64,000 nt of DNA from Hyphomicrobium sp. GTDB taxonomy: Bacteria > Pseudomonadota > Alphaproteobacteria > Rhizobiales > Hyphomicrobiaceae. The notes beneath the pieces are model-generated. The model was not told where the DNA came from. It did not search any database and saw only the letters and a program-made list of their open reading frames with translations. Positions within the stretch are counted from its first letter, which is position 1. Every line of letters starts with the position of its first letter. Shown here piece after piece: positions 1 to 64,000 of this stretch. The DNA is taken from positions 1 through 64,000 of the forward strand of contig NZ_JAIELN010000012.1 in NCBI RefSeq assembly GCF_019753045.1. The letters run 5' to 3'. The translations under genes were made by a program, and so were the position numbers.

Positions 1-64
1 CGGCGAGGACGACATCATGCGCACCGACGACATCTATCATCGCCAGCCCGAAGAGACGAAGTGA
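1..64 (+). CDS. 3' end of an unidentified gene
   Basis: An open frame enters from the left edge and ends at a TGA at 62-64. It encodes the C-terminal tail GEDDIMRTDDIYHRQPEETK, which is hydrophilic and rich in charged residues. Only about 20 residues are visible, so no family can be named. It runs convergently toward the phosphatidylserine synthase gene that ends at 109. It could also be a chance open frame. Confidence 0.35.
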   Translation, partial: GEDDIMRTDDIYHRQPEETK

Positions 65-108
65 GGGGCGCTGGCGGCCGGCGCGCGGAACACGCGTCGC
101 CAGCGCAT

Positions 109-1020
109 TTATTTCGTCGGATCAGTCGGGCGGAAGGTGAAGATGCGCCCCGTGCCTTGCTGTGGCGCGGGCGTTTCGCTCGGTTGAGGAGAAGCCGCCT
201 GCGCAGCGGCGGCGGCTGCGTCGCCCTCGCTCCTGTCGCGGAAGTTCCGCCAGCTCACGGGAATGAAGCCGAGATAAATCAGCGTCAGCACGGTCAGCGT
301 TTCGTAGGGGTAGGTGAACAGGAACGCGACGACGCCGATCGCGACGACGAATATCGGCAGCACCCATTCCCGTCCGACGCGCTCGCCGACCAGCTTCCCG
401 GAGTATGTCGGGATCGACGACACCATCATGAACGCGACGAACACCGTGTAGACGAGCACGACCTTCAACGCCCACTGCGTTTTGATGTCGGCTAGGCCGA
501 GCTGGTCGAGATAGACCGGCAGCAGCAGGACAATGGCCGCTGCGGGCGTCGGCATGCCCATGAAGTAGTTCGATTGCCACTTCGGCTTCTCATCGTCGAG
601 CGCCGCATTGAAGCGCGCAAGGCGAAGGGCGGATGCAAGCGCGAAGATCATTACGCAGATCCAACCCGCGCTTTTCAGGTCGCCGAGACCCCAATTGAAA
701 AGCAGAAATGCCGGGGCAACGCCGAAGTTCACAAAATCGGCGAGGCTATCGAGCTCGGCGCCGAAACGGGATGAGGCCTTCAGGAGCCGGGCGATGCGGC
801 CATCGATGCCATCGAGACAGGCGGCGAAAACAATCGCCGCCAGCGCCAGATCGTAACGGCCTTCGATCCCCATGCGGATCGATGTCAGGCCTGCGCACAA
901 ACCGAGGAGCGTAAAGAAATTCGGCACCAGCATCCGCACCGGCACGCGCCGGTGACGGAACAGAGACCGGCGCCGTCGCCGGCGCGTTTCGGTCTCGATG
1001 AATGGCTCGTCCGCATCCAT
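109..1020 (-). CDS. pssA: CDP-diacylglycerol--serine O-phosphatidyltransferase
   Basis: Integral membrane enzyme that condenses CDP-diacylglycerol with L-serine to phosphatidylserine, the first committed step to phosphatidylethanolamine. The CDP-alcohol phosphatidyltransferase signature is clear near residues 70-95: DGIDGRIARL, then FGAELDSLAD, giving the DxxDGxxAR...GxxxDxxxD pattern. It is followed by several hydrophobic segments and a Pro/Ala/Gln-rich cytoplasmic tail. The start at 1020 is preferred because AAGGAG sits 7 bases upstream; an ATG 21 bases further upstream at 1041 has no well-placed site. It lies 53 bp downstream of psd on the same strand, so the two consecutive pathway enzymes form an operon. 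Confidence 0.95.
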   Translation of the reverse strand: MDADEPFIETETRRRRRRSLFRHRRVPVRMLVPNFFTLLGLCAGLTSIRMGIEGRYDLALAAIVFAACLDGIDGRIARLLKASSRFGAELDSLADFVNFGVAPAFLLFNWGLGDLKSAGWICVMIFALASALRLARFNAALDDEKPKWQSNYFMGMPTPAAAIVLLLPVYLDQLGLADIKTQWALKVVLVYTVFVAFMMVSSIPTYSGKLVGERVGREWVLPIFVVAIGVVAFLFTYPYETLTVLTLIYLGFIPVSWRNFRDRSEGDAAAAAAQAASPQPSETPAPQQGTGRIFTFRPTDPTK

Positions 1021-1073
1021 GGCAGGCTCCTTATGGTCCATGCCTCAAGTTTCAACTGCGGCGCGCGACGACC

Positions 1074-1787
1074 TCAGGCGTTACGCGCTTCGCGTTCCGG
1101 CTCGATCGATTGAAGATCTGCCAAAACCGTCTCGCCTGCAACCGCACGCTGACCAACGCTGACGAGGGCGTTTTTGCCGGGGGGCAGATAAACGTCCACA
1201 CGCGACCCAAAACGGATCAAACCGAAGCGTTGGCCGGTTCCGAGTGTGTCACCGACCTCGCAAAAGGTCACGATGCGGCGCGCCACAAGTCCTGCGATTT
1301 GCACCACGCCGACGTCGCCTTCGGCTGGGGTCTCGATGACGATAAGCCGGCGTTCGTTGTCTTCGCTCGCCTTGTCGAGAGCTGCGTTCAGAAACGCGCC
1401 CGGTACGTAGATGGAGCGGACGACGCGGCCTGCGATGGGCGCGCGGTTGATGTGAACGTCGAACACCGAGAGGAATGTCGAAATGCGGGTGCGCGGCTCC
1501 GGCCCAAGGCCCATCTCGGCGGGCGGCACGACTTTCTCGATGCCCGAGATCTTGCCGTCGGCGGCGGAGACGACGAGGCCCGGTCTCAACGGTGTGACGC
1601 GCGGCGGATCACGGAAGAAGTAGATGACCCATGCCGTGATGCCGGCGCAGATCCATCCGAGCGGCGGATAGAGGAAGAAGAACAGCAACGTTACCGCGGC
1701 GGCGATGCCGATGAACTTGTGTCCATCGGGATGCACGGGCGATAGCTGGTCGAAAATCGTATCGAGAATGCCGTGACCTTTGGACAC
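1074..1787 (-). CDS. psd: Phosphatidylserine decarboxylase proenzyme (short form)
   Basis: Converts phosphatidylserine to phosphatidylethanolamine using a pyruvoyl cofactor made by self-cleavage. At 237 residues it belongs to the short proteobacterial form. Two hydrophobic segments lie at residues 25-60. The self-cleavage Gly-Ser pair is in RFGSRVDVYLPP, near residue 190, where the serine becomes the pyruvoyl group. The start codon is GTG at 1787, supported by a strong AGGGAGGT site 5 to 6 bases upstream. It is first in a psd-pssA operon. Confidence 0.95.
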   Translation of the reverse strand: MSKGHGILDTIFDQLSPVHPDGHKFIGIAAAVTLLFFFLYPPLGWICAGITAWVIYFFRDPPRVTPLRPGLVVSAADGKISGIEKVVPPAEMGLGPEPRTRISTFLSVFDVHINRAPIAGRVVRSIYVPGAFLNAALDKASEDNERRLIVIETPAEGDVGVVQIAGLVARRIVTFCEVGDTLGTGQRFGLIRFGSRVDVYLPPGKNALVSVGQRAVAGETVLADLQSIEPEREARNA

Positions 1788-1831
1788 GAATTACCTCCCT
1801 CCGAGAATTTCCGCTTCCGATAGCACGCGGG

Positions 1832-3298
1832 TTACGACAACGGCACTGCGACGAAGCGGAGATCGCCCTTACCGTCCTCGACGCGCAGAAGCACGGCCTT
1901 GCGGCCAGCCTTCTTTACCTTTTCGACGCTTTTCGCGACGTCGTCGGGCTCGGAGACGCTGTCCTGCGCCGCTTCGACGATGACGTCACCCGGCTTCAGG
2001 CCTTTGCTCGCGGCGGGGCTTTGCGGATCGACCTGCTCGACGACGACGCCTTTGATCTTGTCGTCCAGATTGTACTTCTTGCGAAGGTCGTCGCTCAGAG
2101 GCGAGAGCGTCAAACCGATGATGGCCGAGCCCTTGGGATCGGCGTCTTTGCCGAGGTCGTTCTTGAGATCGCTGGCGTTGTCGTCGTCGTCTTCGAGACG
2201 GCCGACAGTGACTTGCGCGTTCTGCTTCTGACCTTTGCGAAGAAGCTCGAGGTCGACGGCCTGGCCGACCTCAGCCTGGGCGACCATCTTCGGCAGGCCA
2301 CGCATCGTCGTCACGTCCTTGCCGTCGAACCGCAAAATGACGTCGCCCGCTTCGAGCCCGGCTTTGGAGGCCGGGCTGCCGGGCGTTACGGCCGCAACGA
2401 GCGCGCCTGTGTTTTCGGGCAATCCCAGTGTCTCGGCGATGTCCTCGGTGACGGTCTGGATTTTGACGCCGAGCCAGCCGCGCCGCACTTCGCCGTACTG
2501 CTTCAGCTGGTCGATGACTTTCGCGACGGTGTCGGAAGGGACCGCAAAACCGATGCCGATGGATCCGCCGGTCGGCGAGATGATCGCGGTGTTCACGCCG
2601 ATGACTTCGCCGTTCATGTTGAACAGCGGACCGCCGGAGTTGCCCTTGTTGATCGCCGCGTCGGTCTGCAGATAGTCGTCATAGGGCCCGGAATTGATGT
2701 CGCGGCTTTTCGCCGAGATGATGCCGAGCGAAACCGATCCGCCGAGGCCGAACGGGTTGCCGATGGCCATGACCCAATCGCCGACGTCGATGCCGGAGGA
2801 CGGGCCGAATTTCACGTCCGCAAGCGGCTTCTTCGGCGAGACCTTCAAAAGCGCGAGGTCGGCTTTGGTATCGCGGCCGATGATCTTCTCGACGACGAGC
2901 TTCGAGCCGTCATGGAAGTTGATGTCGATCTCCTCGGCACCTTCGATGACATGGTTGTTGGTGACGATCAGGCCTTCCTTGCCGTCGATCACGAAGCCAG
3001 AGCCCAGAGACGAGACCTTGCGATCGCCGTGGGGCACGCCGCCGCGTTTGTTGAAGAAGTCATCGAAAAAGTCTTCGAAGGGTGCGCCCTTCGGAACCTT
3101 CGGCAGCGGGTTGCCGGCCGGGCCTTTGACGGTTTGAGACGTCGCGATGTTGACGACCGCATCCTCGAGACGCTTGGCGAGGGGAGCGACGGACGTCGGT
3201 CCGTTCGTGAAATCTGCCAGAGCGGGTCCCGCCGCAGCTGAGCCCCACAACGCGGCGAAACCAACACTGACAAGAAGCGCCGAACGTTTCTTCATCAT
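1832..3298 (-). CDS. Do family periplasmic serine endopeptidase
   Basis: DegP/MucD-type protease and chaperone that degrades misfolded envelope proteins. The start at 3298 gives a 488-residue product with a signal peptide (MMKKRSALLVSVGFAALWG, then an AAAGPALAD cleavage region) and GGAG 9 bases upstream; an in-frame codon at 3409 would put 37 unrelated residues before it. The trypsin-like domain carries the catalytic His in NNHVIEG, Asp in DTKADLALLKV and Ser in GNSGGPL. Two PDZ domains follow, one near GWLGVKIQTV and one near GVVVEQVDPQSPAASKGL. It lies just downstream of hflK-hflC-DUF2065, the usual alphaproteobacterial order for envelope quality control. The paralogue (DegP, DegQ or MucD) cannot be assigned from sequence alone. 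Confidence 0.94.
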   Translation of the reverse strand: MMKKRSALLVSVGFAALWGSAAAGPALADFTNGPTSVAPLAKRLEDAVVNIATSQTVKGPAGNPLPKVPKGAPFEDFFDDFFNKRGGVPHGDRKVSSLGSGFVIDGKEGLIVTNNHVIEGAEEIDINFHDGSKLVVEKIIGRDTKADLALLKVSPKKPLADVKFGPSSGIDVGDWVMAIGNPFGLGGSVSLGIISAKSRDINSGPYDDYLQTDAAINKGNSGGPLFNMNGEVIGVNTAIISPTGGSIGIGFAVPSDTVAKVIDQLKQYGEVRRGWLGVKIQTVTEDIAETLGLPENTGALVAAVTPGSPASKAGLEAGDVILRFDGKDVTTMRGLPKMVAQAEVGQAVDLELLRKGQKQNAQVTVGRLEDDDDNASDLKNDLGKDADPKGSAIIGLTLSPLSDDLRKKYNLDDKIKGVVVEQVDPQSPAASKGLKPGDVIVEAAQDSVSEPDDVAKSVEKVKKAGRKAVLLRVEDGKGDLRFVAVPLS

Positions 3299-3496
3299 TC
3301 GCAAAAACTCCAGGGCTGATCGCGTCGTACGCTCGTTCGGCCGGGTGGGCCGGTTCGGCCAGTTCCCGGATTGGCAGGCGTTATTGGCGCAACATCCAAG
3401 CGTCAACATGGCAACTTTAGCATACCGTCAAGGCGGGGGGATAAGTTGGTCGTTTCCGCCTTATCCCTTGGATCGTCCCTTGGGTCGTCCCTGGGT

Positions 3497-3682
3497 TCAT
3501 CCCCGGGCCAGCCAAACGACAAAAACGCCGAGCGCCACGGCGGCGACGGCGCAGGCCTGGATGCGGCCATTGCTGAAAGTTGAGATTTCTTCAAGGGCCC
3601 GCCGCGCCTTTTGAGGCGCGGCGGCCCAGAGAAGGCCCTCGAGGACGAGTGCGACGCCAAGCCCCGCGAGGAGATCGTTCAT
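3497..3682 (-). CDS. DUF2065 family small membrane protein
   Basis: A 61-residue protein with two hydrophobic helices (about residues 4-22 and 43-59) separated by a short basic linker, AAPQKARRALEEIS. Length, composition and position directly after hflC fit the DUF2065 family, whose function is unknown. Its start overlaps the hflC stop by 4 bases, which implies translational coupling with the HflKC membrane complex. It may be an accessory of HflKC or of FtsH control; that is inference from position only. Confidence 0.85.
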   Translation of the reverse strand: MNDLLAGLGVALVLEGLLWAAAPQKARRALEEISTFSNGRIQACAVAAVALGVFVVWLARG

Positions 3683-4578
3683 CGCTGGTCGGCATGGGCC
3701 GGCGAGGCCGGCTCCTTGCCGTTGGGGTCCTGGAAGTACCGGAAGAACTGGCTGTCAGGCGTGAGCAGCATACGTGTGTCTTCTGGCTTGATGGCAGCCG
3801 TGTAGGCTTGCATCGACCGGTAGAAGCGGAAGAATTCCGGGTCCTGGCCGAAGGCATCCGCGAATATCCGGCTGCGCTCGGCTTCGCCGTCGCCGCGGAT
3901 TTCATCGGACTTCTGCGTCGCCGTCGCCTTGATGATCGTCACGTCCTTGTCGGCGTTGGCACGAATGCGGTTGCTCTCCGCTTCGCCTTGAGCACGCAGC
4001 TCGGTTGCCTCACGAACACGGTCCGCCCGCATCCGGTCATAGACCTTAACGAGGTTTTCCTTCGGAAGGTCGGCGCGCTTGATGCGCACGTCGACGACTT
4101 CGAGACCGTAGTCGCGGCCTTCCTTGTTCACCTGCGCGGCGATCTCCTTCATCAGGCTTTCGCGCTTGTCCTTGACGACTTCCTGCAGAGTTGCAGAGCC
4201 AAGAACACGACGGATTTCAGATTCGATCAACGGTCCTACGACCTCACGAACGCGATCCTCGTAGCGCACGTTCTGATAGAACTTGAGCTGGTCGGTGATG
4301 CGATAGCGGGCGTAAGCGTCGACGATCAATCGTTGCTGATCGGACGCCGTCACTTCCTGCTCGGTCGTATCAAGGTCCAGAATGCGCTTGTCGAACTTTT
4401 CGACGGTGTCGATGAACGGCACCTTCCACTTCAGTCCAGGCGTCGTGATGGCCTGCTGCGGATTACCGAAGCGGAGCACCAGTGCCTGCTCGTTCTGGTG
4501 CACGATGAAGGCGGAGGCGTAGAGCCCCAGCGCCGCAAGACCTAGAACGGTCAGGATAAAAGCGAAGAACGCTCGCAT
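3679..4578 (-). CDS. hflC: Protease modulator HflC (SPFH/band 7)
   Basis: Second subunit of the HflK-HflC complex, which surrounds the FtsH protease in the inner membrane and modulates its access to membrane substrates. The 299-residue protein has one N-terminal transmembrane helix (residues 3-22), then a band 7/SPFH domain starting near QALVLRFGNPQQAI, then a charged coiled-coil segment (EATELRAQGEAESNRIRANADKD region). The start lies one base after the hflK stop region, so the two are co-translated. The C-terminal tail is short and hydrophilic, as in other HflC proteins. Confidence 0.96.
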   Translation of the reverse strand: MRAFFAFILTVLGLAALGLYASAFIVHQNEQALVLRFGNPQQAITTPGLKWKVPFIDTVEKFDKRILDLDTTEQEVTASDQQRLIVDAYARYRITDQLKFYQNVRYEDRVREVVGPLIESEIRRVLGSATLQEVVKDKRESLMKEIAAQVNKEGRDYGLEVVDVRIKRADLPKENLVKVYDRMRADRVREATELRAQGEAESNRIRANADKDVTIIKATATQKSDEIRGDGEAERSRIFADAFGQDPEFFRFYRSMQAYTAAIKPEDTRMLLTPDSQFFRYFQDPNGKEPASPAHADQR

Positions 4579-4579
4579 A

Positions 4580-5776
4580 TTATTTCGCTCCGTCGGGCTG
4601 TTGCTGGTCGCGCTTCTGGAGCTGCTCCAGCGGCAGGAACGGGATTACGCCCTGGCCGCCGTTCTTTTGATCGAGAATGATCTTGTCGGCGCCAGACAGA
4701 ACGCGTTCCTGCATTTCGAGATAGAGCCGTTCGCGTGTGACGTCCGGCGCCTTCTTGTATTCGTCGTAGACTTTCGTGAAGCGGGCAGCCTGACCCGTCG
4801 CCTCGGCGATCGTCTGATCGCGGTAGCCTTCGGCGGCGGCAATGATGCGGTCGGCATCGCCGCGGGCACGCGGGGTCACCTGGTCCTGATAAGTCTGGGC
4901 CTGCTTGACCAGGGTTTCCTTTTCCTGACCGGCAGCGGCGACTTCGCGGAATGAACTGATGACTTCCTGCGGCGGGTCGACCTCTTTGAGCTGGATCTGA
5001 TCGATCTTGATGCCAGCACGATAGTAATCGAGCGTCTTCTGCATCAGATTGCGCACGTCTTCCTGTATCTTCTGGCGGCCACCCGTCAGAAGCGGCTGAA
5101 GGGCCGACTGACCGACAACTTCACGCATGGCGCTCTCGGCGACCTCACGAACGGTCGTCTCGGGCTGCGCAATGTTGAACATGTATTGCTCGACGCCCGT
5201 CTCTCCGGTTGCCGGATCCGATTCAGGGCTGATGCGCCAGAAAACGACGAAACGCGCGTCAACGACGCTGCCGTCGCCCGTCAGCATCAAGCCGCTATCC
5301 TGGCCGCCAATAACGCTGCGGCCGGCGCCGACTTCAATCGTACGCTGCTGCGTAACTTTCGGGAGACGAACTTCCTCAATCGGATAAGGCCAGCGGAAAT
5401 GCAGGCCCGCCGGTTCCCACCGGTCGAACTTGCCGAACCGCATGACGATGCCCTGCTCGTCCGGATTGACGCGGAAGAAGAAGCCGTAGAACGAGACGCC
5501 TGCAAGCAGCAGCATCGCGATCAAGAAGAGGAAAGGTTTCGGTACGCCGCCGCCGAAGTTGCCGCTACCGTTGCCGTTGCCGCCGCGCATCACTTGGCGC
5601 ACGCGATCCTGGCCACGGCGCAGAATTTCATCGAGATCGGGCGGTTCTTTACCACCGCCGCCGCCACCACCGCCGGACGGACCCCAGGGCCCTTGGCCCC
5701 ACGGGCCACCACCACCGCCCTTGCGGCCGCCATTCCCACCGGGGTTGCCGCCACCGCCTTGACTCGTCCAGGGCAT
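4580..5776 (-). CDS. hflK: FtsH protease activity modulator HflK
   Basis: Partner of HflC. The first 90 residues are very rich in glycine and proline, as in typical HflK. A single transmembrane helix (FLFLIAMLLLAGVSFYGFFF) follows, then a band 7/SPFH domain from NPDEQGIVMRFGKFDRW and a long Ala/Gln/Glu-rich coiled coil. Total length is 398 residues, usual for the family. It is the first gene of an operon hflK-hflC-DUF2065 that probably continues into the Do protease gene. About 240 bp without a gene lies upstream and would hold the promoter. Confidence 0.96.
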   Translation of the reverse strand: MPWTSQGGGGNPGGNGGRKGGGGGPWGQGPWGPSGGGGGGGGKEPPDLDEILRRGQDRVRQVMRGGNGNGSGNFGGGVPKPFLFLIAMLLLAGVSFYGFFFRVNPDEQGIVMRFGKFDRWEPAGLHFRWPYPIEEVRLPKVTQQRTIEVGAGRSVIGGQDSGLMLTGDGSVVDARFVVFWRISPESDPATGETGVEQYMFNIAQPETTVREVAESAMREVVGQSALQPLLTGGRQKIQEDVRNLMQKTLDYYRAGIKIDQIQLKEVDPPQEVISSFREVAAAGQEKETLVKQAQTYQDQVTPRARGDADRIIAAAEGYRDQTIAEATGQAARFTKVYDEYKKAPDVTRERLYLEMQERVLSGADKIILDQKNGGQGVIPFLPLEQLQKRDQQQPDGAK

Positions 5777-6017
5777 AACTCAGGGCCTCATTGAATTTGA
5801 GTTGAAGAGTGAAATCGCGACCCCCGCTTTGGATACGCCGGCAACAGACCGCTGTCGCCGATTGTTAGACATGCACCACAAAGGGTTGAGCCACGTCGTT
5901 AAAAGAGATTTCGCGGGAGCTTATAGGGCAGGCCCCGATCGATCGCAAATTCCGCTTTTTTTGGCTAATTCCAATTTGGTGGCTCTGCGCGAGCCTTCAA
6001 GTGCGGCGTGGCGCTTC

Positions 6018-6533
6018 TTACGCCGATGTTTTCAGGCGATCGTAAACGATCAGCGTCGACGAATGGTCGTCGCGAGGGCCATGCGGCAGCGCCTCCTCGC
6101 TGACTTTTTGCCATTGGGCGGCGTCGAGCGGCGCGAAATGACGGTCACCGTCAACCACCGCATGAACGCGGGTTAAGTAGATCCGATCTGCGACCGGAAA
6201 TGCGGCATCGTAGATCGCCGCACCGCCGATAACCATGATCTCTTCGGCGCCGCGCGTCGTCGCGAGGACGCGTCCCAGCGTCAGCGCGTCGCTCACCGTC
6301 TCGCACGTCGAGACGCCGGCGACCTCGAATGAGGGGTCTCGCGTGACGACGATGTTATCGCGACCGTCGAGGGGCTTCCCGATCGACTGAAATGTTTTGC
6401 GGCCCATGATGATGGGCTTATCCATCGTGAGGCGACGGAAGGTCTTGAGGTCGGATGAGAGCCGCCAGGGCAAGCCACCGTCGCGGCCGATGACGCCGTT
6501 CTCAGAGACGGCGACGATAAGTGAAACACGCAT
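6018..6533 (-). CDS. folA: Dihydrofolate reductase
   Basis: NADPH-dependent reduction of dihydrofolate to tetrahydrofolate. The 171-residue protein has the full chromosomal type pattern: an ISLIVAVSENGVIG-like first strand, the substrate-binding LPWRLSSDLKTFR segment with the conserved acidic residue, the cofactor-binding GRKTFQSIG and GRDNIVVTR, and the late GGAAIYDAAF motif. It lies on the same strand as thyA, which produces the dihydrofolate it reduces, but a small lipoprotein gene on the opposite strand sits between them. Confidence 0.97.
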   Translation of the reverse strand: MRVSLIVAVSENGVIGRDGGLPWRLSSDLKTFRRLTMDKPIIMGRKTFQSIGKPLDGRDNIVVTRDPSFEVAGVSTCETVSDALTLGRVLATTRGAEEIMVIGGAAIYDAAFPVADRIYLTRVHAVVDGDRHFAPLDAAQWQKVSEEALPHGPRDDHSSTLIVYDRLKTSA

Positions 6534-6677
6534 CTACCCTACTAACCCCCTCGCGAAGTGAATTGATCAACGCTCACGAATTCTCCCCACACAAATCGAA
6601 ATTGCGGCGCGTTGCGCAGGATCGCGAATCGCGCTCCGCTTTATTCTCATTCTGTGACTAATGATTGAGCGGACCTT

Positions 6678-7061
6678 ATGAAGAACAATTTGATCGTGAT
6701 TGCAATGCTTGCGCTTCCTGTGGCCGGGTGCGCTAAATCACCTGATAGCATCTCTCCTGCGTATGTCAGCGAAGTAGGCTATCAGAACTGGAGTTGCGCT
6801 CAGCTCAGCGAAGAGGCCGGTCGTCTTTCAACAGCGCTTGCGAGTGCCTCTGTTCAACAGGAAAACGCTCGAACGAATGACACCGTCGGCGTCATTCTTA
6901 TCGGCCTTCCAGTTTCCAGCCTCTCTGGAGATAATATCGCTCCGGAAATTGCCCGTCTCAAAGGCGAAACCGAAGCCGTGAGGAAAGCATCTATGTTCAA
7001 ATCGTGTGGATCTCAGAATGCTGCGGCTCGGCCAGCAATCACAACCTCGAGCACGAACTAA
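6678..7061 (+). CDS. Small putative lipoprotein
   Basis: A 127-residue protein with a signal peptide ending in the lipobox LPVAGC, so Cys18 is probably acylated. The mature part has the block NWSCAQLSEEAGRLSTAL, a hydrophobic GVILIGLPVSSLSG stretch and a helix ending in IARLKGETEAV. This arrangement recurs in small proteobacterial lipoproteins of unknown function. It is transcribed divergently from folA, and its end is 8 bases from the end of the convergent thyA. The function is unknown. Confidence 0.75.
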   Translation: MKNNLIVIAMLALPVAGCAKSPDSISPAYVSEVGYQNWSCAQLSEEAGRLSTALASASVQQENARTNDTVGVILIGLPVSSLSGDNIAPEIARLKGETEAVRKASMFKSCGSQNAAARPAITTSSTN

Positions 7062-7068
7062 ACCGCGA

Positions 7069-7863
7069 CTATACCGCTACTGGCGCCTTGATGTGCGGGT
7101 GAGGGTCGTAGCGTGTCAGCTCGAAGTCTTCGTATCTGAAGTCGAAGATCGATGAGACGCCGGGATTTATCTTCATCTCAGGGAGCGCGCGCGGCGTGCG
7201 CGACAGCTGCAGATCCGTCTGCTCCAGGTGATTGAGATAAAGGTGCGCGTCGCCGAACGTGTGGACGAAATCTCCCGGCTTCAGCCCTGTCACCTGCGCC
7301 ATCATCATCGTCAGCAGCGCGTAGCTCGCAATGTTGAACGGCACGCCGAGGAACACGTCGGCCGAGCGCTGATAAAGCTGGCAGGAGAGCTTCCCGTCGG
7401 TGACATAGAATTGGAAAAGGCAATGGCAGGGCGCCAATGCCATTTTCGAGAGGTCGCCGGGATTCCAAGCCGTCACGATGATGCGGCGCGAATCCGGATT
7501 GCGCTTCAGATCGTCGACGACGTTGGCAATCTGATCGATGGTCGCGCCATCAGGGGTTTCCCAGCTTCGCCACTGCTTGCCATAGACCGGACCGAGATTG
7601 CCTTCCGCGTCCGCCCATTCGTCCCAGATGCTGACGCCATGTTCCTTCAGATACTGGGTATTCGTCGCGCCTGACAGAAACCACAGCAGCTCGACGATGA
7701 TCGACTTCAGGTGAAGCTTCTTCGTCGTGACGAGGGGGAAGCCCTCCGACAGGTCGAAGCGCATCTGGTGGCCGAAGACCGAAAGCGTGCCGGTGCCGGT
7801 GCGGTCGGTTTTCTTCGCGCCTTCGGTTCTGACGCGGCGCAGCAGGTCGAGGTATTGTTGCAT
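7069..7863 (-). CDS. thyA: Thymidylate synthase (ThyA)
   Basis: Methylates dUMP to dTMP with methylenetetrahydrofolate. The 264-residue length matches the classical bacterial enzyme. Visible landmarks are [18 protein letters not shown] at the N-terminus, the catalytic cysteine in [13 protein letters not shown], the phosphate-binding [11 protein letters not shown] arginines, and the dUMP-binding asparagine in [12 protein letters not shown]. This is the housekeeping enzyme; a very divergent relative lies in the island at 33742-34539. It and folA complete the thymidylate cycle. Confidence 0.98.
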
Positions 7864-7920
7864 TCGATGAGCACTAATCGATTCTGGCCTGCTGATCGAT
7901 TCCGGTGGGCATTCGCCTAT

Positions 7921-8685
7921 TTAGCCGAACGATCCCGCGGCCGAGAAAGCCATCAGGAGGATGACCATCGAGTTGTAGGCGCCATGGCAGACGATCGGTG
8001 TCAATAGCGATCCGGTGCGCTCGCGAAGCCACGCAAGATAAAGTCCGATCAGCGTTATCGCAGCCAGGCCATAGAGCGAATAATTGGCGTGCAGCAGTGC
8101 CCACGTCACCGCGGTGACGACCGCCGCGCCGGTAAATCCCAACGGCGACGGTCTGAGGGCTCCGAAGAGCAAGCCTCGGAAAAGGCATTCCTCGGCGAGC
8201 GGCGCTCCGATACCGGCCGCGAGGAGAATGAGCCACCACGTCCGCGACTTCATCATCTCGGTGAAGGGCTGGAGGTCATGCTGCAGTGCGTCCGGATTGA
8301 AAACGAAAACGAAGGAGGCGAAGAGCATCGCGAGCGCCATCAGCACAACGATGGAAAGCGCGATCGTCTTGATGCCGCCGGGCGGCATTTCGAAATTCAA
8401 AAAGGGCGCGCCCGCAACGCGTCTGCGGCGAGCGTTGGCCAGAAATACAGAAGCGACCGTCACCGCCTGAAAAGCGAAGAGCGATATGGCGACGCGTCCC
8501 GTCATGAGCGCTTCGGGTTCGCCGGCCGCGAAGGCGCGAGGTTCCTTGACCTGGCTCCAGACATCGAAGACGGCGGCAGCGCCGTAGCCCGAAGCCGTCG
8601 CCAGTACGACGATCGCGACCGCCAGGCAGACGCCGGTCGCCACCCATTTCCAAATCTGAGCTCGACTTTGCACGTGACTTTGCAT
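7921..8685 (-). CDS. CPBP family intramembrane metalloprotease
   Basis: Multi-pass membrane protein of the CAAX-processing/bacteriocin-processing (CPBP, Abi) family. The conserved motifs are EECLFRGLLFG (the EExxxR motif), a tryptophan/histidine block WALLHANYSLYG and a final CHGAYNS with His and Asn, which together form the glutamate-type metalloprotease site. At least six hydrophobic segments can be seen. ATG 8685 is taken as the start; a GTG at 8700 is also in frame, and neither has a good ribosome site. The substrate is unknown. It lies 57 bp upstream of thyA on the same strand. Confidence 0.85.
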   Translation of the reverse strand: MQSHVQSRAQIWKWVATGVCLAVAIVVLATASGYGAAAVFDVWSQVKEPRAFAAGEPEALMTGRVAISLFAFQAVTVASVFLANARRRRVAGAPFLNFEMPPGGIKTIALSIVVLMALAMLFASFVFVFNPDALQHDLQPFTEMMKSRTWWLILLAAGIGAPLAEECLFRGLLFGALRPSPLGFTGAAVVTAVTWALLHANYSLYGLAAITLIGLYLAWLRERTGSLLTPIVCHGAYNSMVILLMAFSAAGSFG

Positions 8686-8978
8686 TCGACGTTGGGGCAC
8701 TCGATCTTAGGCTCGACCCTGAAGGCAACCCAGGCCTGGGCCCGTGAGCGGGACCTTATCTTGCGACGATACGCTCACTCTATAAATTCTTGGCCGTAGT
8801 TCTCCCGCCTGCCGGCGCATCACGTTCAAATCGCGGCGCCGGCTGCCAAAATGGGGGGTCTCGTTCACCAATCGCTCTGTCCAATCGTCGCTCCGCCGAT
8901 CACAGATTTCTTCGTCGTGGCGAGCACATAGGCGCGGAAACGCTTTTTTTCGAAAGCATTGCACCCTATATTCGTCGT

Positions 8979-9318
8979 GCTGGCTCTGCCAGCTATGGCG
9001 ATAAACGCGGTCGTAATAAGCCGATCGGACCCGGGGGCGGTACCCGGCGCCTCCACCATATGCCGCCTTTCCTCGCACATCGGGCGAACAAGGCGGCATC
9101 TGCTGGGGGCGAAATAGGATCGACGAAGGCGTAAAGGACTTAGCTTTTGCCCGGCATGATACCACCGTTATCGGGTCATACAGAATAGTTGCCAATGACA
9201 ACTATGCTGAGGCCGCTCTCGCTGCGTAATGCAGTGCGAATAGCCTGAACTTGAAGCCCTTATCCCTAGCAGGATAAGGCGCGGTCCGGAGGGCACCGGG
9301 CAACAGAAGCCCTCCACT
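8979..9318 (+). ncRNA. ssrA: tmRNA, circularly permuted two-piece form
   Basis: Rescues stalled ribosomes and adds a degradation tag. As in other alphaproteobacteria the gene is permuted, so the acceptor half comes first. It ends in a T-arm and the strand CGCCTCC-A-CCA (9048-9058). A 46-base linker follows with a perfect 10-bp hairpin (9060-9069 with 9090-9099). The coding half starts with GGGGGCG (9105-9111), which pairs with CGCCTCC and gives the G3:U pair needed for alanylation; AGGATCGACG follows. The tag frame is 9191-9229, resume codon GCC preceded by TAGTT, encoding ANDNYAEAALAA then TAA. Pseudoknot arms GGAGGGC (9288-9294) and GCCCTCC (9309-9315) lie near the 3' end. Both outer ends are approximate. 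A promoter-like CTTTTT/CTATAT pair is at 8943-8971. sspB follows 118 bp later. Confidence 0.93.
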
Positions 9319-9436
9319 TTTACTGCGTCCCTTTAGAATGTCCCTGGCACTCGGACTTGATGGGACGGGACTTGACGGGACGGCAAATCTGATTTCAGAG
9401 GTCAGAACGAAGTGTTCGCGAATTGAAGGCTGAGGC

Positions 9437-10120
9437 ATGGCATCGGGGCCGTCCATAGATTACGCAAAGCTACAACAGGAGGCGATGCGAGGCGTTGTGC
9501 GCGCGGTACTGCAGCAGGTCGTCAAGACCGGGTTGCCCGACGAGCACCATTTCTACATCTCGTTCCTTACGCAGGCGCAGGGCGTGATCCTGTCGAAGCG
9601 GCTCAAGGAAAAATATCCGACCGAAATGACGATCGTGCTCCAGCACCGGTTCTGGGATCTGATCGTTTCGGAGGACCGGTTCGAGGTCAAGCTCACCTTC
9701 GACGGCATTCCCGAAAGACTTGTCGTTCCCTTCGCCGCCATCAAAGTCTTCATCGACCCGAGCGTTCGCTACGGGCTGCAGTTCGATGAGGAAGCTAGCG
9801 ATCGCGAGGCGCCGCCCGCGCCGCGTGCGATCAGCGCCGACGCGACCTATGACGTCGTCGACGTAACGGAAACGCCGCGCACGCAAACTAAAAAGCCGCG
9901 CGCGCCGCGCAAGGCCCGCCCCGACAAGGATGCACCGAACGCCGCTCCGGCTTTGGTTGCCGTGAAGTCAGGTCCTTCTTCGGTACCGCCCAATCCGGAA
10001 CCCGCGTCGCGCGCGGGAGAGGAAGCGGCTAAAGACGGCGACGATAGCGAGGCCGCAACGCAGGCTGCACCTGAAGGCGGCGCCAAGATCCTGAGCCTCG
10101 ATCAGTTCCGCAAGAAGTAG
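9437..10120 (+). CDS. sspB: SspB-type ClpXP adaptor
   Basis: Stringent-starvation-protein-B-like adaptor that delivers ssrA-tagged proteins to ClpXP. The folded domain covers residues 1-120: IDYAKLQQEAMRGVVRAVLQ helix, HHFYISFLTQAQGV, a MTIVLQHRFWDL strand and VVPFAAIKVFIDPSVRYGLQF. The remaining 105 residues are Ala/Pro/Lys-rich and look disordered. The protein ends in ILSLDQFRKK, a plausible ClpX-binding tail. It lies directly after ssrA, so the tag and the adaptor that reads it are neighbours. Confidence 0.92.
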   Translation: MASGPSIDYAKLQQEAMRGVVRAVLQQVVKTGLPDEHHFYISFLTQAQGVILSKRLKEKYPTEMTIVLQHRFWDLIVSEDRFEVKLTFDGIPERLVVPFAAIKVFIDPSVRYGLQFDEEASDREAPPAPRAISADATYDVVDVTETPRTQTKKPRAPRKARPDKDAPNAAPALVAVKSGPSSVPPNPEPASRAGEEAAKDGDDSEAATQAAPEGGAKILSLDQFRKK

Positions 10121-10213
10121 CGGGAACGCTTCATCGCGAGTGAGAAGGCAGTGAAGCAAACATCGAAAGATCGGTGTTGCAGGAAGCCACTTTGCCGCTG
10201 AGCTTATAGTTCT

Positions 10214-11932
10214 TCAGCCGGGCTCATCCTCGTACTTTCCGTTCGCAGTCGTCTCTGGTTGTGGCCACGAGCCGGGATCGTCCTCCTCGCCACGGCCGAC
10301 GAGATGTGCCGCCGAACGCCAGGCATGATGCGCGATGCGGTCGAGACGCCGGGCGACGTCGATCCGCGCGAAGGCGTCCGCCGCGGTCAATTTTTCCGGC
10401 GCGACAGAGGCAAGCATCCCAGCGCGATAGTCCCGCTGCCGCGCGTCGAGTTCTGCGGCGGCCCCGGCCACGTCAGTGAGCGCCGCGGCGACCTCGGGCG
10501 AAACACTCCAGCCGATGGGTTCTGCTCGTGCACTTAGCGCCGTTTCCGATGTGATCGAGCCACCCACTGCCTGTGCCGCGCGCATGGCCTCTCTGCACAG
10601 CTCTGCATTGCGTAGGTCATAGGGGGCCTTGGCTAGCTCTCGTTGAAGGCCGCCCTCTGCCAGGACTTCGACAAGGCGCGAGGCGTGTTCGAGTGCGTGC
10701 AGTGTGCTTGTCATGCGAAGCCGCTCGTCTTCCGTCTCGGGCGGCTCTTGCAGTTCAGACAAGAAATCCCGCACCTCTTGGAGCGCAGCACCCGACTTCG
10801 CAACGTCCGCCTGCGCGACGCTGGCCCTGCCTGAAAGAGCGGCGGAAACCGAGGCGGCGACTGTCGTGAGCACCTGCGCCACGACGCGCCGGGCAGTCTC
10901 GACGGCGATCACAGGGCTCGCGAGCGCGCTCGGATCGAGCGCGCGCTGAAGCGCCGTCTGCTTGGAGGGCAGGAGACGCTCGACGACTTGAGTAAACCAC
11001 TGCGTTGCCGGAAGGAGCACCGCGACGCCCACGACGTTATAGACAGTGTGGTAGGCGGCAAGGAGCGTCATCCCGTCAATCGATGCGGCTAAGGCGTTCA
11101 TCAATGCCGCCGTGAACGGAAAGGCCACGATTGCGATAAGCGCCGCGATCACCTTGAACAGCACATAAGCGAGGGCGAGGCGCTTCGCCGTCGTGCTGGC
11201 GCCAATGGCAGCCAACGCAGAGCTTGTCGCTGTCCCGATATTCTGGCCGATGATCAGCGCCGCGCCCTGTTCCAAGTTCACCGCTCCGGCGTAGAAGGCC
11301 GAAATGGTGACTGCGATGGCAGCCGTCGATGATTGCATCACCGCGGTCATGACCAAGCCGATCCCGATCAAAGTCATGAGGCCGGCGAACCCTGAAATCC
11401 ATCCAACGCCCGGCGCGCCCATGACCGCGGGCAGATCGGACGGATGCAGGACCTCCGCCAAACCGCTCATTCCTTCTTGGAGTGTCGTGAGCCCGTAAAG
11501 TACCAGAGCGAAGCCAGCGACAGCGGTGCCCGCCGCCGCAATCCGTCCGCTGCCAAGTAATTTTGCCAGCGCGCCAGCGAAGATCAGCGGCAGCGCGTAA
11601 GTTGAGAGCGAAACTCGCACACCGATCAGCGCCACGAGCCAGCCCGTGCCCGTCGTGCCGACGTTGGCGCCGAACACGAGGCCGAGCCCCTGCGGAAATG
11701 TAAGAAGGCCGGCGCTGACGAGTCCGATCGTCGTCATCGTCACCGCGCTCGAAGACTGCACGAGCAGCGTGATGACTGCGCCCCAAAAGGCGCCCGACAC
11801 CGGCGTAGCCGCCGCTTTGCCAAGGACGGTGCGCAAGGCCGATCCCGCCAGCGCCTTCAGACCATCCGTCATGATGGTCATGCCGAGGAGGAACAGCCCA
11901 ACACCGCCGAGAATGGCAATTGCCGTGGACAT
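10214..11932 (-). CDS. Na/Pi cotransporter family protein with PhoU-like C-terminus
   Basis: Inner-membrane sodium/phosphate symporter homologue of the NptA/YjbB type. The N-terminal 330 residues contain the inverted repeat typical of the family: LLVQSSSAVTMTTIGLVSAG with GANVGTTGTGWL, then VMQSSTAAIAVTISAFYAG with IGQNIGTATSSAL. The C-terminal 240 residues are helical and hydrophilic, like PhoU, and may sense phosphate. The length of 572 is usual. It is convergent with sspB and stands alone. Confidence 0.93.
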   Translation of the reverse strand: MSTAIAILGGVGLFLLGMTIMTDGLKALAGSALRTVLGKAAATPVSGAFWGAVITLLVQSSSAVTMTTIGLVSAGLLTFPQGLGLVFGANVGTTGTGWLVALIGVRVSLSTYALPLIFAGALAKLLGSGRIAAAGTAVAGFALVLYGLTTLQEGMSGLAEVLHPSDLPAVMGAPGVGWISGFAGLMTLIGIGLVMTAVMQSSTAAIAVTISAFYAGAVNLEQGAALIIGQNIGTATSSALAAIGASTTAKRLALAYVLFKVIAALIAIVAFPFTAALMNALAASIDGMTLLAAYHTVYNVVGVAVLLPATQWFTQVVERLLPSKQTALQRALDPSALASPVIAVETARRVVAQVLTTVAASVSAALSGRASVAQADVAKSGAALQEVRDFLSELQEPPETEDERLRMTSTLHALEHASRLVEVLAEGGLQRELAKAPYDLRNAELCREAMRAAQAVGGSITSETALSARAEPIGWSVSPEVAAALTDVAGAAAELDARQRDYRAGMLASVAPEKLTAADAFARIDVARRLDRIAHHAWRSAAHLVGRGEEDDPGSWPQPETTANGKYEDEPG

Positions 11933-12152
11933 GCTCGCCTCGCCTACGCTTCGGTCCGGAGCTCGTCGGAATTAAACCGCCATATAGCCGATAGCCTGGA
12001 GTGCTCTACGAAATCAAACGAAGTCCGGAAAGATCGGTTCATTTTCACTTCTGTGACCCTGCAGTCTTGCGGTCCCCTCCTGAAGGCGGCGGAAAGATCC
12101 CGCCCTCAACATAGTCGCGCGGGTCGAGCGTCCACGTTCAGATTTGCACCTG

Positions 12153-13070
12153 CTAGATAGCGATTTCCTTTTTCAGAAGCGCTTCCAGCCAATCGGTAAA
12201 GACCTGCAGCCTGCGCGAAAGATGCCGGCGATGCGGATAGACGAGAGTGATCGGCATGGGCGCCGCCCGATGTTCTCGCATCACTTCCACAAGCTCACCT
12301 GAAGCGAGATAGTCCTTCACGTCGTAGGCCGGGATTTGAATAAGACCCAGGCCAGCGAGACAGCAGGCGATGTAGCCTTCTGCGCTATTGACCGTCACGC
12401 GACGGGCAACCGGGCAAGAACGAACCTCGCCATTCTCTATCCACTCCCAATCATCGACGCGCCCGGTCGACGGCGATGCATAACCCACTGCCCAGTGCTT
12501 CTGCAGACTGTCGGGCGAGCGGGGCCTGCCGTGGTCCTTGATGTATGCTCGGCTCGCGACATTGATCAGACGCAGTTCTCCGATCGACCGCGCAATCAAG
12601 CCGGAATCTTGGAGGGGGCCGACACGCAGCGCGCAGTCGATATTGTCCTCGACAAGATGGACAGCGCGATCGGTCATGCCGATCTCGAGATCGATGTCAC
12701 GATAGCGATCGAGAAACTCGGGCAACGCCGGCGCAATGATGATCCGGCCAATGCGGCCCGGCACGTCGACCCGCAATTTTCCCGAGGGAAGCGCGGTGGA
12801 CTTCAAGAAGAGAGTCTCGGCCTCTTCGACATCCGTGAGCAGGCGCATGCAGCGCTCGTAGAACGCTATACCATCGTGGGTCGGAGAGACCTTCCGCGTC
12901 GTGCGGTTGAGCAACCTGGCACCAAGCCGCGTTTCGAGTTCCTGAACGGCTGCGGAGACCGACGATCTCGGCAGAGCAAGCGTCGTCGCGGCGCGGGTGA
13001 AGCTCGCGCAATCGACGACGCGCGTAAAGATGCGAAACCGGTCGATGCGGTCCAAAAGCGGCCTCTTCAA
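12153..13070 (-). CDS. LysR family transcriptional regulator
   Basis: A 305-residue protein with an N-terminal winged helix (residues 7-66: FTRVVDCASFTRAATTLALPRSSVS and LETRLGARLLNRTTRKV) and a C-terminal substrate-binding-type effector domain, as in the LysR family. It is transcribed divergently from a short-chain dehydrogenase gene starting at 13190, with about 120 bp between the two starts. LysR regulators commonly control such a divergent neighbour, so the dehydrogenase is the likely target. The effector is unknown. Confidence 0.93.
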   Translation of the reverse strand: MKRPLLDRIDRFRIFTRVVDCASFTRAATTLALPRSSVSAAVQELETRLGARLLNRTTRKVSPTHDGIAFYERCMRLLTDVEEAETLFLKSTALPSGKLRVDVPGRIGRIIIAPALPEFLDRYRDIDLEIGMTDRAVHLVEDNIDCALRVGPLQDSGLIARSIGELRLINVASRAYIKDHGRPRSPDSLQKHWAVGYASPSTGRVDDWEWIENGEVRSCPVARRVTVNSAEGYIACCLAGLGLIQIPAYDVKDYLASGELVEVMREHRAAPMPITLVYPHRRHLSRRLQVFTDWLEALLKKEIAI

Positions 13071-13189
13071 TTGTTCGCGAATTTTGACATGTCATGCCAG
13101 AACGCATGGGTTTATATCGATTTTTTAGACGATATCTTCCGGGCTGGAAAGCGCACCAACGTGGCTGCGTTTGAAGCCAGGAGGGCGCC

Positions 13190-13963
13190 TTGACTGATCA
13201 CAGCATCAAAGGAAAGACCGCAATTATCGCAGGCGGCGGGAAAAATCTCGGCGGGTTGATCGCACGAGATCTCGCGGTGCAAGGCGCGAAGGCGATCGCA
13301 ATCCACTACAACAGTGCCTCGAGCAAAGCCGAGACCGAGGCGACAGTTTCCGCGGTCAAGACCGCAGGCGCCGAATGCGTCGCGTTTCAGGCCGATCTGA
13401 CATCGGCGGGCGCGGTCGAGAAACTTTTCGCAGACGTCGTACGCTGCGTGGGCCGGCCGGATATCGCGATCAACACCGTGGGCAAGGTTCTGAAGAAACC
13501 CATCGTCGAGATCAGCGAAGCGGAATACGACGAGATGAGCGCGGTGAATGCCAAGGCGGCATTCTTCTTTCTCAAAGAGGCGGGCAAGCACGTCGCGGAC
13601 AACGGCAAGATCTGCACGCTGGTGACGTCTCTGCTCGGCGCCTACACGCCGTTCTATTCTTCTTATGCGGGCACGAAGGCTCCCGTGGAACACTTCACGC
13701 GGGCGGCATCGAAGGAATTCGGGTCGCGCGGGATCTCGGTCACGGCGATTGGGCCAGGCCCGATGGACACGCCCTTCTTCTATCCGGCCGAGGGTGCCGA
13801 GGCCGTTGCATACCACAAGACCGCCGCTGCCCTTTCGGCTTTCACGCCAACCGGCCTGACCCACATCGAGGACATCGTTCCTTGGATCCGCTTCCTGGTC
13901 TCGGACGGCTGGTGGATGACGGGGCAGACGATCCTGGTCAATGGAGGCTACACGACGAAATAG
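13190..13963 (+). CDS. SDR family oxidoreductase
   Basis: Short-chain dehydrogenase/reductase of 257 residues. The Rossmann cofactor motif reads IIAGGGKNLGGLIAR (a variant TGxxxGxG), the second strand has INTVGKVLKKP (NNAG-like), and the catalytic Ser-Tyr-Lys lies in SLLGAYTPFYSSYAGTKA, with Tyr and Lys spaced YAGTK. A C-terminal TGQTILVNGGYTTK is standard. The start codon is TTG at 13190, preceded by AGGAGG at 13179-13184. The substrate cannot be told from sequence. It is divergent from a LysR gene that probably regulates it. Confidence 0.92.
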   Translation: MTDHSIKGKTAIIAGGGKNLGGLIARDLAVQGAKAIAIHYNSASSKAETEATVSAVKTAGAECVAFQADLTSAGAVEKLFADVVRCVGRPDIAINTVGKVLKKPIVEISEAEYDEMSAVNAKAAFFFLKEAGKHVADNGKICTLVTSLLGAYTPFYSSYAGTKAPVEHFTRAASKEFGSRGISVTAIGPGPMDTPFFYPAEGAEAVAYHKTAAALSAFTPTGLTHIEDIVPWIRFLVSDGWWMTGQTILVNGGYTTK

Positions 13964-14037
13964 TCTGTCTTGGCTCTCAAAAGAAAAACACCTTGCCGCC
14001 GAGACGCGTGTCCCGGCGGCACGTTCACGGCCTCAAA

Positions 14038-14841
14038 CTAGAAGTTGAACCCGATGCCGGCGGTCCCAAGATGGTACGACGTCTCGCCGAAGCGCTCCGT
14101 CCAGGCAGAGGTGGGAACATGGGTGTCATACTCGGTGGGCCCGAAAGTCTGATCGACTGAGCCGACGTACAGGTAGCGATACTCGCCGAACACATAGGCG
14201 TTGCTGCTAAGGGCGACGCGAACACCGGCCTTCGCTTGTGCCGCGAAGGTCCAGGCAGATGAGTCGGGGCCGGAGTTGAAGTGGTTGATGCCAGCCTCCG
14301 CCGGGCTGGTCTGGAGGGAATTCGCGCCGTCGATGGCGACGCGGGCGCCGCCGATGCCGCCACCGATATAGGGCGTCACGCCCTGATAAGACGTCGGAAA
14401 GCTGAGAACCAGATTCGCCAGAATAACGGAGCTGCTCATCGGGAAAGCATCGTCAAACGTATGCTCGGAAATCCGGTCAGTGGGATTTTTCAGCGTAGCG
14501 CGGCGCGTCCCGGCGTCGAGATACAGACCTTCGATCTCGAAGGCAGGCAGCACTACCGAGCCGCGCGAAAATTCATAACCGATCTGCCCGCCGACGAACC
14601 CGACGCCCCCGCTGTCGGTCCGACCCCTGGCATTGACGGCTAGCGGCCCTCCCGCGACCTCGGGAAAGAAGGCCGTGCCGAGTTGCGTGACGTCAGTGGC
14701 GGTGCCGAAGCCCCCGCCCCCGAAAACGCCGAGGTAGACACCACGCGCAGGCGCGGCTTGTCCTGGCAACTGCCTATCGGCAGCGACGGCCGGCGCCGCC
14801 ACAAAACTCGCGATGATCGCCAGCGTCAGCTTGAACCGCAT
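14038..14841 (-). CDS. Outer membrane beta-barrel protein
   Basis: A 267-residue protein with a signal peptide (MRFKLTLAIIASFVAAPAVAA). The rest alternates polar and hydrophobic residues in Gly/Ala/Tyr-rich strands, for example VYLGVFGGGGFG, GVGFVGGQIGYEF, VTPYIGGGIGGARV and AYVFGEYRYLYVG. It ends in a terminal phenylalanine (GTAGIGFNF), the usual signal for outer-membrane assembly. It resembles the OmpA-like/Omp25-type porin families of alphaproteobacteria. The specific role is unknown. Confidence 0.85.
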   Translation of the reverse strand: MRFKLTLAIIASFVAAPAVAADRQLPGQAAPARGVYLGVFGGGGFGTATDVTQLGTAFFPEVAGGPLAVNARGRTDSGGVGFVGGQIGYEFSRGSVVLPAFEIEGLYLDAGTRRATLKNPTDRISEHTFDDAFPMSSSVILANLVLSFPTSYQGVTPYIGGGIGGARVAIDGANSLQTSPAEAGINHFNSGPDSSAWTFAAQAKAGVRVALSSNAYVFGEYRYLYVGSVDQTFGPTEYDTHVPTSAWTERFGETSYHLGTAGIGFNF

Positions 14842-15182
14842 AGTCGCTCCCCTCAGATGACAGGCCCGAATCGAATCTGCTCTGCATGAGATTATTGCAG
14901 CTTGAACGCGAGTTCACGGCGTTGTTGGTGTACGGTTCAGGCGTTCGCACATGGCTTGCTGACGCGCTGTCTGCTGGGATTTCCGCGCTCCTGGACTCAG
15001 CCTCCAGCATGAGCTCGCGCCGACGTTCGGATCTACACCTGCAAATGTCAGCTCTTGGCTGGACGCTGCCGTGATCGCTAATTGGTCGATGTCTGCTGTC
15101 ACGCAAAAGAGCGGGCGTCACGATCACGTAAGCCAAGTCGCTTCCTGATCGTCAGTGGATGGTCCTTGAAGAACCCGCCCCT
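14842..15182. other. Intergenic, no gene seen
   Basis: About 340 bp lies between the outer-membrane protein start and the GYD gene end. Short open frames on both strands have no ribosome site and no recognisable product. The promoter of the outer-membrane protein gene should lie at its left end. No repeat or RNA structure was recognised. Confidence 0.5.
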
Positions 15183-15500
15183 TTACTCCGGCGGGTGGAA
15201 GTCAACTTTTCTTCGCACCGCTTGGTCCACGTCTTCCGGAGTCATGAGGACGGTGACCCGAGACTTCACCGTACCGCTGGCCTGGGCGACGATCGCGGTG
15301 GCTGCCATGTCCATGTTGCTCGGCAAGTCGAGAACAATGACGAAGTCATCACTGCCAAAAGTGAAATAAAATGCTTCGAGTTTGCCGCCCATTTCCTTGG
15401 CGAGCCGTTCTACCATAGCTCGTCGTTTCGAACCGCCCTCCTTTAGCAGGCCCTTCAGACCCTGATCGGTGTAGGAACCCTGCACGAGATACTTCGGCAT
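15183..15500 (-). CDS. GYD domain-containing protein
   Basis: A 105-residue protein beginning MPKYLVQGSYTDQGLKGLL, the typical GYD-domain opening. GGKLEAFYFTFGSDDFVIVLDLPSNMDMAATAI follows and matches the dimeric ferredoxin-like fold of this family. The ribosome site is a clear GGAGGAG just upstream. GYD proteins are common in rhizobia and methylotrophs; their role is unknown. It appears to be a single-gene unit. Confidence 0.88.
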   Translation of the reverse strand: MPKYLVQGSYTDQGLKGLLKEGGSKRRAMVERLAKEMGGKLEAFYFTFGSDDFVIVLDLPSNMDMAATAIVAQASGTVKSRVTVLMTPEDVDQAVRRKVDFHPPE

Positions 15501-15891
15501 AGCGTCTCCTCCTCCTTCAAGCTCCTGGCGATGGGCGATTATAAACCCTCAGTTGGAGGCGACATAACTGCCCTTTCCGTCATGCCGGCGCCCAGACAAG
15601 CTTCATCGCCGCCGTGGACGCTTGGCGTCGCACCGGCGGGCTGCGCTTATTCCACGTCGTTCTTGGCCGAGCGCGGCGCGACTGCGCCGAAGGCCGGGGA
15701 TCCAGCGCAAGACTCGTCGAAGATGCAATACCGGGCCTTCGGCAACTTTTGCGCTCGATCCCCGAACCGCTCGCATGCTCGCGGATCGCGGATGACGGGT
15801 TGCTTATGAAAATGCTCGACAAAGGGCGCTTCATGCGCGACGAAGCACGAAAATTTTCGTCCACGAACCATCAACGGGACCGAGCAACACC
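15501..15891. other. Intergenic, no gene seen
   Basis: About 390 bp between the divergent GYD and fumC genes. Open frames here lack ribosome sites and family resemblance. The region must contain both promoters; I could not assign boxes with confidence. Confidence 0.5.
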
Positions 15892-17283
15892 ATGAGCAAG
15901 ACGCGCACCGAATCCGACACCTTTGGCCCAATCGAAGTTGCGGCCGATCGTTATTGGGGCGCGCAGGCTCAGCGCAGCCTCGGTAATTTCAAGATCGGCT
16001 GGGAGAAGCAGCCCGCTCCGATCGTTCGCGCGCTCGGTGTCGTGAAGCGCGCCGCGGCCGAGACGAACATGGCGCTCGGCAGGCTCGATCCGAAGATCGG
16101 CGAGACGGTCGTCAAGGCTGCGCAGGAAGTCATCGAGGGGAAACTCGACGATCATTTCCCGCTCGTCGTCTGGCAGACGGGTTCGGGTACGCAATCGAAC
16201 ATGAATGCGAACGAAGTCATCTCGAACCGCGCGATCGAGATGCTCGGCGGTGAGATGGGCTCGAAAAAGCCAGTGCATCCCAACGATCACGTCAACATGA
16301 GCCAGTCGTCCAACGACACCTATCCGACGGCGATGCACATCGCGTGCGCGGAAGAGGTCGTGCAACGGCTCATCCCGGCTCTGCAGAAGCTGCGCAACGC
16401 GTTGAACGACAAAGCGCAGGCTTGGTCGCACATCATCAAGATCGGCCGCACGCACACGCAGGACGCGACGCCGTTGACGCTTGGCCAAGAGTTCTCCGGT
16501 TATACCCAGCAGGTTGAGAACGGCATTGCGCGCATCGAGCAGTCGCTCCCGAAGTTGATGGAACTCGCGCAGGGCGGCACCGCAGTCGGCACCGGTCTCA
16601 ACGCGCCAGTCGGCTTCGCGGAGAAAGTCGCCGAGCGCATCGCGGCCATCACAGGGCTTCCGTTCAAGAGCGCGCCCAACAAGTTCGAGGCCCTCGCCGC
16701 GCACGACGCGATGGTGTTTTCGCACGGTGCGATCAACACCGTCGCCGCGTCGCTGTTCAAGATCGCGAACGACATCCGCCTGCTCGGGTCGGGTCCGCGT
16801 TCAGGCCTCGGCGAGCTTTCGCTGCCGGAAAACGAGCCGGGTTCGTCGATCATGCCGGGCAAGGTTAACCCGACGCAGTGCGAGGCGCTGACGCAGGTTT
16901 GCATTCAGATTTTCGGCAACAACGCCGCGATCTCTTTTGCCGGCAGCCAAGGGCATTTCGAACTGAATGTTTACAATCCCGTAATGGCCTACAACTTCCT
17001 GCAATCGGTCCGCCTGATGAGCGATGCTGCGGTGTCATTCACCGACAATTGCGTCCTCGGCATCGAGCCGAGGGAAGACAACATCCGCGGAGGTCTCGAG
17101 CGGTCGTTGATGCTCGTTACGGCTTTGGCTCCGAAGATCGGTTACGACAACGCCGCTAAAATCGCGAAAACTGCCCACAAGAAGGGCACGACGCTTCGCG
17201 ACGAAGCCGTCGGCGGCGGCTATGTGACGGACAAGGAGTTCGATGAGATCGTGCGGCCGGAAAAGATGATCGGGCCCGAGTGA
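15892..17283 (+). CDS. fumC: Class II fumarate hydratase
   Basis: Oxygen-stable fumarase of the TCA cycle, interconverting fumarate and L-malate as a homotetramer. The 463-residue length is standard. Signature regions are [53 protein letters not shown] and the superfamily signature [13 protein letters not shown] with its flexible active-site loop serine. This combination separates FumC from aspartase and argininosuccinate lyase. It starts at an ATG at 15892 and appears monocistronic. Confidence 0.97.
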
Positions 17284-17471
17284 TCGCGTCAGTCTCGCGC
17301 TGCTCTTCGCAACTTTGCGACGTTCGCGGACAGACTTGCATGACGCCGTCATTGCGACCGAACGGCACTTTCAACATCAAGTGCTGCGTCGCCGTTTGAC
17401 GGATTTGCGTTGCTGCAGATAAAATGGCTGAAACTCAGGATGCGATTTGCATCCTTTGCGGAGTGCATTTT

Positions 17472-17699
17472 ATGACCGCCGAGATCATCAATCTCAACAA
17501 GGTCCGTAAAGCCCGCGAGCGCGCCGACCGGGAACGAGAGGCGCATGAAAACCGGCTCAAATACGGGCAATCGAAGTCGGAGCGGGGCCTTGTCGACGCG
17601 CAACATCGCAAGTCTCAGGCCGAGCTCGACAGGGCACGTCGGGAAGACAATCGCGCCGACGAAGACGCCGACGATATCGATCCCAACACCGCCTCGTAA
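17472..17699 (+). CDS. DUF4169 family small protein
   Basis: A 75-residue, highly charged protein beginning MTAEIINLNKVRKARERADRE, the hallmark of DUF4169. The remainder is one long Arg/Lys/Glu-rich helix ending in an acidic tail (RADEDADDIDPNTAS). ATG 17472 is preferred because GGAG lies 9 bases upstream; an in-frame codon at 17424 would add 16 unrelated residues. The next gene starts on the base after its stop, so the two are coupled. The function is unknown. Confidence 0.88.
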   Translation: MTAEIINLNKVRKARERADREREAHENRLKYGQSKSERGLVDAQHRKSQAELDRARREDNRADEDADDIDPNTAS

Positions 17700-17930
17700 A
17701 TGAGGCCCGAGAAGCGCTCGTTCTCCATTCAGGGACACAGAACGTCGGTTTCACTCGAGAAGGCGTTCTGGATTGCTCTCAAGGAAGCTGCCGCCGAAGA
17801 CGGCATGACGCTCGCGAGCTTGATCAATTCCATCGACAGAGGACGCGGGGATGCGGGACTCTCGAGCGCCGTCCGCGTCTGGCTGCTTGACCGCCTGAAG
17901 GCGCGCGCGCAGGTCAAGGCCGCTGATTAG
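17700..17930 (+). CDS. Ribbon-helix-helix domain-containing protein
   Basis: A 76-residue protein of the alphaproteobacterial RHH_4 type. An N-terminal basic strand (KRSFSIQGHRTSVSLEKAFW) is followed by two helices (ALKEAAAEDGMTLASLINSID and GLSSAVRVWLLDRLKAR), the layout of a dimeric MetJ/Arc-like DNA-binding fold. It starts right after the DUF4169 stop; this gene pair is common in Hyphomicrobiales. The target DNA is unknown. Confidence 0.88.
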   Translation: MRPEKRSFSIQGHRTSVSLEKAFWIALKEAAAEDGMTLASLINSIDRGRGDAGLSSAVRVWLLDRLKARAQVKAAD

Positions 17931-17961
17931 CGGCAGCGCGGCGTCGTCCGGCAGCGAAGCC

Positions 17962-18201
17962 TTATCGGTATCTTCTGTAGCGCTCGCGAAATTCGATATC
18001 GGGAGGGCGGCTCGAACCGGTGTCGCACCAAGGGTTGCCGTAATAGCCGTAGCGGCCATTGATCGGCGTGCAGTCACGCACGACGGGCCTATCGTACCAA
18101 GGCTGCGGCTTCGGCTTCGTTCTGATGTGCTTCGCCAATGCTTGCGATGCTGGGGCGACCGCGGCAAGCGCCAGGAAAATTCCGATCAGATGGGTTTTCA
18201 A
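17962..18201 (-). CDS. Small secreted protein of unknown function
   Basis: A 79-residue product with a signal peptide (MKTHLIGIFLALAAVAPASQALA) and a short mature part rich in Pro, Tyr and Arg (KPQPWYDRPVVRDCTPINGRYGYYGNPWCD) with two cysteines that could form a disulfide. It is convergent with the ribbon-helix-helix gene, 31 bp apart. Similar small secreted proteins occur in rhizobia. No function is known. Confidence 0.65.
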   Translation of the reverse strand: MKTHLIGIFLALAAVAPASQALAKHIRTKPKPQPWYDRPVVRDCTPINGRYGYYGNPWCDTGSSRPPDIEFRERYRRYR

Positions 18202-18475
18202 GGCAGTTCCTTCGCGAGGGCCGAATTCCTTCGAGGGGCGGGATTTCTTTCGGCCGGGCGCTCTCGATTGGCCGCCTCCGGAACTTAGGTATTCGACAGG
18301 GCGGTTGCCAGCCCCTCTCGAGTTGCTGATGCTATGCGTTGACGGAGTTACGTTCGAGGAAACGCGTGACGGTTCTAATAAAGCGGAAAGGCGGGGCCGG
18401 GACCTCGAAAGTGCCGCCCCGCCGCATTGCGATTTTGCGATGTTCGCCCGTTAATGCTCCCAGGCCGTCTCGGCG

Positions 18476-18931
18476 TTAAGGCAGACGACCCCAGCTGAAG
18501 AGGCCGTAAAGCCAAGCCGCCATGGCGCCGAATCCGGCAGCAATGCACAATATGGGTACGATCTCGCTAACGTTGCCTTCGAGCAGCGGCGACTGGCGAT
18601 GCGCGAGATAGGGCATCACGATAAACGCACTGATGAGGCCCGGCCCGAAGAGGCCGAGGATGGCACCGCGAATGGTCATCATGCCCTCCGGCTTCCAGCC
18701 GAGGATCAGGCCAAACAGTGCGCCCCAGAGACCGCCGGTCAACGTGTTGCCCACGATCCAGGGCAGTTCGAGCGATGGCACAAGCAGGCTCGGCACGGGG
18801 TCCGTGCTCCAGGGCATCGCGTTCCAGCCAGTCCAATATTTCACGAATAGCCAGCTGATCCCTTCTTGAGCGATGACCGCCGCAATCATTCCGGCGACGA
18901 AGCCCATCAAAAGACTTCTCAAGGCATTCAT
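18476..18931 (-). CDS. Four-helix membrane protein of unknown function
   Basis: A 151-residue protein with about four hydrophobic segments: ALRSLLMGFVAGMIAAVIAQ, a LPWIVGNTLTGGLWGALFGLILG block, ILGLFGPGLISAFIVMPYLA and IVPILCIAAGFGAMAAWLYGLF. The start at 18931 begins the first membrane helix and has a GGGAAGGGG site upstream; in-frame sequence further upstream is not membrane-like. Family not recognised. No operon partner is visible. Confidence 0.7.
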   Translation of the reverse strand: MNALRSLLMGFVAGMIAAVIAQEGISWLFVKYWTGWNAMPWSTDPVPSLLVPSLELPWIVGNTLTGGLWGALFGLILGWKPEGMMTIRGAILGLFGPGLISAFIVMPYLAHRQSPLLEGNVSEIVPILCIAAGFGAMAAWLYGLFSWGRLP

Positions 18932-19342
18932 GGTTGTTTCCCCTTCCCTGCTGTCCCCTTTGCGCGATGTGCCCCGCGCCCTTCTTGCTACTCTGCTTGC
19001 GTCAACTATTCCATGCCTGTTGCTCAATTTACAGATTTCGACTGAAGGCTGTTCGCGAGAAGCAACGGACGCAATGCCATTACAACTCGCCTTATTTTGG
19101 CCCATCGGGTAAGGCTTTCAGTACACGCCGCACAAAACGGTGCACTCGTCTTCCGTGACAGGGCACCTCCGGTCTCGTTGAGATCACGGTCGTGAGGCGC
19201 ACCGGGGGGCTGGCGCTCGCGGTCCCCTGTCCAATCCAATGCTCCGCAGCGCGGGCCTTATGGCTCGTCATAGCCGCTTCACGGGGAAGCAGCGGGCGGT
19301 GCGTTTCGACCTTTTCCCATCATTGAACACGAGGGACTTCCC
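18932..19342. other. Intergenic, no gene seen
   Basis: About 410 bp between divergent genes. Open frames here show no ribosome site or family resemblance. It should contain both promoters. No convincing RNA structure or repeat was seen. Confidence 0.45.
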
Positions 19343-19795
19343 ATGAGTAGGGGATCGACTATTGCTGTGCTTTCTCTGGCACTTGCCGCGTTCGTCGCGC
19401 CGAGCCTGGCCGAGGCCAAATCCTACAACAGCGGCAAAGGCTACCGCGCCAAGAGCCATACGACCGCCAGCCGCCGCGCATCCGGCGACAGCACCGCTTG
19501 TCTGACATCGGAAGCACGCAACCTTCTCGGGCGCATCCGGGGCCAATTCAACAACGTCCAAATCGTCTCGACCTGCCGGCCGGGCGCAAAGATCGCCGGG
19601 ACGAACTATCCCTCGAAGCATGCTTCGGGACAGGCCATCGATTTCCGCGTGCCGGGCCGCAAAGCCGAAGTGGTTCGCTGGCTGATCGCCAATTATAAGA
19701 ACGGTGGCATCATGACCTACAACGATATGGATCATATCCATGTCGACGTCGGCGCACGCTTTGTCGCTCTTAACCGTCCGAGCGGCCGGACCTGA
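19343..19795 (+). CDS. Secreted M15-type D,D-carboxypeptidase-like protein
   Basis: A 150-residue protein with a signal peptide (MSRGSTIAVLSLALAAFVAPSLAEA). The zinc-ligand pattern of the M15_3/DUF882-type peptidases is present: SKHASGQAIDF supplies His and Asp, and DHIHVDVG supplies the distal His. Such enzymes cleave peptidoglycan stem peptides in the periplasm. The preceding STCRPGAKIAG matches the conserved strand. A strong hairpin follows the stop. The substrate is not proven. Confidence 0.82.
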   Translation: MSRGSTIAVLSLALAAFVAPSLAEAKSYNSGKGYRAKSHTTASRRASGDSTACLTSEARNLLGRIRGQFNNVQIVSTCRPGAKIAGTNYPSKHASGQAIDFRVPGRKAEVVRWLIANYKNGGIMTYNDMDHIHVDVGARFVALNRPSGRT

Positions 19796-19801
19796 AGCTT
19801 C

Positions 19802-19830
19802 GAGGCGGGCCGTGCGGCCCGCCTCAATTT
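19802..19830 (+). terminator. Rho-independent terminator
   Basis: A perfect 10-bp stem, GAGGCGGGCC (19802-19811) with GGCCCGCCTC (19816-19825), closes a four-base GTGC loop and is followed by AATTTC. It lies 6 bp after the peptidase stop. The U-run is weak, so it may work together with other factors. Confidence 0.7.
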
Positions 19831-20079
19831 CAATCAGGCGTTGTCCGCGGGATGCTGAAACGGCATGCATTTCAGGGCTCTGTGGCGCATCCTGGGGGCC
19901 CCCGCACCGCCTGCGACGATCTTGCCTTTCTTGAAGGAGCAAGGCATAAAGTCGCCATCGAACACGCCTTGGCTTACTCTTCGACAGCGCTACCGCCTGC
20001 CCTAAGACGTCTCCATCGCGCGATTTGATTATCTCCGGACATTCTGCCGGGGACTGCATGTTTGCTTTGGAGGCAATTG

Positions 20080-20286
20080 ATGTCGAACGGGACTGTGAAG
20101 TGGTTCAACGGTCAGAAGGGTTACGGCTTTATTCAGCCTGAAGAAGGTGGGAACGATGTTTTCGTTCACATCTCGGCAGTTGAAAGAGCAGGTCTTCAGT
20201 CGCTCCGCGAAGGCCAAAAGATCTACTTTGAAACCGAGCGTGGGCGTAACGGCAAGATCGCTGCCGTAAACCTCCGTCCGCTCTAA
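20080..20286 (+). CDS. Cold-shock domain protein
   Basis: A 68-residue CspA-type single-stranded nucleic-acid-binding protein. [20 protein letters not shown] contains RNP1 (KGYGFI) and [10 protein letters not shown] contains RNP2. GGAGG lies at 20069-20073, 6 bases before the ATG at 20080, which fixes the start. It likely acts as an RNA chaperone in cold or growth transitions. A strong terminator follows, separating it from the downstream IF-1 gene. Confidence 0.96.
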
Positions 20287-20310
20287 GGTTTTCGAGGCCA
20301 CTCCACTCAT

Positions 20311-20344
20311 GCGGGGAGCAGCTCGGCTGCTCCCCGCTTTTCTT
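20311..20344 (+). terminator. Rho-independent terminator after cold-shock gene
   Basis: A perfect 12-bp GC-rich stem, GCGGGGAGCAGC (20311-20322) with GCTGCTCCCCGC (20326-20337), closes the loop TCG and is followed by TTTTCTT. This is the clearest intrinsic terminator in the window. Confidence 0.93.
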
Positions 20345-20378
20345 ATCCGGTTATCAAAAAGGAAGTTCGGGAGATCGA

Positions 20379-20681
20379 ATGGCGAAAGAAGAGATGCTCG
20401 AGTTCGAGGGTGTGGTGGACGAAGTTCTGCCTGACGCCCGCTGTCGCGTGAAGCTCGACAATGGGCATGAAGTCATTGCCTACACCTCGGGGCGCATGAA
20501 GAAGAACCGCATCCGCATTCTCGCTGGCGACCGTGTGACGGTCGAGATGACCCCTTATGATTTGACCAAGGGCCGCATCAACTTCCGTCACAAAGACGGT
20601 CGTCCCGGTGGCGGCGGCGCCGAACCTGCAGGCACGGCACGCTCGAGCGGCGGCCCTCCTCGTCGCGGCGGCGGACGCTAA
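20379..20681 (+). CDS. infA: Translation initiation factor IF-1 with extended C-terminus
   Basis: S1-like OB-fold factor that binds the ribosomal A site with IF-2 and IF-3. [29 protein letters not shown] and [21 protein letters not shown] are canonical. The usual protein has about 72 residues; this one has 100, with a Gly/Pro/Arg-rich tail from residue 73 (for example [10 protein letters not shown] and PPRRGGGR). The tail resembles RGG-type RNA-binding sequence. Its place after a cold-shock gene suggests a stress-linked paralogue rather than the only IF-1, but that cannot be tested here. Confidence 0.92.
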
Positions 20682-20738
20682 TCACGACGGACTGCGCGCT
20701 GCCTTCAACCGCAGTGCTCTCCCGCGAGTTAACGGGCT

Positions 20739-22040
20739 TTAGTCACTAACGGAAAGTTCGGCGGCGCGCTGCTTGTGATTGGCGCCGAGGCGCTCGGCGG
20801 TCCAGAGCCAAGCGGCCACCAGTGGAATGGCGATCGCTCCAGTTGCTCCCGCAGCAAATCCGAGCCCGCCTCCGACGATCGAAAAGAGCCATCCCGACAT
20901 TGCATCGCCGCCGCGAAATACGACCGTGTCGATGAAGTTCTGCACCTTGTATTTGTCGGCTGGCGTGGCGAGCGTGTAGATGACCTTTATCGCGGGATTG
21001 GCGAGCGCGAACGAAACGATCCGTTCAGCAACCATGACGGCGGCGACAATCCACAGCGCCGCATCGAACGTCAGTAAAAGCACGCCCAGCGCGCCCGTCA
21101 GCGGCAGAGCGAGCAACGCTCCCGTTACGCCGAAGCGGCGCAGAACGCGCGCCGTTCCGAAGACTTCGATCAGGAACGTCACGACGCTGACGGCAAGGTC
21201 ACGGCCCGAGAAAAACAGCACGCGGTCCGCGCTGTTGTCTATCGATGCCGCGACGAGACGCGCCTGCTCCAGGTAGAAAAACGTTCCGATAATGTTTGTG
21301 ATGAAGATGAAAAGCGCGATGCGCGCGAACATCGGCGTCGTGAAGACCTTTATCGCGCCGTCGAGTATGCCGCCGCCTGCGGGCTCGGACGCCGTCTTCG
21401 CTTCAGCCGGTCTGAGGCGGCGCAACTGCAAGCTCGCCAACATCGACGCGATCAGCAATGCCGCCGAGACAGCCAAGAGATCGACGGGCGGCACTACTCT
21501 GACCAGCCCTTGCGTTAGCAACGGCCCCGCGAGAGCACCAGCGGTGCCGCCTGCCGAGATGAAGCCGTAGAGCCGTGTCGCTTCCTCGTGCGACCAGAGC
21601 TCCGACATCAGACTCCAGAAGAGCGATACGACGAAGAGATTGAAGACGCTTGCCCAGACGAAGAACGATCCGGCCACCCAATGATCGTCAGGCGATGCTT
21701 TGAGCAGGAGCCAGAAGACGATGAGGTTCGCCGAGAAGAAACTGTAAATCGACGGAAGCACGTAACGGCGCGGAAAGCGTGTCGCGACAAATCCGAACAG
21801 CGGCACGAGGACGAGCATCACGACGAAGACGACCGTGAAAAGTTCGCGGAGCGAATCCTTGCCCAGCGAGACGCCCATTTCGTCGCGAACGGGACGGATG
21901 ATGTAGTAAGCAGACAGCAGCGCGAAGAACATCGCGAACGATGCGAGCAATGCAGCGATCTCTCCGGGCGCGACATCAACAAAGCGCCGCAGCCACGAGC
22001 CGGAAGAAGTTGTCGATGAGGGGGATCGTTGTGACGGCAT
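20739..22040 (-). CDS. NTP/NDP exchange transporter-like MFS protein
   Basis: A 433-residue polytopic membrane protein with about twelve hydrophobic segments. The opening LASFAMFFALLSAYYIIRPVRDEMGVSLG and the LFWSLMSELWSHEEATRLYGFISAGGTAGALAGPLL block are typical of bacterial proteins related to ATP/ADP translocases (Npt/TLC type) and are usually grouped with the MFS. Free-living bacteria carry it with unknown substrate. It stands alone, divergent from phaZ. Confidence 0.85.
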   Translation of the reverse strand: MPSQRSPSSTTSSGSWLRRFVDVAPGEIAALLASFAMFFALLSAYYIIRPVRDEMGVSLGKDSLRELFTVVFVVMLVLVPLFGFVATRFPRRYVLPSIYSFFSANLIVFWLLLKASPDDHWVAGSFFVWASVFNLFVVSLFWSLMSELWSHEEATRLYGFISAGGTAGALAGPLLTQGLVRVVPPVDLLAVSAALLIASMLASLQLRRLRPAEAKTASEPAGGGILDGAIKVFTTPMFARIALFIFITNIIGTFFYLEQARLVAASIDNSADRVLFFSGRDLAVSVVTFLIEVFGTARVLRRFGVTGALLALPLTGALGVLLLTFDAALWIVAAVMVAERIVSFALANPAIKVIYTLATPADKYKVQNFIDTVVFRGGDAMSGWLFSIVGGGLGFAAGATGAIAIPLVAAWLWTAERLGANHKQRAAELSVSD

Positions 22041-22327
22041 GCTGGCCGGAGTTCTCGCAGCTATCGCTCTTATTGTCTTCCCGGAACTAACAGTGGCGAG
22101 CGTGCGTCATCGTGATTGACGCGATGCAGCGGAGAAGTACAGGCCAACAGGGTTTCCGGCAGTGTACCTTTAATGCACGGGTGTGCCTTATCGTTAGGCA
22201 CTCTAACGTTTTCTAGATTGTGACTATGACTAATAGTTCTATACTGACGCAGTGCAGCAACAACAAGCTGTCCGGTGAGTTGGCAGTCAGCGGGAAATCC
22301 TTATCAACACAAGGACTTGCGACAGAT

Positions 22328-23710
22328 ATGAACTACTACGCCTATGAAATGGCCCATGCGTTCATGTCCCCTGTCCGATTCGGCGTCCAGGCCCTGCGTC
22401 AGACACTCGGCTGGCCTCTCAACCCGATGAGCTACACGGCGGCGGGGAAGAACATGATCGCCGCGTGCGAGGTGTTCGAGAACATCACGCGCCGTTATGG
22501 GAAACCCGAGTTCGGCATCAAAAGCGTGCAGCTCGCGGGCCTCACGGTTCCGATCCGCGAGGAGGTCGTTCTCGCCAAGCCGTTCTGCAATCTTATTCAT
22601 TTCGATCGCGACCAGGCCGAGACCGGCAAGCGTTACGATCCGAAAGTTCTGATCATCGCGCCGATGTCGGGGCACTACGCGACGCTGCTCAGGGGCACGG
22701 TCGAATCCATGCTTCCCGAGCACGACGTCTACATCACCGACTGGGCCGACGCTCGCAACGTGCCGATTGCGGCGGGCCGATTCGATTTCGATGATTTCGT
22801 CGACTACCTGATCGACTTCATGCGTTTCATCGGCACGAACACGCATGTCATGGCGGTATGCCAGCCTGCCGTGCCTGCGCTTGTCGCGGCCGCGCTGATG
22901 GCCTCGCGGGATGAAACCTGTCAGCCGGCGTCGCTGGTGTTGATGGGCGGCCCGATCGACACGCGCCGTAATCCGACGAAGGTCAACGATCTCGCGGCAG
23001 AGAGATCAATCTCGTGGTTCGAGTCCAACGTCATCTCGACCGTGCCATTTCCGCATGCGGGATTCATGCGGCCGGTTTATCCGGGTTTCATGCAGCTCAC
23101 GGGCTTCATGACGATGAACCTCGAGCGGCACATGAACGCTCACGTCGACCTGTTCAACAATCTCGTCAAAGGCGACTGCGACAGCGTCAACCAGCATCAG
23201 TCGTTCTACGAAGAATACCTCGCGGTCATGGACCTTACTGCGGAGTTCTATCTGCAGACCGTGCAGACGGTATTCCAGGATCACCTGCTCCCCGATAAGA
23301 AGCTGATGCACCGGAACGAGCTGGTCGACTGCTCGGCGATCCGCAACACCGCTCTCATGACCGTCGAAGGCGAGCGCGACGACATTTGCGGCCTCGGCCA
23401 AACGGAAGCCGCGCACGATCTCTGCGTCAGCATCCCGCACGACGAGAAAGTGCACTACGTGCAGCAGGGCGTCGGCCATTACGGCGTGTTCAACGGCACG
23501 CGCTGGCGCACCGAGATTCAGCCGCGCATTCGCGAGTTCATCCGCACGATCAATTACAAGCGGCTGACCGGCAATCAGTCGACGCGCATGCCGAAGCCGT
23601 ACCGGGTGCTGAAGGATGCTCCGGACGTCGCTCCGGATTGGCGCACGAAGCCGAACGGCACGCTCAACGGCGTCAACGGCAAGCATCCGCCGTCCGCCGC
23701 CGGCGAGTGA
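22328..23710 (+). CDS. phaZ: Intracellular polyhydroxyalkanoate depolymerase
   Basis: Hydrolyses intracellular PHB granules to mobilise stored carbon. The 460-residue product has the intracellular depolymerase features: YEMAHAFMSPVRFG at the start, a nucleophile region VMAVCQPAVPAL in which cysteine replaces the lipase-box serine, VEGERDDICG with the acidic residue, and GVGHYGVFNG with the catalytic histidine. ATG 22328 begins the conserved region; an upstream in-frame GTG at 22220 would add 36 residues with no family resemblance. The C-terminal 40 residues are low-complexity. Confidence 0.95.
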   Translation: MNYYAYEMAHAFMSPVRFGVQALRQTLGWPLNPMSYTAAGKNMIAACEVFENITRRYGKPEFGIKSVQLAGLTVPIREEVVLAKPFCNLIHFDRDQAETGKRYDPKVLIIAPMSGHYATLLRGTVESMLPEHDVYITDWADARNVPIAAGRFDFDDFVDYLIDFMRFIGTNTHVMAVCQPAVPALVAAALMASRDETCQPASLVLMGGPIDTRRNPTKVNDLAAERSISWFESNVISTVPFPHAGFMRPVYPGFMQLTGFMTMNLERHMNAHVDLFNNLVKGDCDSVNQHQSFYEEYLAVMDLTAEFYLQTVQTVFQDHLLPDKKLMHRNELVDCSAIRNTALMTVEGERDDICGLGQTEAAHDLCVSIPHDEKVHYVQQGVGHYGVFNGTRWRTEIQPRIREFIRTINYKRLTGNQSTRMPKPYRVLKDAPDVAPDWRTKPNGTLNGVNGKHPPSAAGE

Positions 23711-23711
23711 T

Positions 23712-23812
23712 TAGAGCGTCGGCGGGATAGAATCAGAACCGACGCTCTAAATTTTGGCTGTCGCATCGCTTTTGCACAAAACCGGTTCCCACTTTTGTGC
23801 GCGATGCTCTAG
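23712..23812. repeat. Rhizobial-type palindromic intergenic repeat
   Basis: Two nested inverted repeats fill the gap between convergent phaZ and polA. The first is TAGAGCGTCGG (23712-23722) with CCGACGCTCTA (23739-23749). The second has outer arms GCATCGC/GCGATGC (23763-23769, 23801-23807) and inner arms GCACAAAA/TTTTGTGC (23774-23781, 23793-23800) around ACCGGTTCCCAC. The core resembles the RIME/REP-like elements scattered in Rhizobiales genomes. It may form a bidirectional terminator. Confidence 0.8.
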
Positions 23813-26793
23813 TGCGCTTCGTCCCAGTTGTAGGCGGCCTTCGCATCGACGTGGATCGGCACCGATAGTTTGACAGCTGGTTCGCCCGCCGACTCCATCA
23901 CGCGGCGCGCGACGTCGATAAGCTTTTGAGCATCCGCTTCGGCCACTTCGAAAACGAGTTCGTCGTGAACCTGCAGAAGCATGCGAGCCGAGGACAGCTT
24001 CGCCTTTTCGATCGCGCCCGGCATGCGGATCATGGCGCGGCGGATGATGTCGGCCGCTGAGCCTTGTATCGGCGCATTGATCGCCGCCCGCTCGAGGAAA
24101 CCGCGCATCGACGGGTTCTTCGTGTTGATCTCGGGATAGTGAATTTTCCGCCCGAAGATCGTTTCGACATGGCCGTGCGCATGCGCGTGCTTCTTCGTCG
24201 CTTCCATGTAATCGCGGATGCCGGGGAACCGCTGGAAGTAGGTCTTGATGTAGTCGCTGGCTTCCTCGCGGCTGATGCTCAGCTGGTTTGCAAGGCCAAA
24301 CGGCGAGATACCGTAGATGATGCCGAAGTTGATCGCCTTGGCGCGGCGGCGCACCTCGCCCGGCATATCCTTGACCGGCACGCCGAACATTTCCGACGCC
24401 GTCATCGCGTGAATGTCGAGGCCGTCGGCGAATGCCTTCTTCAGCTGTGGAATGTCGGCGACGTGAGCGAGAACGCGCAGCTCGATCTGCGAATAGTCGG
24501 CCGAGACGAGCTTCATTCCTTTATCGGCGATGAAGGCTGTGCGAATTTCGCGGCCCTCTTTCGTGCGGATCGGGATGTTCTGCAGATTGGGATCGGACGA
24601 GGCAAGACGGCCGGTCGTCGTTGACGCCAGTGCGTAGCTCGTGTGAATGCGGCCCGTCGATGGATCGATGAATTCGGGCAGCGCATCGGTGTACGTCGAG
24701 CGAAGCTTCGAGATCTGCCGCCACTCGAGCATCGTATTGATCAGGCGGCGCGCATCGCCGTCGAGTTCCTCATTCGCCGCGAGCTCGTCCAGCAAGTTGG
24801 CGCGGGTTTCCCATTGGCCGGACTTCGTCTTCTTGCCACCGGGTAGCTTCAGACGATCGAACAGAAGCTCTCCGAGTTGCTTCGGCGAGCCGAGATTGAA
24901 CTTGTGGCCGACTAGGCCATTGATCTCTTCCTCGAGCCTGACGGCGCGCTGCGCGAATGCACTAGACAGCCGCGCAAGGATATCGCGATCGACCTTGATG
25001 CCTGCGTGCTCCATCGCGACGATGACCGGAACGAGCGGCCGCTCCAGCGTTTCGTAGACGGTCGTTACGTGTTCCGCCGCGAGACGAGGCTTCAGGACTT
25101 TCCAGAGCCTCAGCGTCACGTCTGCATCTTCGGCGGCATATTCGGTCGCCTTATCGAGCGGCATCGCGGCGAAGGTCTTCTCGGACTTTTTGGCGCCCGG
25201 CGCTTGTCCCATCGCTTGCGCAAACGTCATGCAGGCGTGGCCGAGGTGGCGCTCGGCGAGCACATCCATGCCGTGTGCGTTGCGTCCGCCGTCGAGCGCA
25301 TAGGAAATGAGCATCGTGTCGTCGAACGGCGTGACGTCGACGCCATAGCGCTTCATCACCAGCGCATCATACTTAATGTTCTGGCCAATCTTCAGGACCG
25401 AGGTGTCTTCGAGTAGCGGCCGCAGCACGTCCAATGCTTTAGATATCGCGAGTTGCGGCGGCCGGTTGTCGGCGCCGCCAAAGAGATCGTTGCTTGGCCC
25501 CGTGTGTCCGAGCGGCACGTAGCACGCTTCACCCGGTGCAACGGCGAGCGAAATGCCGACGAGGTCGGCCCGCGTCGCATCGAGGTCCGTCGTCTCGGTG
25601 TCGAATGCGACATAGCCTGTTTGACCGGCCTTCCTGACCCATTCCTCCAGGCGTGCTCGCGTCGTGATGGTTTCATACTTACTGCGGTCGATTGCCTTGG
25701 CGCGCGCGATCGCCGTTCCAGCGGCGACGGCCGCTGCCGGAGTGGCATCCTCGAATGCTTCCTCTTCAGCGAGCGCCTCGATTTTTTCCGATGTCGATTG
25801 CGCCTTGGATTTGAGGCTCGCGCCGACCGAGATCGCGAGCGGCGGCGGGGCTTCCGCTCCCAAGCCTTCCGCGATGCGCTTCGTGAGGGTGCTGAATTCC
25901 ATCGCGCGCAGGAAGCCGAGGAGCGCATCGACCTTGGGATCGCGAACGCCCAGCGCTTCGATCGCAATTTCGAGCGGCACGTCTTCTTTCAAGAGCACGA
26001 GCTGACGCGAGATGCGTGCCTGCTCGGCGAACTCGATGAGCTTTTCGCGCCGCTTCGGCTGCTTGATTTCGCCGGCGCGCGCCAGAAGCGTATCGAGATC
26101 GCCATAAGTCGAAATGAGTTCGGCCGCCGTCTTGATGCCGATGCCGGGAACACCCGGAACGTTGTCGACGGAATCGCCCGAGAGCGCTTGCACGTCGATG
26201 ACTTTTTCGGGCGGGACGCCGAACTTCTCGATCACCTCGTCGCGGCCGATGCGCTTGGCTTTCATGCCGTCGAACATCGTGACGCCGGGGCGCACGAGTT
26301 GCATAAGGTCCTTGTCGGAGGACACGATCGTAACATCGCCGCCGGCGTTCACGGCCTCTCTGGCGTACGTCGCGATCAGGTCGTCGGCCTCGTAACGGTC
26401 GAGTTCGATGCAGGCAACGTTGAAGGCTTTTACCGCGTCCCGGATCAGGGGGAATTGCGGAAGAAGCTCTTCCGGCGGCGGCGGGCGGTGCGCCTTGTAC
26501 TGGGGATAGATGTCGTTCCGGAACGTCTCCCGGCCGGCATCGAAAATGACGGCAATATGGGTTGGCGCTTCGGACGCTTTCGACTCGCGCAAAAGCTTCC
26601 AGAGCATCGCGCAGAAGCCGTGGACCGCACCCACGGGCAGCCCGTCCGAAGGACGCGTCAGCGGGGGAAGCGCGTGGAAGGCCCGGAAAATATAGCCTGA
26701 ACCGTCAACGAGATAGACGTGGCTTCCCTTGACGATCGGGACTTGTTCTGCCGCGCCAATAATTGAAGACTGCTCAATATCGTTCTGCTGCAT
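23809..26793 (-). CDS. polA: DNA polymerase I
   Basis: Replicative gap-filling and repair polymerase of 994 residues with all three domains. The 5'-nuclease domain covers about residues 25-320 (LVDGSGYIFRAFHAL, DRYEADDLIATYA, GIGIKTAAELI). The 3'-5' exonuclease domain covers about 385-580 and keeps the DTETTDLD motif, so proofreading is probably active. The polymerase domain follows with motif A SADYSQIELRVLAH, the O-helix RRAKAINFGIIYG and motif C QVHDELVFEV. It is convergent with phaZ; the stop overlaps the edge of the intergenic repeat. Confidence 0.98.
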   Translation of the reverse strand: MQQNDIEQSSIIGAAEQVPIVKGSHVYLVDGSGYIFRAFHALPPLTRPSDGLPVGAVHGFCAMLWKLLRESKASEAPTHIAVIFDAGRETFRNDIYPQYKAHRPPPPEELLPQFPLIRDAVKAFNVACIELDRYEADDLIATYAREAVNAGGDVTIVSSDKDLMQLVRPGVTMFDGMKAKRIGRDEVIEKFGVPPEKVIDVQALSGDSVDNVPGVPGIGIKTAAELISTYGDLDTLLARAGEIKQPKRREKLIEFAEQARISRQLVLLKEDVPLEIAIEALGVRDPKVDALLGFLRAMEFSTLTKRIAEGLGAEAPPPLAISVGASLKSKAQSTSEKIEALAEEEAFEDATPAAAVAAGTAIARAKAIDRSKYETITTRARLEEWVRKAGQTGYVAFDTETTDLDATRADLVGISLAVAPGEACYVPLGHTGPSNDLFGGADNRPPQLAISKALDVLRPLLEDTSVLKIGQNIKYDALVMKRYGVDVTPFDDTMLISYALDGGRNAHGMDVLAERHLGHACMTFAQAMGQAPGAKKSEKTFAAMPLDKATEYAAEDADVTLRLWKVLKPRLAAEHVTTVYETLERPLVPVIVAMEHAGIKVDRDILARLSSAFAQRAVRLEEEINGLVGHKFNLGSPKQLGELLFDRLKLPGGKKTKSGQWETRANLLDELAANEELDGDARRLINTMLEWRQISKLRSTYTDALPEFIDPSTGRIHTSYALASTTTGRLASSDPNLQNIPIRTKEGREIRTAFIADKGMKLVSADYSQIELRVLAHVADIPQLKKAFADGLDIHAMTASEMFGVPVKDMPGEVRRRAKAINFGIIYGISPFGLANQLSISREEASDYIKTYFQRFPGIRDYMEATKKHAHAHGHVETIFGRKIHYPEINTKNPSMRGFLERAAINAPIQGSAADIIRRAMIRMPGAIEKAKLSSARMLLQVHDELVFEVAEADAQKLIDVARRVMESAGEPAVKLSVPIHVDAKAAYNWDEAH

Positions 26794-27048
26794 CTTTGCT
26801 CTTTTTGGCCATGTCTCGGGCGGTTAGGCACGGGCGACTGGAGACTATCGCGGCTGTTCTCAAAACCGCGGGAAGGCGCGTTCCTCGACGAAATCGCGGC
26901 CATTATCGCACGCTGGCGGACCAATCTGCCAATCGGGCCGGCCGGTCCGTTGACAGCGCCCTCTGCCCCGTGGCTCATGTCCGCCAACACCTATGTAGGG
27001 TGCCGGCTGGGGAAGTTGCAAACCGTCACTTTGGGGAGACTATTTGTC

Positions 27049-27366
27049 ATGCGCACAACCGTCAAATTCATGGCCAGCGTCGCCGCCGTTGCAGCGATAA
27101 CCTCCGCTCTTGGGGCCGTCGAAGCCCAAGCGCTGCCTCGCTGCCGCGCGCCCGTCGAAGGCGTTGCGACCGCGACCGGCATTCTGGGGACGGGTTCCGA
27201 GAAGGCCCGGATCGAGGCCCGCGAGAACTGGAAGAGCACGGTGCGCAACCTCTATGGTCGCCGCTACGCCGACTTCTGGAATGCACAGGGTAAGCAGTGG
27301 GACTGCAAAAAGGGCGCGATCCTGCTTGCGAAATGCGTCGTCGTCGCCAAGCCCTGCCGCTATTGA
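27049..27366 (+). CDS. Small secreted protein of unknown function
   Basis: A 105-residue protein with a signal peptide (MRTTVKFMASVAAVAAITSALG, then AVEAQALP). The mature part, with four cysteines, has the pattern GTGSEKARIEARENWKS and GKQWDCKKGAILLAKCVV, a periplasmic-protein arrangement seen in several rhizobial hypothetical proteins. ATG 27049 has GGGGAG about 10 bases upstream, which decides the start. The function is unknown. A bidirectional terminator-like hairpin follows. Confidence 0.72.
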   Translation: MRTTVKFMASVAAVAAITSALGAVEAQALPRCRAPVEGVATATGILGTGSEKARIEARENWKSTVRNLYGRRYADFWNAQGKQWDCKKGAILLAKCVVVAKPCRY

Positions 27367-27428
27367 GCGCTAGCGCGCCCGAGGCTTCCTTTGGGGAGGG
27401 TCGGCGCAAGCTCATGAGTAAACGCAAA

Positions 27429-27463
27429 AAATAAGGTGAGGCGCCTAGTCTCACCTTTATTTT
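27429..27463 (+). terminator. Terminator-like hairpin
   Basis: The stem GGTGAG (27435-27440) with CTCACC (27450-27455) is extended by AATAA against TTTATT and followed by TTTT. It lies 60 bp after the small secreted protein and about 70 bp before the tRNA. Confidence 0.65.
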
Positions 27464-27533
27464 CGAGCAGTTACCGCGCCGCAGATGTCTCTATTTGCGG
27501 CGCGTCGACGAATGGGCTATCAGTCTCGCCGAA

Positions 27534-27610
27534 GCACCCGTAGCTCAGCTGGATAGAGTGTCGCCCTCCGAAGGCGAAGGTCGCAGGTTCGAATCCTGCC
27601 GGGTGCGCCA
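27534..27610 (+). tRNA. tRNA-Arg (anticodon CCG)
   Basis: A complete 77-base cloverleaf with encoded CCA. Acceptor strands are GCACCCG (27534-27540) and CGGGTGC (27600-27606). The anticodon stem TCGCC/GGCGA encloses the loop CTCCGAA, so the anticodon is CCG reading CGG (Arg). The T-arm is GCAGG-TTCGAAT-CCTGC. Its 3' end is the attachment site of the following island. Confidence 0.97.
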
Positions 27611-27611
27611 T
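27597..27611 (+). other. attL: tRNA-Arg 3' end core
   Basis: TGCCGGGTGCGCCAT covers the last T-stem bases, the acceptor strand and the CCA of the tRNA plus one base. The identical 15-mer recurs at 44499-44513. The tRNA stays intact after integration, as is usual for tRNA-targeting tyrosine integrases. Confidence 0.88.
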
Positions 27612-27690
27612 ACCCAGACGAATTTAACCCCGAATTTGCTGAAGAAACCGTAGGCAGGCTGCCGTGACTGGCCGTTTGCCTAGAGTTTTT

Positions 27691-27720
27691 GTGCCAGGAA
27701 TCGGTACCTGAATCGGTACC
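27691..27720 (+). repeat. Left-end tandem repeats, likely integrase arm sites
   Basis: GTGCCAGGAATC (27691-27702) overlaps a tandem pair GGAATCGGTACC (27697-27708) and TGAATCGGTACC (27709-27720). The first also occurs near the right end (44405-44428). Short direct repeats just inside att sites are typical arm-type binding sites of lambda-like integrases. Confidence 0.6.
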
Positions 27721-27749
27721 AATTCCACGGCCTTGGCGAAGGGGTTTCG

Positions 27750-29081
27750 ATGGCAAGGCACGTCGAGCAAGCACGGCCGCAGAAGCGGAATGGGTACTGG
27801 TATCTGGTGCGGGTGGTGCCGCAGGAGCTGGCAGAGCTGGACACGCGCGGCAAGGTTGTCGTTTCCACGCATATTCGAATAGCCGATGATCCTTATGCGG
27901 TGTCGGCAAGACCGGCGGTGGCGAAGCTTGATCGGGTGCTTCAGGAGTTCTGGGCGGATTTGCGCGCCGGCCGCGATCCATCGGCGCAAAAGACTTTTGA
28001 GAAAGCCGTGAAGCGTGCCCGCGATCTGGGCCTCACCTACATCGAAAAGTCCGAGCTCATGCAACTGAGCCTTGATGCGCTGGTGGAGCGGTTGGCGCTG
28101 CTCAAGCCCCTGACCGAGCAACAGCACAAGGATACCGCCGAAGTGGTGTGCGGGATGGTGCCTTTCCCGGGGACCAAGATTTCCGAGCTTGTTGATGAAG
28201 CCGAAAAATTGAAACAGGCTGAGCTAAACGGGATGTCGCCGAACCAAAGAAAGAAGTGGCGGAAAGCGCGGGAGAACGCCGTCAATCTATTCATCGACGT
28301 GATTGGGGGAGACAAGGCCCTTAAAGAAATATCGCGGGACGACGTGTTGGAATATAGGCAATTTTGGACGGACAGGATCGTGTCGGGAGAGGTCGTAACC
28401 GATACGGCAAACTCAAATTTGTTCCGCCTCAGCGGGATATTCTCGACCGTGAACAAGTTGAACCGATTGAAGTTGGACGCCGTTTTTGAGGACATCAAGA
28501 TTGCGGGGCCGGAGTATGAGGCCCGCTTTCCTTATTCGACGGATTTTATTCAGGACAAGTTTCTCGCGGAGGGGATGTTTGATGGTCTCAATGATGAGGC
28601 GCGCCGGATTATCTACGTGATTGTGGAAACGGGTCTGCGGTTGTCCGAAGCCGCGAATTTGGATGAGAAGACCATTTTTCTGGATGGGGATATTCCTCAC
28701 GTGTCCGTTGAGCCCAATGGGCGCAAGTTGAAGACGGCGGAGTCCAAACGAAAAGTGCCGCTTGTCGGCGTGGCTCTTCAGGCGATGAAGGCCCAGCCCA
28801 AGGGGTTTCCTCGTTACCGGGACCGCGAGGCATCGTTATCAGCCCTGATCAATAAGGCTTTGGACGCACGGGATATGCGGCCGAGAGGTGCCAAGCAAAG
28901 CGTGTATTCTCTGCGCCATTCATTTTCTGATCGGCTGCGCGCTGTTCTTTGCCCTGATAAAACCATCGATCAGTTGATGGGGCACGCGCGCAAGGGCATG
29001 CGTTACGGCGAGGGTGTGGACCTTCCGGTGGCGCAAAAGGTTTTGAATCAGATTGTGCTTCGCGGCCCTTCACGGATCTGA
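27750..29081 (+). CDS. int: Tyrosine-type site-specific integrase
   Basis: A 443-residue integrase that would catalyse insertion at tRNA-Arg. The N-terminal part opens with KRNGYWYLVRVVPQELAEL, as in integrases with a DUF6538-like head. A SAM-like core-binding region follows, and the catalytic domain starts near VETGLRLSEAANL, which carries the first Arg. The box II arginine and histidine are in YSLRHSFSDRLRAV. MGHARKGMRYGEG provides the late His and Tyr region. It is the first gene inside the island and reads away from the tRNA. Its stop overlaps the 3' end of the next, convergent gene by 12 bases. Confidence 0.93.
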   Translation: MARHVEQARPQKRNGYWYLVRVVPQELAELDTRGKVVVSTHIRIADDPYAVSARPAVAKLDRVLQEFWADLRAGRDPSAQKTFEKAVKRARDLGLTYIEKSELMQLSLDALVERLALLKPLTEQQHKDTAEVVCGMVPFPGTKISELVDEAEKLKQAELNGMSPNQRKKWRKARENAVNLFIDVIGGDKALKEISRDDVLEYRQFWTDRIVSGEVVTDTANSNLFRLSGIFSTVNKLNRLKLDAVFEDIKIAGPEYEARFPYSTDFIQDKFLAEGMFDGLNDEARRIIYVIVETGLRLSEAANLDEKTIFLDGDIPHVSVEPNGRKLKTAESKRKVPLVGVALQAMKAQPKGFPRYRDREASLSALINKALDARDMRPRGAKQSVYSLRHSFSDRLRAVLCPDKTIDQLMGHARKGMRYGEGVDLPVAQKVLNQIVLRGPSRI

Positions 29082-29267
29082 CATTTCCAGCAGCTGGCGC
29101 GCCCTGGCTACTGGGTTGTCTCGCCGTGCTTCGGCAACGGCATGCTCGAGCCGGCGAAAAATGAATGCGTACTCCGCTCCATAGAGGACGACACAGCGGG
29201 CAGCTTCTCTCAGGGCCATTTCTAGCCGCTCAAGAGGTATGCTTCGCTCGTCGTCGCTCGTTCGCAT
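29070..29267 (-). CDS. Small helical protein, paralogue of 30917-31207
   Basis: A 65-residue protein: LERLEMALREAARCVVLYGAEYAFIFRRLEHAVAEARRDNPVARARQLLEM. It resembles the product of 30917-31207, sharing the pattern of a helix of about 15 residues, a YG or HG turn, a helix with RLE/RLQ, then AK/AR-R-(E/D)-(N/D)-P and an ARxLLxM-like end. The family name and function are unknown; similar small proteins accompany integrases in alphaproteobacteria. It is convergent with the integrase and overlaps its last 12 bases. Confidence 0.6.
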   Translation of the reverse strand: MRTSDDERSIPLERLEMALREAARCVVLYGAEYAFIFRRLEHAVAEARRDNPVARARQLLEMSDP

Positions 29268-29674
29268 AAATGAGCGATGACGTAGGGATTTTAGGGCTTC
29301 AAGAGGCCAGTTCGGTCAGAAATCATTGGGCGTATTGGGGGGAAATGAAACGTAGTTGGGGGTAGGTCAAGATTTCGTGAGTGGTTGAAGTTGTAAGAGC
29401 CGATCGGCCGAACGATTTTCGTTTCGCTATATCTACTGGATGCTTCAAACGGCCGAGGGAGTCAGCCCCCCTGCGAAAGTGCTCTCGGCCGACTTCACAC
29501 AATTTCAAAAAATTACGGCGCGATGGACCGCGTGGGGGCACAGAAGGATGTAACTTCTCCGAGGTGAGGTTTGCTTATGTAGGCTATTAAGAGCGTCAAC
29601 GCGACGACACTCGTTTGGCACCAGAGCGTTCGAGTTCGCGACCACAAACTCCAGCAAGGGATTTAGGGACGCCT
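29268..29674. other. Intergenic, no gene seen
   Basis: About 400 bp of lower-GC DNA. Short open frames on both strands lack ribosome sites and resemblance to any family. The left end must hold the promoter of the small helical protein. Confidence 0.45.
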
Positions 29675-30352
29675 TCAACGCGATTCACATGGCTCCTTGT
29701 TGTGAGCAACGTAAAACTCTTCCAACCTGATTTTAAGCGGTTCGATTACGGACATGTCGGCCAACGAGATGTAGTGGCTTCGATTTATGAGGAGCCGCTC
29801 AACTTCTCTTTTGCAGTATCTCACGGCCTGGGCGCGTCTCAGATTTCCTTTGCCGGCTTTTTCCACCCGCTCCTCGCAGTAATCAAAAAATTTCGCTCCC
29901 CAAACTATTCGCGACTGCAGGTCAATGGCGATATCAAGGTCACCATAGTCAGTCATTCCAGGGTCTATGTAACTTCCGAACAAGAAAGCTCTCTTGACAT
30001 AGAAGGCCAGCTTGCGGTCCGAATTAACCGATTCAATTCGCTCACGAAACTTCCGGAGAATGGCATCTGCCTTCGGCTTGCCGATCCTTGCAACCGCTTT
30101 GGTATAGGCAAACTGGTCTCCCGTAGGGGTGAGAGCAAATGCAGGCTCACTTAGGAGCTGAACTGTCGGATCAACCCTAATCAGACCCTGACCCAATAGC
30201 TTCTCCACGATGGTGATCGCCGCACCCTCGGTCACATTAAGGTGCTTTACTAAAAGCAAATGACAAAAAGAAGTACGATTAACGTATCTCAAGAAATCCC
30301 GTATTTCGAGCATTGTTACGCCGGCAATAACATCGCTCCAATTGACGCGCAT
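29675..30352 (-). CDS. Winged-helix and nucleotidyltransferase-fold protein
   Basis: A 225-residue protein. The first 100 residues look like a MarR-type winged helix (LEIRDFLRYVNRTSFCHLLLVKHLNVTEGAA, then LLGQGLIRVD). The middle carries the polymerase-beta-like nucleotidyltransferase signature FLFGSYIDPGMTDYGDLDIA, with the GS turn and paired acidic DLD residues. The start at 30352 is chosen because AAGGAG lies about 7 bases upstream. The DxD pair and GS are intact, so activity is possible. Such proteins occur as antitoxin or regulator-linked enzymes in mobile DNA; the substrate is unknown. Confidence 0.75.
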   Translation of the reverse strand: MRVNWSDVIAGVTMLEIRDFLRYVNRTSFCHLLLVKHLNVTEGAAITIVEKLLGQGLIRVDPTVQLLSEPAFALTPTGDQFAYTKAVARIGKPKADAILRKFRERIESVNSDRKLAFYVKRAFLFGSYIDPGMTDYGDLDIAIDLQSRIVWGAKFFDYCEERVEKAGKGNLRRAQAVRYCKREVERLLINRSHYISLADMSVIEPLKIRLEEFYVAHNKEPCESR

Positions 30353-30916
30353 GCGCCGTCTCCTTCGCCTAAATTCATTACGAAGGGGCTTACCGATCAA
30401 CATAAGATTTTTCTTTTTAGTAGCGGGAGACCCCCGTCAAACCCAATTAAGATTCGCCCGTTCGAGGGATTCGCGTCAATACGTTTTGAACTCGCGACGC
30501 TCAGAATTACGAAATTGCATAAGCGCCGATGGAATGCACGACAGCACAATTAGTTTCCCCTCGGTTCACTTCGAGTCCCCTACGGGGCGCCAAACCTTTG
30601 GGGTATGGTGCAACCCCGCCTGAATTTCACCTTCCTTTCGAGTCCTCTTCTGGGCACCAATTGGGGTGTGAAAATAGAAAACAACATTATAATCAGTGCG
30701 TTAGCTGGTGTTTTAGATATCGAACAAAAGGGACTCGAACCCCTCATGTCCGAGCCCTTTTAAGAGGGGCCGATCGCACTGCCTCAAATCGGTCTTCAAT
30801 CAAATTGGCAATATTATTCCGAGATTCCAAAATAAGGATTTTGCGCTCTAAAAAAGCGGATAGAACTTGTCATTATCGGCAAAATAAACTTTCGCCCCAT
30901 ATCGCAAAAACACGGA
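30353..30916. other. AT-rich gap with tRNA-3'-end-like fragments
   Basis: No gene is seen in about 560 bp. On the + strand, 30570-30592 and 30637-30659 are two related 23-base segments that start TTCGAGTCC and end in GGGC(G/A)CCA, like the T-loop-to-CCA part of tRNAs (18 of 23 positions equal). On the - strand AGGGGTTCGAGTCCCT (30729-30744) is a perfect-looking T-arm. None has a matching 5' half, so they are not functional tRNAs. They may be remnants of earlier tRNA-targeted insertions. Confidence 0.5.
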
Positions 30917-31207
30917 TTATATTTCTTCGTCTTTCGAAATAGCTATCTCCAAATTCCCCTGCCGTGTGTATAGCATTAGGATTCTATCCGCTTCGGCCAT
31001 GGGATCTTCCCGCTTTGCCTTTTCCAATTCGGCTTGTAAACGATACATCAGTGGTGCGTGCCTCGGGCCATGAAGCTTGACCACGTAGGCGACGAATATC
31101 AGGGCATCCTCAATTTCTGCGACCGTAAAGCTGGTTTGGAGAACTGCACTTGTAACAGGGTGCTCGCAAGTGCTTCTCGAACGCTGATACCGTTTCAATC
31201 TTGTCAC
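30917..31207 (-). CDS. Small helical protein, paralogue of 29070-29267
   Basis: A 96-residue protein starting at a GTG (31207). Residues 28-80 (FTVAEIEDALIFVAYVVKLHGPRHAPLMYRLQAELEKAKREDPMAEADRILM region) align with the 65-residue product at 29070-29267. The N-terminal 27 residues are basic and unrelated, and a shorter product from a downstream start is possible. The function is unknown. It is divergent from the resolvase gene. Confidence 0.55.
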   Translation of the reverse strand: MTRLKRYQRSRSTCEHPVTSAVLQTSFTVAEIEDALIFVAYVVKLHGPRHAPLMYRLQAELEKAKREDPMAEADRILMLYTRQGNLEIAISKDEEI

Positions 31208-31247
31208 TCCACTTATGATGAGACGATCAACCGTCTGCGGAGCTTTT

Positions 31248-31372
31248 CAAAAAAGGGTCCTTTTTTGTGCAGCGAAGTTGCATGATGGTTAGCGCGCTCT
31301 AAGCTAGGAAACGGGCGGTTCGCGTCCTGAGAGAAGCGACGCCTAAGCAACGAGCAAAAGGGACCCCTTTTG
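31248..31372. repeat. Pair of related palindromes upstream of the resolvase
   Basis: CAAAAAAGGGTCCTTTTTTG (31248-31267) is a perfect 9-2-9 palindrome, and CAAAAGGGACCCCTTTTG (31355-31372) is a perfect 8-2-8 palindrome with the same core. They are 107 bp apart, start to start, and end 55 bp before the resolvase ATG. They could be subsites of a resolution site or operators for the divergent genes. Confidence 0.6.
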
Positions 31373-31426
31373 ATAGGTTTTCCACACCATCATTTCCCTG
31401 CAATTTGCGTAAGCGGGCGGCTGTGA

Positions 31427-31876
31427 ATGTTTATTGGCTACGCGCGCGTATCAACGGATGAACAGAGTATTGATTTGCAACTCGACGCCCTTGAGCGGGC
31501 AGGATGTCAACGTATTTTCAACGATAGTGGGTTTTCCGGAGCGTTGAAAAGCAGGCCTGCGCTGGATGAACTACTTGCATATCTGAAGCCTGGCGACACG
31601 CTGGTGACTTGGCGCCTTGATCGGCTCGGGCGCAGCCTTTCGCATTTAATCTTGCTGGTGAACGATCTAGAGGTTCGCGGCATAGCGTTTAAATCGCTGT
31701 CTGAGGCCATCGACACCAGCACCGCGGGCGGGCGCCTTCAATTTCACATGATGGGTGCATTAGCCGAATTCGAGCGCGCACTCATCAGTGAGCGAACAAA
31801 GGCAGGTATGGCGGCCGCTCGACTCAGAGGTGTTCAGCTGGGTCGCCCCAACAAACGGCGGTTGCTCAAAGTATAG
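31427..31876 (+). CDS. Serine recombinase (resolvase), C-terminally truncated
   Basis: A 149-residue resolvase/invertase catalytic domain. The nucleophilic serine is in GYARVSTDEQS, and the conserved arginines lie in LVTWRLDRLGRSL and in ERALISERTKAG. It continues to RGVQLGRPNKRRLL and stops, where complete enzymes have about 35 more residues with a helix-turn-helix. The DNA-binding domain is therefore missing and the protein is probably defective, or depends on another partner for binding. Confidence 0.88.
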   Translation: MFIGYARVSTDEQSIDLQLDALERAGCQRIFNDSGFSGALKSRPALDELLAYLKPGDTLVTWRLDRLGRSLSHLILLVNDLEVRGIAFKSLSEAIDTSTAGGRLQFHMMGALAEFERALISERTKAGMAAARLRGVQLGRPNKRRLLKV

Positions 31877-32130
31877 CCGCCGCTAAGAAAATGAGACCGC
31901 TTAGTCCCATTTGCGGAAATTGTCCAAGCTATGGTCGGCAAGGCCGATGCTGCTGCCGACCACGTCTGTTTACAGAGTTATCGCGTCAAGATGTCGGTGG
32001 TCCCCGATGTCTCGAAGGCTCCGTGGACCTCAATGTCGAGATCACGCTTTTCGCTCGTCAACCCCAGGTTAGTCTTGGCACGATGTCCGACCCGCGACGC
32101 AGGCGCGATCGTGGGTCAATGATCGGACTA
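31877..32130. other. Intergenic, no gene seen
   Basis: About 250 bp between the resolvase stop and the operon promoter. No gene is seen. In-frame sequence after the resolvase stop does not continue a recognisable helix-turn-helix. Confidence 0.45.
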
Positions 32131-32166
32131 TTGACAGCGCCGCCGTGTGTGGTAAGAAATTCTTAC
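32131..32166 (+). promoter_or_regulatory. Promoter with palindromic operator of the nucleotide operon
   Basis: A -35 box TTGACA (32131-32136) and a -10-like TAAGAA (32153-32158) are 16 bases apart. The -10 lies inside the perfect palindrome GTAAGAAATTCTTAC (32152-32166, 7-1-7). The first gene starts 20 bases later. A repressor bound here would block the polymerase; the XRE protein encoded second in the operon is the obvious candidate. Confidence 0.7.
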
Positions 32167-32185
32167 TTGTGGTAATGAGGCGGTC

Positions 32186-32497
32186 ATGACGCGCGAAGAG
32201 GTCAAACAGAAGCTTGTGAACGTGCTGACTACGATTCAGACGAACAGCGGCTTGCCCTGCCCGCCGCTTGACGGATCGGTGAAACCGGCCGAGCAGCTGG
32301 AAAAATTCAACAGCAAGGTCTGGCCGGCGGCGATCGGCATGCTTTCGGCCGAGCTGAATTACGACATCGATGATGACATCAACATCTTCGCCTCAAAAGA
32401 CGGAACGGTCGCCTACACGATCGATGAAGTTGCGGACATGGCCTGCAAGCTGGCGAACGACACTAAGACCACGAAGAAGAAGGAAGCGGCGCAGTGA
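32186..32497 (+). CDS. Acyl-carrier-protein-like protein
   Basis: A 103-residue acidic helical protein, first in the operon. Residues 38-90 align with acyl carrier proteins: FNSKVWPAAIGMLSAELNYDI matches the LDSLxxVELVxxLEEEFxxxI helix II position by position, so Ser43 corresponds to the phosphopantetheine serine. DDDINIFASKDGTVAYTIDEVADMACKL then matches the helix III and IV region. The usual DSL is NSK, which is unusual, so carrier function is inference. It is supported by a holo-ACP synthase gene at the far end of the same cluster. Its stop overlaps the next start by 4 bases. Confidence 0.6.
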   Translation: MTREEVKQKLVNVLTTIQTNSGLPCPPLDGSVKPAEQLEKFNSKVWPAAIGMLSAELNYDIDDDINIFASKDGTVAYTIDEVADMACKLANDTKTTKKKEAAQ

Positions 32498-32868
32498 GTG
32501 AAACGGATGGCAAAAAACGCGCACAGACCGCGAAGCGCATTAGCGAAGCGCGAAAATCGGCGGGTCTTTCGCAGGGGCAGGTGGCCAAGCTGATGGAACT
32601 ACATCGGCCAACGATCTCGGAGATCGAAGCGGGAAACCGCCGCGTCACGGCCGAAGAACTGTCTACGTTCGCAAAGCTCTTCGATGTGACGGTCGGGTGG
32701 CTGCTGGGCGAAGCTTCGGACACCATCGAGACCGATGATCCGCGCGTCCAGCTTGCCGCACGGGAACTGAAGAAACTGAAACCCGAGGATCTGGACCGCC
32801 TGATGCGCCTCCTAGCAAGCATGCGTTCGGATGAAACGCCTAAGGCCAAGCGCGGAGGCAAATCATGA
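32494..32868 (+). CDS. XRE family helix-turn-helix regulator
   Basis: A 124-residue protein. Residues 11-70 form a Cro/CI-type helix-turn-helix (RISEARKSAGLSQGQVAKLMELHRPTISEIEAGNRRVTAEELSTFAKLF), followed by a dimerisation-like helix and a short basic tail. The start is GTG at 32494, overlapping the upstream stop (GTGA). It probably represses its own operon through the palindrome at 32152-32166. The next gene encodes an ImmA-type peptidase, which in other mobile elements cleaves such repressors. Confidence 0.92.
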   Translation: MSETDGKKRAQTAKRISEARKSAGLSQGQVAKLMELHRPTISEIEAGNRRVTAEELSTFAKLFDVTVGWLLGEASDTIETDDPRVQLAARELKKLKPEDLDRLMRLLASMRSDETPKAKRGGKS

Positions 32869-33749
32869 TACCGCAGCTCAAATCAATTGGCTGTGTCGAT
32901 AAGAAGGCCCTCACGCAGATGGCGATGAAGGCAGCCGTCAAGACCCGCGCGCGGGGAGGGCTCGATCAGATCAGCCCCGCCTGCATTTTCGATCTGTGCG
33001 AAAAGCTTGGCGTTCCCGTGCGCTTTACCGACATCAACATGGAAGGCATGTATAGCGGCGGCGAGGCGCCGCGAATCTTCGTGTCGTCGCAGCGGCCGCT
33101 CGCGCGCCGGGTCTTCACCTGCGGGCACGAGCTTGGCCATCACGAATTCGGGCACGGCACGACAATCGACGAGATGAAGGAAGAGGCGGCAGCGCTAAAG
33201 GACGAAAATCCCGACGAGTTTCTGGTCAACGCGTTCTCGAGTTTCGTCCTCATGCCGATCATTGGCCTGCGCGGTGCCTTCGCGCGCCGCCGCACCGATA
33301 TGCACACGGCCACGCCAGCGCAGATGTTCGCCGTCGCGAACAATTTCGGCGTCGGCTACGCTACGCTGGTCACGCATCTTGCATACGGCGTCCTGGAGAT
33401 CGCGGTTGGCCGCGCTCGGGAGCTGCTGAAAGCCACTCCGAAGTCCATCCGGAAGAGCTTGCTCGGCGACGATAGCGCTGACCCATTGTTGATAGTGGAC
33501 CCGTTCTGGCTCGCAAAGCCTATCGATGCCGAGGTCGGCACGTCGATTCTGCTGCCTGCGGGCAGCGCCGCCGGGGGCGACATCCTACAACCGGCAGGTA
33601 CGTGCGCGACCGGCGACATTTACAAAGCCGTTCGACCGGGTCTGGGCCGCGTAGGCCTTGGCGCCGGGAACGAGCATTTTGTGCGAGTATCGAAGAGAGG
33701 TTACGCCGGTCTCGCGAGATACCGGCACATGGAGGACGATGATGTCTAA
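32865..33749 (+). CDS. ImmA/IrrE family metallo-endopeptidase
   Basis: A 294-residue zinc peptidase. The active-site motif is FTCGHELGHHEFGHG, an HExxH pattern with a further His nearby, followed by VNAFSSFVLMPIIGLR, as in COG2856 proteins. It overlaps the XRE gene by 4 bases (ATGA), the classic immR-immA arrangement in which the peptidase destroys the repressor after a damage or infection signal. The C-terminal 80 residues are Gly/Ala-rich and then basic, beyond the core peptidase domain. It overlaps the next gene by 8 bases. Confidence 0.92.
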   Translation: MIPQLKSIGCVDKKALTQMAMKAAVKTRARGGLDQISPACIFDLCEKLGVPVRFTDINMEGMYSGGEAPRIFVSSQRPLARRVFTCGHELGHHEFGHGTTIDEMKEEAAALKDENPDEFLVNAFSSFVLMPIIGLRGAFARRRTDMHTATPAQMFAVANNFGVGYATLVTHLAYGVLEIAVGRARELLKATPKSIRKSLLGDDSADPLLIVDPFWLAKPIDAEVGTSILLPAGSAAGGDILQPAGTCATGDIYKAVRPGLGRVGLGAGNEHFVRVSKRGYAGLARYRHMEDDDV

Positions 33750-34539
33750 GTCCATTGACGCGGACGTGCCCGAAGTGATTGAGGGCGCCAATCTTTCCTG
33801 GGCATGGGCCGATGCCATTCGCAAGATCCAGGGCAAGCGCGGCCATACGCTCTCGCCCTTGCTCATCAGCATTCACGGATTCGATGCAGCGGGCTATCCG
33901 GTTGAAGACCCGGCTATGCGTCAGGATCTCGATGCGCTGCTCGCCGCCCAAAAAGAGTGGGATATCGAAACGGTCGCCTTCACGATCTTTCCCGAGCGGC
34001 TTTACCAGATCGCGGGCGGCGACCGGGCCAAGCTTTTTGACATCTATCGCCGCACCTTCCCGAAATACCAGGCTATGAACCGGCAGCTCAACGGCAAAGG
34101 CCTGTATTTCGAGCGACTGACAATGTTCGGCCGCGGGCCCTCCAACGGCAATCAGCTCGAGTTCATCATCGACCAGTTTTCGGGGCGCAAGGGTGTCCGG
34201 GATTCGATGCTTCAGGCGTCGATCTTCGATCCCGAGCGCGATCACAGCAGCAGCGCACAGCTTGGCTTTCCGTGCCTTCAGCATGTCTCCTTCGTGCCGA
34301 CGAACGATGGCATGGTGACCAACGCCTTTTACGCCACGCAGCAGCTCTTCAATAAAGCCTACGGTAATTATCTCGGCCTCGCGCAGCTCGGCCGCTTCGT
34401 CGCCAAAGAGTGCGGCATGAAGCCAGCCAGACTCAACGTCTATGTCGGCGTGGCGAAGCTTGAAGGAATTGCAAAGTCGGACCCGAGGCTGGTCGCACTT
34501 GTTGATGCCGCCGGAACGCGAATGCAGGCGGCCGCATGA
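33742..34539 (+). CDS. Divergent thymidylate-synthase-family enzyme
   Basis: A 265-residue protein related to thymidylate synthase and dCMP/dUMP hydroxymethylases. The nucleophile cysteine is Cys178 in LGFPCLQHVSFVP, followed at the usual spacing by AFYATQQLFNKAYGNYLGLAQLGRFVA, which matches the ThyA xxGNxxxLAxL nucleotide-binding block with its Asn. A central FGRGPSNGNQLEFIIDQF holds the region just before the cysteine. It is far from the housekeeping ThyA at 7069. ATG 33742 is preferred because GGAGG lies 6 bases upstream. The likely substrate is a deoxypyrimidine 5'-monophosphate, and the product may be a 5-substituted form; that is inference. Confidence 0.75.
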   Translation: MSKSIDADVPEVIEGANLSWAWADAIRKIQGKRGHTLSPLLISIHGFDAAGYPVEDPAMRQDLDALLAAQKEWDIETVAFTIFPERLYQIAGGDRAKLFDIYRRTFPKYQAMNRQLNGKGLYFERLTMFGRGPSNGNQLEFIIDQFSGRKGVRDSMLQASIFDPERDHSSSAQLGFPCLQHVSFVPTNDGMVTNAFYATQQLFNKAYGNYLGLAQLGRFVAKECGMKPARLNVYVGVAKLEGIAKSDPRLVALVDAAGTRMQAAA

Positions 34540-36311
34540 AAACTTCGAAGTCTTCACGCAAGAAAACGCCCCGGAGGCCGACACCGCACCCGGCCATGAC
34601 TTGCCGCGGCCAGTTGATCGTATTCGAGGGCCCGGACGGTGTCGGCAAGTCGACTTTGGCAAAGATGGTCGTGCAGACCTTGAACGCCCAGGGCCGCAGC
34701 TGCCGCCTCATGTCATTCCCGGGCCGGGAAGATGGCACTCTCGGGCAACTCGTCTATCGTCTGCATCACAACGCGGCTGCGCTTGGCGTTCAATCGATTT
34801 CGGAAACGGCCCGGCAGGCCCTGCACGTCGCCGCCCACCTCGACGTCATGGAAAGAGTCATTCTGCCGGCGCTCGCGTCCGGCGAGCACGTGATCCTCGA
34901 CCGCTTCTGGTGGTCAACGCTGGTATATGGCAAGGCCGGCGGTATCGAAAGCAGCACATTGAAGGCCTTGATCGAGCCCGAGATCCGTCTTTGGGGCGAC
35001 CAGCCCATGACACTATTCCTGATTGATCGCGACACACCGATCGATCGCGATGAGGATGCCGGTTACTGGCAGAAGCTCAGGGGCTTGTACGCCGGGCTGG
35101 CTAAAGAAAGCATCAGCGCGCATCGCGTGGAGTCCATTTACAATACCGCAACCCTTACCGACGCAATGTCCGAAATTTTGGCGCGGCTACCCGAGGCTGT
35201 CCGTTCAAAAGTGAAGACAGGACAGCGGAAGGCCGCGGATCAGATTTCCATGGCGTTTCACCCGGCGAAACAGAGCGCGCAGAAGGCCGAAGCGCCTACC
35301 GTTTTTTCAAGACTTGGACCCGCAAAGCCAACCGTCGTCTTCGATACGTATTGGCGTTTTGCGGTAGAGCGACAGGAGGTCTTCTTCCGCCGCCTGCAGG
35401 GTCTGCGACGCCCCTGGACGGCCGATCCGATTATCGAGGAGCACAAGTTCACCAACGCCTACCGGGCATCGGACCGGGTCAGCCAGTACCTGATCCGCAA
35501 CGTCATCTATCGCGATGACCTCTCATCTGCCCCTGAGGAAGTTTTCTTCCGTATCCTGATCTACAAGCTCTTCAATAAGATCGAGACATGGGGGCTGCTC
35601 GAAAAGGCGCTCGGAGCGATCACATACGAGGACTATAGCTTCCGGCGGTACGATGCCATTCTCTCTAAAGCGCTATCGCGCGGTGAACGCATCTACTCGG
35701 CGGCCTACATCATGCCGCCCGGAAGCCGCGCGTTCGGCCACTCGGCGAAGCATCAGAACCATCTGAAACTGCTGGAATCGATGATGCGCGACGACTTGCC
35801 GTCTCGGCTCGCCGCTGCGCGGCGCATGCAGGATGCGTTCGAACTGCTGCTATCATATCCGACCATCGGCGATTTTCTCGCCTATCAGTTTGTCACCGAC
35901 ATCAACTACAGCGAAATTACAAACTTCTCGGAAATGGATTTCGTCATGCCGGGGCCTGGCGCGCTCGACGGTATCCGAAAGTGCTTCTCGAATCTCGGCG
36001 GTCTGAACGAGCCCGAAATTATAAAGCTCGTTGCGGACCGGCAGGCTGACGAACTTGCGCGGCTCGGTTTACAGTTCCGGTCCCTCTTTGGACGCAGGCT
36101 GCAGCTCATCGACTGCCAGAACCTCTTTTGCGAGGTCGATAAATACGCGCGCGTCGCACATCCGGAGATCACGGGCCTCACTGGTCGCACGCGCATCAAG
36201 CAGAAATTTTCGCCGATCTCCAAGCCGATCAACTTCTGGTTCCCGCCAAAATGGGGAATCAACGATGCCGTTGCCGAATTTTCTCCACAGACAAGAAAAC
36301 CCGCAGCATAA
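34536..36311 (+). CDS. Thymidylate-kinase domain fused to a thymine-hypermodification-type domain
   Basis: A 591-residue two-part protein. Residues 25-225 form a dTMP-kinase-like P-loop domain: QLIVFEGPDGVGKSTLAKM (Walker A), then HVILDRFWWSTLVYG with the kinase DR motif. Residues 285-590 form a helical domain opening DTYWRFAVERQEVFFRRLQG and PWTADPIIEEHKFTNAYRASDR. This pattern is that of the proteins described as 5-hydroxymethyl-dU DNA kinase helical domain or alpha-glutamyl/putrescinyl-thymine pyrophosphorylase, known from phages with hypermodified thymine; the clade assignment is from memory. The start overlaps the upstream stop (ATGA). It would phosphorylate a pyrimidine nucleotide and further alter it or its DNA form. 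Confidence 0.78.
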   Translation: MKTSKSSRKKTPRRPTPHPAMTCRGQLIVFEGPDGVGKSTLAKMVVQTLNAQGRSCRLMSFPGREDGTLGQLVYRLHHNAAALGVQSISETARQALHVAAHLDVMERVILPALASGEHVILDRFWWSTLVYGKAGGIESSTLKALIEPEIRLWGDQPMTLFLIDRDTPIDRDEDAGYWQKLRGLYAGLAKESISAHRVESIYNTATLTDAMSEILARLPEAVRSKVKTGQRKAADQISMAFHPAKQSAQKAEAPTVFSRLGPAKPTVVFDTYWRFAVERQEVFFRRLQGLRRPWTADPIIEEHKFTNAYRASDRVSQYLIRNVIYRDDLSSAPEEVFFRILIYKLFNKIETWGLLEKALGAITYEDYSFRRYDAILSKALSRGERIYSAAYIMPPGSRAFGHSAKHQNHLKLLESMMRDDLPSRLAAARRMQDAFELLLSYPTIGDFLAYQFVTDINYSEITNFSEMDFVMPGPGALDGIRKCFSNLGGLNEPEIIKLVADRQADELARLGLQFRSLFGRRLQLIDCQNLFCEVDKYARVAHPEITGLTGRTRIKQKFSPISKPINFWFPPKWGINDAVAEFSPQTRKPAA

Positions 36312-36329
36312 ATAATCGAGGGATACTTT

Positions 36330-37226
36330 ATGGATTTTGACCGATATCAGGATGTAGCGCAGGGGACGGACCGTGTTCCAAGCTCTGCCAAAGGCGAAGG
36401 CGATCTCAGTGTGATCGTGCCGTTGCTCGGCCTCGCCGGCGAGGCCGGCGGTCTTCTCAGCGAATATAAAAAATTCCTGCGCGACGGACCCGCCCACAAG
36501 CTCTTCAAGCAACGCGTTGGCGAGGAGCTGGGCGATATTCTCTGGTATGTCGCGAACATTGCCCGGAAATTCGACCTGCGGCTCGGCGAGATCGCCGAAG
36601 ACAATCTTGCAAAGATCAAGGATCGGTGGGGAACGGCTGCTGCGCAGTCGCAGCTTTTTCCCGAAGCCTACGATTACGACAGCGGGTTCCCGCCAGACGA
36701 GCGGTTTCACCGCCAAATGGATATCGAGCTTCGCGTCACCACGAAAGGCGGCAAGGAAGTGATCCAGCTGCTTGTCGATGGCAAGCAATGCGGCGACGAC
36801 CTGCGGGATAACGCATACACCCCGGATGGCTACGGGTTTCATGACGTCATCCACTTCGCCCACCTCGCGGTTCTCGGCTGGTCGCCGGTGCTGCGAAAGC
36901 TTCTCGGGTGCAAGCGGAAGAGCCACGAGCTGATCGACGAGGTCGAGGATGGCGGCCGGGCAGGGGCCATCGAAGAAGGCCTTGCCGCCGTCGTCTTCGA
37001 CTGCGCCCGCAGCCATGATTTCTTCGGGGGCGTCAAGTACGTCGACTACGAGCTTCTTCGCACGCTCAAGAGCGCGGCCCAGCATCTCGAGGTCCGACGT
37101 TGCTCTCTCGCCGACTGGCAGTCGGCCATCCTGCAGGGTTACGCGGTCTGGCGTCCGATCGCTGAGGCGAGGGGAGGCAAGTTCCACGTCGATCTCGATG
37201 CCCGCACCGTCAGTTTGAGCAAGTAG
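36330..37226 (+). CDS. MazG-like nucleotide pyrophosphohydrolase with extra C-terminal domain
   Basis: A 298-residue protein. Residues 20-95 are MazG-like: LLGLAGEAGGLLSEYKKFLRD, VGEELGDILWYVANIARKF and LGEIAEDNLAKIKDRW carry the EExxE and ExxD metal ligands. Residues 110-298 form a second domain with YGFHDVIHFAHLAVLGWSP and SHELIDEVEDGGRAGAIEEGLAAVVF, a conserved-looking His/Asp and Glu-rich block of unknown role. MazG domains hydrolyse NTPs to NMPs, so it may feed monophosphates into the operon or clear canonical dNTPs. It lies 18 bp after the kinase gene and overlaps the convergent acpS by 17 bases. Confidence 0.8.
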   Translation: MDFDRYQDVAQGTDRVPSSAKGEGDLSVIVPLLGLAGEAGGLLSEYKKFLRDGPAHKLFKQRVGEELGDILWYVANIARKFDLRLGEIAEDNLAKIKDRWGTAAAQSQLFPEAYDYDSGFPPDERFHRQMDIELRVTTKGGKEVIQLLVDGKQCGDDLRDNAYTPDGYGFHDVIHFAHLAVLGWSPVLRKLLGCKRKSHELIDEVEDGGRAGAIEEGLAAVVFDCARSHDFFGGVKYVDYELLRTLKSAAQHLEVRRCSLADWQSAILQGYAVWRPIAEARGGKFHVDLDARTVSLSK

Positions 37227-37614
37227 GAATATCGGGGCCGACGGCGACCACACTCGCGATAGCGAGCGTGTTCGAATGCGAGAGGCTGACGAGGAAACTC
37301 GATATGCCTTTTTCCCTCGTTATGCGCTCGACCTCGCCGGAAACGATGATCGACGGAGCGCCGTTTGGTGCGCTGCGAAGCTCGATGTCTTTCCAGCTGA
37401 TCCCCGTCACCCAGCCGGTACCAAGCGCTTTCAAGACGGCTTCCTTCGCGGCAAACCGCGCAGCCAATCGCTCAGTGCGCCGGTCGGCGTCGCCGGCTTT
37501 GTCGAGCTCAAGCTCGGTGAAGCACCGGCGGGCCATGTCGGCGGTGGGCTCTCGCAGAAGCCGATCGAATTCCGCAAGTTCAACGATATCGATGCCATGG
37601 GCAAGCACACGCAT
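37210..37614 (-). CDS. acpS: Holo-[acyl-carrier-protein] synthase
   Basis: A 134-residue 4'-phosphopantetheinyl transferase of the AcpS type, which moves phosphopantetheine from CoA to a carrier-protein serine. LAHGIDIVELAEFDRLL carries the metal-binding Asp, RLAARFAAKEAVLKALGTG the conserved F(A/S)xKEAxxKA block, and FLVSLSHSNTLAIASVVA the final SHS strand. It is convergent with the MazG-like gene and overlaps its 3' end by 17 bases. The host should have its own acpS elsewhere, so this island copy probably serves the carrier-like protein at 32186-32497. Confidence 0.9.
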   Translation of the reverse strand: MRVLAHGIDIVELAEFDRLLREPTADMARRCFTELELDKAGDADRRTERLAARFAAKEAVLKALGTGWVTGISWKDIELRSAPNGAPSIIVSGEVERITREKGISSFLVSLSHSNTLAIASVVAVGPDIPTCSN

Positions 37615-37984
37615 TATTGGATTTCCAGGTTCAAGGACTTAAGCCAGAAATTAGACGAGTTATCCGCTTTTGTTGCCGCGTCTGTAAACGCGTGCATGGC
37701 GCATTGCCGTCTTTGGACTAAGACCGAACAGAGAGATTCCAAAAACTGACTTACGGAGCAATGTTTAGAGAGTTCATAGGAAGGGGCGGTCCCAATGCTG
37801 AGCCGACAATCAGTTGGACGCTTTTCTCAAGAAAGTGCCCGCAGGAGACGGATGCGCCAAGTTTGTCTTTCGCGTCGATAATTCCGACGGTTACTTGGCC
37901 GCCATGTCGCCCTCGCCTATCAATGCTCGCCACACTCACTTGTCTGTATTATAATCTTTACAAGTAGTGTCGTGTGGGGTCATC
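37615..37984. other. Intergenic, no gene seen
   Basis: About 370 bp of lower-GC sequence between the acpS start and the GIY-YIG-like gene, which are divergent. No convincing gene. It must contain both promoters. Confidence 0.45.
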
Positions 37985-38662
37985 ATGGTCCAGTTCGTCG
38001 TAAAGGGTCCGTTTTCTGTTCCTTTAAGGAGGGGGGTGTCTGGCGGACGGCTCATCCATCAAGAAAGGCTGGTCGACATCCTCCAAGAGAGCGAGGATGT
38101 GAGCAAACCTGGCTGTTATGTCTTTTCCTGCGCCTCCGGCCGAGGCAGTTTGCCCGTCTATGTAGGGAAAGCATCGAAGAACATCTTCAAGGAAGCGTTC
38201 AACGACCGCAATATCAACGGGCTGAATGAATATCTGAGCAATAGGCGCAAGGCGAAGATCGAATTCTTCGCAATCCATCAAGCGAATGTGCGCGGCCAGA
38301 TTGGTAATGAAGCATGTATTGAAGACATAGAAGATTGGCTTATCGGTTTTGCCAGTCGCCGCACCACGCAGCTTCTGAATATTCATGGCGCGCGTCCAAC
38401 GAAGTGGTCGATTGCGGGTGTGGCCAACCACGACGGAAAGGGCCACCCCGGCACGTCTGTGCTATCGTTCAAAGCGATGATGGGCATGACGACCAAGAGG
38501 CCGAAGGGCACCCCTCGAATCTCCATCGGTGAGGACGCCGAGATAAACCCCGAAGTCGTCGTCAGCGCGAGCCCGGAAACAGAAGAGGCAATCCAGATTG
38601 AAGAGGAGGTGAGTAACGGCGGGGATACTTTGCCGGAAAACTCGCCTGAGTTGCCGACATAA
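37985..38662 (+). CDS. GIY-YIG-like domain protein
   Basis: A 225-residue protein. Residues 34-110 show a GIY-YIG-like outline: PGCYVFSCASGRGSLPVYVGKASK supplies the GxY and YVG strands, then FKEAFNDRNINGLNEYL supplies the helix and RRKAKIEFFAI the next strand. NEACIEDIEDWLIGFA contains a glutamate where the catalytic acid lies in this fold. The C-terminal 60 residues are acidic and probably disordered. ATG 37985 is used; an upstream codon at 37967 adds six residues. It could be a nuclease of the defence island, but activity is not established. Confidence 0.6.
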   Translation: MVQFVVKGPFSVPLRRGVSGGRLIHQERLVDILQESEDVSKPGCYVFSCASGRGSLPVYVGKASKNIFKEAFNDRNINGLNEYLSNRRKAKIEFFAIHQANVRGQIGNEACIEDIEDWLIGFASRRTTQLLNIHGARPTKWSIAGVANHDGKGHPGTSVLSFKAMMGMTTKRPKGTPRISIGEDAEINPEVVVSASPETEEAIQIEEEVSNGGDTLPENSPELPT

Positions 38663-39177
38663 CGGCAGGTTCGGCGGCCTTTCCTCGATAATCACGTATC
38701 CGTGCCGCCAGCTCATCTTTACAATCATCGCCCTTATCCTCGCCGCCCCCCTCGGGATGGAGCTTCGTGCCCATGGCGCAGAGTTGGGGCATCCGTAGTC
38801 TTGTCCGCTTAAAAATCGACTGCAGACATATTCTAAGCATACGCATTCGACGCTTATCGACTTTGAGCCAAATTCCGCTTTCTCGGCACCTGAGAAACCC
38901 TGATCGGACAAAATGCGATGACATCCCGCGCGTTGAAGCGCGTCAACTTGCAGATCTAAATTCTGTTCGTCGGTGGAGACACGAGCGTATCCGAGCCCGC
39001 GGAGCGATCAACTCATCAACATCACCGCCAGCGCTGCCTTGAGCGGAACCAACACGCTGCACGCGGTCATCGTCGAATCACGATAAGGGCACGACCAACA
39101 ATGAGCCTCCGCAACTCGGGGCTTTTTCGTCTGAGAATCAGACACAATGCGAAGCATTCATCGCGAAGGTGATTGCC
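38663..39177. other. Intergenic; possible decayed gene
   Basis: About 515 bp. At its right end one + frame up to a stop near 39087 reads LINITASAALSGTNTLHAVIVESR, a protein-like C-terminus with no matching upstream part in frame, so a degraded gene remnant is possible. A weak hairpin followed by TTTTT lies near 39105-39127. Minus-strand open frames over 38460-38920 have no ribosome site or family resemblance. Confidence 0.4.
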
Positions 39178-40122
39178 ATGAGCAAAAAATCATTGTCGGA
39201 GCGGGTGGGTCTAAACGCGGTCGAGCGGATATTCCTCGAAGAATTTGAATGGTTTTTCAGGGAGAAGCCCATCCTCGACTGGGGCATCGATGCCGAGGTG
39301 GAAGTTGTCGAAGACAGCAAGCCCACCGGCAAACTAATTGCGCTGCAGATCAAAAGCGGAAGCTCTTATTTCAAGAAGAAGGGGAGCGACTACGTCTACT
39401 ATGGCGAGATGCGCCACCTCGAATATTGGTCCCAGCACTGCCTGCCCGTGTATATCATCCTGCATGATGAAGACACCGGGCTCACCCTTTGGCAGAAGAT
39501 CGATCGCCCTCTCTGCGAGGAACACAAGAAGGGCTGGTCGATCAAAATTCCCGCTACCAACGTCCTCAACAAAGACGCCAAACCTTTCATCGAGGCCGGG
39601 TTGCCCGAGAACGAGGAAGGAGCACGGCGTCTCAGGTTCGCCCTCGACATAGATCTCATGGAAAAAATCGGCGATGGCCCCGTCACCATCATTTGGCAGG
39701 ACTGGGTGAACAAAGGTCTTGGCTTGCGCAATCCCAAAATCTACCTCGGAGATTACGACCGCACCTTTGACGACCGCGAGCCGGACATGGAATTTCCAAT
39801 GTGCTGGATACCCGGTCATGACGTCGGGTTTGTCATGTCCCTTCTGATGCCTTGGCTTGAATACATCTACGGTGAGGAAGTGGAATCTGATGCGGAAGTT
39901 GAAGAACACGTCCTTCTAGGAAAGCTCACTGGCGCGGCGAAGGGATATTTGGCGGCTGAGAGATTTTTCAAGAATGGTCCTGATCAGAAAACACCTGAGT
40001 TACCCAGGCGCGGATTTGGCGACGATCCTGAAGACGAAGACCTGATCCGCGAGCGCCAAGAGTGGTGGGAAAACATGCGCGACGTGGACGTCAGCAAAGA
40101 GCCCATCGACGATACGTTTTGA
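39178..40122 (+). CDS. DUF4365 domain protein, restriction-endonuclease-like fold
   Basis: A 314-residue protein. Residues 5-140 match DUF4365: ERVGLNAVERIFLEEFEWFF, then DWGIDAEVEVVED and GKLIALQIKSGSSYF, which supply the D...E-x-K (here Q-I-K) pattern of the PD-(D/E)xK nuclease fold. EYWSQHCLPVYIILHDED is the usual following strand. The C-terminal half is unassigned. ATG 39178 is preferred over a GTG at 39169 because of GAAGG spacing. DUF4365 proteins are frequent in defence islands; the target here is unknown. Confidence 0.82.
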   Translation: MSKKSLSERVGLNAVERIFLEEFEWFFREKPILDWGIDAEVEVVEDSKPTGKLIALQIKSGSSYFKKKGSDYVYYGEMRHLEYWSQHCLPVYIILHDEDTGLTLWQKIDRPLCEEHKKGWSIKIPATNVLNKDAKPFIEAGLPENEEGARRLRFALDIDLMEKIGDGPVTIIWQDWVNKGLGLRNPKIYLGDYDRTFDDREPDMEFPMCWIPGHDVGFVMSLLMPWLEYIYGEEVESDAEVEEHVLLGKLTGAAKGYLAAERFFKNGPDQKTPELPRRGFGDDPEDEDLIRERQEWWENMRDVDVSKEPIDDTF

Positions 40123-40273
40123 TGGGCGGCGAGCTGTGTTAGAATCAGAACATGGGCGGAGCGGCTTGGGTTCGACTATTCCCGCTAGGCCTGCCGCAAA
40201 GATGGGTCGCTTTATCCCGCTGGCGGACGGCGTGGAGGTCTGCGTCAGCGTGAGCAAGCGCCGACACTAATTA

Positions 40274-41032
40274 TTATTGCTTGCAGTGCACGGATTTGAG
40301 CCATTCCGCTAGGTGATCAAGGTCGCCGAAAACAGTGAACTGATTGACGCCGGCGAGTTCCAGTTCTTTCTTGATCCGTACCTTTGCGGCCGCAGGAATT
40401 TTATACGCACGCAACGTGCTATTTGTATCATTGGTCAGCTCTCGTGCTTCCGGTGTATGGAACGTGAAATATCCGCGCTGCCTGGAAATGCGTTGATCGG
40501 CGTGATCGGGCCTTATAGGGATGATGTAAGGAGGAAATTTTCGTTTGTGCCAGTTGGTGATGATTTGAATGGCTTTGCGAACCTCCTCGTTTCGTGACGT
40601 CGCGACGCCTTCGAACGTTTCTTCCGCCTGCTGGTTCACCGAGAGCATGTAAGAGTCCATGAAAAACAACTTACCATCCGCCGTCGGCTCATGCTCCGTA
40701 GCGAAATAGAGCGCCGCCAAGGGGTCGGCCGACCAGTCGAGCAGGCGGGTTGGCATCCGGTAGTGTTGCTGCAGGAAGTAAAGATCGACGTCGTCCTCGC
40801 CTCCCTTTCGAAGACCCGCAGACATGATTCGAAAATCTTGAGACAAGTGTCGCTCGGTGGTTAAGAGCTCTTCCTCGTTGCTGCTCTCCTTAAGCCGATA
40901 AATTCCGGGCACCAGTTTCCAGTCGGATCTGGCATGACCGCGAAACCACCTTCGCAGGTGCTGCCGACGAGCGGGGATAGGCGTTTTACCGATTTCAGTC
41001 AGGAGAACGCTGATACTTGTTATTTCGGTCAC
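40274..41032 (-). CDS. FRG domain-containing protein
   Basis: A 252-residue protein of the FRG family. The N-terminal RRWFRGHARSDWKLVPGIYR is the defining FRG motif, and FLQQHYRMPTRLLDWSADPLAALYFATEH is the second conserved block. FRG proteins recur in phage-defence clusters, but no biochemical activity is established to my knowledge. It lies 33 bp downstream of 41066-42091 on the same strand, so they form a two-gene unit. Confidence 0.9.
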   Translation of the reverse strand: MTEITSISVLLTEIGKTPIPARRQHLRRWFRGHARSDWKLVPGIYRLKESSNEEELLTTERHLSQDFRIMSAGLRKGGEDDVDLYFLQQHYRMPTRLLDWSADPLAALYFATEHEPTADGKLFFMDSYMLSVNQQAEETFEGVATSRNEEVRKAIQIITNWHKRKFPPYIIPIRPDHADQRISRQRGYFTFHTPEARELTNDTNSTLRAYKIPAAAKVRIKKELELAGVNQFTVFGDLDHLAEWLKSVHCKQ

Positions 41033-41065
41033 ACCAACACCTATGCCCTAACGCACAAGGCATTC

Positions 41066-42091
41066 TTACGCCCGACGGAAAGTCTTTGACGTCCCACCAA
41101 CGATCCCGCGCCTGCGCTTCTCCTCACGGACGAACTCAAGCAACCGATCTTGCCAACCGTCGGAATGCACGATCCGATGATACGGAACATCGCGGAGTCT
41201 GAGTAGATCAATACGTGACCGGCGAGACGTTACGCTCCAATCCTCGAAAAGAATCCAAATTGCGTTTCCATATCTGACGTTTTCAAAGACAACAAGATCG
41301 TCCGCAAACTGAGCACCAATATAGCGGTTCATCCCACCGGCCCCGCGTAGATAGCGTAACGGCTTCGTCTTCATGAAGAGCTCGGTGCGCTGCCGAATGA
41401 CCTCGTCCAGGTCGGGCGAGGCGCTGCGGCCCGAACCGCGAAAGAACCGTTCGACTTCTAATGCGGTGCCGGGTGGGAAGAACTCCCAACTCATCTCGAT
41501 AGATGCAAGAAGATCGACGCTAGATGCGTCTGCCACGAGCAATCCGGCAGCACCGACGTTTTCTTGAAGAATGTTGAGCGCGAACAGCAAGTCCCGCTCG
41601 AAGTCCTCTGAAGCTCGATCGAGAGGCCAATCCAGGGAGAAGCTGATGACGGCAGCCTGCGGTGACTTCTTCAAGAGCTTAACGTGGATCGCGAACAGCG
41701 GGGCTTCCACGTAATCGTACTGGTAGCACTCGCGGTCCCATTCCATTGTGTGGGAGCCATTGCCCCAGTCGCCGTAGTTAGGGGTCTCGATGCTAAAAGT
41801 CCGCGTGACCATCGGCAGATCGTCTCGACGGATCTCCCATCCCTCGCGATTTCGTCGCGAAAAAATCCCCATTTCAGCAATCGGCACCACGCGCTCTTTT
41901 AGGATGATGCCGCCAGCGGCTAATCCCAGGCCAAGATGACGGTACGTTCCCGCTTCGAGGTCCGAGTTTGAGATCGTCTTCACAACGCCGACTACAAACC
42001 GTTTATCGGGGCTTTCTTTCAACTGTTCCCGTACGGAGTCTGGGATCTTGCGAAGATTCCGCTTCCAGGGAACCTCTCGATATTTCACCAT
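41066..42091 (-). CDS. Unknown protein paired with the FRG protein
   Basis: A 341-residue soluble protein, family not recognised. It has no signal peptide or membrane segment. Noticeable segments are RFVVGVVKTISNSDLEAGTY, a Trp/Asp-rich NYGDWGNGSHTMEWDREC block, SFSLDWPLDRASEDFERDLLFALNIL and a basic C-terminus (EEKRRRGIVGG). The start at 42091 has AGGTGA 5 bases upstream; an in-frame codon 75 bases further upstream lacks support. It precedes the FRG gene by 33 bp and may be its partner, for example as sensor or regulator. Confidence 0.7.
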   Translation of the reverse strand: MVKYREVPWKRNLRKIPDSVREQLKESPDKRFVVGVVKTISNSDLEAGTYRHLGLGLAAGGIILKERVVPIAEMGIFSRRNREGWEIRRDDLPMVTRTFSIETPNYGDWGNGSHTMEWDRECYQYDYVEAPLFAIHVKLLKKSPQAAVISFSLDWPLDRASEDFERDLLFALNILQENVGAAGLLVADASSVDLLASIEMSWEFFPPGTALEVERFFRGSGRSASPDLDEVIRQRTELFMKTKPLRYLRGAGGMNRYIGAQFADDLVVFENVRYGNAIWILFEDWSVTSRRSRIDLLRLRDVPYHRIVHSDGWQDRLLEFVREEKRRRGIVGGTSKTFRRA

Positions 42092-42372
42092 GTTGTCACC
42101 TAGTCTATCGCGCCGCCCCCCATGGTCCCGATGCATCGATTCCGTCGCTGTGGTCAATGCTGACAATCTTGGGTCGGATAAATTCGAGATCCGTCGAATT
42201 GTGCCTCTGGCCCAGAGTCTGAAGGACTTCCCTTTGGGAAGTCCAGCTAACGCCCAGGACAGGTTCTTAAGCCCTCAGTTGGGCGATAGAAAACGCTGGA
42301 ATTACAAAGCGTTGTCAGATTCTATCGGACAACCTATCGTCCAGATGCAACGGATAAGGTTCGATTTGTCCT

Positions 42373-44016
42373 TTAGGAATTGTGGACTGCACGATACCGG
42401 CGCCACCGTTTTTCCCCCTCAAACGCCACGGTACCGTCCGCAACGAGAGTGTCCAGCGCACGCTTGATTTGCTTGGCGTTGATCTCGGCGCCCACCCGGC
42501 GATTGATTTCGCCGGCCGCCGAGTTCGGGTAGCGCCGAAGATCCTCTTCGATAAGCGCCCTCAGCCGATGCGGCTCGATCCTGCCCAGTGTGGTCGGAAC
42601 GGCTATGTCGAGACGACGCATCACATCCGACGCCACGAAATAGCGGGTCGCCTTGGTTCGGCCGGCCGTCCCCACCAAACCAAAACCCTGCAGTCTGCCG
42701 AGCCAAGGGCGAAGCTCGTCGACGTCATCGAGCATGAGAGCGCCAACTAACTGCTTCGCGGTCATGTGCTCCGCCTGTGCCAGCAATCCCAAGCAAATCA
42801 TTTCCCGCTGCTTGAGATGGTAGCTCTGGTTGGCCTTGCCGAGGAGGTCGATAATCGAAGGCTTCAAGATGCGGCGGCCGATCGTCACCTCAACGCGGTC
42901 CTGGACCTCCCGTAGATGCGGCACGTCCCGTCCCTGGCCCAACAGCACCTCGTACATGGTGTCGAAGCCGGAGCCCTCGCGATCCATAAGCTTCAGATCG
43001 TGGAATACGCGTGCCAGTCCCTCGTTTCGCCGCACCGTGACATGGAGCACCGTTGCGGGCGTAACGCCAATGGGAAGCGGTCCGGGATTCTGAACCTCTA
43101 GGCGATCGGGAAAAGACTTCAGAAAGATGTCGCCGCGCTGTGTGTAGGGCCGGTGGACCAATGCGTTGACCAACAATTCGCGCACAACCGTCTCGTCATA
43201 AGCGGGTACCAACTTACGGAAAAGGCCGTCAGGAAGCTCGTAGGTCTCCCGAAAGTCCGGAACCTCGGTCCAAATGGCATCAACAAGCTCGATCGGTGAT
43301 AGACTGAAATCATCCCATACCAATTTGTTGAGCTTATCGTCGTGCTCATCATACTTGATGAACTGCACGACTGGCGCTGTGCCCAAGGCGGCACGGTCCT
43401 GCCGCCGCCCGATGCAGAGGATGCCAAGATTGGTGAGCAACCGGCCGTCAGCAAAGGAGTAGTGCTCGAGCAATTCGTCGTCGGTTTTCTCCTTAACAGA
43501 GGATTTTACACGATCAGAGGCACGGATACGGCCTATTAGTGCAGAGAGCTTGGCTGGATCGACTTGTGAGTGCGGAATGCCGGCGGAGGTCAATGATTCC
43601 CACGACACAGTGGCGCGATCGCTCAGGAGGCGCAGGATTTCATCGCCGACGATGGGGCGATTGCGGTCCCCTTCACGCAAATAATATTTACCGCCGCTCG
43701 TCGAGGGAACTGACGTGGAACGCGGAATAATCAGTTCTATGTAGGCGCCCCCGTTATCTGATACATGGAGCGATGCCTCCAGCGAAACGTTTACGGCAAG
43801 CTGCCCAATGCGTTGGGTGATGCCCGTTGGCAAGTTGGGGGCAATAATTTGATTGGCTGGCGGTTTGTCATCACCGTCCTCGATTCCGATATAGATGGCC
43901 CCCCCGTTAGCGGTCGCGAAGGCTACGCAACTCTCCGCCAATCCGTGCCAGTCAGCACTTCCGCCCATCACTTTGCGTAGGGATTTTTTCTCGAAATGGT
44001 GATGCTCGCCCGCCAT
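42373..44016 (-). CDS. Schlafen/AlbA_2-type ATP-binding protein
   Basis: A 547-residue protein. The N-terminal domain is of the AlbA_2 (Schlafen-like) type, with FEKKSLRKVMGGSADWHGLAES and CVAFATANGGAIYIGIEDG. The middle has a GHKL-type ATPase region: VVRELLVNALVHRPYTQRGDIF (N-box), then PDRLEVQNPGPLP. The C-terminus contains winged-helix-like segments. Such proteins are annotated as transcriptional regulators or defence factors. It is the last gene before the right att site and reads away from it. Confidence 0.88.
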   Translation of the reverse strand: MAGEHHHFEKKSLRKVMGGSADWHGLAESCVAFATANGGAIYIGIEDGDDKPPANQIIAPNLPTGITQRIGQLAVNVSLEASLHVSDNGGAYIELIIPRSTSVPSTSGGKYYLREGDRNRPIVGDEILRLLSDRATVSWESLTSAGIPHSQVDPAKLSALIGRIRASDRVKSSVKEKTDDELLEHYSFADGRLLTNLGILCIGRRQDRAALGTAPVVQFIKYDEHDDKLNKLVWDDFSLSPIELVDAIWTEVPDFRETYELPDGLFRKLVPAYDETVVRELLVNALVHRPYTQRGDIFLKSFPDRLEVQNPGPLPIGVTPATVLHVTVRRNEGLARVFHDLKLMDREGSGFDTMYEVLLGQGRDVPHLREVQDRVEVTIGRRILKPSIIDLLGKANQSYHLKQREMICLGLLAQAEHMTAKQLVGALMLDDVDELRPWLGRLQGFGLVGTAGRTKATRYFVASDVMRRLDIAVPTTLGRIEPHRLRALIEEDLRRYPNSAAGEINRRVGAEINAKQIKRALDTLVADGTVAFEGEKRWRRYRAVHNS

Positions 44017-44404
44017 GCCGGAAATGTAAGCGACCGAGCGAGTCGCAGCCAGCGCTTGCTAGCCTTCCGCGCGAAGGGTGTGCCATCATAGCTTCCGGCC
44101 GGTTTGGGAATCATTTGTGAAAGACTATAAAATCGGGAGAGAAGGCCAACCCAGGTTTGGGCAACTAATCATTTTGATTCCTCAGGGTCTTTGAAGTCCT
44201 TCCCGGCGCTCCATCTCTGTCAGGTCAGCTTATCGGATTCACGGTGTTTCACCGGGCTGGCGATGAGAGGCCACGCCGCCTCGATCGTAACCAGGACACC
44301 CTTCTGGTGGTTGAGCACCGCGCCCGCCAATCGAATAAAAACGGACATTTCCTCGCAGCCCTATTTTTGTTATTGAAATGGTGTTTTTGATGGTGGTGTA
44401 AATC
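44017..44404. other. Intergenic, no gene seen
   Basis: About 390 bp between the start of the Schlafen-type gene and the right-end repeats. No gene is seen; the promoter of the Schlafen-type gene should lie at its left end. Confidence 0.45.
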
Positions 44405-44428
44405 GTGACAGGAATTGTGCCAGGAATT
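44405..44428 (+). repeat. Right-end tandem repeats, likely integrase arm sites
   Basis: Two directly adjacent 12-mers, GTGACAGGAATT (44405-44416) and GTGCCAGGAATT (44417-44428), lie 70 bp inside the right att core. Eleven bases of the second (GTGCCAGGAAT) are identical to 27691-27701 at the left end. Confidence 0.6.
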
Positions 44429-44498
44429 AATTCGGTGCGGTTCTGGAAATGCAGTAATTTCGGGGCTTTTTGACTGTTTTTCGTTCCGGTTTGACGCA

Positions 44499-44513
44499 TG
44501 CCGGGTGCGCCAT
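44499..44513 (+). other. attR: second copy of tRNA-Arg 3' end core
   Basis: TGCCGGGTGCGCCAT, identical to the tRNA end at 27597-27611, in the same orientation. Flanking bases differ on both sides (CA before and TAAA after, versus CC and ACCC at the left). Confidence 0.88.
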
Positions 44514-44521
44514 TAAAAAAG

Positions 44522-45049
44522 CTAAATACCTTCAGTCCTTGATGCGGCACCGGACCGGACGAAGATGAGAACTCTTGACCCCACTCGCGGTACGCTTGAT
44601 CGAATGCGCCCGTAAGGTCTCAGGTCAAGCGTGGTGACAAAAGGACAGCCCAACGCTTCGATCGCTTTCTGGGCCCGCAATTGCAAGCCATGCCGCGCTA
44701 CTGTGTAGGCCAGAAATACGACGACGGATTTTGCTTTGTCGAGACGCTCTGCGATAAGCTTCATCGCCTTTTGCAACGCTGCTTCATTTGATTGTCGCAC
44801 GATCGGCTTCACGTCCGCCGGCACGACTGAGGAGCGGGCGTAATCCGACGGAACGGCGATATAGGCAGGCTGATTGTTGCGGCGCGCCTCCGCGAGGACG
44901 CGCTCCATTTCGACGAGAGGCCTGATGATTATGCACCTGAGGCCCTGGGCAAGCGTGTCTTGAGATATTCCGCCAAGAACGTTCGCAAGCCGGTTGAGTT
45001 GTCTAAGCGTGTTCTCTAGCCGTGCCTCAAAGCAGATCACGCATCTCAA
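44522..45049 (-). pseudogene. Fragment of a thiamine-diphosphate-dependent decarboxylase
   Basis: The central part of a pyruvate/indolepyruvate-decarboxylase-like enzyme. VEMERVLAEARRNNQPAYIAVPSDYA is the end of the N-terminal domain, and LIAERLDKAKSVVVFLAYTVARHGLQ plus AIEALGCPFVTT begin the middle domain. The first 150 and last 300 residues of the normal protein of about 560 are absent, and after FVTTL the reading frame no longer matches the family. It lies immediately outside attR, so it was already next to the tRNA or was damaged by insertion. Confidence 0.8.
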
Positions 45050-46360
45050 TCACGTGCGATTTTTCGTTGGCCTCGACGCTGGCTCACTAGCGGTCTTATC
45101 GGATTCGTCGGACCGCGCGTCGACTTTACTTCCTTGAGCCAAATCCACCGATGGATTGAGAACCACCAAATCGCCCTTCTTAACCCCTTCGCGCACCTCG
45201 ACTATGGTCCCAAAGTCACGCGCGACGGAAACTTTTTGCAGTTTGACAGTTCCGCCTTCAACGACCGCTACGTGCAGGCCGTTCCGATCAAATATGATCG
45301 CTTCCGCTGGCACCAAGAGGGAAGGATCCTTGCGCGGAATATGAAGCTCGACGGTGCAATAGACGCCGGCAGACATTGCTCCGTCCGAATTGGGAACGTC
45401 AATTTCCGTCAACAACGTCCGGGTAATCGGGTTCAACGCATCGGCAATGCGTGTAACCTTTCCCGGAAATGCACGATCCGGAATTTCCGGAATCCGCACG
45501 ACGGCGTCAACGCCAGGCCGCACCCCAAAGGCTTGGTCTTGGGGAACGTAAACCTGGGTCCTTATAATGTCGGTTTGAATGAGATTGAACATGAAGGTGC
45601 CGCTCGTCGCGTCGGCCTGCACCAGGCTTCCAACATCGATGTTGCGTTGAGTGACGACTCCATCAAACGGCGCGACGACACTCTGATAGTCCTTCTGTTG
45701 CTGAAGAACCTTGATCGTCGCTTCCTGCGCTGCGATGCTTTGCTCAGCGACTCCCACACCGGCGATCAGCGCCTTCAGATTCTGCTCATCGATCGAGCCT
45801 TGCTGTTGCGTCACCCAGCCTTGAGCAACCACAGGCTTGTCTCGATCCCAAGTGATCTTGGCGAGGTCCCGGTTCGCCACGTTCTGGCGCAGCGTAGCTT
45901 TGTCCTGCTCGAGCGTGGCCTGCGCCTGCGCGATTTGATGGTCGAGTTCGGGGGCGACGATTTCCGCTAGCAGCTGGCCCTTCTTGACGCGATCGCCGAT
46001 ATCAACGTTGCGTTTGCCGATATAACCGCTGGCGCGGGCAAAGATGTTAGCGGTTGTGAATGCCAACGTCGTCGCTGGCAACGACACCGTATTGATGTCG
46101 CTGCTGGCTTTCACCGGCGCCACCCGGACCTTCGGCACAAAATTTTGGTGGCGCTCGGACGTAGCCAAAGTCTGTTGCCGCAGCGCACGGGCATTGATGC
46201 CGCCAACGACCAAGGCGCCTGTCAGAAGTAAGAGAACAGCTAGTCCGAGCCATAGACCGCCACGACTTTTCGGTGCCGGGGTCGCGACATCCGGCTGGCC
46301 TCTATTCTCGCGTCTCTCATCCGTTGGCGGGATCGATAGCGTGTCGTTTGAATCGGTCAC
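45050..46360 (-). CDS. RND efflux periplasmic adaptor subunit
   Basis: Membrane-fusion protein of 436 residues linking an inner-membrane RND pump to an outer-membrane channel. One N-terminal helix (LWLGLAVLLLLTGALVVGG) anchors it. The lipoyl/hairpin part follows (ANIFARASGYIGKRNVDIGDRVKKGQLLAEI, a long coiled hairpin, YQSVVAPFDGVVTQRNID), then the beta-barrel and proximal domains. The start is GTG at 46360, one base after the TGA of the upstream permease; longer in-frame starts lie inside that gene. It looks intact although its permease partner is truncated. Confidence 0.85.
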   Translation of the reverse strand: MTDSNDTLSIPPTDERRENRGQPDVATPAPKSRGGLWLGLAVLLLLTGALVVGGINARALRQQTLATSERHQNFVPKVRVAPVKASSDINTVSLPATTLAFTTANIFARASGYIGKRNVDIGDRVKKGQLLAEIVAPELDHQIAQAQATLEQDKATLRQNVANRDLAKITWDRDKPVVAQGWVTQQQGSIDEQNLKALIAGVGVAEQSIAAQEATIKVLQQQKDYQSVVAPFDGVVTQRNIDVGSLVQADATSGTFMFNLIQTDIIRTQVYVPQDQAFGVRPGVDAVVRIPEIPDRAFPGKVTRIADALNPITRTLLTEIDVPNSDGAMSAGVYCTVELHIPRKDPSLLVPAEAIIFDRNGLHVAVVEGGTVKLQKVSVARDFGTIVEVREGVKKGDLVVLNPSVDLAQGSKVDARSDESDKTASEPASRPTKNRT

Positions 46361-46361
46361 G

Positions 46362-48029
46362 TCAGACCTGCCTTTCAAACACTCCCTGGGCGGGCTTTCC
46401 GTCATTACACTTGCGGAGCTTGGCAAATAGGTACGGAACAACAAGCAGAGTGGTAGGGGTCGCAAACAAGAGGCCGCCGATTACGGCACGGGCCAGCACT
46501 GCGTTCTGTTCGTCGCCTGCGCCGCCGATCGCCATCGGAATCATGCCGACGATCATTGCCGCCGCAGTCATAAGCACTGGGCGAATACGCGTTCGCCCGG
46601 CATCGATCGCAGCCTCGCTCGCGGGCTTTCCTGCAAGCTGCTGCTCGCGGGCGAACGTGACAAGCAGAATTGAGTTCGCCGACGCCACGCCGACGGCCAT
46701 GATCGCGCCCATCAAGGACGGAACGTTAAGCGTCGTTCCAGTAATGAACAGCATCGTAAGGATGCCGCAAAACGTTATGGGGAGCGCCAAGATCACGACG
46801 AAGGGATCGCCGAAGTTCTGATAATTTATGACCATCAAGAGGTAGACGAACACGGCCGCAAATAGGAGGCCGATGCCGAGATTGTGGAACGAGTCCTTCA
46901 TGCTTTGGATCTGTCCAACCACTTGGATCGTATTCCCTGGCGACAACTGGCTCTGAAGCTCCGTGACGATCTTATTGATGTCAGCCGCGACGCCACCGAG
47001 ATCGCGACCCTCAATGCTCGCGTAAACCTCGTAAACCGGTTGGATATTGGTCTGGTTGCTGTTGGTCGGCACCGTGTCGCGCTTGAATGTCGCCACGTTG
47101 CTGAGCAGCCCCGGGATCAGGGCGCCCGCAGCCGTTACCGCGGAGGAAACCGGAGTGTTGGCCAGGTCATTCAACGACGCGACCCGCGGCTCCGGCGTCT
47201 GCACTGCAAGGTAGTATGGAATACCGGATTTCGGATCGGTCCAAAAATTCGGAGAAACCTGTTCGGAGGAGCTCAAACTGATATTGACGTTGGTCGCGAC
47301 CGTGTTCGCATTCAGGCCAAGCTGCTGAGCCCGGGCCCGGTCGATAGTCGCGTAGAACGCCGGCGCATAAACCTCTTGCTGCAGATGCGCATCAACGACG
47401 CCAGGAATGGCCGCCATTCGCCTCCGCAATTCCTCAGCGACGTGGAGGTTCGTCATTCGGTCGTAGCCGACCGTCCGCACATCAATTTGAGCCGGAAGAC
47501 CGAAATTGAGAATCTGAGTGACGATATCGGCAGGCTGGAAATAGAAGACGTCTTCCGGAAACGCGGCGGGCAGCACCTCACGAAGTTGGCGGATGTAGTT
47601 GGCAGTCGGGGCGTGACCATCTTTAAGTGCGACCAGGATGACGCCGTCCCGAATCTTGTTCTCGACCGCCTGGAATATGCGCTCGGTCGTTTCAATTCTC
47701 GTACCGGCGGGGGCTCTGACATGCAGCTGAATTTGCCCGCCATCAATAATTGGAAAGAAGTCGCGTCCGACCATCAGGAACATCGCGACTCCGAGACCGA
47801 GTATGGAAATGACAGCGATCGGGACTATGAATCTTCTCTTCATCAGCGTCGTCAGCAGCGCCACATACCCGACGCGCATGCGCTCGAAGCCGCGATCGAA
47901 GGCTGCCTGAAAGCGGCGCGCCCAGCTTCTGCGGCCTTCATCAGCTCCGCGATGTTCGCCTTTTAGGAGCAGCCCGATCGTGATGGGCGTCAGCGTACGC
48001 GAGAGCCTCATCTGGACGTGACTGCTCAA
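46362..48029 (-). pseudogene. Truncated RND efflux permease
   Basis: The C-terminal half of an AcrB/MdtB-type permease; 555 residues remain of about 1,050. The sequence begins at the end of the first membrane half (RTLTPITIGLLLKGEH) and covers the second periplasmic domain (GRDFFPIIDGGQIQLHVRAPAGTR, LNFGLPAQIDV) and final helices (PSLMGAIMAVGVASANSILLV). An internal stretch of roughly 35-40 residues is also missing, where IRDG joins directly to VILVALKDGHAP. With no first half upstream it cannot form a pump. It keeps an open frame into the adaptor gene. Confidence 0.85.
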
Positions 48030-48256
48030 TTCCGCTGATCAAATTCATTTCAAAAGATATCCATTTACGAAAATTTACTTCGGATGCTGTCCTGTTGCGT
48101 CCTCTTGAAAAATGGAATTTGGAGAAGAGATGATGCCAATACCAGTACTACTGAACATCAGCTCGCAGGCTGGTGGTTGGAGCTGATCCCGAATGGCCCG
48201 ATGACGAGGCTAATGGCCGTAGCCAAACGGCGCGACCATCTTCACAAAGCAAGCTG

Positions 48257-48709
48257 TCAATCTTCGATCTTCGGTGCTCCGGCTTCGGCGACACCCGCAG
48301 CCTCCATGGTGCGCATAGCGTCGATCATGATCTGCGTGTCAAGATAGGCGTGAAGGACCACGACCTTGCCCCATCGGATTTGTATGGCGTGTGCGCCATC
48401 ATTCACGTAGGGCGCACCATTCGCCAATGTCGCGAAGTCACGCCACTCTACCAAGACTGTCGTGTTCCACGGCCATCCGCTGACGGCCATGTGCTTTACT
48501 TTAAATCTCAAACCCGGGAGGACGCGAAGCAACCGCTTAAGCCAGAGGCGAATGCCTGCAGGAGTGTGTCGCGTGCCTCCAAGACTATGATCTCCAGGAA
48601 AGATGTGCTCGAATCGATCCGCCATGCCGGCCACGGCATAGTCGACGTCGCCGCGCCCTAGCGCGTCAAAGAGCTTCTCGACATTCCGACGAACGATCGA
48701 GTGATACAT
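48257..48709 (-). CDS. SnoaL-like (NTF2 fold) protein
   Basis: A 150-residue protein of the NTF2-like/SnoaL superfamily. It opens with a helix RRNVEKLFDALGRGDVDYAVAGMADRFEHIFPGDH, then GIRLWLKRLLRVLPGLRF and a strand series VKHMAVSGWPWNTTVLVEWRDFA ending VVVLHAYLDTQIM. Such proteins are small isomerases, hydrolases or ligand binders; the function is not assignable. It lies 38 bp downstream of the next gene on the same strand, so they form an operon. Confidence 0.78.
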   Translation of the reverse strand: MYHSIVRRNVEKLFDALGRGDVDYAVAGMADRFEHIFPGDHSLGGTRHTPAGIRLWLKRLLRVLPGLRFKVKHMAVSGWPWNTTVLVEWRDFATLANGAPYVNDGAHAIQIRWGKVVVLHAYLDTQIMIDAMRTMEAAGVAEAGAPKIED

Positions 48710-48747
48710 TGGCTGTTCCTAATATCTCAGTTTCTTGAGGAGGACGA

Positions 48748-49236
48748 TCAGAGGCGCCCTTCGCCAATCTTCCGCACCACATCGGCCGCAAACAGGGGTG
48801 TTTCCCTCCGCACGTGCCAGCGAAGGAATACTGGAAGGAGACCTAACTTTGCGACGAGGTTCAGCAGCGGTGGCGCTCGTACGACAACAGTGCATCTGAA
48901 GGCAGCGCTCCGCGATTCCCGCGGCTCCACTTCCATGATCCAGATGACTTCTATTTTCGCTGGAAGGAGATGCATCACGTAAACGCGTGTGTCCCGCGAC
49001 CGCAGGACAACGCGATGCGGCTCAAACTCATCGGCAAGATAGTGATGCACCAGCAGGTGCCCGCCGACATTCTCGACGTTTACCGTTCCGAAGACGCCGT
49101 TCTCGCGGAAATAGCCCGCTGCGCGATGCGCTGGCGAACACGCTTGATAATCGCGGTCGGAAAATATCTGCAACCAGGCGGTCAGATCGATCCGATCTGG
49201 GGCCACCTCAATTCTGGTTTCGGACGAGGCTCTCAC
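48748..49236 (-). CDS. SRPBCC-like protein of unknown function
   Basis: A 162-residue protein. The middle (VGGHLLVHHYLADEFEPHRVVLRSRDTRVYVMHLLP, then KIEVIWIMEVEPRES) resembles the strands of START/SRPBCC ligand-binding folds, followed by a C-terminal helix (LLNLVAKLGLLPVFLRWHVRRE). The family is tentative. It is first in a two-gene unit with the SnoaL-like gene and divergent from the AraC-type regulator, which could control both. Confidence 0.55.
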   Translation of the reverse strand: MRASSETRIEVAPDRIDLTAWLQIFSDRDYQACSPAHRAAGYFRENGVFGTVNVENVGGHLLVHHYLADEFEPHRVVLRSRDTRVYVMHLLPAKIEVIWIMEVEPRESRSAAFRCTVVVRAPPLLNLVAKLGLLPVFLRWHVRRETPLFAADVVRKIGEGRL

Positions 49237-49502
49237 AGTTTAGCCACTCTCAATGCACCAAAGATCCAACCTATCCATGGCGCCGCGCCATTCCGCTTCG
49301 GGCTAGCATCCCGGCTCGCGCGCTGTCTTACAAAATCTTGCTCTTTTCGGTGCGCTCCAGCTTCTCACCTGCCGCCGTGCACTGAACGCGGCGCGCTACC
49401 GACGCATTCCGGCGCCCGGCCATTGCGAAACCCCTGCTTGCTCTGATTGCGGCTGGTCCAGGCACCGTCCTTGCGAAAACATCGAGTATAAGCGATTACA
49501 CG

Positions 49503-50483
49503 ATGACCATTGACGTCTGCGGGGAGGGCGCCGATCTGAGTACAAGTTCGCATGTATCGCCGCAAATGCCTCCACCCGCCGACGAAACCCCAGGCTTGCC
49601 CATCTGCGCGCCCAATCGGTCTTGCACCGCCCCAAGATATCTTGAGAGCGATGTGATCGCGCCAGACCGCATTGTTGCGGTGCATGAGAATTCAACGCTG
49701 AAAGCGTCCTTCTGGCGTTCCACCGTCGAAGAGAGCGTGCAAATCGGCGATCCGGATTTCATCAGCATCGCTCTCAATCTTGGCGGCGGACGCGTCTGGC
49801 GGAACAGTGAGCGCGTTCCGACTGAGGCGGGCGAGATTGCGATGCAGCCTTTCGAGGGCGCCAGCTGGCGGTTTGACCGAGGCGTATCGTTCGTTCACCT
49901 TTACGTTCCTTTCGCACTGGCCGGCTCGGTCTGCGAAAGCCTGTTCGAACGCGAACTTACACTTGCCCAACTTCGGATGTCGTCCGCGACGAAAGATCAG
50001 GACCTTGTCCGCACCGTCAGTTCCATTCAGGCCCAACTCGCTTGCTTCACCCCGACGACGCTCCTTCTGGACAGCTGGGCGCTTCTCCTCGCAGAGATCC
50101 TCGTTTGTCGTCTTTCGAGCCACGCGGAACGGCGTCCACGCTCTTCGTTCGGTAAACTTGCCGATCGCCGTCTTGCGCGCGTCGCCGACTACATCGAGGC
50201 CAATATCGAGAATGACCTGGATCTTGCCTCGCTAGCCGACGTCGCCGCGACGAGTCCCTCTCATTTCGCGCGGCGTTTCAAGCAAACGTTAGGCGTGAAC
50301 CCCCACGCCTACGTTTTGTCACGACGCTTAAGCCGAGCTGAACTCATGCTCGTGTCACGCGACAAAAGCATCTCGCAGATCGCAGCCGCATGCGGCTTTT
50401 CCAGTCAATCGCACTTTACGACCGCATTCCAAAGCAAGGCCGGCGTAACGCCCGGCGCCTATCGGCGCGATCGGCAGTCTTAG
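49503..50483 (+). CDS. AraC family transcriptional regulator
   Basis: A 326-residue protein. The C-terminal 100 residues contain the double helix-turn-helix of AraC: LASLADVAATSPSHFARRFKQTLG and ISQIAAACGFSSQSHFTTAFQSKAGVTPGAYRR. The N-terminal 200 residues are a cupin-like effector part (RVWRNSERVPTEAGEIAMQPFEGASWRFDRG). It is divergent from the 48748-49236 gene. Effector and regulon are unknown. Confidence 0.93.
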   Translation: MTIDVCGEGADLSTSSHVSPQMPPPADETPGLPICAPNRSCTAPRYLESDVIAPDRIVAVHENSTLKASFWRSTVEESVQIGDPDFISIALNLGGGRVWRNSERVPTEAGEIAMQPFEGASWRFDRGVSFVHLYVPFALAGSVCESLFERELTLAQLRMSSATKDQDLVRTVSSIQAQLACFTPTTLLLDSWALLLAEILVCRLSSHAERRPRSSFGKLADRRLARVADYIEANIENDLDLASLADVAATSPSHFARRFKQTLGVNPHAYVLSRRLSRAELMLVSRDKSISQIAAACGFSSQSHFTTAFQSKAGVTPGAYRRDRQS

Positions 50484-50567
50484 AATCCAGCTCGACGCCG
50501 ACGCAATGCCCGCTTGCGGCATCGATTTCTATAGGTCGTTGCGGGCATCTGCCAACCGGCAGCCATT

Positions 50568-50597
50568 ATTATCCGACACTGGATTATCTGACACTGG
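50568..50597 (+). repeat. 15-bp tandem repeat
   Basis: ATTATCCGACACTGG (50568-50582) is followed directly by ATTATCTGACACTGG (50583-50597), with one mismatch. It lies between the convergent AraC-type and aldehyde dehydrogenase genes, after both stops. Confidence 0.7.
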
Positions 50598-50648
50598 GCG
50601 ATCAAGGCAGCGCCGCCTCGATGTGGCCGCGCTGCCTTATCGTGACGA

Positions 50649-52100
50649 TCATCGCGTCAGGTACCATGTCACGAGGCGCGTCAGGGTACCGAAGGGCGGC
50701 CGCAAGGCGCCCGTCATATTCCAGCGGCTCTGTTCGAAGATGCCTTTCGCGTGACTGAGCGACCTGAAGCCCTCTATGCCGTGATAAGCGCCGATGCCGC
50801 TCGCCCCCACGCCGCCGAAGGGGAGGTCGTCCTGCGCGAAGTGCAATATCGTGTCGTTAATCGTCACGTTGCCGGATGTCGTACGCTCGAGCACCTTGGC
50901 GCGGTCGGCGCCGTTGGCGCCGAAGTAGTAGAGCGCCAGCGGCCGGGGCCCAGCGTTGATGTGGGCGATGGCGTCCTCGATTTTCCGGTAGGCGACGACC
51001 GGCAGCACCGGGCCAAAGATCTCCTCATTGAGGACATCCATCTCGACGGTGGCCCCGAGGACCACGGTTGGCGCTAGCGTGTGCGGCCGCCGTCGTGCGC
51101 CTTCCGGCTTTGCGCCGACCTCAATCACGCGCGCGCCATTGGAGCGGGCGTCATCGAGAAGCGCGTTCAGGCGGGCAAAGTGGCGCTCGTTGATAACGGA
51201 CGTGTAATCTTCACTCGCCGGTCCCTCCGGGTAGCGCGCCTTGACCGCCTTGTCGTAGGCGGCGACGAACGCCTCCACGTCGTTTTCCTGAACGAGCACG
51301 TAGTCGGGCGAGACGCAGAGTTGTCCCCCGTTCGCGAGCTTGCCGAAGGCGAGGCTCGCTGCCGCGCGGTCGGGAGCGAAGCCGCCCTCGATGACGACGG
51401 GTGATTTGCCGCCGAGTTCCAGCGTGACGGGTACAAGATTGGCGCTCGCTGCCTTCATCACCGCCTTGCCGACCGGTGTCGATCCCGTAAAGACGATGTG
51501 GTCGAACGGCAGCGAGGAGAACGCTGCGCCGACCTCAGGACCGCCCGTCACGACCGCGACCTGCTCAGCGGGGAAGATTTCGGCAAGCATCCGCACCAGA
51601 AGATTGCTGGTAGCCGGCGTGAGTTCCGACGGCTTGATCATCGCACGGTTCCCGGCCGCAATCGCAGTTGCGAGCGGCATGAGCGACAGTCCGACCGGAA
51701 GATTCCACGGCGACATGATGCCCACGACCCCGAGCGGCTGATAGGTCACGCGGGCGCTGGCGGGTGCGAAATGCATCTCCACGCGCCGCTTCTGCGGGCG
51801 CATCCATCCGCGAAGGTTGCGGCGCAGATAGTTGATACCCTGGACGATCGCCATCCCTTCCAGGATCGCCGTATCATTTGCGGAGCGCCCCTTGAAGTCG
51901 TCGTGCAGCGTCTTCTGGAACTCCGGCAAATAGTTGCGGATCGCTTTCTTCAACTTCGCAAGGTCGGCCTTGCGGGCGGCGAGCGATGGCGGCCCATCGC
52001 GCAGGAATGCCGCGCGTTGGCGAGCAAGAATAGCGTCCATGCTCGGGGAAACACGATTGGCGGACTGGAAGGCGTCGGTGCTGGATACGTGGGCATTCAT
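50649..52100 (-). CDS. Coniferyl-aldehyde-dehydrogenase-like protein
   Basis: NAD(P)-dependent aldehyde dehydrogenase of 483 residues. The catalytic cysteine is in NGGQLCVSPDYVLV, the general-base glutamate in LELGGKSPVVI, and the cofactor region is in FTGSTPVGKAVMKAA. The head (LARQRAAFLRDGPPSLAARKADLAKLKKAI) and the C-terminal EQSRWNMTGALRPPFG fit the coniferyl aldehyde dehydrogenase (CalB-like) subgroup, which oxidises aromatic or medium-chain aldehydes. The start at 52100 has AGGAG about 10 bases upstream. It is divergent from a TetR regulator with two operator-like palindromes between them. Confidence 0.88.
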   Translation of the reverse strand: MNAHVSSTDAFQSANRVSPSMDAILARQRAAFLRDGPPSLAARKADLAKLKKAIRNYLPEFQKTLHDDFKGRSANDTAILEGMAIVQGINYLRRNLRGWMRPQKRRVEMHFAPASARVTYQPLGVVGIMSPWNLPVGLSLMPLATAIAAGNRAMIKPSELTPATSNLLVRMLAEIFPAEQVAVVTGGPEVGAAFSSLPFDHIVFTGSTPVGKAVMKAASANLVPVTLELGGKSPVVIEGGFAPDRAAASLAFGKLANGGQLCVSPDYVLVQENDVEAFVAAYDKAVKARYPEGPASEDYTSVINERHFARLNALLDDARSNGARVIEVGAKPEGARRRPHTLAPTVVLGATVEMDVLNEEIFGPVLPVVAYRKIEDAIAHINAGPRPLALYYFGANGADRAKVLERTTSGNVTINDTILHFAQDDLPFGGVGASGIGAYHGIEGFRSLSHAKGIFEQSRWNMTGALRPPFGTLTRLVTWYLTR

Positions 52101-52115
52101 GGCTTGATCTCCTAT

Positions 52116-52171
52116 GTTGACAGTGGCAACTTGTGGGACCATGTAGAAGCTCAGTGTTGACGCTGTCAACA
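52116..52171. promoter_or_regulatory. Twin palindromic operators between ald and tetR
   Basis: TGTTGACGCTGTCAACA (52155-52171) is a perfect 7-3-7 palindrome. GTTGACAGTGGCAAC (52116-52130) is a second copy with one mismatched pair. Their centres are 40 bp apart, about four helical turns. They probably bind the TetR protein and control both divergent genes. Confidence 0.78.
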
Positions 52172-52212
52172 TATGTTTTCATTGTCTACATCACGAACGC
52201 GAGAGCAAGAAT

Positions 52213-52815
52213 ATGCAGGAGAAGAGCAATCGCCCCTACCACCATGGGGATCTGCGGCGGACCGTCATCGAGACGGCGCAGCAGATGCTGCAAGAGGAGA
52301 AGGGCTGGCAGTTCACGCTGCGCGAGGTGGCGCGCCGGGCCGGCGTCAGCCATGCCGCGCCGTACAAGCATTTTCCCGACAAGAGCGCGCTTCTGGCGGA
52401 ACTCGCGGCGCTCGGCTTCGACCAACTGCGCAGCGAGATCGCCGGCGCGCTCGAGCGGCCGTTGCGCTCGGCGCGGGCCGAGTTCGTCGCCGCAGCGAAA
52501 ACCTACGTCCAATTCGGCACGGCCAACCCTTCACTCTATCGACTGATGTTCAGCGGCGATGTCGACAAGGCGGCACATGTGAAGCTGGATGAAGCAGGCG
52601 CTGGCGCATTTGCGGAGCTGACCGGCATCATCGAGCGCGGCCAAGCGAGCGGTGCGTTCAAGAAACATCCGGTGCGTGGACAGGCAGCGGCTGCATGGGC
52701 GCTCGCGCACGGCTTCACGATGCTGACAATAGACGGTCAGCTGATGGCGGAGAAGGTGGGCGCCAAGCCGCTCGATGCCGCGCTCATGTCCATGCTCGAG
52801 GGGCTAGAGACCTAA
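52213..52815 (+). CDS. TetR/AcrR family regulator
   Basis: A 200-residue repressor. The N-terminal helix-turn-helix is TVIETAQQMLQEEKGWQFTLREVARRAGVSHAAPYKHFPDKSALLAELA, and the C-terminal helices (WALAHGFTMLTIDGQLM) match the TetR_C type 13-like ligand domain. It is divergent from the aldehyde dehydrogenase gene and probably represses it and itself through the palindromes at 52116-52171. The inducer could be an aldehyde or aromatic compound. Confidence 0.92.
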   Translation: MQEKSNRPYHHGDLRRTVIETAQQMLQEEKGWQFTLREVARRAGVSHAAPYKHFPDKSALLAELAALGFDQLRSEIAGALERPLRSARAEFVAAAKTYVQFGTANPSLYRLMFSGDVDKAAHVKLDEAGAGAFAELTGIIERGQASGAFKKHPVRGQAAAAWALAHGFTMLTIDGQLMAEKVGAKPLDAALMSMLEGLET

Positions 52816-53239
52816 AACGGCGCCGGCGGCGCCGCATCGACCAATCGACTCCCGGACGTGGACATCTGCGACGGTGCCGAGAAGAGGCGTCGCCATCACC
52901 ATTTAACTTCCGCTCTTGGGAGTGAGCGATCGTTCTGACGGTCGGGCCAGATTGTCTGTCATGGCCCGCTATTGGCCCTAAGCGGACCTCAATACCGGCC
53001 GATCTCACTTCAGCTGATGAACGGAAATCGCGCTTCCGGAGTGGGATAGCATCTACCGATCAACGTCAACGACGAAGCAGAAGTTCTCATCTTCATCATC
53101 TCGGGCGCGCCAACCTCTCGTTGAAATAGCAGGAACTTTTCAGGCGTTGTTCCCGACGTAGAAGCGGAACAAGCGCGATACTGCTGCGGATAAGTTGACG
53201 AAACCGGTTACAGTCGGGCAAGCCAGTCGGCCCAGATCG
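52816..53239. other. Intergenic, no intact gene
   Basis: About 420 bp. No gene is seen. The right end, from roughly 53190, may include remnants of the N-terminal part of the flavin monooxygenase pseudogene that follows. Confidence 0.45.
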
Positions 53240-54399
53240 GCTATGACGTGGCGACCATTTCCGTTGCACCCAATTTATGTTCGAACCGCCGTACCTTCTC
53301 GCGCGCAGGCTTTCGACCTTGGATCATCTCACCAAGGGCCGCGTAGCTTGGAACGTCGTGTCTTCTTATTTGAACAGCGCCGCCCTCAATATCGGCATGG
53401 ACAAGCAAATCGGTCACGACGAGCGCTACGACATCGCCGAAGAATACATGGAGGTAATGTACAAGCTCTGGGAAGGTTCGTGGGAAGATGGCGCCGTTCA
53501 CCGCAACAAGGAAACGGGCGTCTTTACGGATGGCAGCAAGGTCCATCCGATTCAGCATAACGGAAAGTACTTCAAGGGTCCCCGGCTTCCACTTGTGCGA
53601 GCCGTCTCCGCAGCGCACTCCGGTGATTTTCCAGGCTGGCGCATCGGGGCGCGGCCGCCAATTCGCGTCCAAGCATGCCGAAGGCATGTTCATCCTGACG
53701 ACGAACGTCCGGCAGGCGCGGAAGATGACGGACGACATCCGCAATCAAACCGAAGCACAGGGTCGTTCTCGCGACTCAGTGAAGATCTTCATGCTGTTGA
53801 CCGTCATCACTGGTGCGACAGACGAAGCTGCGCAGCGGAAGTACGAGGAATATCTTTCGTATGCGAGCCCCGAGGGCATGCTTGCGCCGTTCGGTGGCTG
53901 GACCGGTATCGACTTCTCGAAGCTCGATCCAGACGAACCGCTCAAGGCCATGGACAACGACAGTCTTCGCACAACACTCGAGTCGCTCACCAGCGGCAGC
54001 GACAAGGCGTGGACGGTCCGGGATGTCATCAAGAACCGCTGCATCGGCGGCCTCGGACCCGTGCTCGTTGGTGGACCGCAAAAGGTTGCCGACGAACTGG
54101 AGCGTTGGGTCGACGAAGGCGGAGTCGATGGCTTCAACCTCGCCTATGCCGTGACGCCCGGAACGACGACCGACTTTATCGACTATGTCGTGCCCGAACT
54201 GCGCAAGCGCGGCCGCGTGCAGACGTCGTACAAGGAAGGCACGATGCGCGAAAAGCTCATCGGCACGAAGGACGGCAACGTCGAGAGCACGCACCCGGCT
54301 GCTCAGTACCGGACTGCATACGTTGGCAAAGAGAGCGTTGCCAGCAAAACGATCGAGTCAAAGTTCTCGGACGTCACGAAGGTCCCGGAAACAGTCTAA
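53240..54399 (+). pseudogene. Frameshifted LLM flavin-dependent monooxygenase (NtaA/DmoA type)
   Basis: The coding matches long-chain FMN monooxygenases of the NtaA/SnaA/DszA group. PPYLLARRLSTLDHLTKGRVAWNVVSSYLNSAA and the AEEYMEVMYKLWEGSW block are in one frame; VPGFHLCEPSPQRTPVIFQAGAS and the rest to TKVPETV are in another. The shift lies at the GGGTCCCC run near 53576-53583, where one extra base turns KVPGF into KGPRL. A second break near 53265 separates VATISV from the PPYLL frame, and the first 100 or so residues are missing. The intact enzyme type includes dimethyl sulfide monooxygenase of Hyphomicrobium; that identity is only a guess. Confidence 0.8.
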
Positions 54400-54558
54400 G
54401 TCTAGCGCTTCGACACATCTGACCAGCGAGGCGGGACCCAGCGGTTCCGCCTCGTATTGCATCACGATCAGCGAATGCCGCTGACGAAACAACATGCCAC
54501 GACCGGCGTATCCGCCTTCACTGCTCGAGCGCCTGGTCGCAACAGGAGGAAAGACCCA

Positions 54559-54855
54559 ATGGCCAAGCTTGCACTCTACGTTCGTCTCGAAGCGAAGCCC
54601 GGAAAAGAGACTGCTCTTCAACAGTTCTTGGAGAGCGCGCTTCCGCTCGCCGTCAACGAGCCCGGCACGCCAGTCTGGTTTGCACCGCGTTTCGGCCCAA
54701 GCACATTCGGAATATTCGACGCCTTCGAGACCGAAGAAGGCCGCCAGGCTCACCTCAACGGCCCGATCGCGGCGGCGCTCATGTCGAAAGCAGACGAACT
54801 CCTCGCGTCCGCACCGAAAATTGAGCAGGTGGATGTGCTCGCGGCCAAACTCTGA
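54559..54855 (+). CDS. ABM-type putative quinol monooxygenase
   Basis: A 98-residue ferredoxin-like dimeric alpha-beta barrel protein. LALYVRLEAKPGKETALQQFL and WFAPRFGPSTFGIFDAFETEEGRQAHL are the antibiotic-biosynthesis-monooxygenase/YgiN pattern. AGGAGG about 10 bases before ATG 54559 decides the start. It follows the broken flavin monooxygenase by 160 bp and may once have shared its pathway. The substrate is unknown. Confidence 0.87.
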   Translation: MAKLALYVRLEAKPGKETALQQFLESALPLAVNEPGTPVWFAPRFGPSTFGIFDAFETEEGRQAHLNGPIAAALMSKADELLASAPKIEQVDVLAAKL

Positions 54856-55177
54856 GGCTCATCATGGCGAAGAAGCGCCATAGGCAAGGATGGCAGCGAA
54901 CCCACCAGCGCCGTGTGGCGAGGACAGAGAACGCGACTTCCCGATCCGCCGCACCGTCACGGGACACCGTTTCGGCATGGAACGAATGAAGGTCCGGCGT
55001 TAGGCGCCGGACAAGACGCGTTTGCAATTCACAGTCGATCAGATCGCATCGAGGAGGGTCAGTCCAAAATTCCCGAGTAGCGGGCCGGAACGGAATCTCC
55101 ATCGACGCTGTTGGGCACATTGCACCCACGGCAACGGTATAACGGAGAGTTTCGGTCTTCTCCGACTGGAGGCGCGT
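54856..55177. other. Intergenic; one possible 42-residue ORF
   Basis: About 320 bp. An ATG at 54864 opens a 42-codon basic reading frame (MAKKRHRQGWQRTHQRRVA and on) to a stop at 54992, with GAGG 7 bases upstream. I cannot say whether it is translated. The rest should hold the katE promoter. Confidence 0.35.
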
Positions 55178-57325
55178 ATGGCTACCGGAAAGCAACGTCC
55201 CGTCAAACGAAGCGCTTCTCAAAAAGGCCTGACGCCTGCCTCCAATCCGGCCGGCCCACACAAGACTGGTGTCGGGAAGGGAGGAGAGATTCACCAACAA
55301 TCCACCAGCTCCGACATTTATCTTACGACCCAGCAAGGAATCCCGGTTGCGGACGACCAGAATTCGCTAAGGGCCGGAAGCCGCGGCCCGACGCTTCTGG
55401 AAGACTTCCATTTTCGCGAAAAGATCTTTCACTTTGATCATGAACGCATTCCCGAGCGCGTTGTCCATGCCCGCGGCTACGGTGCGCATGGATATTTCGA
55501 GCTCACCAAATCTCTTTCAAATGTCACGCGCGCAGACATCTTCCAGAGGGTCGGCGAAAAAACCGAAGCATTCGTTCGCTTTTCGACGGTCGCCGGCAGC
55601 AAGGGATCATTCGACTTGGCGCGCGATGTCCGCGGGTTCGCCGTCAAGCTCTATACCAAACAGGGTAACTGGGACCTCGTCGGCAACAACATTCCGGTAT
55701 TCTTCATTCAAGACGCCATCAAGTTCCCCGACGTCATTCATGCCGTGAAGCCCGAGCCGGACAGAGGATTTCCTCAAGCCCAGTCGGCGCACGATACGTT
55801 CTGGGATTTCATCTCGTTGACCCCGGAAAGCCTGCACATGGTCATGTGGATCATGTCGGACAGGGCCATTCCGCGATCATTCAGGTTCATGGAAGGCTTT
55901 GGCGTACACACGTTCCGCTTTCTCGACGAAAAAGGCCGATCTACGTTCGTCAAGTTCCATTGGAAACCGAAGCTCGGTCTGCAGTCCGTCATGTGGAACG
56001 AAGCCGTCAAAATCAATGGCGCGGATCCCGACTTCCACCGGCGCGATCTTTGGGATGCGATTACGAACGGCAATTTCCCTGAGTGGGAACTCGGCGTTCA
56101 GCTATTCGACCAAAAATTCGCGGACAAGTTCGCATTCGACGTTCTCGACGCCACAAAGCTCATTCCGGAGGAAGTGCTTCCGGTGCAAATCGTCGGCCGT
56201 CTCGTCTTGGACCGGGTCGTCGACAATTTCTTTGCCGAGACGGAGCAGGTCGCGTTCTGCACCCAGAACATTCCGCCCGGCATCGACTTCAGCGACGACC
56301 CGTTGCTGCAGGGGCGCAACTTTTCCTATCTCGATACGCAATTGAAGCGTTTGGGCAGCCCAAACTTCACGCATCTCCCCGTCAACGCACCGCGCTGCCC
56401 GTTTGCCCATTTCCAGCAAGATGGTCATATGGCGATGCATAACCCAAAAGGGCGAGCCAACTACGAGCCCAACAGCTGGGGCGAGGAAGGCGGACCGCGC
56501 GAAACTCCATCGTTGGGATTTCGGAGTTTCGCCGAACCGGTCGATGGTCCGAAGCAGCGGTTACGACCGGAAAGTTTTGCCGATCACTATAGCCAAGCGC
56601 GCATGTTCTATCGGAGCCAGACTGTACCTGAGCAGAAGCATATCGCCGATGCTGTGGTGTTCGAGCTGAGCAAGGTCGAGCAGCCGCATATACGCGAGCG
56701 CATGGTCGCGCACCTTCTGACCATCGATAAAGCTCTGGGTCGAAAAGTTGGAGAAGGCCTCGGGTTGAATCTTCCTGCTCCCGCCGTTCCCGCAAAGAAG
56801 CCGATCGATGCCGGCACGTCCGAGGCTTTGAGCATCGTGGCACGCGGCCCCGGCACATTCGCGGGCCGAAAGCTTGGCATCCTCGCAACATCCGGCGCCG
56901 ACGCGAAGACGTTCAAGGCGCTCGTCAGTGCCGTCGAAAAGGCAGGAGGTGTCTGCGATCTGGTGGTTCCGAAGATTGCGGGCATCACTCTTTCCGACGG
57001 GACCGAGGTCGCGGCGAAGCAAAAGATAGACGGCGGGCCTTCAGTGCTCTTCGATGCGGTCGCTGTCCCCACGAGCGAGGAAGGCATTGGGCCGCTGCTG
57101 AAAGATGCGCCGAGCCAGGACTTCGTGCGCGACGCCTTCGCACACTGCAAGTTCATTGCATTCACGCCGGACGCGAAACCGCTGCTGGAGATGTGCGGCA
57201 TAACCGACGACGTTCTCGATGAAGGGTGCATAGAGCTGACGCCGGCGAACGGTGCGGCGTTCGTCAAGGCGTGCGGCAAACTTCGGTTATGGGACCGCGA
57301 GGCCAGCATCGATCTCGACGCTTAG
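55178..57325 (+). CDS. katE: Large-subunit catalase (KatE, HPII type)
   Basis: Haem catalase of 715 residues, the large-subunit clade. The catalytic His is in [13 protein letters not shown], the Asn in [20 protein letters not shown] and the haem-ligand Tyr in [13 protein letters not shown]. The C-terminal 170 residues ([29 protein letters not shown] and on) form the flavodoxin/DJ-1-like domain found in HPII. ATG 55178 follows GGAGG; in-frame sequence back to 55022 is not catalase-like. The N-terminal arm is long and basic, as in HPII. It is probably a stationary-phase or stress enzyme. Confidence 0.96.
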
Positions 57326-57500
57326 CCAAACGCGCCAGATCGTTTTGAAACGGGAACCGCGGCGGTGCAATGCCTGGCAACCGATTGCCGGGTATGTGCG
57401 TTGCTATCCCAGCTTGGATAGCGCCGATGGCAGCCTATTCGGGCAAGAGCCAAAACATCCATTCACGCGACAACTGGGAAATCAGGCGGCAGTGACAGTC

Positions 57501-58568
57501 ATGGACAAGCCATCCCCGTCATTAGAACTGCCCACGCATGGGGCTGCTACTTTACCCAGTGTCACGGTTGACAGTTACAATATCGAGGTGTGCGACTACG
57601 ACGGGTTCGTCGGCGACAAAGCGAGCAAGGGCGCATTTTGGGACATCGTCGAGAAATGGCGCAAGGCGCTCCGGAAGGCCGGTGAAGACCCGTTCGGAAA
57701 AACGGCCACGGAAGAGCTATCGAAGAAGCAGTTGGTCGACGAATTAGAAAATGGTGATCCGGAAGCTGCCGGCGTCGTACAAAGTGCGGTCGAAGAATTT
57801 TCTCAGCAATTCGCCCATGTCATCCGGCGCTTTTTGCGGACCAAGGAATGGCGAGATACCGAAGCTATCGTCATTGGTGGAGGGTTTCGCGGCAGCAGAC
57901 TGGGAGAACTCGTGGCGGGCCGGACAGGGCTCATTCTCAAGGCCGAGAAACTCAAGGTCGACCTTGAAATGATACATAACGACCCCGACGACGCCGGTCT
58001 TATCGGTGCGGCCCACTTGCTGCCGCCCTGGATGCTCAAGGGACACGATACGATGCTAGCCGTTGATATCGGCGGCACCAACATACGCGTCGGCACGGTC
58101 GAATTGAACATCGGAAAATCACGAGATCTCGTGAAAAGTAAAGTGGCGAATTCAGAGATCTGGTGCCATGCGAAGGCCGAGACGGACCGGCAGGGCGCGG
58201 TCGGCCGATTGGTGAAGATGCTCGAGGACCAAATTCGCTGGAACGGCAAAGAGAAGCTCGCGTTGGCGCCCGTTATCGGCATTGGCTGCCCAGGGATCAT
58301 CCGTGAGGATGGCTCGATCGATCGGGGCGGCCAGAATCTTCCCGGCAATTGGGAAAGCAGCAGCTTCCATCTTCCCAGCAGCATCAAAGAAAAGATAGGA
58401 GAGATCGGCGGATCCGAAGCGATGATCGTCATGCATAACGATGCGGTCGTTCATGGATTGAGCGAATTACCCCATATGCAAGATCGCAAGAATTGGGCTG
58501 TTCTGACGATTGGAACGGGCCTTGGCAATGCGCGCTTCACCAACCGCGATGTGAAGAAAACGAAATAA
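57501..58568 (+). CDS. ROK family sugar-kinase-like protein, apparently circularly permuted
   Basis: A 355-residue protein with ROK motifs in rotated order. Residues 85-175 carry what is normally the C-terminal lobe: VVQSAVEEFSQQFAHVIRRFL, EAIVIGGGFRGSRLG and DPDDAGLIGAAHLL. Only then comes the N-terminal ROK motif, MLAVDIGGTNIRVGTVEL at about 182-200, followed by IGIGCPGIIRE, GQNLPGNW, NDAVVHGL and a final VLTIGTGLGNARF close to the stop. The phosphate loop, the acidic ND and the GTG motif are all kept, so activity is plausible. The substrate is unknown. ATG 57501 is the probable start. It lies 175 bp after katE. Confidence 0.82.
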   Translation: MDKPSPSLELPTHGAATLPSVTVDSYNIEVCDYDGFVGDKASKGAFWDIVEKWRKALRKAGEDPFGKTATEELSKKQLVDELENGDPEAAGVVQSAVEEFSQQFAHVIRRFLRTKEWRDTEAIVIGGGFRGSRLGELVAGRTGLILKAEKLKVDLEMIHNDPDDAGLIGAAHLLPPWMLKGHDTMLAVDIGGTNIRVGTVELNIGKSRDLVKSKVANSEIWCHAKAETDRQGAVGRLVKMLEDQIRWNGKEKLALAPVIGIGCPGIIREDGSIDRGGQNLPGNWESSSFHLPSSIKEKIGEIGGSEAMIVMHNDAVVHGLSELPHMQDRKNWAVLTIGTGLGNARFTNRDVKKTK

Positions 58569-58647
58569 TAGTCGCTCAGCGGCCTTGATAAGATCTCGTT
58601 CGAAGCAAAACATTAAGCCTCGGCAATTTCATAGTTGAGGGTGAGTG

Positions 58648-60294
58648 ATGGCCGATATTGTAATCGTCAATCCGCGCTTCAACACGTCGTTCTGGGGTAT
58701 GGAGAAATGTATGGGGCTGCTTGGCAAGCGAGCGAATCTGCCTGTCGCCTGCCTGCCTTTGCTCGCGGCTCTCGTTCCAAAGCACCACGACGTGACCATT
58801 GTCGACGAGAACATCGAAGACATCGACTTCGCTCGTCTCGCACGGGCCGACATGGTGTGCGTCACGGGCATGACTGTCCAGGGAACACGGATGCGGGAAA
58901 TCCTAAAGGAGGTTCGCGCTCGCGGCGCCTTCACTGTCGTCGGCGGCCCGATGGCCACCGTCGAGCCGGAAGAACTGGAGGATCTCGCCGATGTTATTTT
59001 CGTCGGCGAAGCTGACCTTACGTGGCCGCAGTTCATCAATGAGTGGGAAGTCGGCCGTCATGCTTGCCGCTACGAGCAACACGACAAGACCGACATGACG
59101 ACTTTGCCGCCGCCGCGGCTCGATCTCCTCAAATCGCAACATTATATGTTCGGGAGCATGCAGATCTCACGTGGGTGCCCGTTCACCTGCGAGTTTTGCG
59201 ACATCATCGTCACCTTCGGGCGAAAACCGCGTTTGAAATCCACTCAGCAAGTGCTGGCGGAACTCGACGCCTACTATCGCGAAGGCATCAAAATCGTCTT
59301 CGTCGTCGACGACAACTTGATCGGCAACAAGAAGGCCATCAAGCCGATGTTGCGTGAGATCGCAAAATGGCAGGAAGACCATGCCTACTCGCTCACTCTC
59401 TTCACCGAAGCATCGTTGGATCTTGCGGAAGACGACGAGTTGATGAGCCTAATGGGGCGGGCCGGTTTTCAAAGTGTGTTCATTGGCATTGAAAGCCCTG
59501 ATGAAGCGTCTCTCAAAGAAACGAAGAAACTTCAGAACGTGCGTGAAAGAGCGGGCACACTGACTGAACGCGTAAAACGCATTCAAGACAGCGGGATTGA
59601 CGTCTGGTGCGGAATGATCGTCGGATTCGACAACGATAAGCCGGGGGCGTTCGATGTTCTTCCGGGGTTTCTAGCTGAAGCGAGGATCGCGAACGCTCTC
59701 ATCGGCTTGCTACACGCTATACCGACTACGCCGCTGTTCGATCGCCTGAAAGCCGAGGGCAGATTGAATGACGCTGCAGGCAGCGAGAATTTTGGCACCA
59801 ACGTCATTCCGCTCGGCATGTCGCCAGGCATGTTGCGGGAAGGTTTGACCAGAGTGACCGAGAATTCCTACTCAGCGGATGCCTACTTCCAGCGGCTCGA
59901 TGCTTTGTTCGTCGATGGTGGCTTCAAGTTCGCGGCTCATCGACTCCCTTATTGGCGGAACCATCGGCTAGCGTGGGCAAAGAGCTGCCTTGAGGATTAT
60001 GTGAAGTTCCTTGTGCTGGCGACGCGTCTTGTTCGCCGCGTCGAAGACAGAAGCTTGGCGCGCCGTTATCGCGCGCAGCTGCTCCGCGCCTTTCGAGCCC
60101 GCGCGTTTGAGCCTCAGCTGCTCTTTACCTACGCAGTGAAAACGGCAATGCACTATCATTACGATGCGATCGCGAAGAGCCTTTCGGCTTCAGCCGGCGG
60201 CCCGGTCCCGGAGTCGGTGCGCTCATTTTCGCGCGCACGTTCGCGCGATACCGCCGATCGGGTTACGACAGTCGGCAATCGCGCGGTGCATTAG
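58648..60294 (+). CDS. B12-binding domain radical SAM protein (DUF4070 type)
   Basis: A 548-residue enzyme. The N-terminal 130 residues are a cobalamin-binding Rossmann domain (LLAALVPKHHDVTIVDENIEDIDF, VVGGPMATVEPEEL). The radical SAM cluster motif is RGCPFTCEFCDII (CxxxCxxC), followed by FVVDDNLIGNKKAIKPMLREI and GMIVGFDNDKPGAFDVLPGF, and a DUF4070 C-terminus. Hopanoid methylases such as HpnP belong to this general class, but the sequence alone does not show that this is one. ATG 58648 has GAGGGTGA upstream. It overlaps the convergent 60291-60671 gene by 4 bases. Confidence 0.9.
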   Translation: MADIVIVNPRFNTSFWGMEKCMGLLGKRANLPVACLPLLAALVPKHHDVTIVDENIEDIDFARLARADMVCVTGMTVQGTRMREILKEVRARGAFTVVGGPMATVEPEELEDLADVIFVGEADLTWPQFINEWEVGRHACRYEQHDKTDMTTLPPPRLDLLKSQHYMFGSMQISRGCPFTCEFCDIIVTFGRKPRLKSTQQVLAELDAYYREGIKIVFVVDDNLIGNKKAIKPMLREIAKWQEDHAYSLTLFTEASLDLAEDDELMSLMGRAGFQSVFIGIESPDEASLKETKKLQNVRERAGTLTERVKRIQDSGIDVWCGMIVGFDNDKPGAFDVLPGFLAEARIANALIGLLHAIPTTPLFDRLKAEGRLNDAAGSENFGTNVIPLGMSPGMLREGLTRVTENSYSADAYFQRLDALFVDGGFKFAAHRLPYWRNHRLAWAKSCLEDYVKFLVLATRLVRRVEDRSLARRYRAQLLRAFRARAFEPQLLFTYAVKTAMHYHYDAIAKSLSASAGGPVPESVRSFSRARSRDTADRVTTVGNRAVH

Positions 60295-60671
60295 GAGCGC
60301 TCGGCGCTCCAGACGCCTGAGCACAGACCCGAGGGACCGCTGCCCCTCCAAGTCCCGCCGGCTTGAAATTCACCGAACCGTCCGGTTCCATAGGCAATGC
60401 GTGGGCCAGCCACTGCATTCATCCGAGCCTGCCCGGAACCTGAAATTCGGCCTCCCAATTGAATTGGGTAAAATGCGAAAGATCCGCTGGTCGAGAAAAT
60501 TCGGCCACCGGTTATCTCAAGTCCAATCTCGATGTAGCCGCAATGGCCGTTGGTCGTCTCGGCGACCATGCTCCAATATCCATCGTACCGGGCAGCGGTT
60601 GCGGGCGGAGCCGAATAGATGATTGCGGAAGCGGCCAACAGAGCGATGTTGCTCATACGATTGCCAATCAT
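60291..60671 (-). CDS. Small secreted protein of unknown function
   Basis: A 126-residue protein with a signal peptide (ALLAASAIIYSAPPATAA). The mature part is Gly/Ser/Arg-rich with alternating strands (DGYWSMVAETTNGHCGYIEIGLEI, GGRISGSGQARMNAV, AGGTWRGSGPSGLCSGVWSAER) and two cysteines. Similar small secreted proteins of rhizobia have no known role. AGGAG lies 7 bases before the ATG at 60671. It is convergent with the radical SAM gene. Confidence 0.7.
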   Translation of the reverse strand: MIGNRMSNIALLAASAIIYSAPPATAARYDGYWSMVAETTNGHCGYIEIGLEITGGRIFSTSGSFAFYPIQLGGRISGSGQARMNAVAGPRIAYGTGRFGEFQAGGTWRGSGPSGLCSGVWSAERS

Positions 60672-61078
60672 AGGAAATCTCCTACGTGCATCAATGCGAT
60701 TTGTCCGGATGGCAAGGCGCGTCGAAACTCCGGAATCGAAAGCCTCTGCAAACCATCACCGACCTCGCTATTAGTTCGAACCACTAGCTGGCTGCGGCTG
60801 CCGCGCAATCCAACTTGCACATCAGAGGCGGGTTCCCTCCCCTCGTTCGCGAATGCCGGGACGTTTTCCGAGCTGATATTGTTGCTCAAGATCGCGAATG
60901 CATGACGAGCCGATCGCGGTTATTCCGTGTGCATCCTCGTCGGCCCTGTGCCTACAGGCAAGGCGCGACTGTGAGTGGAGAAAGACGGGCGGGTTACTGC
61001 ATATCACCAGTGAGACTGAAATGAAGTGGACTATTATTTGCCCGAAATTCTCTGCAATTCGATTTCTGACATTGCTGC
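60672..61078. other. Intergenic, no gene seen
   Basis: About 400 bp between the start of the small secreted protein and the stop of the RND permease. No convincing gene or RNA. Open frames on both strands lack ribosome sites. Confidence 0.45.
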
Positions 61079-64000
61079 TCAACCTTGCGTTGGCACGCCA
61101 TTCTGGCGCTGCGCCATTCCATTGCCCTCACCCTCGACGCGAGGACGAGAAGCCGGCCGTAGCCGCTCGCGCAGCGCTTGAAATGTTACGTAGAGGGACG
61201 GTATCGCGAAAATGCCGATGACGGACGCGAAGATCATTCCACCAAATACCGGCGTTCCGACGTCTCGTCGCGCAAGTTCCGAAGCGCCTGTTGCGATGAC
61301 CAGCGGCAGCAGGCCGAGTATGAAAGCCAAGGACGTCATCATCACCGGCCGGAACCGCAAGCGGCTGCCTTCGGTGGCAGCCTCGCTGAGCTCGACGCCG
61401 CGTTCTCGTTGCTCCTTGGCGAATTCGACAATCAGAATGCCGTTCTTGGCGGCGAGTCCTATCAACACCACCATTCCGATCTGGCCATAGAGGTCGAGGG
61501 TCAGACCGCCGATGACGATCGCTGCAAAGGCCCCAAAGACACCGATGCTGACCGATAGCAGGACCGGAACCGGAATGACCCAGCTTTCATAGAGCGCGAC
61601 GAGAAACAGATAAGCAAATAGCAGCGCGAACCCGAGAATGATCGGTGTCTTGCCCTCGGCGCGCTTCTGCTGAAATGCCGTGTCAGTCCATTCGCCTGCG
61701 TAACCCTCAGGCAGCGTGCGCGCAGCAACCTCCTCCATGGCGTTGAGAGCCTGTCCAGATGAAACGCCCGTTGCGGGGCTACCCTGAACCGTTGCTGCTC
61801 GGACATTGTTGTAGCGAATGATTGCCGGCGGTCCGATGACGGGGCGAACCTCCAGCAGACTACGCATCGAAATCATTTCGCCTTTCGCATTGCGCACATT
61901 GATCCGGTAAATATCGCTCACGCTTGTTCGATCAGCGGCGTCTGCCTGCACTTGGACTTGCCACGTCCGTCCATAGAGGTTCATGTTGTTGACGAAATAC
62001 CCGCCGAGCGAAGCCTGCAGCGCTTGAAACACGTCGCTTAGCGACACGCCGAGAACCTGCACCTTGTCTCTGTCGATGTCGAGATACAGCGAGGGATTGG
62101 TCGCTGAATAGGTGCTGAACACGCGAGAGAGTTTCGGGTCTTGATTGGCGGCCACGAGGAGACCGCGCATTACCTGCGCCAAAGATTTCGGGTCGCTCCC
62201 GCGCAGATCTTTCAGCACGTACGTAAAGCCACCGCCGGAGCCAAGGCCGATGATTGGTGGGGGTGCCAACGGCACGACTGTACCGCCGACCAGCTCTCTA
62301 AATTTCGGTCCGAGCCGCGCGATCAGCGCGTGCGCTCCCTGCGAACGATCCTCCCGCTCGGAAAACGGCTTGAGCGTAACCACCATGAAGGCGGCGTTTG
62401 CCTGCGAATAGTTATCGATGAAATTGAGGCCGATAACCGAGGTAACATCTTCGACGGCCGGCTCCTCCTTCAGAATCGCCTCCGCGCGCTTCATGATATC
62501 AGTGGTGCGAACGACCGAGGCGCCGCCGGGAAGCTGAGCAATGACGAACAGCGCACCCTGGTCGTCTTCGGGTAAGAATCCGGTTGGCGTTATCTTCGCC
62601 AAGGCGACAATGCCGGCGGACGCAACGGCAACAAGAACCAAGCCGATCAGGGAGATACGAAGCATGCGTGCAACGCCGGCGCCATAGGCATCTCTGATAT
62701 AATCGATCCCCCTCATCGCCGCGCCGATGATCCCCCTTCGAGGTCCGTGGTGCGGCTTCAATAGAATGCCGCACAATGCGGGCGAAAGCGTTAGCGCGTT
62801 GATTGCTGAGAGAAGCATCGATACCGCAATCGTCACCGCGAATTGCCGAAACAGCTCGCCGGAAATTCCCGGAATGAAGGCGACCGGCACGAACACGGAA
62901 AGGAGCACGAGCGTGATTGCTATGATCGGCGCCGTGATTTCCGCCATGGCGAGTTTTGTCGCCTCGGCGCTCGACAGTTCGGGACGCTCCTCCATGACGC
63001 GCTCGACGTTCTCAACCACCACGATCGCATCGTCGACGACGATACCGATCGCCAGCACCACAGCGAGCAACGACACGGTGTTCGCGGAATATCCGATTGC
63101 GAGCAGTACGATGAAAGCGCCGATCAAACTCACGGGCACGGCAAGAGTCGGTATCAACGTCGCCCGGATGCTGCCCAGGAAGAGATAGACAACGATAACC
63201 ACCAGAATGAAGGCTTCGATCAGCGTCTTTTGTACTTCGTGGATCGTTTCGGTTACGAACTCGGTGGGATCGTAGGTGACTTTCCAGACCAGATCTGGCG
63301 GAAATCTTTTCTCCGCGTCCGCTATCTTCGCACGGACTTCCTTCAGGGTTGCGATCGCATTGGCGCCGGGGGCTTGGTAGATGGCGATCACGGCTGCGGG
63401 AGAGCCATTGAAGAGCGTTTCGCGATCGAGGTTGGCCGCCCCGAGTTCGAGACGAGCGACGTCACCAAGCCGCAATACCGAACCGTCGGGATTCGTTCGC
63501 AACACGATCTTCTCGAAATCCGCAACGTTGTTGAGGCGTCCCTTTGTCTGGATGTTGAGTTGTAGTTGTTGCTCGTTGGAGATCGGGCGGGCGCCGATAC
63601 GCCCGACAGCGGCTTGAAGGTTTTGCGCGTGGATCGCGTTTATTATATCGCCGGTCGTAAGGTTCAGACCGGTTAGCCGGTCAGTCCGAACCCAAGCGCG
63701 CATGGCATAGTCCTGCGGCCCCCAAAGCGTGGCGTCACCGACGCCCGGCGTACTTTTGATCTGGTCGAGAAGGTTGATCGTGACATAGTTCGAGAGGAAT
63801 AGCGGGTCATAGGTATGCTTCGGGGAATAGACCGCTAAGACACCAAGGAGTGCCGACGACTTTTTCTTTACCGAAACACCTTGCCGTTGAACCTCCGGCG
63901 GCAAACTCGAAAGCGCGACCTGGACTCTATTATTGACGTTGACGGTGTTGATGTCGGGATTGGTGCCGATTTCGAACGAGCAGATGAGCGTGTAGCTGCC
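61079..64000 (-). CDS. RND efflux permease (AcrB-like), N-terminus beyond the window
   Basis: Inner-membrane proton-driven multidrug pump subunit of the HAE1 type. The visible 970 or so residues begin at the first periplasmic domain (VNNRVQ near the right edge) and include [20 protein letters not shown], the relay-helix region [34 protein letters not shown], and the final [22 protein letters not shown]. It ends in a basic, low-complexity tail. The frame is open to position 64000. It is probably in an operon with an adaptor gene to the right, which is not visible. Confidence 0.94.

Follow-up and report, generated by a model that had tools for sequence, protein, structure and literature searches.

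In CBASS the CapH/CapP pair, similarly to PprI/DdrO, couples an XRE repressor to a following M78 peptidase that has the HEXXH motif, and PMC10904395 reports that ssDNA switches on CapP and PprI. Phages hypermodify thymidine via 5-hydroxymethyl-dU (5-hmdU), a 5-hmdU DNA kinase and amine transfer; the family PF18723 (HMUDK_hel) is named after the kinase acting on 5-hmdU in DNA (PMC6449724, accessible part). MilA and AfhB are C5 hydroxymethylase and hydroxylase of the thymidylate-synthase (TS) fold. In the DefensePredictor work (PMC13092281), TS, dNMP-kinase and 5-hmdU kinase domains are named among the systems validated in tests with E. coli MG1655, and the predicted defence domains include aGPT-Pplase, MazG and MazG-C.

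Here we analyse an operon in a 64,000-nucleotide stretch of a Hyphomicrobium sp. contig (the window). Its XRE gene precedes one for an M78 peptidase with HEXXH, as in CapH/CapP; however, unlike CapH/CapP in CBASS, the operon has no CBASS genes, starts with an ACP gene and has its own sequence-specific operator. With the phage hypermodification it shares a TS-fold enzyme, a kinase domain fused to PF18723 and a fold match to the phage 5-PmdU glycinyltransferase (PUGT), but it is bacterial, stands behind a repressor switch, includes a carrier protein and AcpS, and contains no recognised amine-transferring enzyme. TIR-Nmad2 operons share the effector families PF18723 or MazG_C with the present system and carry TIR and Nmad2 genes in place of ACP-XRE-ImmA-ThyA*. 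The preliminary description held that no named system has this exact gene set. This stands as far as the literature searched, where no description of ACP, XRE, ImmA and ThyA together was found (Iyer 2013, Burroughs 2015 and one hypermodification-pathway paper lie outside its coverage), and the accessible main text of DefensePredictor (PMC13092281) names neither a carrier protein nor ImmA, unlike the present core. TS and 5-hmdU kinase are, however, already among its validated defence domains and MazG, MazG-C and aGPT-Pplase among the predicted ones.

The seven genes (32186-37614) lie inside a tRNA-Arg island, and every frame runs open from a proper start to its only stop. Six are on the forward strand: an ACP-like carrier protein (32186-32497; candidate attachment serine Ser43), an XRE-family repressor with a GTG start (32494-32868; HTH_3, 1.3e-13 in Pfam), an ImmA/IrrE (M78) metallopeptidase (32865-33749; Peptidase_M78, 1e-12 in Pfam), the divergent TS-fold enzyme ThyA* (33742-34539; NCBIfam thy_syn_methano, 1.3e-9, below the model cut-off, and fold), a thymidylate kinase (TMK) domain fused to PF18723, the helical domain of 5-hmdU DNA kinase (34536-36311; Thymidylate_kin, 3.7e-16; HMUDK_hel, 2.4e-111, residues 267-546; model and fold match), and MazG with a MazG_C domain (36330-37226; MazG_C, 8.5e-69; MazG, 1.3e-4, both Pfam). 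The holo-ACP synthase AcpS (37210-37614, reverse strand; ACPS, 2.2e-17 in Pfam) is convergent, and its 3′ end overlaps that of MazG by 17 bases. From ACP to the kinase fusion the genes overlap by 4, 4, 8 and 4 bases, followed by an 18-base gap before MazG. Frames, coordinates, overlaps and domain searches agree with the gene set and the overlapping order that the preliminary description had read from the letters. Loss of catalytic residues, which would have counted against its proposal, is not observed: HELGH of ImmA is present in 24/24 aligned rows, Cys178 of ThyA* in 32/33, the P-loop Lys in 6/6 TMK rows and the carrier serine in 34/34. A broken operon is ruled out by the seven open frames and the kept active-site residues, apart from an Arg-to-Ala replacement in ThyA*. 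Searches of Pfam, PADLOC, NCBIfam and PHROGs recognise no nuclease family in the seven proteins, save fusion-model matches to shared HTH and P-loop parts, and restriction-modification and type IV restriction are rejected on this ground.

The operon promoter claimed earlier finds support in TTGACA at 32131-32136 (forward strand), a candidate −35 element, and in the palindrome GTAAGAAATTCTTAC at 32152-32166 (forward strand), which has a single match in the window and none in 100 window shuffles. In the host genome (4.5 Mb) the form GTAAGANNNTCTTAC occurs at a single place, and a reversed control pattern also has one match. GTAAGANNNTCTTAC lies upstream of the ACP gene in 10 of the 20 PF18723-type loci (the window and nine others, from Pseudomonadota, Cyanobacteria and Bacteroidota), and the exact operator is absent from the other ten, the Streptomyces ones included. 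TTGAC stands 15-32 bases 5′ of the palindrome in eight of the nine relatives with the exact palindrome (the exception is L002) and 21 bases 5′ of it in the window. Judging from this comparison across loci, the palindrome is likely the operator that XRE would bind.

The co-occurrence of the genes was followed in 37 ThyA* loci, which are 36 distinct ones, since L164 equals L035 in 253/253 sampled 50-mers; L036 and L173-L176 count as close plasmid relatives rather than independent loci. ThyA* is present in all by definition of the set, XRE and ImmA are both found in 36, and a recognisable ACP in 34 (L061, with a match only at 7e-6, is counted as lacking it). The count scanned 133 loci and omitted L020-L025, L040-L053 and L140-L163 (44; short search loci or weak matches); 12 of the 16 genomes of one search, whose ThyA* matches were weak (per-genome best E 8e-9 to 8e-15, frames of 503-786 aa), were dropped. 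Homologues do occur apart, as would weaken the earlier proposal, for PF18723, AcpS (near 12/37 cores) and TMK (near 5/37), but not for ACP, XRE, ImmA and ThyA*, which are nearly always together. By comparison of sequences, ACP-XRE-ImmA-ThyA* is a conserved, old unit. The best PADLOC match of XRE is capH (2.9e-15), with many other HTH models matching too, and ImmA matches capP (4.2e-11). The tight pairing, the conserved operator and the invariant HELGH support, at the gene level, a switch in which ImmA would inactivate the repressor.

ThyA* has no match in Pfam, and its predicted model gives 395 Foldseek matches at E<=0.001, thymidylate-synthase structures by fold. Structure comparison of the model places it closest to pyrimidine C5-modifying enzymes, with MilA (Z 16.6, 208 residues, rmsd 3.1) and 9iqu (Z 16.9, 204 residues, rmsd 3.4) in a tie. 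ThyA* has the same fold as MilA and AfhB, but differs from them by the low identity (12% over the aligned part) and the Asn at the base-selecting position. Against PDB sequences its profile gives 0 matches at 0.1 and the single sequence a weak match to MilA (0.0094). Asn209, as well as the catalytic Cys178, is kept in 32 of 33 rows; the single row without Cys178 comes from L019, where the gene is split and the row covers its N-terminal piece. Conservation of the Asn that aligns with the uracil-selecting one of thymidylate synthase suggests a uracil nucleotide as the substrate. The phosphate-binding Arg (Arg166 in E. coli ThyA) is Ala in the window ThyA* and 11 relatives and Arg in nine others; with this loss, dUMP may not be the substrate in the clade of the window. 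An ordinary duplicate ThyA is rejected, since the host genome has two PF00303 ThyAs elsewhere, from which ThyA* differs in the Arg-to-Ala replacement and in ending without the C-terminal segment found in both. Enzyme family and fold favour the unit for an unusual deoxypyrimidine that had been proposed. A literature search on 5-hydroxycytosine hydroxylases found nothing.

We suggest, with roughly even confidence, that the operon is a mobile, inducible anti-phage system, in which the XRE/ImmA switch turns on the enzymes of a C5-modified deoxyuridine, and PF18723 or uracil-DNA glycosylase (UDG) then acts in DNA. At rest, XRE would sit on the GTAAGANNNTCTTAC operator and keep the operon low. With infection or DNA damage ImmA would cleave XRE, as CapP does CapH, judging by homology. 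ThyA* would then modify a dUMP-like nucleotide at C5 with a one-carbon unit or another group, and the phosphopantetheinylated ACP may join in this chemistry as thiol, donor or acceptor, as its invariant serine suggests. The kinase and MazG domains would steer the product into the nucleotide pool and the normal competitors out of it, and the modified nucleotide would enter replicating, mostly phage, DNA. There the PF18723 protein would act on the modified base, in the place held by UDG in the sister type, and the phage DNA, hypermodified or broken, would fail to replicate.

Directly supported are the conserved unit, its operator, the intact active sites and the PF18723/UDG exchange; we infer the chemistry with its product and carrier cargo, the trigger, the target and the defence. 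The defence reading is drawn from the co-occurrence of the core, the operators, the capH/capP matches, the C5-modifying fold, the PF18723/UDG exchange, the dCTP deaminase found near 12/37 cores, the sparse and plasmid-borne spread, the defence-like neighbours and the validated related domains. Against it stand the lack of a recognised carrier-loading enzyme, the lost Arg of ThyA*, the weak fold match of PF18723, the PF18723 proteins without the core and the half of the PF18723-type loci without the exact operator. The system is small, with the operator known from sequence and the key residues named, and is thus directly testable.

The usual setting of carrier proteins is the synthesis of fatty acids and natural products. 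It is unexpected to find one with an invariant serine on mobile elements, tied to a damage-type switch and an enzyme that modifies pyrimidines. The phosphopantetheine serine (DSL position) is kept in all 34 recognised carriers (29 distinct) and in 20/20 in the alignment with a host AcpP, from which the row hostL044, a wrong frame, is excluded. Together with AcpS nearby in the window, this supports the carrier protein proposed from the letters. The window ACP has no match to PP-binding PF00550 in Pfam; among seven operon-relative ACPs scanned the match is above the cut-off in L029 and L039, below it in L018, L034 and L037, and missing in L019 and L027. PF01648 is found in four further places in the host genome besides the operon AcpS. 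Neither a carrier-loading enzyme nor an amine- or group-transferring one is recognised in the seven proteins (Pfam, PADLOC, NCBIfam, PHROGs), with PF18723 resembling PUGT by fold.

A more specific, rather doubtful version is a phosphopantetheine-using immunity. ThyA* would join the C5 exocyclic methylene intermediate of a uracil nucleotide to the holo-ACP thiol or the group on it, and the carrier-tethered or acyl/thiomethyl deoxyuridine would enter phage DNA, followed by PF18723/UDG processing. The core would then be a plug-in for two effector types, one of which additionally has an ImmA-chagasin/papain protease cascade. Were the proposed chemistry correct, bacteria would make a toxic or marking base via a tethered intermediate. 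It is unlikely, in our estimate, that the carrier is instead part of the switch, where holo- or acyl-ACP would bind XRE or ImmA and report the metabolic or CoA state, the rest being a plain nucleotide-modifying toxin system. Both effector types, like the rearranged Streptomyces loci, do have the ACP gene directly 5′ of XRE and ImmA, and the lack of a recognised loading enzyme fits such a role, but ThyA* is linked as tightly as XRE and ImmA.

The enzyme downstream of the core alternates: among the 37 loci PF18723 is found in 20, UDG in 16 and both in none. With the proposed chemistry true, this exchange would point to a bacterial role of the PF18723 family. Kinase-fusion matches occur in 491 phage records, and the best ones listed match its PF18723 half. 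One could read the alternation as an attack on modified phage DNA, in which the PF18723 protein (or UDG) acts on 5-hydroxymethyl-dU or U in the incoming genome, and the host pool is kept clear of the targeted base by ThyA*, MazG and dCTP deaminase; the commonness of phage relatives and the action of the 5-hmdU kinase on 5-hmdU DNA, given in PMC6449724, agree with this. Such an attack needs neither the C5-modifying enzyme, present in every core by definition, nor the carrier, present in 34/37, and the seven proteins hold no recognised nuclease; we regard it as improbable.

The best fold match of PF18723 is PUGT, with a helical Z of 10.6 that perhaps reflects just a common helical arrangement, and its model gives no Foldseek match at E<=0.001. 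PF18723 and MazG against PDB sequences give nothing below 0.3; the PF18723 DNA has no match in E. coli genomes, which is uninformative at such distance. PF18723 together with a P-loop kinase, a trait of the hypermodification pathway, is present in one window protein. The PF18723 half, which matches 22 records of one search (14 examined), is absent from the preliminary description, made without database searches. In one set of 14 loci, 10 have PF18723 proteins without the core, as do 6 of 14 plasmid records examined; several loci are short, with 1-3 kb on one side in L005, L006 and L026, and the missing core is weak evidence there.

The island setting proposed earlier is supported by the tRNA-Arg gene (27534-27610, forward strand; ARAGORN), the integrase (27750-29081, forward strand; Phage_integrase, 9.1e-8) and an exact 15-bp repeat of the tRNA 3′ end, TGCCGGGTGCGCCAT, at 27597-27611 and at 44499-44513 (both forward strand), the right copy being a likely att site. 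The repeats would bound a mobile island of about 17 kb, and its neighbouring genes match defence candidates in Pfam and PADLOC. One plasmid copy of the operon, L017, is from Sinorhizobium. Of the 19 ThyA* plasmid records, 13 are predicted to be conjugative, and some PF18723 genes adjoin replication genes. The conjugative plasmids and the replication neighbours would suit a self-marking or anti-restriction module, which modifies the DNA of the mobile element itself as an epigenetic mark or transfer protection. We find this quite improbable: the window copy sits in a chromosomal island, a damage-type repressor switch points to a response that is induced rather than to marking at all times, and marked DNA would be harmed by the UDG of the sister type. 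A chance neighbourhood of unrelated genes, to which the separate occurrence of PF18723, AcpS and TMK might point, is extremely improbable and is rejected, since the same gene order and the operator recur across phyla. The operon is sparse among genomes, found for example in one of six other same-genus genomes sampled, and the UDG gene is interrupted in L168.

Seven genes with clean starts and stops lie at 32186-37614, at the positions and with the overlaps given in the preliminary description. They represent a real, mobile and regulated unit, in which a conserved carrier-protein core is combined with two exchangeable base-acting enzymes. The ACP-like gene is followed by XRE (HTH_3, 1.3e-13), ImmA (Peptidase_M78, 1e-12) and a divergent ThyA-like protein, which has zero Pfam matches in the domain search and its best family match (NCBIfam thy_syn_methano, 1.3e-9) under the cut-off of the model. 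The next gene fuses a thymidylate kinase (TMK) domain (3.7e-16) to PF18723 (HMUDK_hel, '5-hmdU DNA kinase, helical domain'; 2.4e-111). The MazG protein carries MazG_C (8.5e-69), and AcpS (2.2e-17) is on the minus strand. A canonical ThyA is also found in the window (7072-7860, minus strand) and a second one elsewhere in the genome; two housekeeping-type copies in one genome are unusual.

Plasmids of Rhizobium rosettiformans, Sinorhizobium fredii, Allocoleopsis and Nostoc carry the genes in the order ACP-XRE-ImmA-(ThyA-like)-PF18723-MazG, as does a Novosphingobium MAG; AcpS is present in the MAG and on the first two plasmids. Close variants occur in a Bacteroidia MAG and Paraflavisolibacter, and in Streptomyces the four core genes (ACP to ThyA-like) stay together with PF18723 and MazG on the opposite strand. 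When plasmids are searched by tblastn, the ACP (E up to 1) and ImmA (E up to 1e-5) each find relatives in four records; the four are the same for both, and all have the operon. The ThyA-like protein is present in 19 plasmid records, all inspected, and profiles detect ACP, XRE and ImmA in 19/19. In whole genomes PF18723 is rare (5/398 at phylum level and 4/397 at order level, own genome included in both; 1/6 other genomes of the genus), and the ThyA-like protein is found in 8/397 (in a second set 16/398, 4 strong and 12 weak). Ten different genomes with a strong match were all examined, and nine have XRE and ImmA. In the tenth (L167) a dCTP deaminase adjoins the ThyA-like gene and the XRE/ImmA switch is absent; the stretch 6237-8862 of this locus holds the deaminase, the distant ThyA-like protein and a possible protein of the uracil-DNA glycosylase (UDG) type (weak, 1e-4), without XRE, ImmA or ACP.

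Among 133 loci scanned, 37 (36 distinct) contain the ThyA-like protein at E<1e-25. XRE and ImmA are both present in 36 of them and ACP in 34, the three misses being L057, where the sequence ends inside XRE, L061, with only a weak match (7e-6), and L167, with none. A MazG-profile gene is found in 30/37 and a dCTP deaminase in 12/37. The co-occurrence that the preliminary description proposed to check holds for the core, but not for AcpS (within 6 kb of 12/37 cores) or TMK (5/37). That the genes form a unit is practically certain.

PF18723 is present in 20 of the 37 loci, UDG in 16, and both together in none. A papain-like C1 peptidase accompanies all 16 UDG loci and two PF18723 loci (L019, L061). 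Therefore, we distinguish two types built on one core. The sister system, ACP-XRE-ImmA-C1 peptidase-(ThyA-like) with UDG, is seen in L034-L038, L165, L166, L168-L171 and L173-L176, mostly with MazG_C and dCTP deaminase too, and with a chagasin-like domain fused to ImmA in those scanned. ImmA of C1-peptidase loci matches the chagasin-family I42 domain in 7/7 cases scanned, four above the Pfam cut-off; the two ImmAs from peptidase-free loci that were scanned give no match to it. Since chagasins are inhibitors of papain-like peptidases and the catalytic Cys, His and Asn of the C1 peptidase are kept in the 11 rows aligned, ImmA-chagasin and the peptidase likely form a protease cascade.

The first gene probably encodes a carrier protein, as was proposed. 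Taken singly, the window protein has zero carrier-protein matches in the domain search, but PF00550 matches above its cut-off the proteins that stand in its place in the Streptomyces operons (1.2e-7 and 9.1e-8). A scan of five further relatives gave three matches below the cut-off and none for the remaining two. The serine aligned with the attachment serine of host AcpP is invariant, in 20/20 sequences of the first alignment and 34/34 (29 distinct) of the full tally. The genome has four PF01648 places besides the operon AcpS. Whether the carrier serves the chemistry or the switch is about an even call.

The model of the ThyA-like protein (pLDDT 80.9, built with 8 sequences) gives 395 Foldseek matches at E<=0.001, led by 9iqc, a riboflavin-dependent monooxygenase with dCMP and FAD (3.3e-10), and 9iqu, AfhB, the dCMP hydroxylase of phage HY126 (9.8e-10), followed by thymidylate synthases and MilA. 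With VIA Z-scores of 16.9 (rmsd 3.2, 207 residues), 16.9 (3.4, 204) and, for MilA, 16.6 (3.1, 208), the three appear equally near to the modelled fold. The Cys is conserved, as is the Asn that falls in the alignment on the residue by which thymidylate synthase selects the base; thymidylate synthase with Asp for this Asn reportedly takes dCMP, which fits the title of 1njc, one of the Foldseek matches. At the position of the phosphate-binding Arg, the window protein and 11 relatives have Ala, and 9 other relatives have Arg.

The PF18723 model (pLDDT 85.9, 15 sequences) has no Foldseek match at E<=0.001. VIA ranks first PUGT (Z 10.6, rmsd 3.8, 223 residues), which is the 5-PmdU glycinyltransferase of phage PaMx11, a helical likeness that may reflect no more than a common arrangement; next come DUF2419, an enzyme of queuosine salvage (10.2, rmsd 5.8), and HhH DNA glycosylases (9.5 and lower), and every one of ranks 1 to 44 is a base- or nucleoside-processing enzyme. 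The phage kinase is described as acting on 5-hmdU in DNA (PMC6449724). The exchange of UDG for PF18723 fits a role of PF18723 on bases in DNA.

PF18723 is not bound to the core, since 10/14 loci of one PF18723 set and 6/14 plasmid records inspected are without it, some of these stretches being short. TIR and Nmad2 gene pairs lie near PF18723 and/or MazG_C in L010, L012, L015 (also with UDG and TMK), L026 and L033, and represent a further form that has no ACP. On Erythrobacter and Sphingosinicella plasmids (L030, L031) PF18723 adjoins genes of DNA polymerase III (epsilon-like and alpha). In Mucilaginibacter (L005:3912-4556) a 2OG-Fe(II) oxygenase gene (PF13532, 2.1e-21) is convergent with a lone PF18723 gene; similar oxygenase-like genes, judged by look only, stand beside PF18723 in L007 and L009. 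A putative uncultivated viral contig (L060:2899-8048) carries the core and a window-type TMK-PF18723 fusion, then a radical SAM gene.

The proposed XRE operator is the palindrome GTAAGANNNTCTTAC (32152-32166), which occurs once in the window, in 0/100 shuffles and, within the genome (4.52 Mb), at a single place. As the control pattern, the palindrome reversed, likewise gives one genome match per strand, a genome may well hold a copy by chance, and what matters is where the pattern stands. GTAAGANNNTCTTAC stands directly before the ACP gene in each of 10/139 loci that have it, the window being one, across Pseudomonadota, Cyanobacteria and Bacteroidota. Of the 20 PF18723-type core loci, 10 have it, window included; within this type it is absent from Streptomyces loci, L019 and three viral contigs, and Paraflavisolibacter has it with one mismatch. 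The UDG-type pattern TGTYNGANNNTCNRACA is found near the ACP start in 14/176 loci, of which 13 belong to the UDG type and one is the hybrid L019; it is absent from UDG-type L034, L035 and L164. GA-N3-TC is common to both. The switch resembles CapH and CapP: the window XRE matches PADLOC capH best (2.9e-15), ahead of numerous further HTH models, and ImmA matches capP (4.2e-11). CapP and PprI are reported to be activated by ssDNA (PMC10904395).

We suggest that the system is most likely an inducible phage defence through modified deoxyuridine. We are fairly confident that it works by pyrimidine or DNA chemistry, and somewhat less so that it serves defence. DefensePredictor reports thymidylate synthase and 5-hydroxymethyluracil kinase among its validated defence domains (PMC13092281), and MazG, MazG-C and aGPT-Pplase among the predicted ones (PMC13092281); its main text has no match to 'carrier', 'acyl carrier' or 'ImmA' (PMC13092281). 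No published description of the core was found in the part of the literature searched.

From the tRNA-Arg (27534-27610), with an integrase (9.1e-8) beside it, to the 15 bp of the tRNA end that recur at 44499-44513, the DNA appears to be an island of about 17 kb, which also holds a resolvase (5.4e-48). Its genes at 39169-44016 are likely further defence genes: a DUF4365 gene (39169-40122; PADLOC Aga_REase-PNTD1-PNTD2, 5.1e-18), an FRG-domain gene (40274-41032; PADLOC PDC-S15, 9.3e-47), a gene without assigned family (41066-42166) and a Schlafen/AlbA_2 protein (42373-44016; 7.6e-7).
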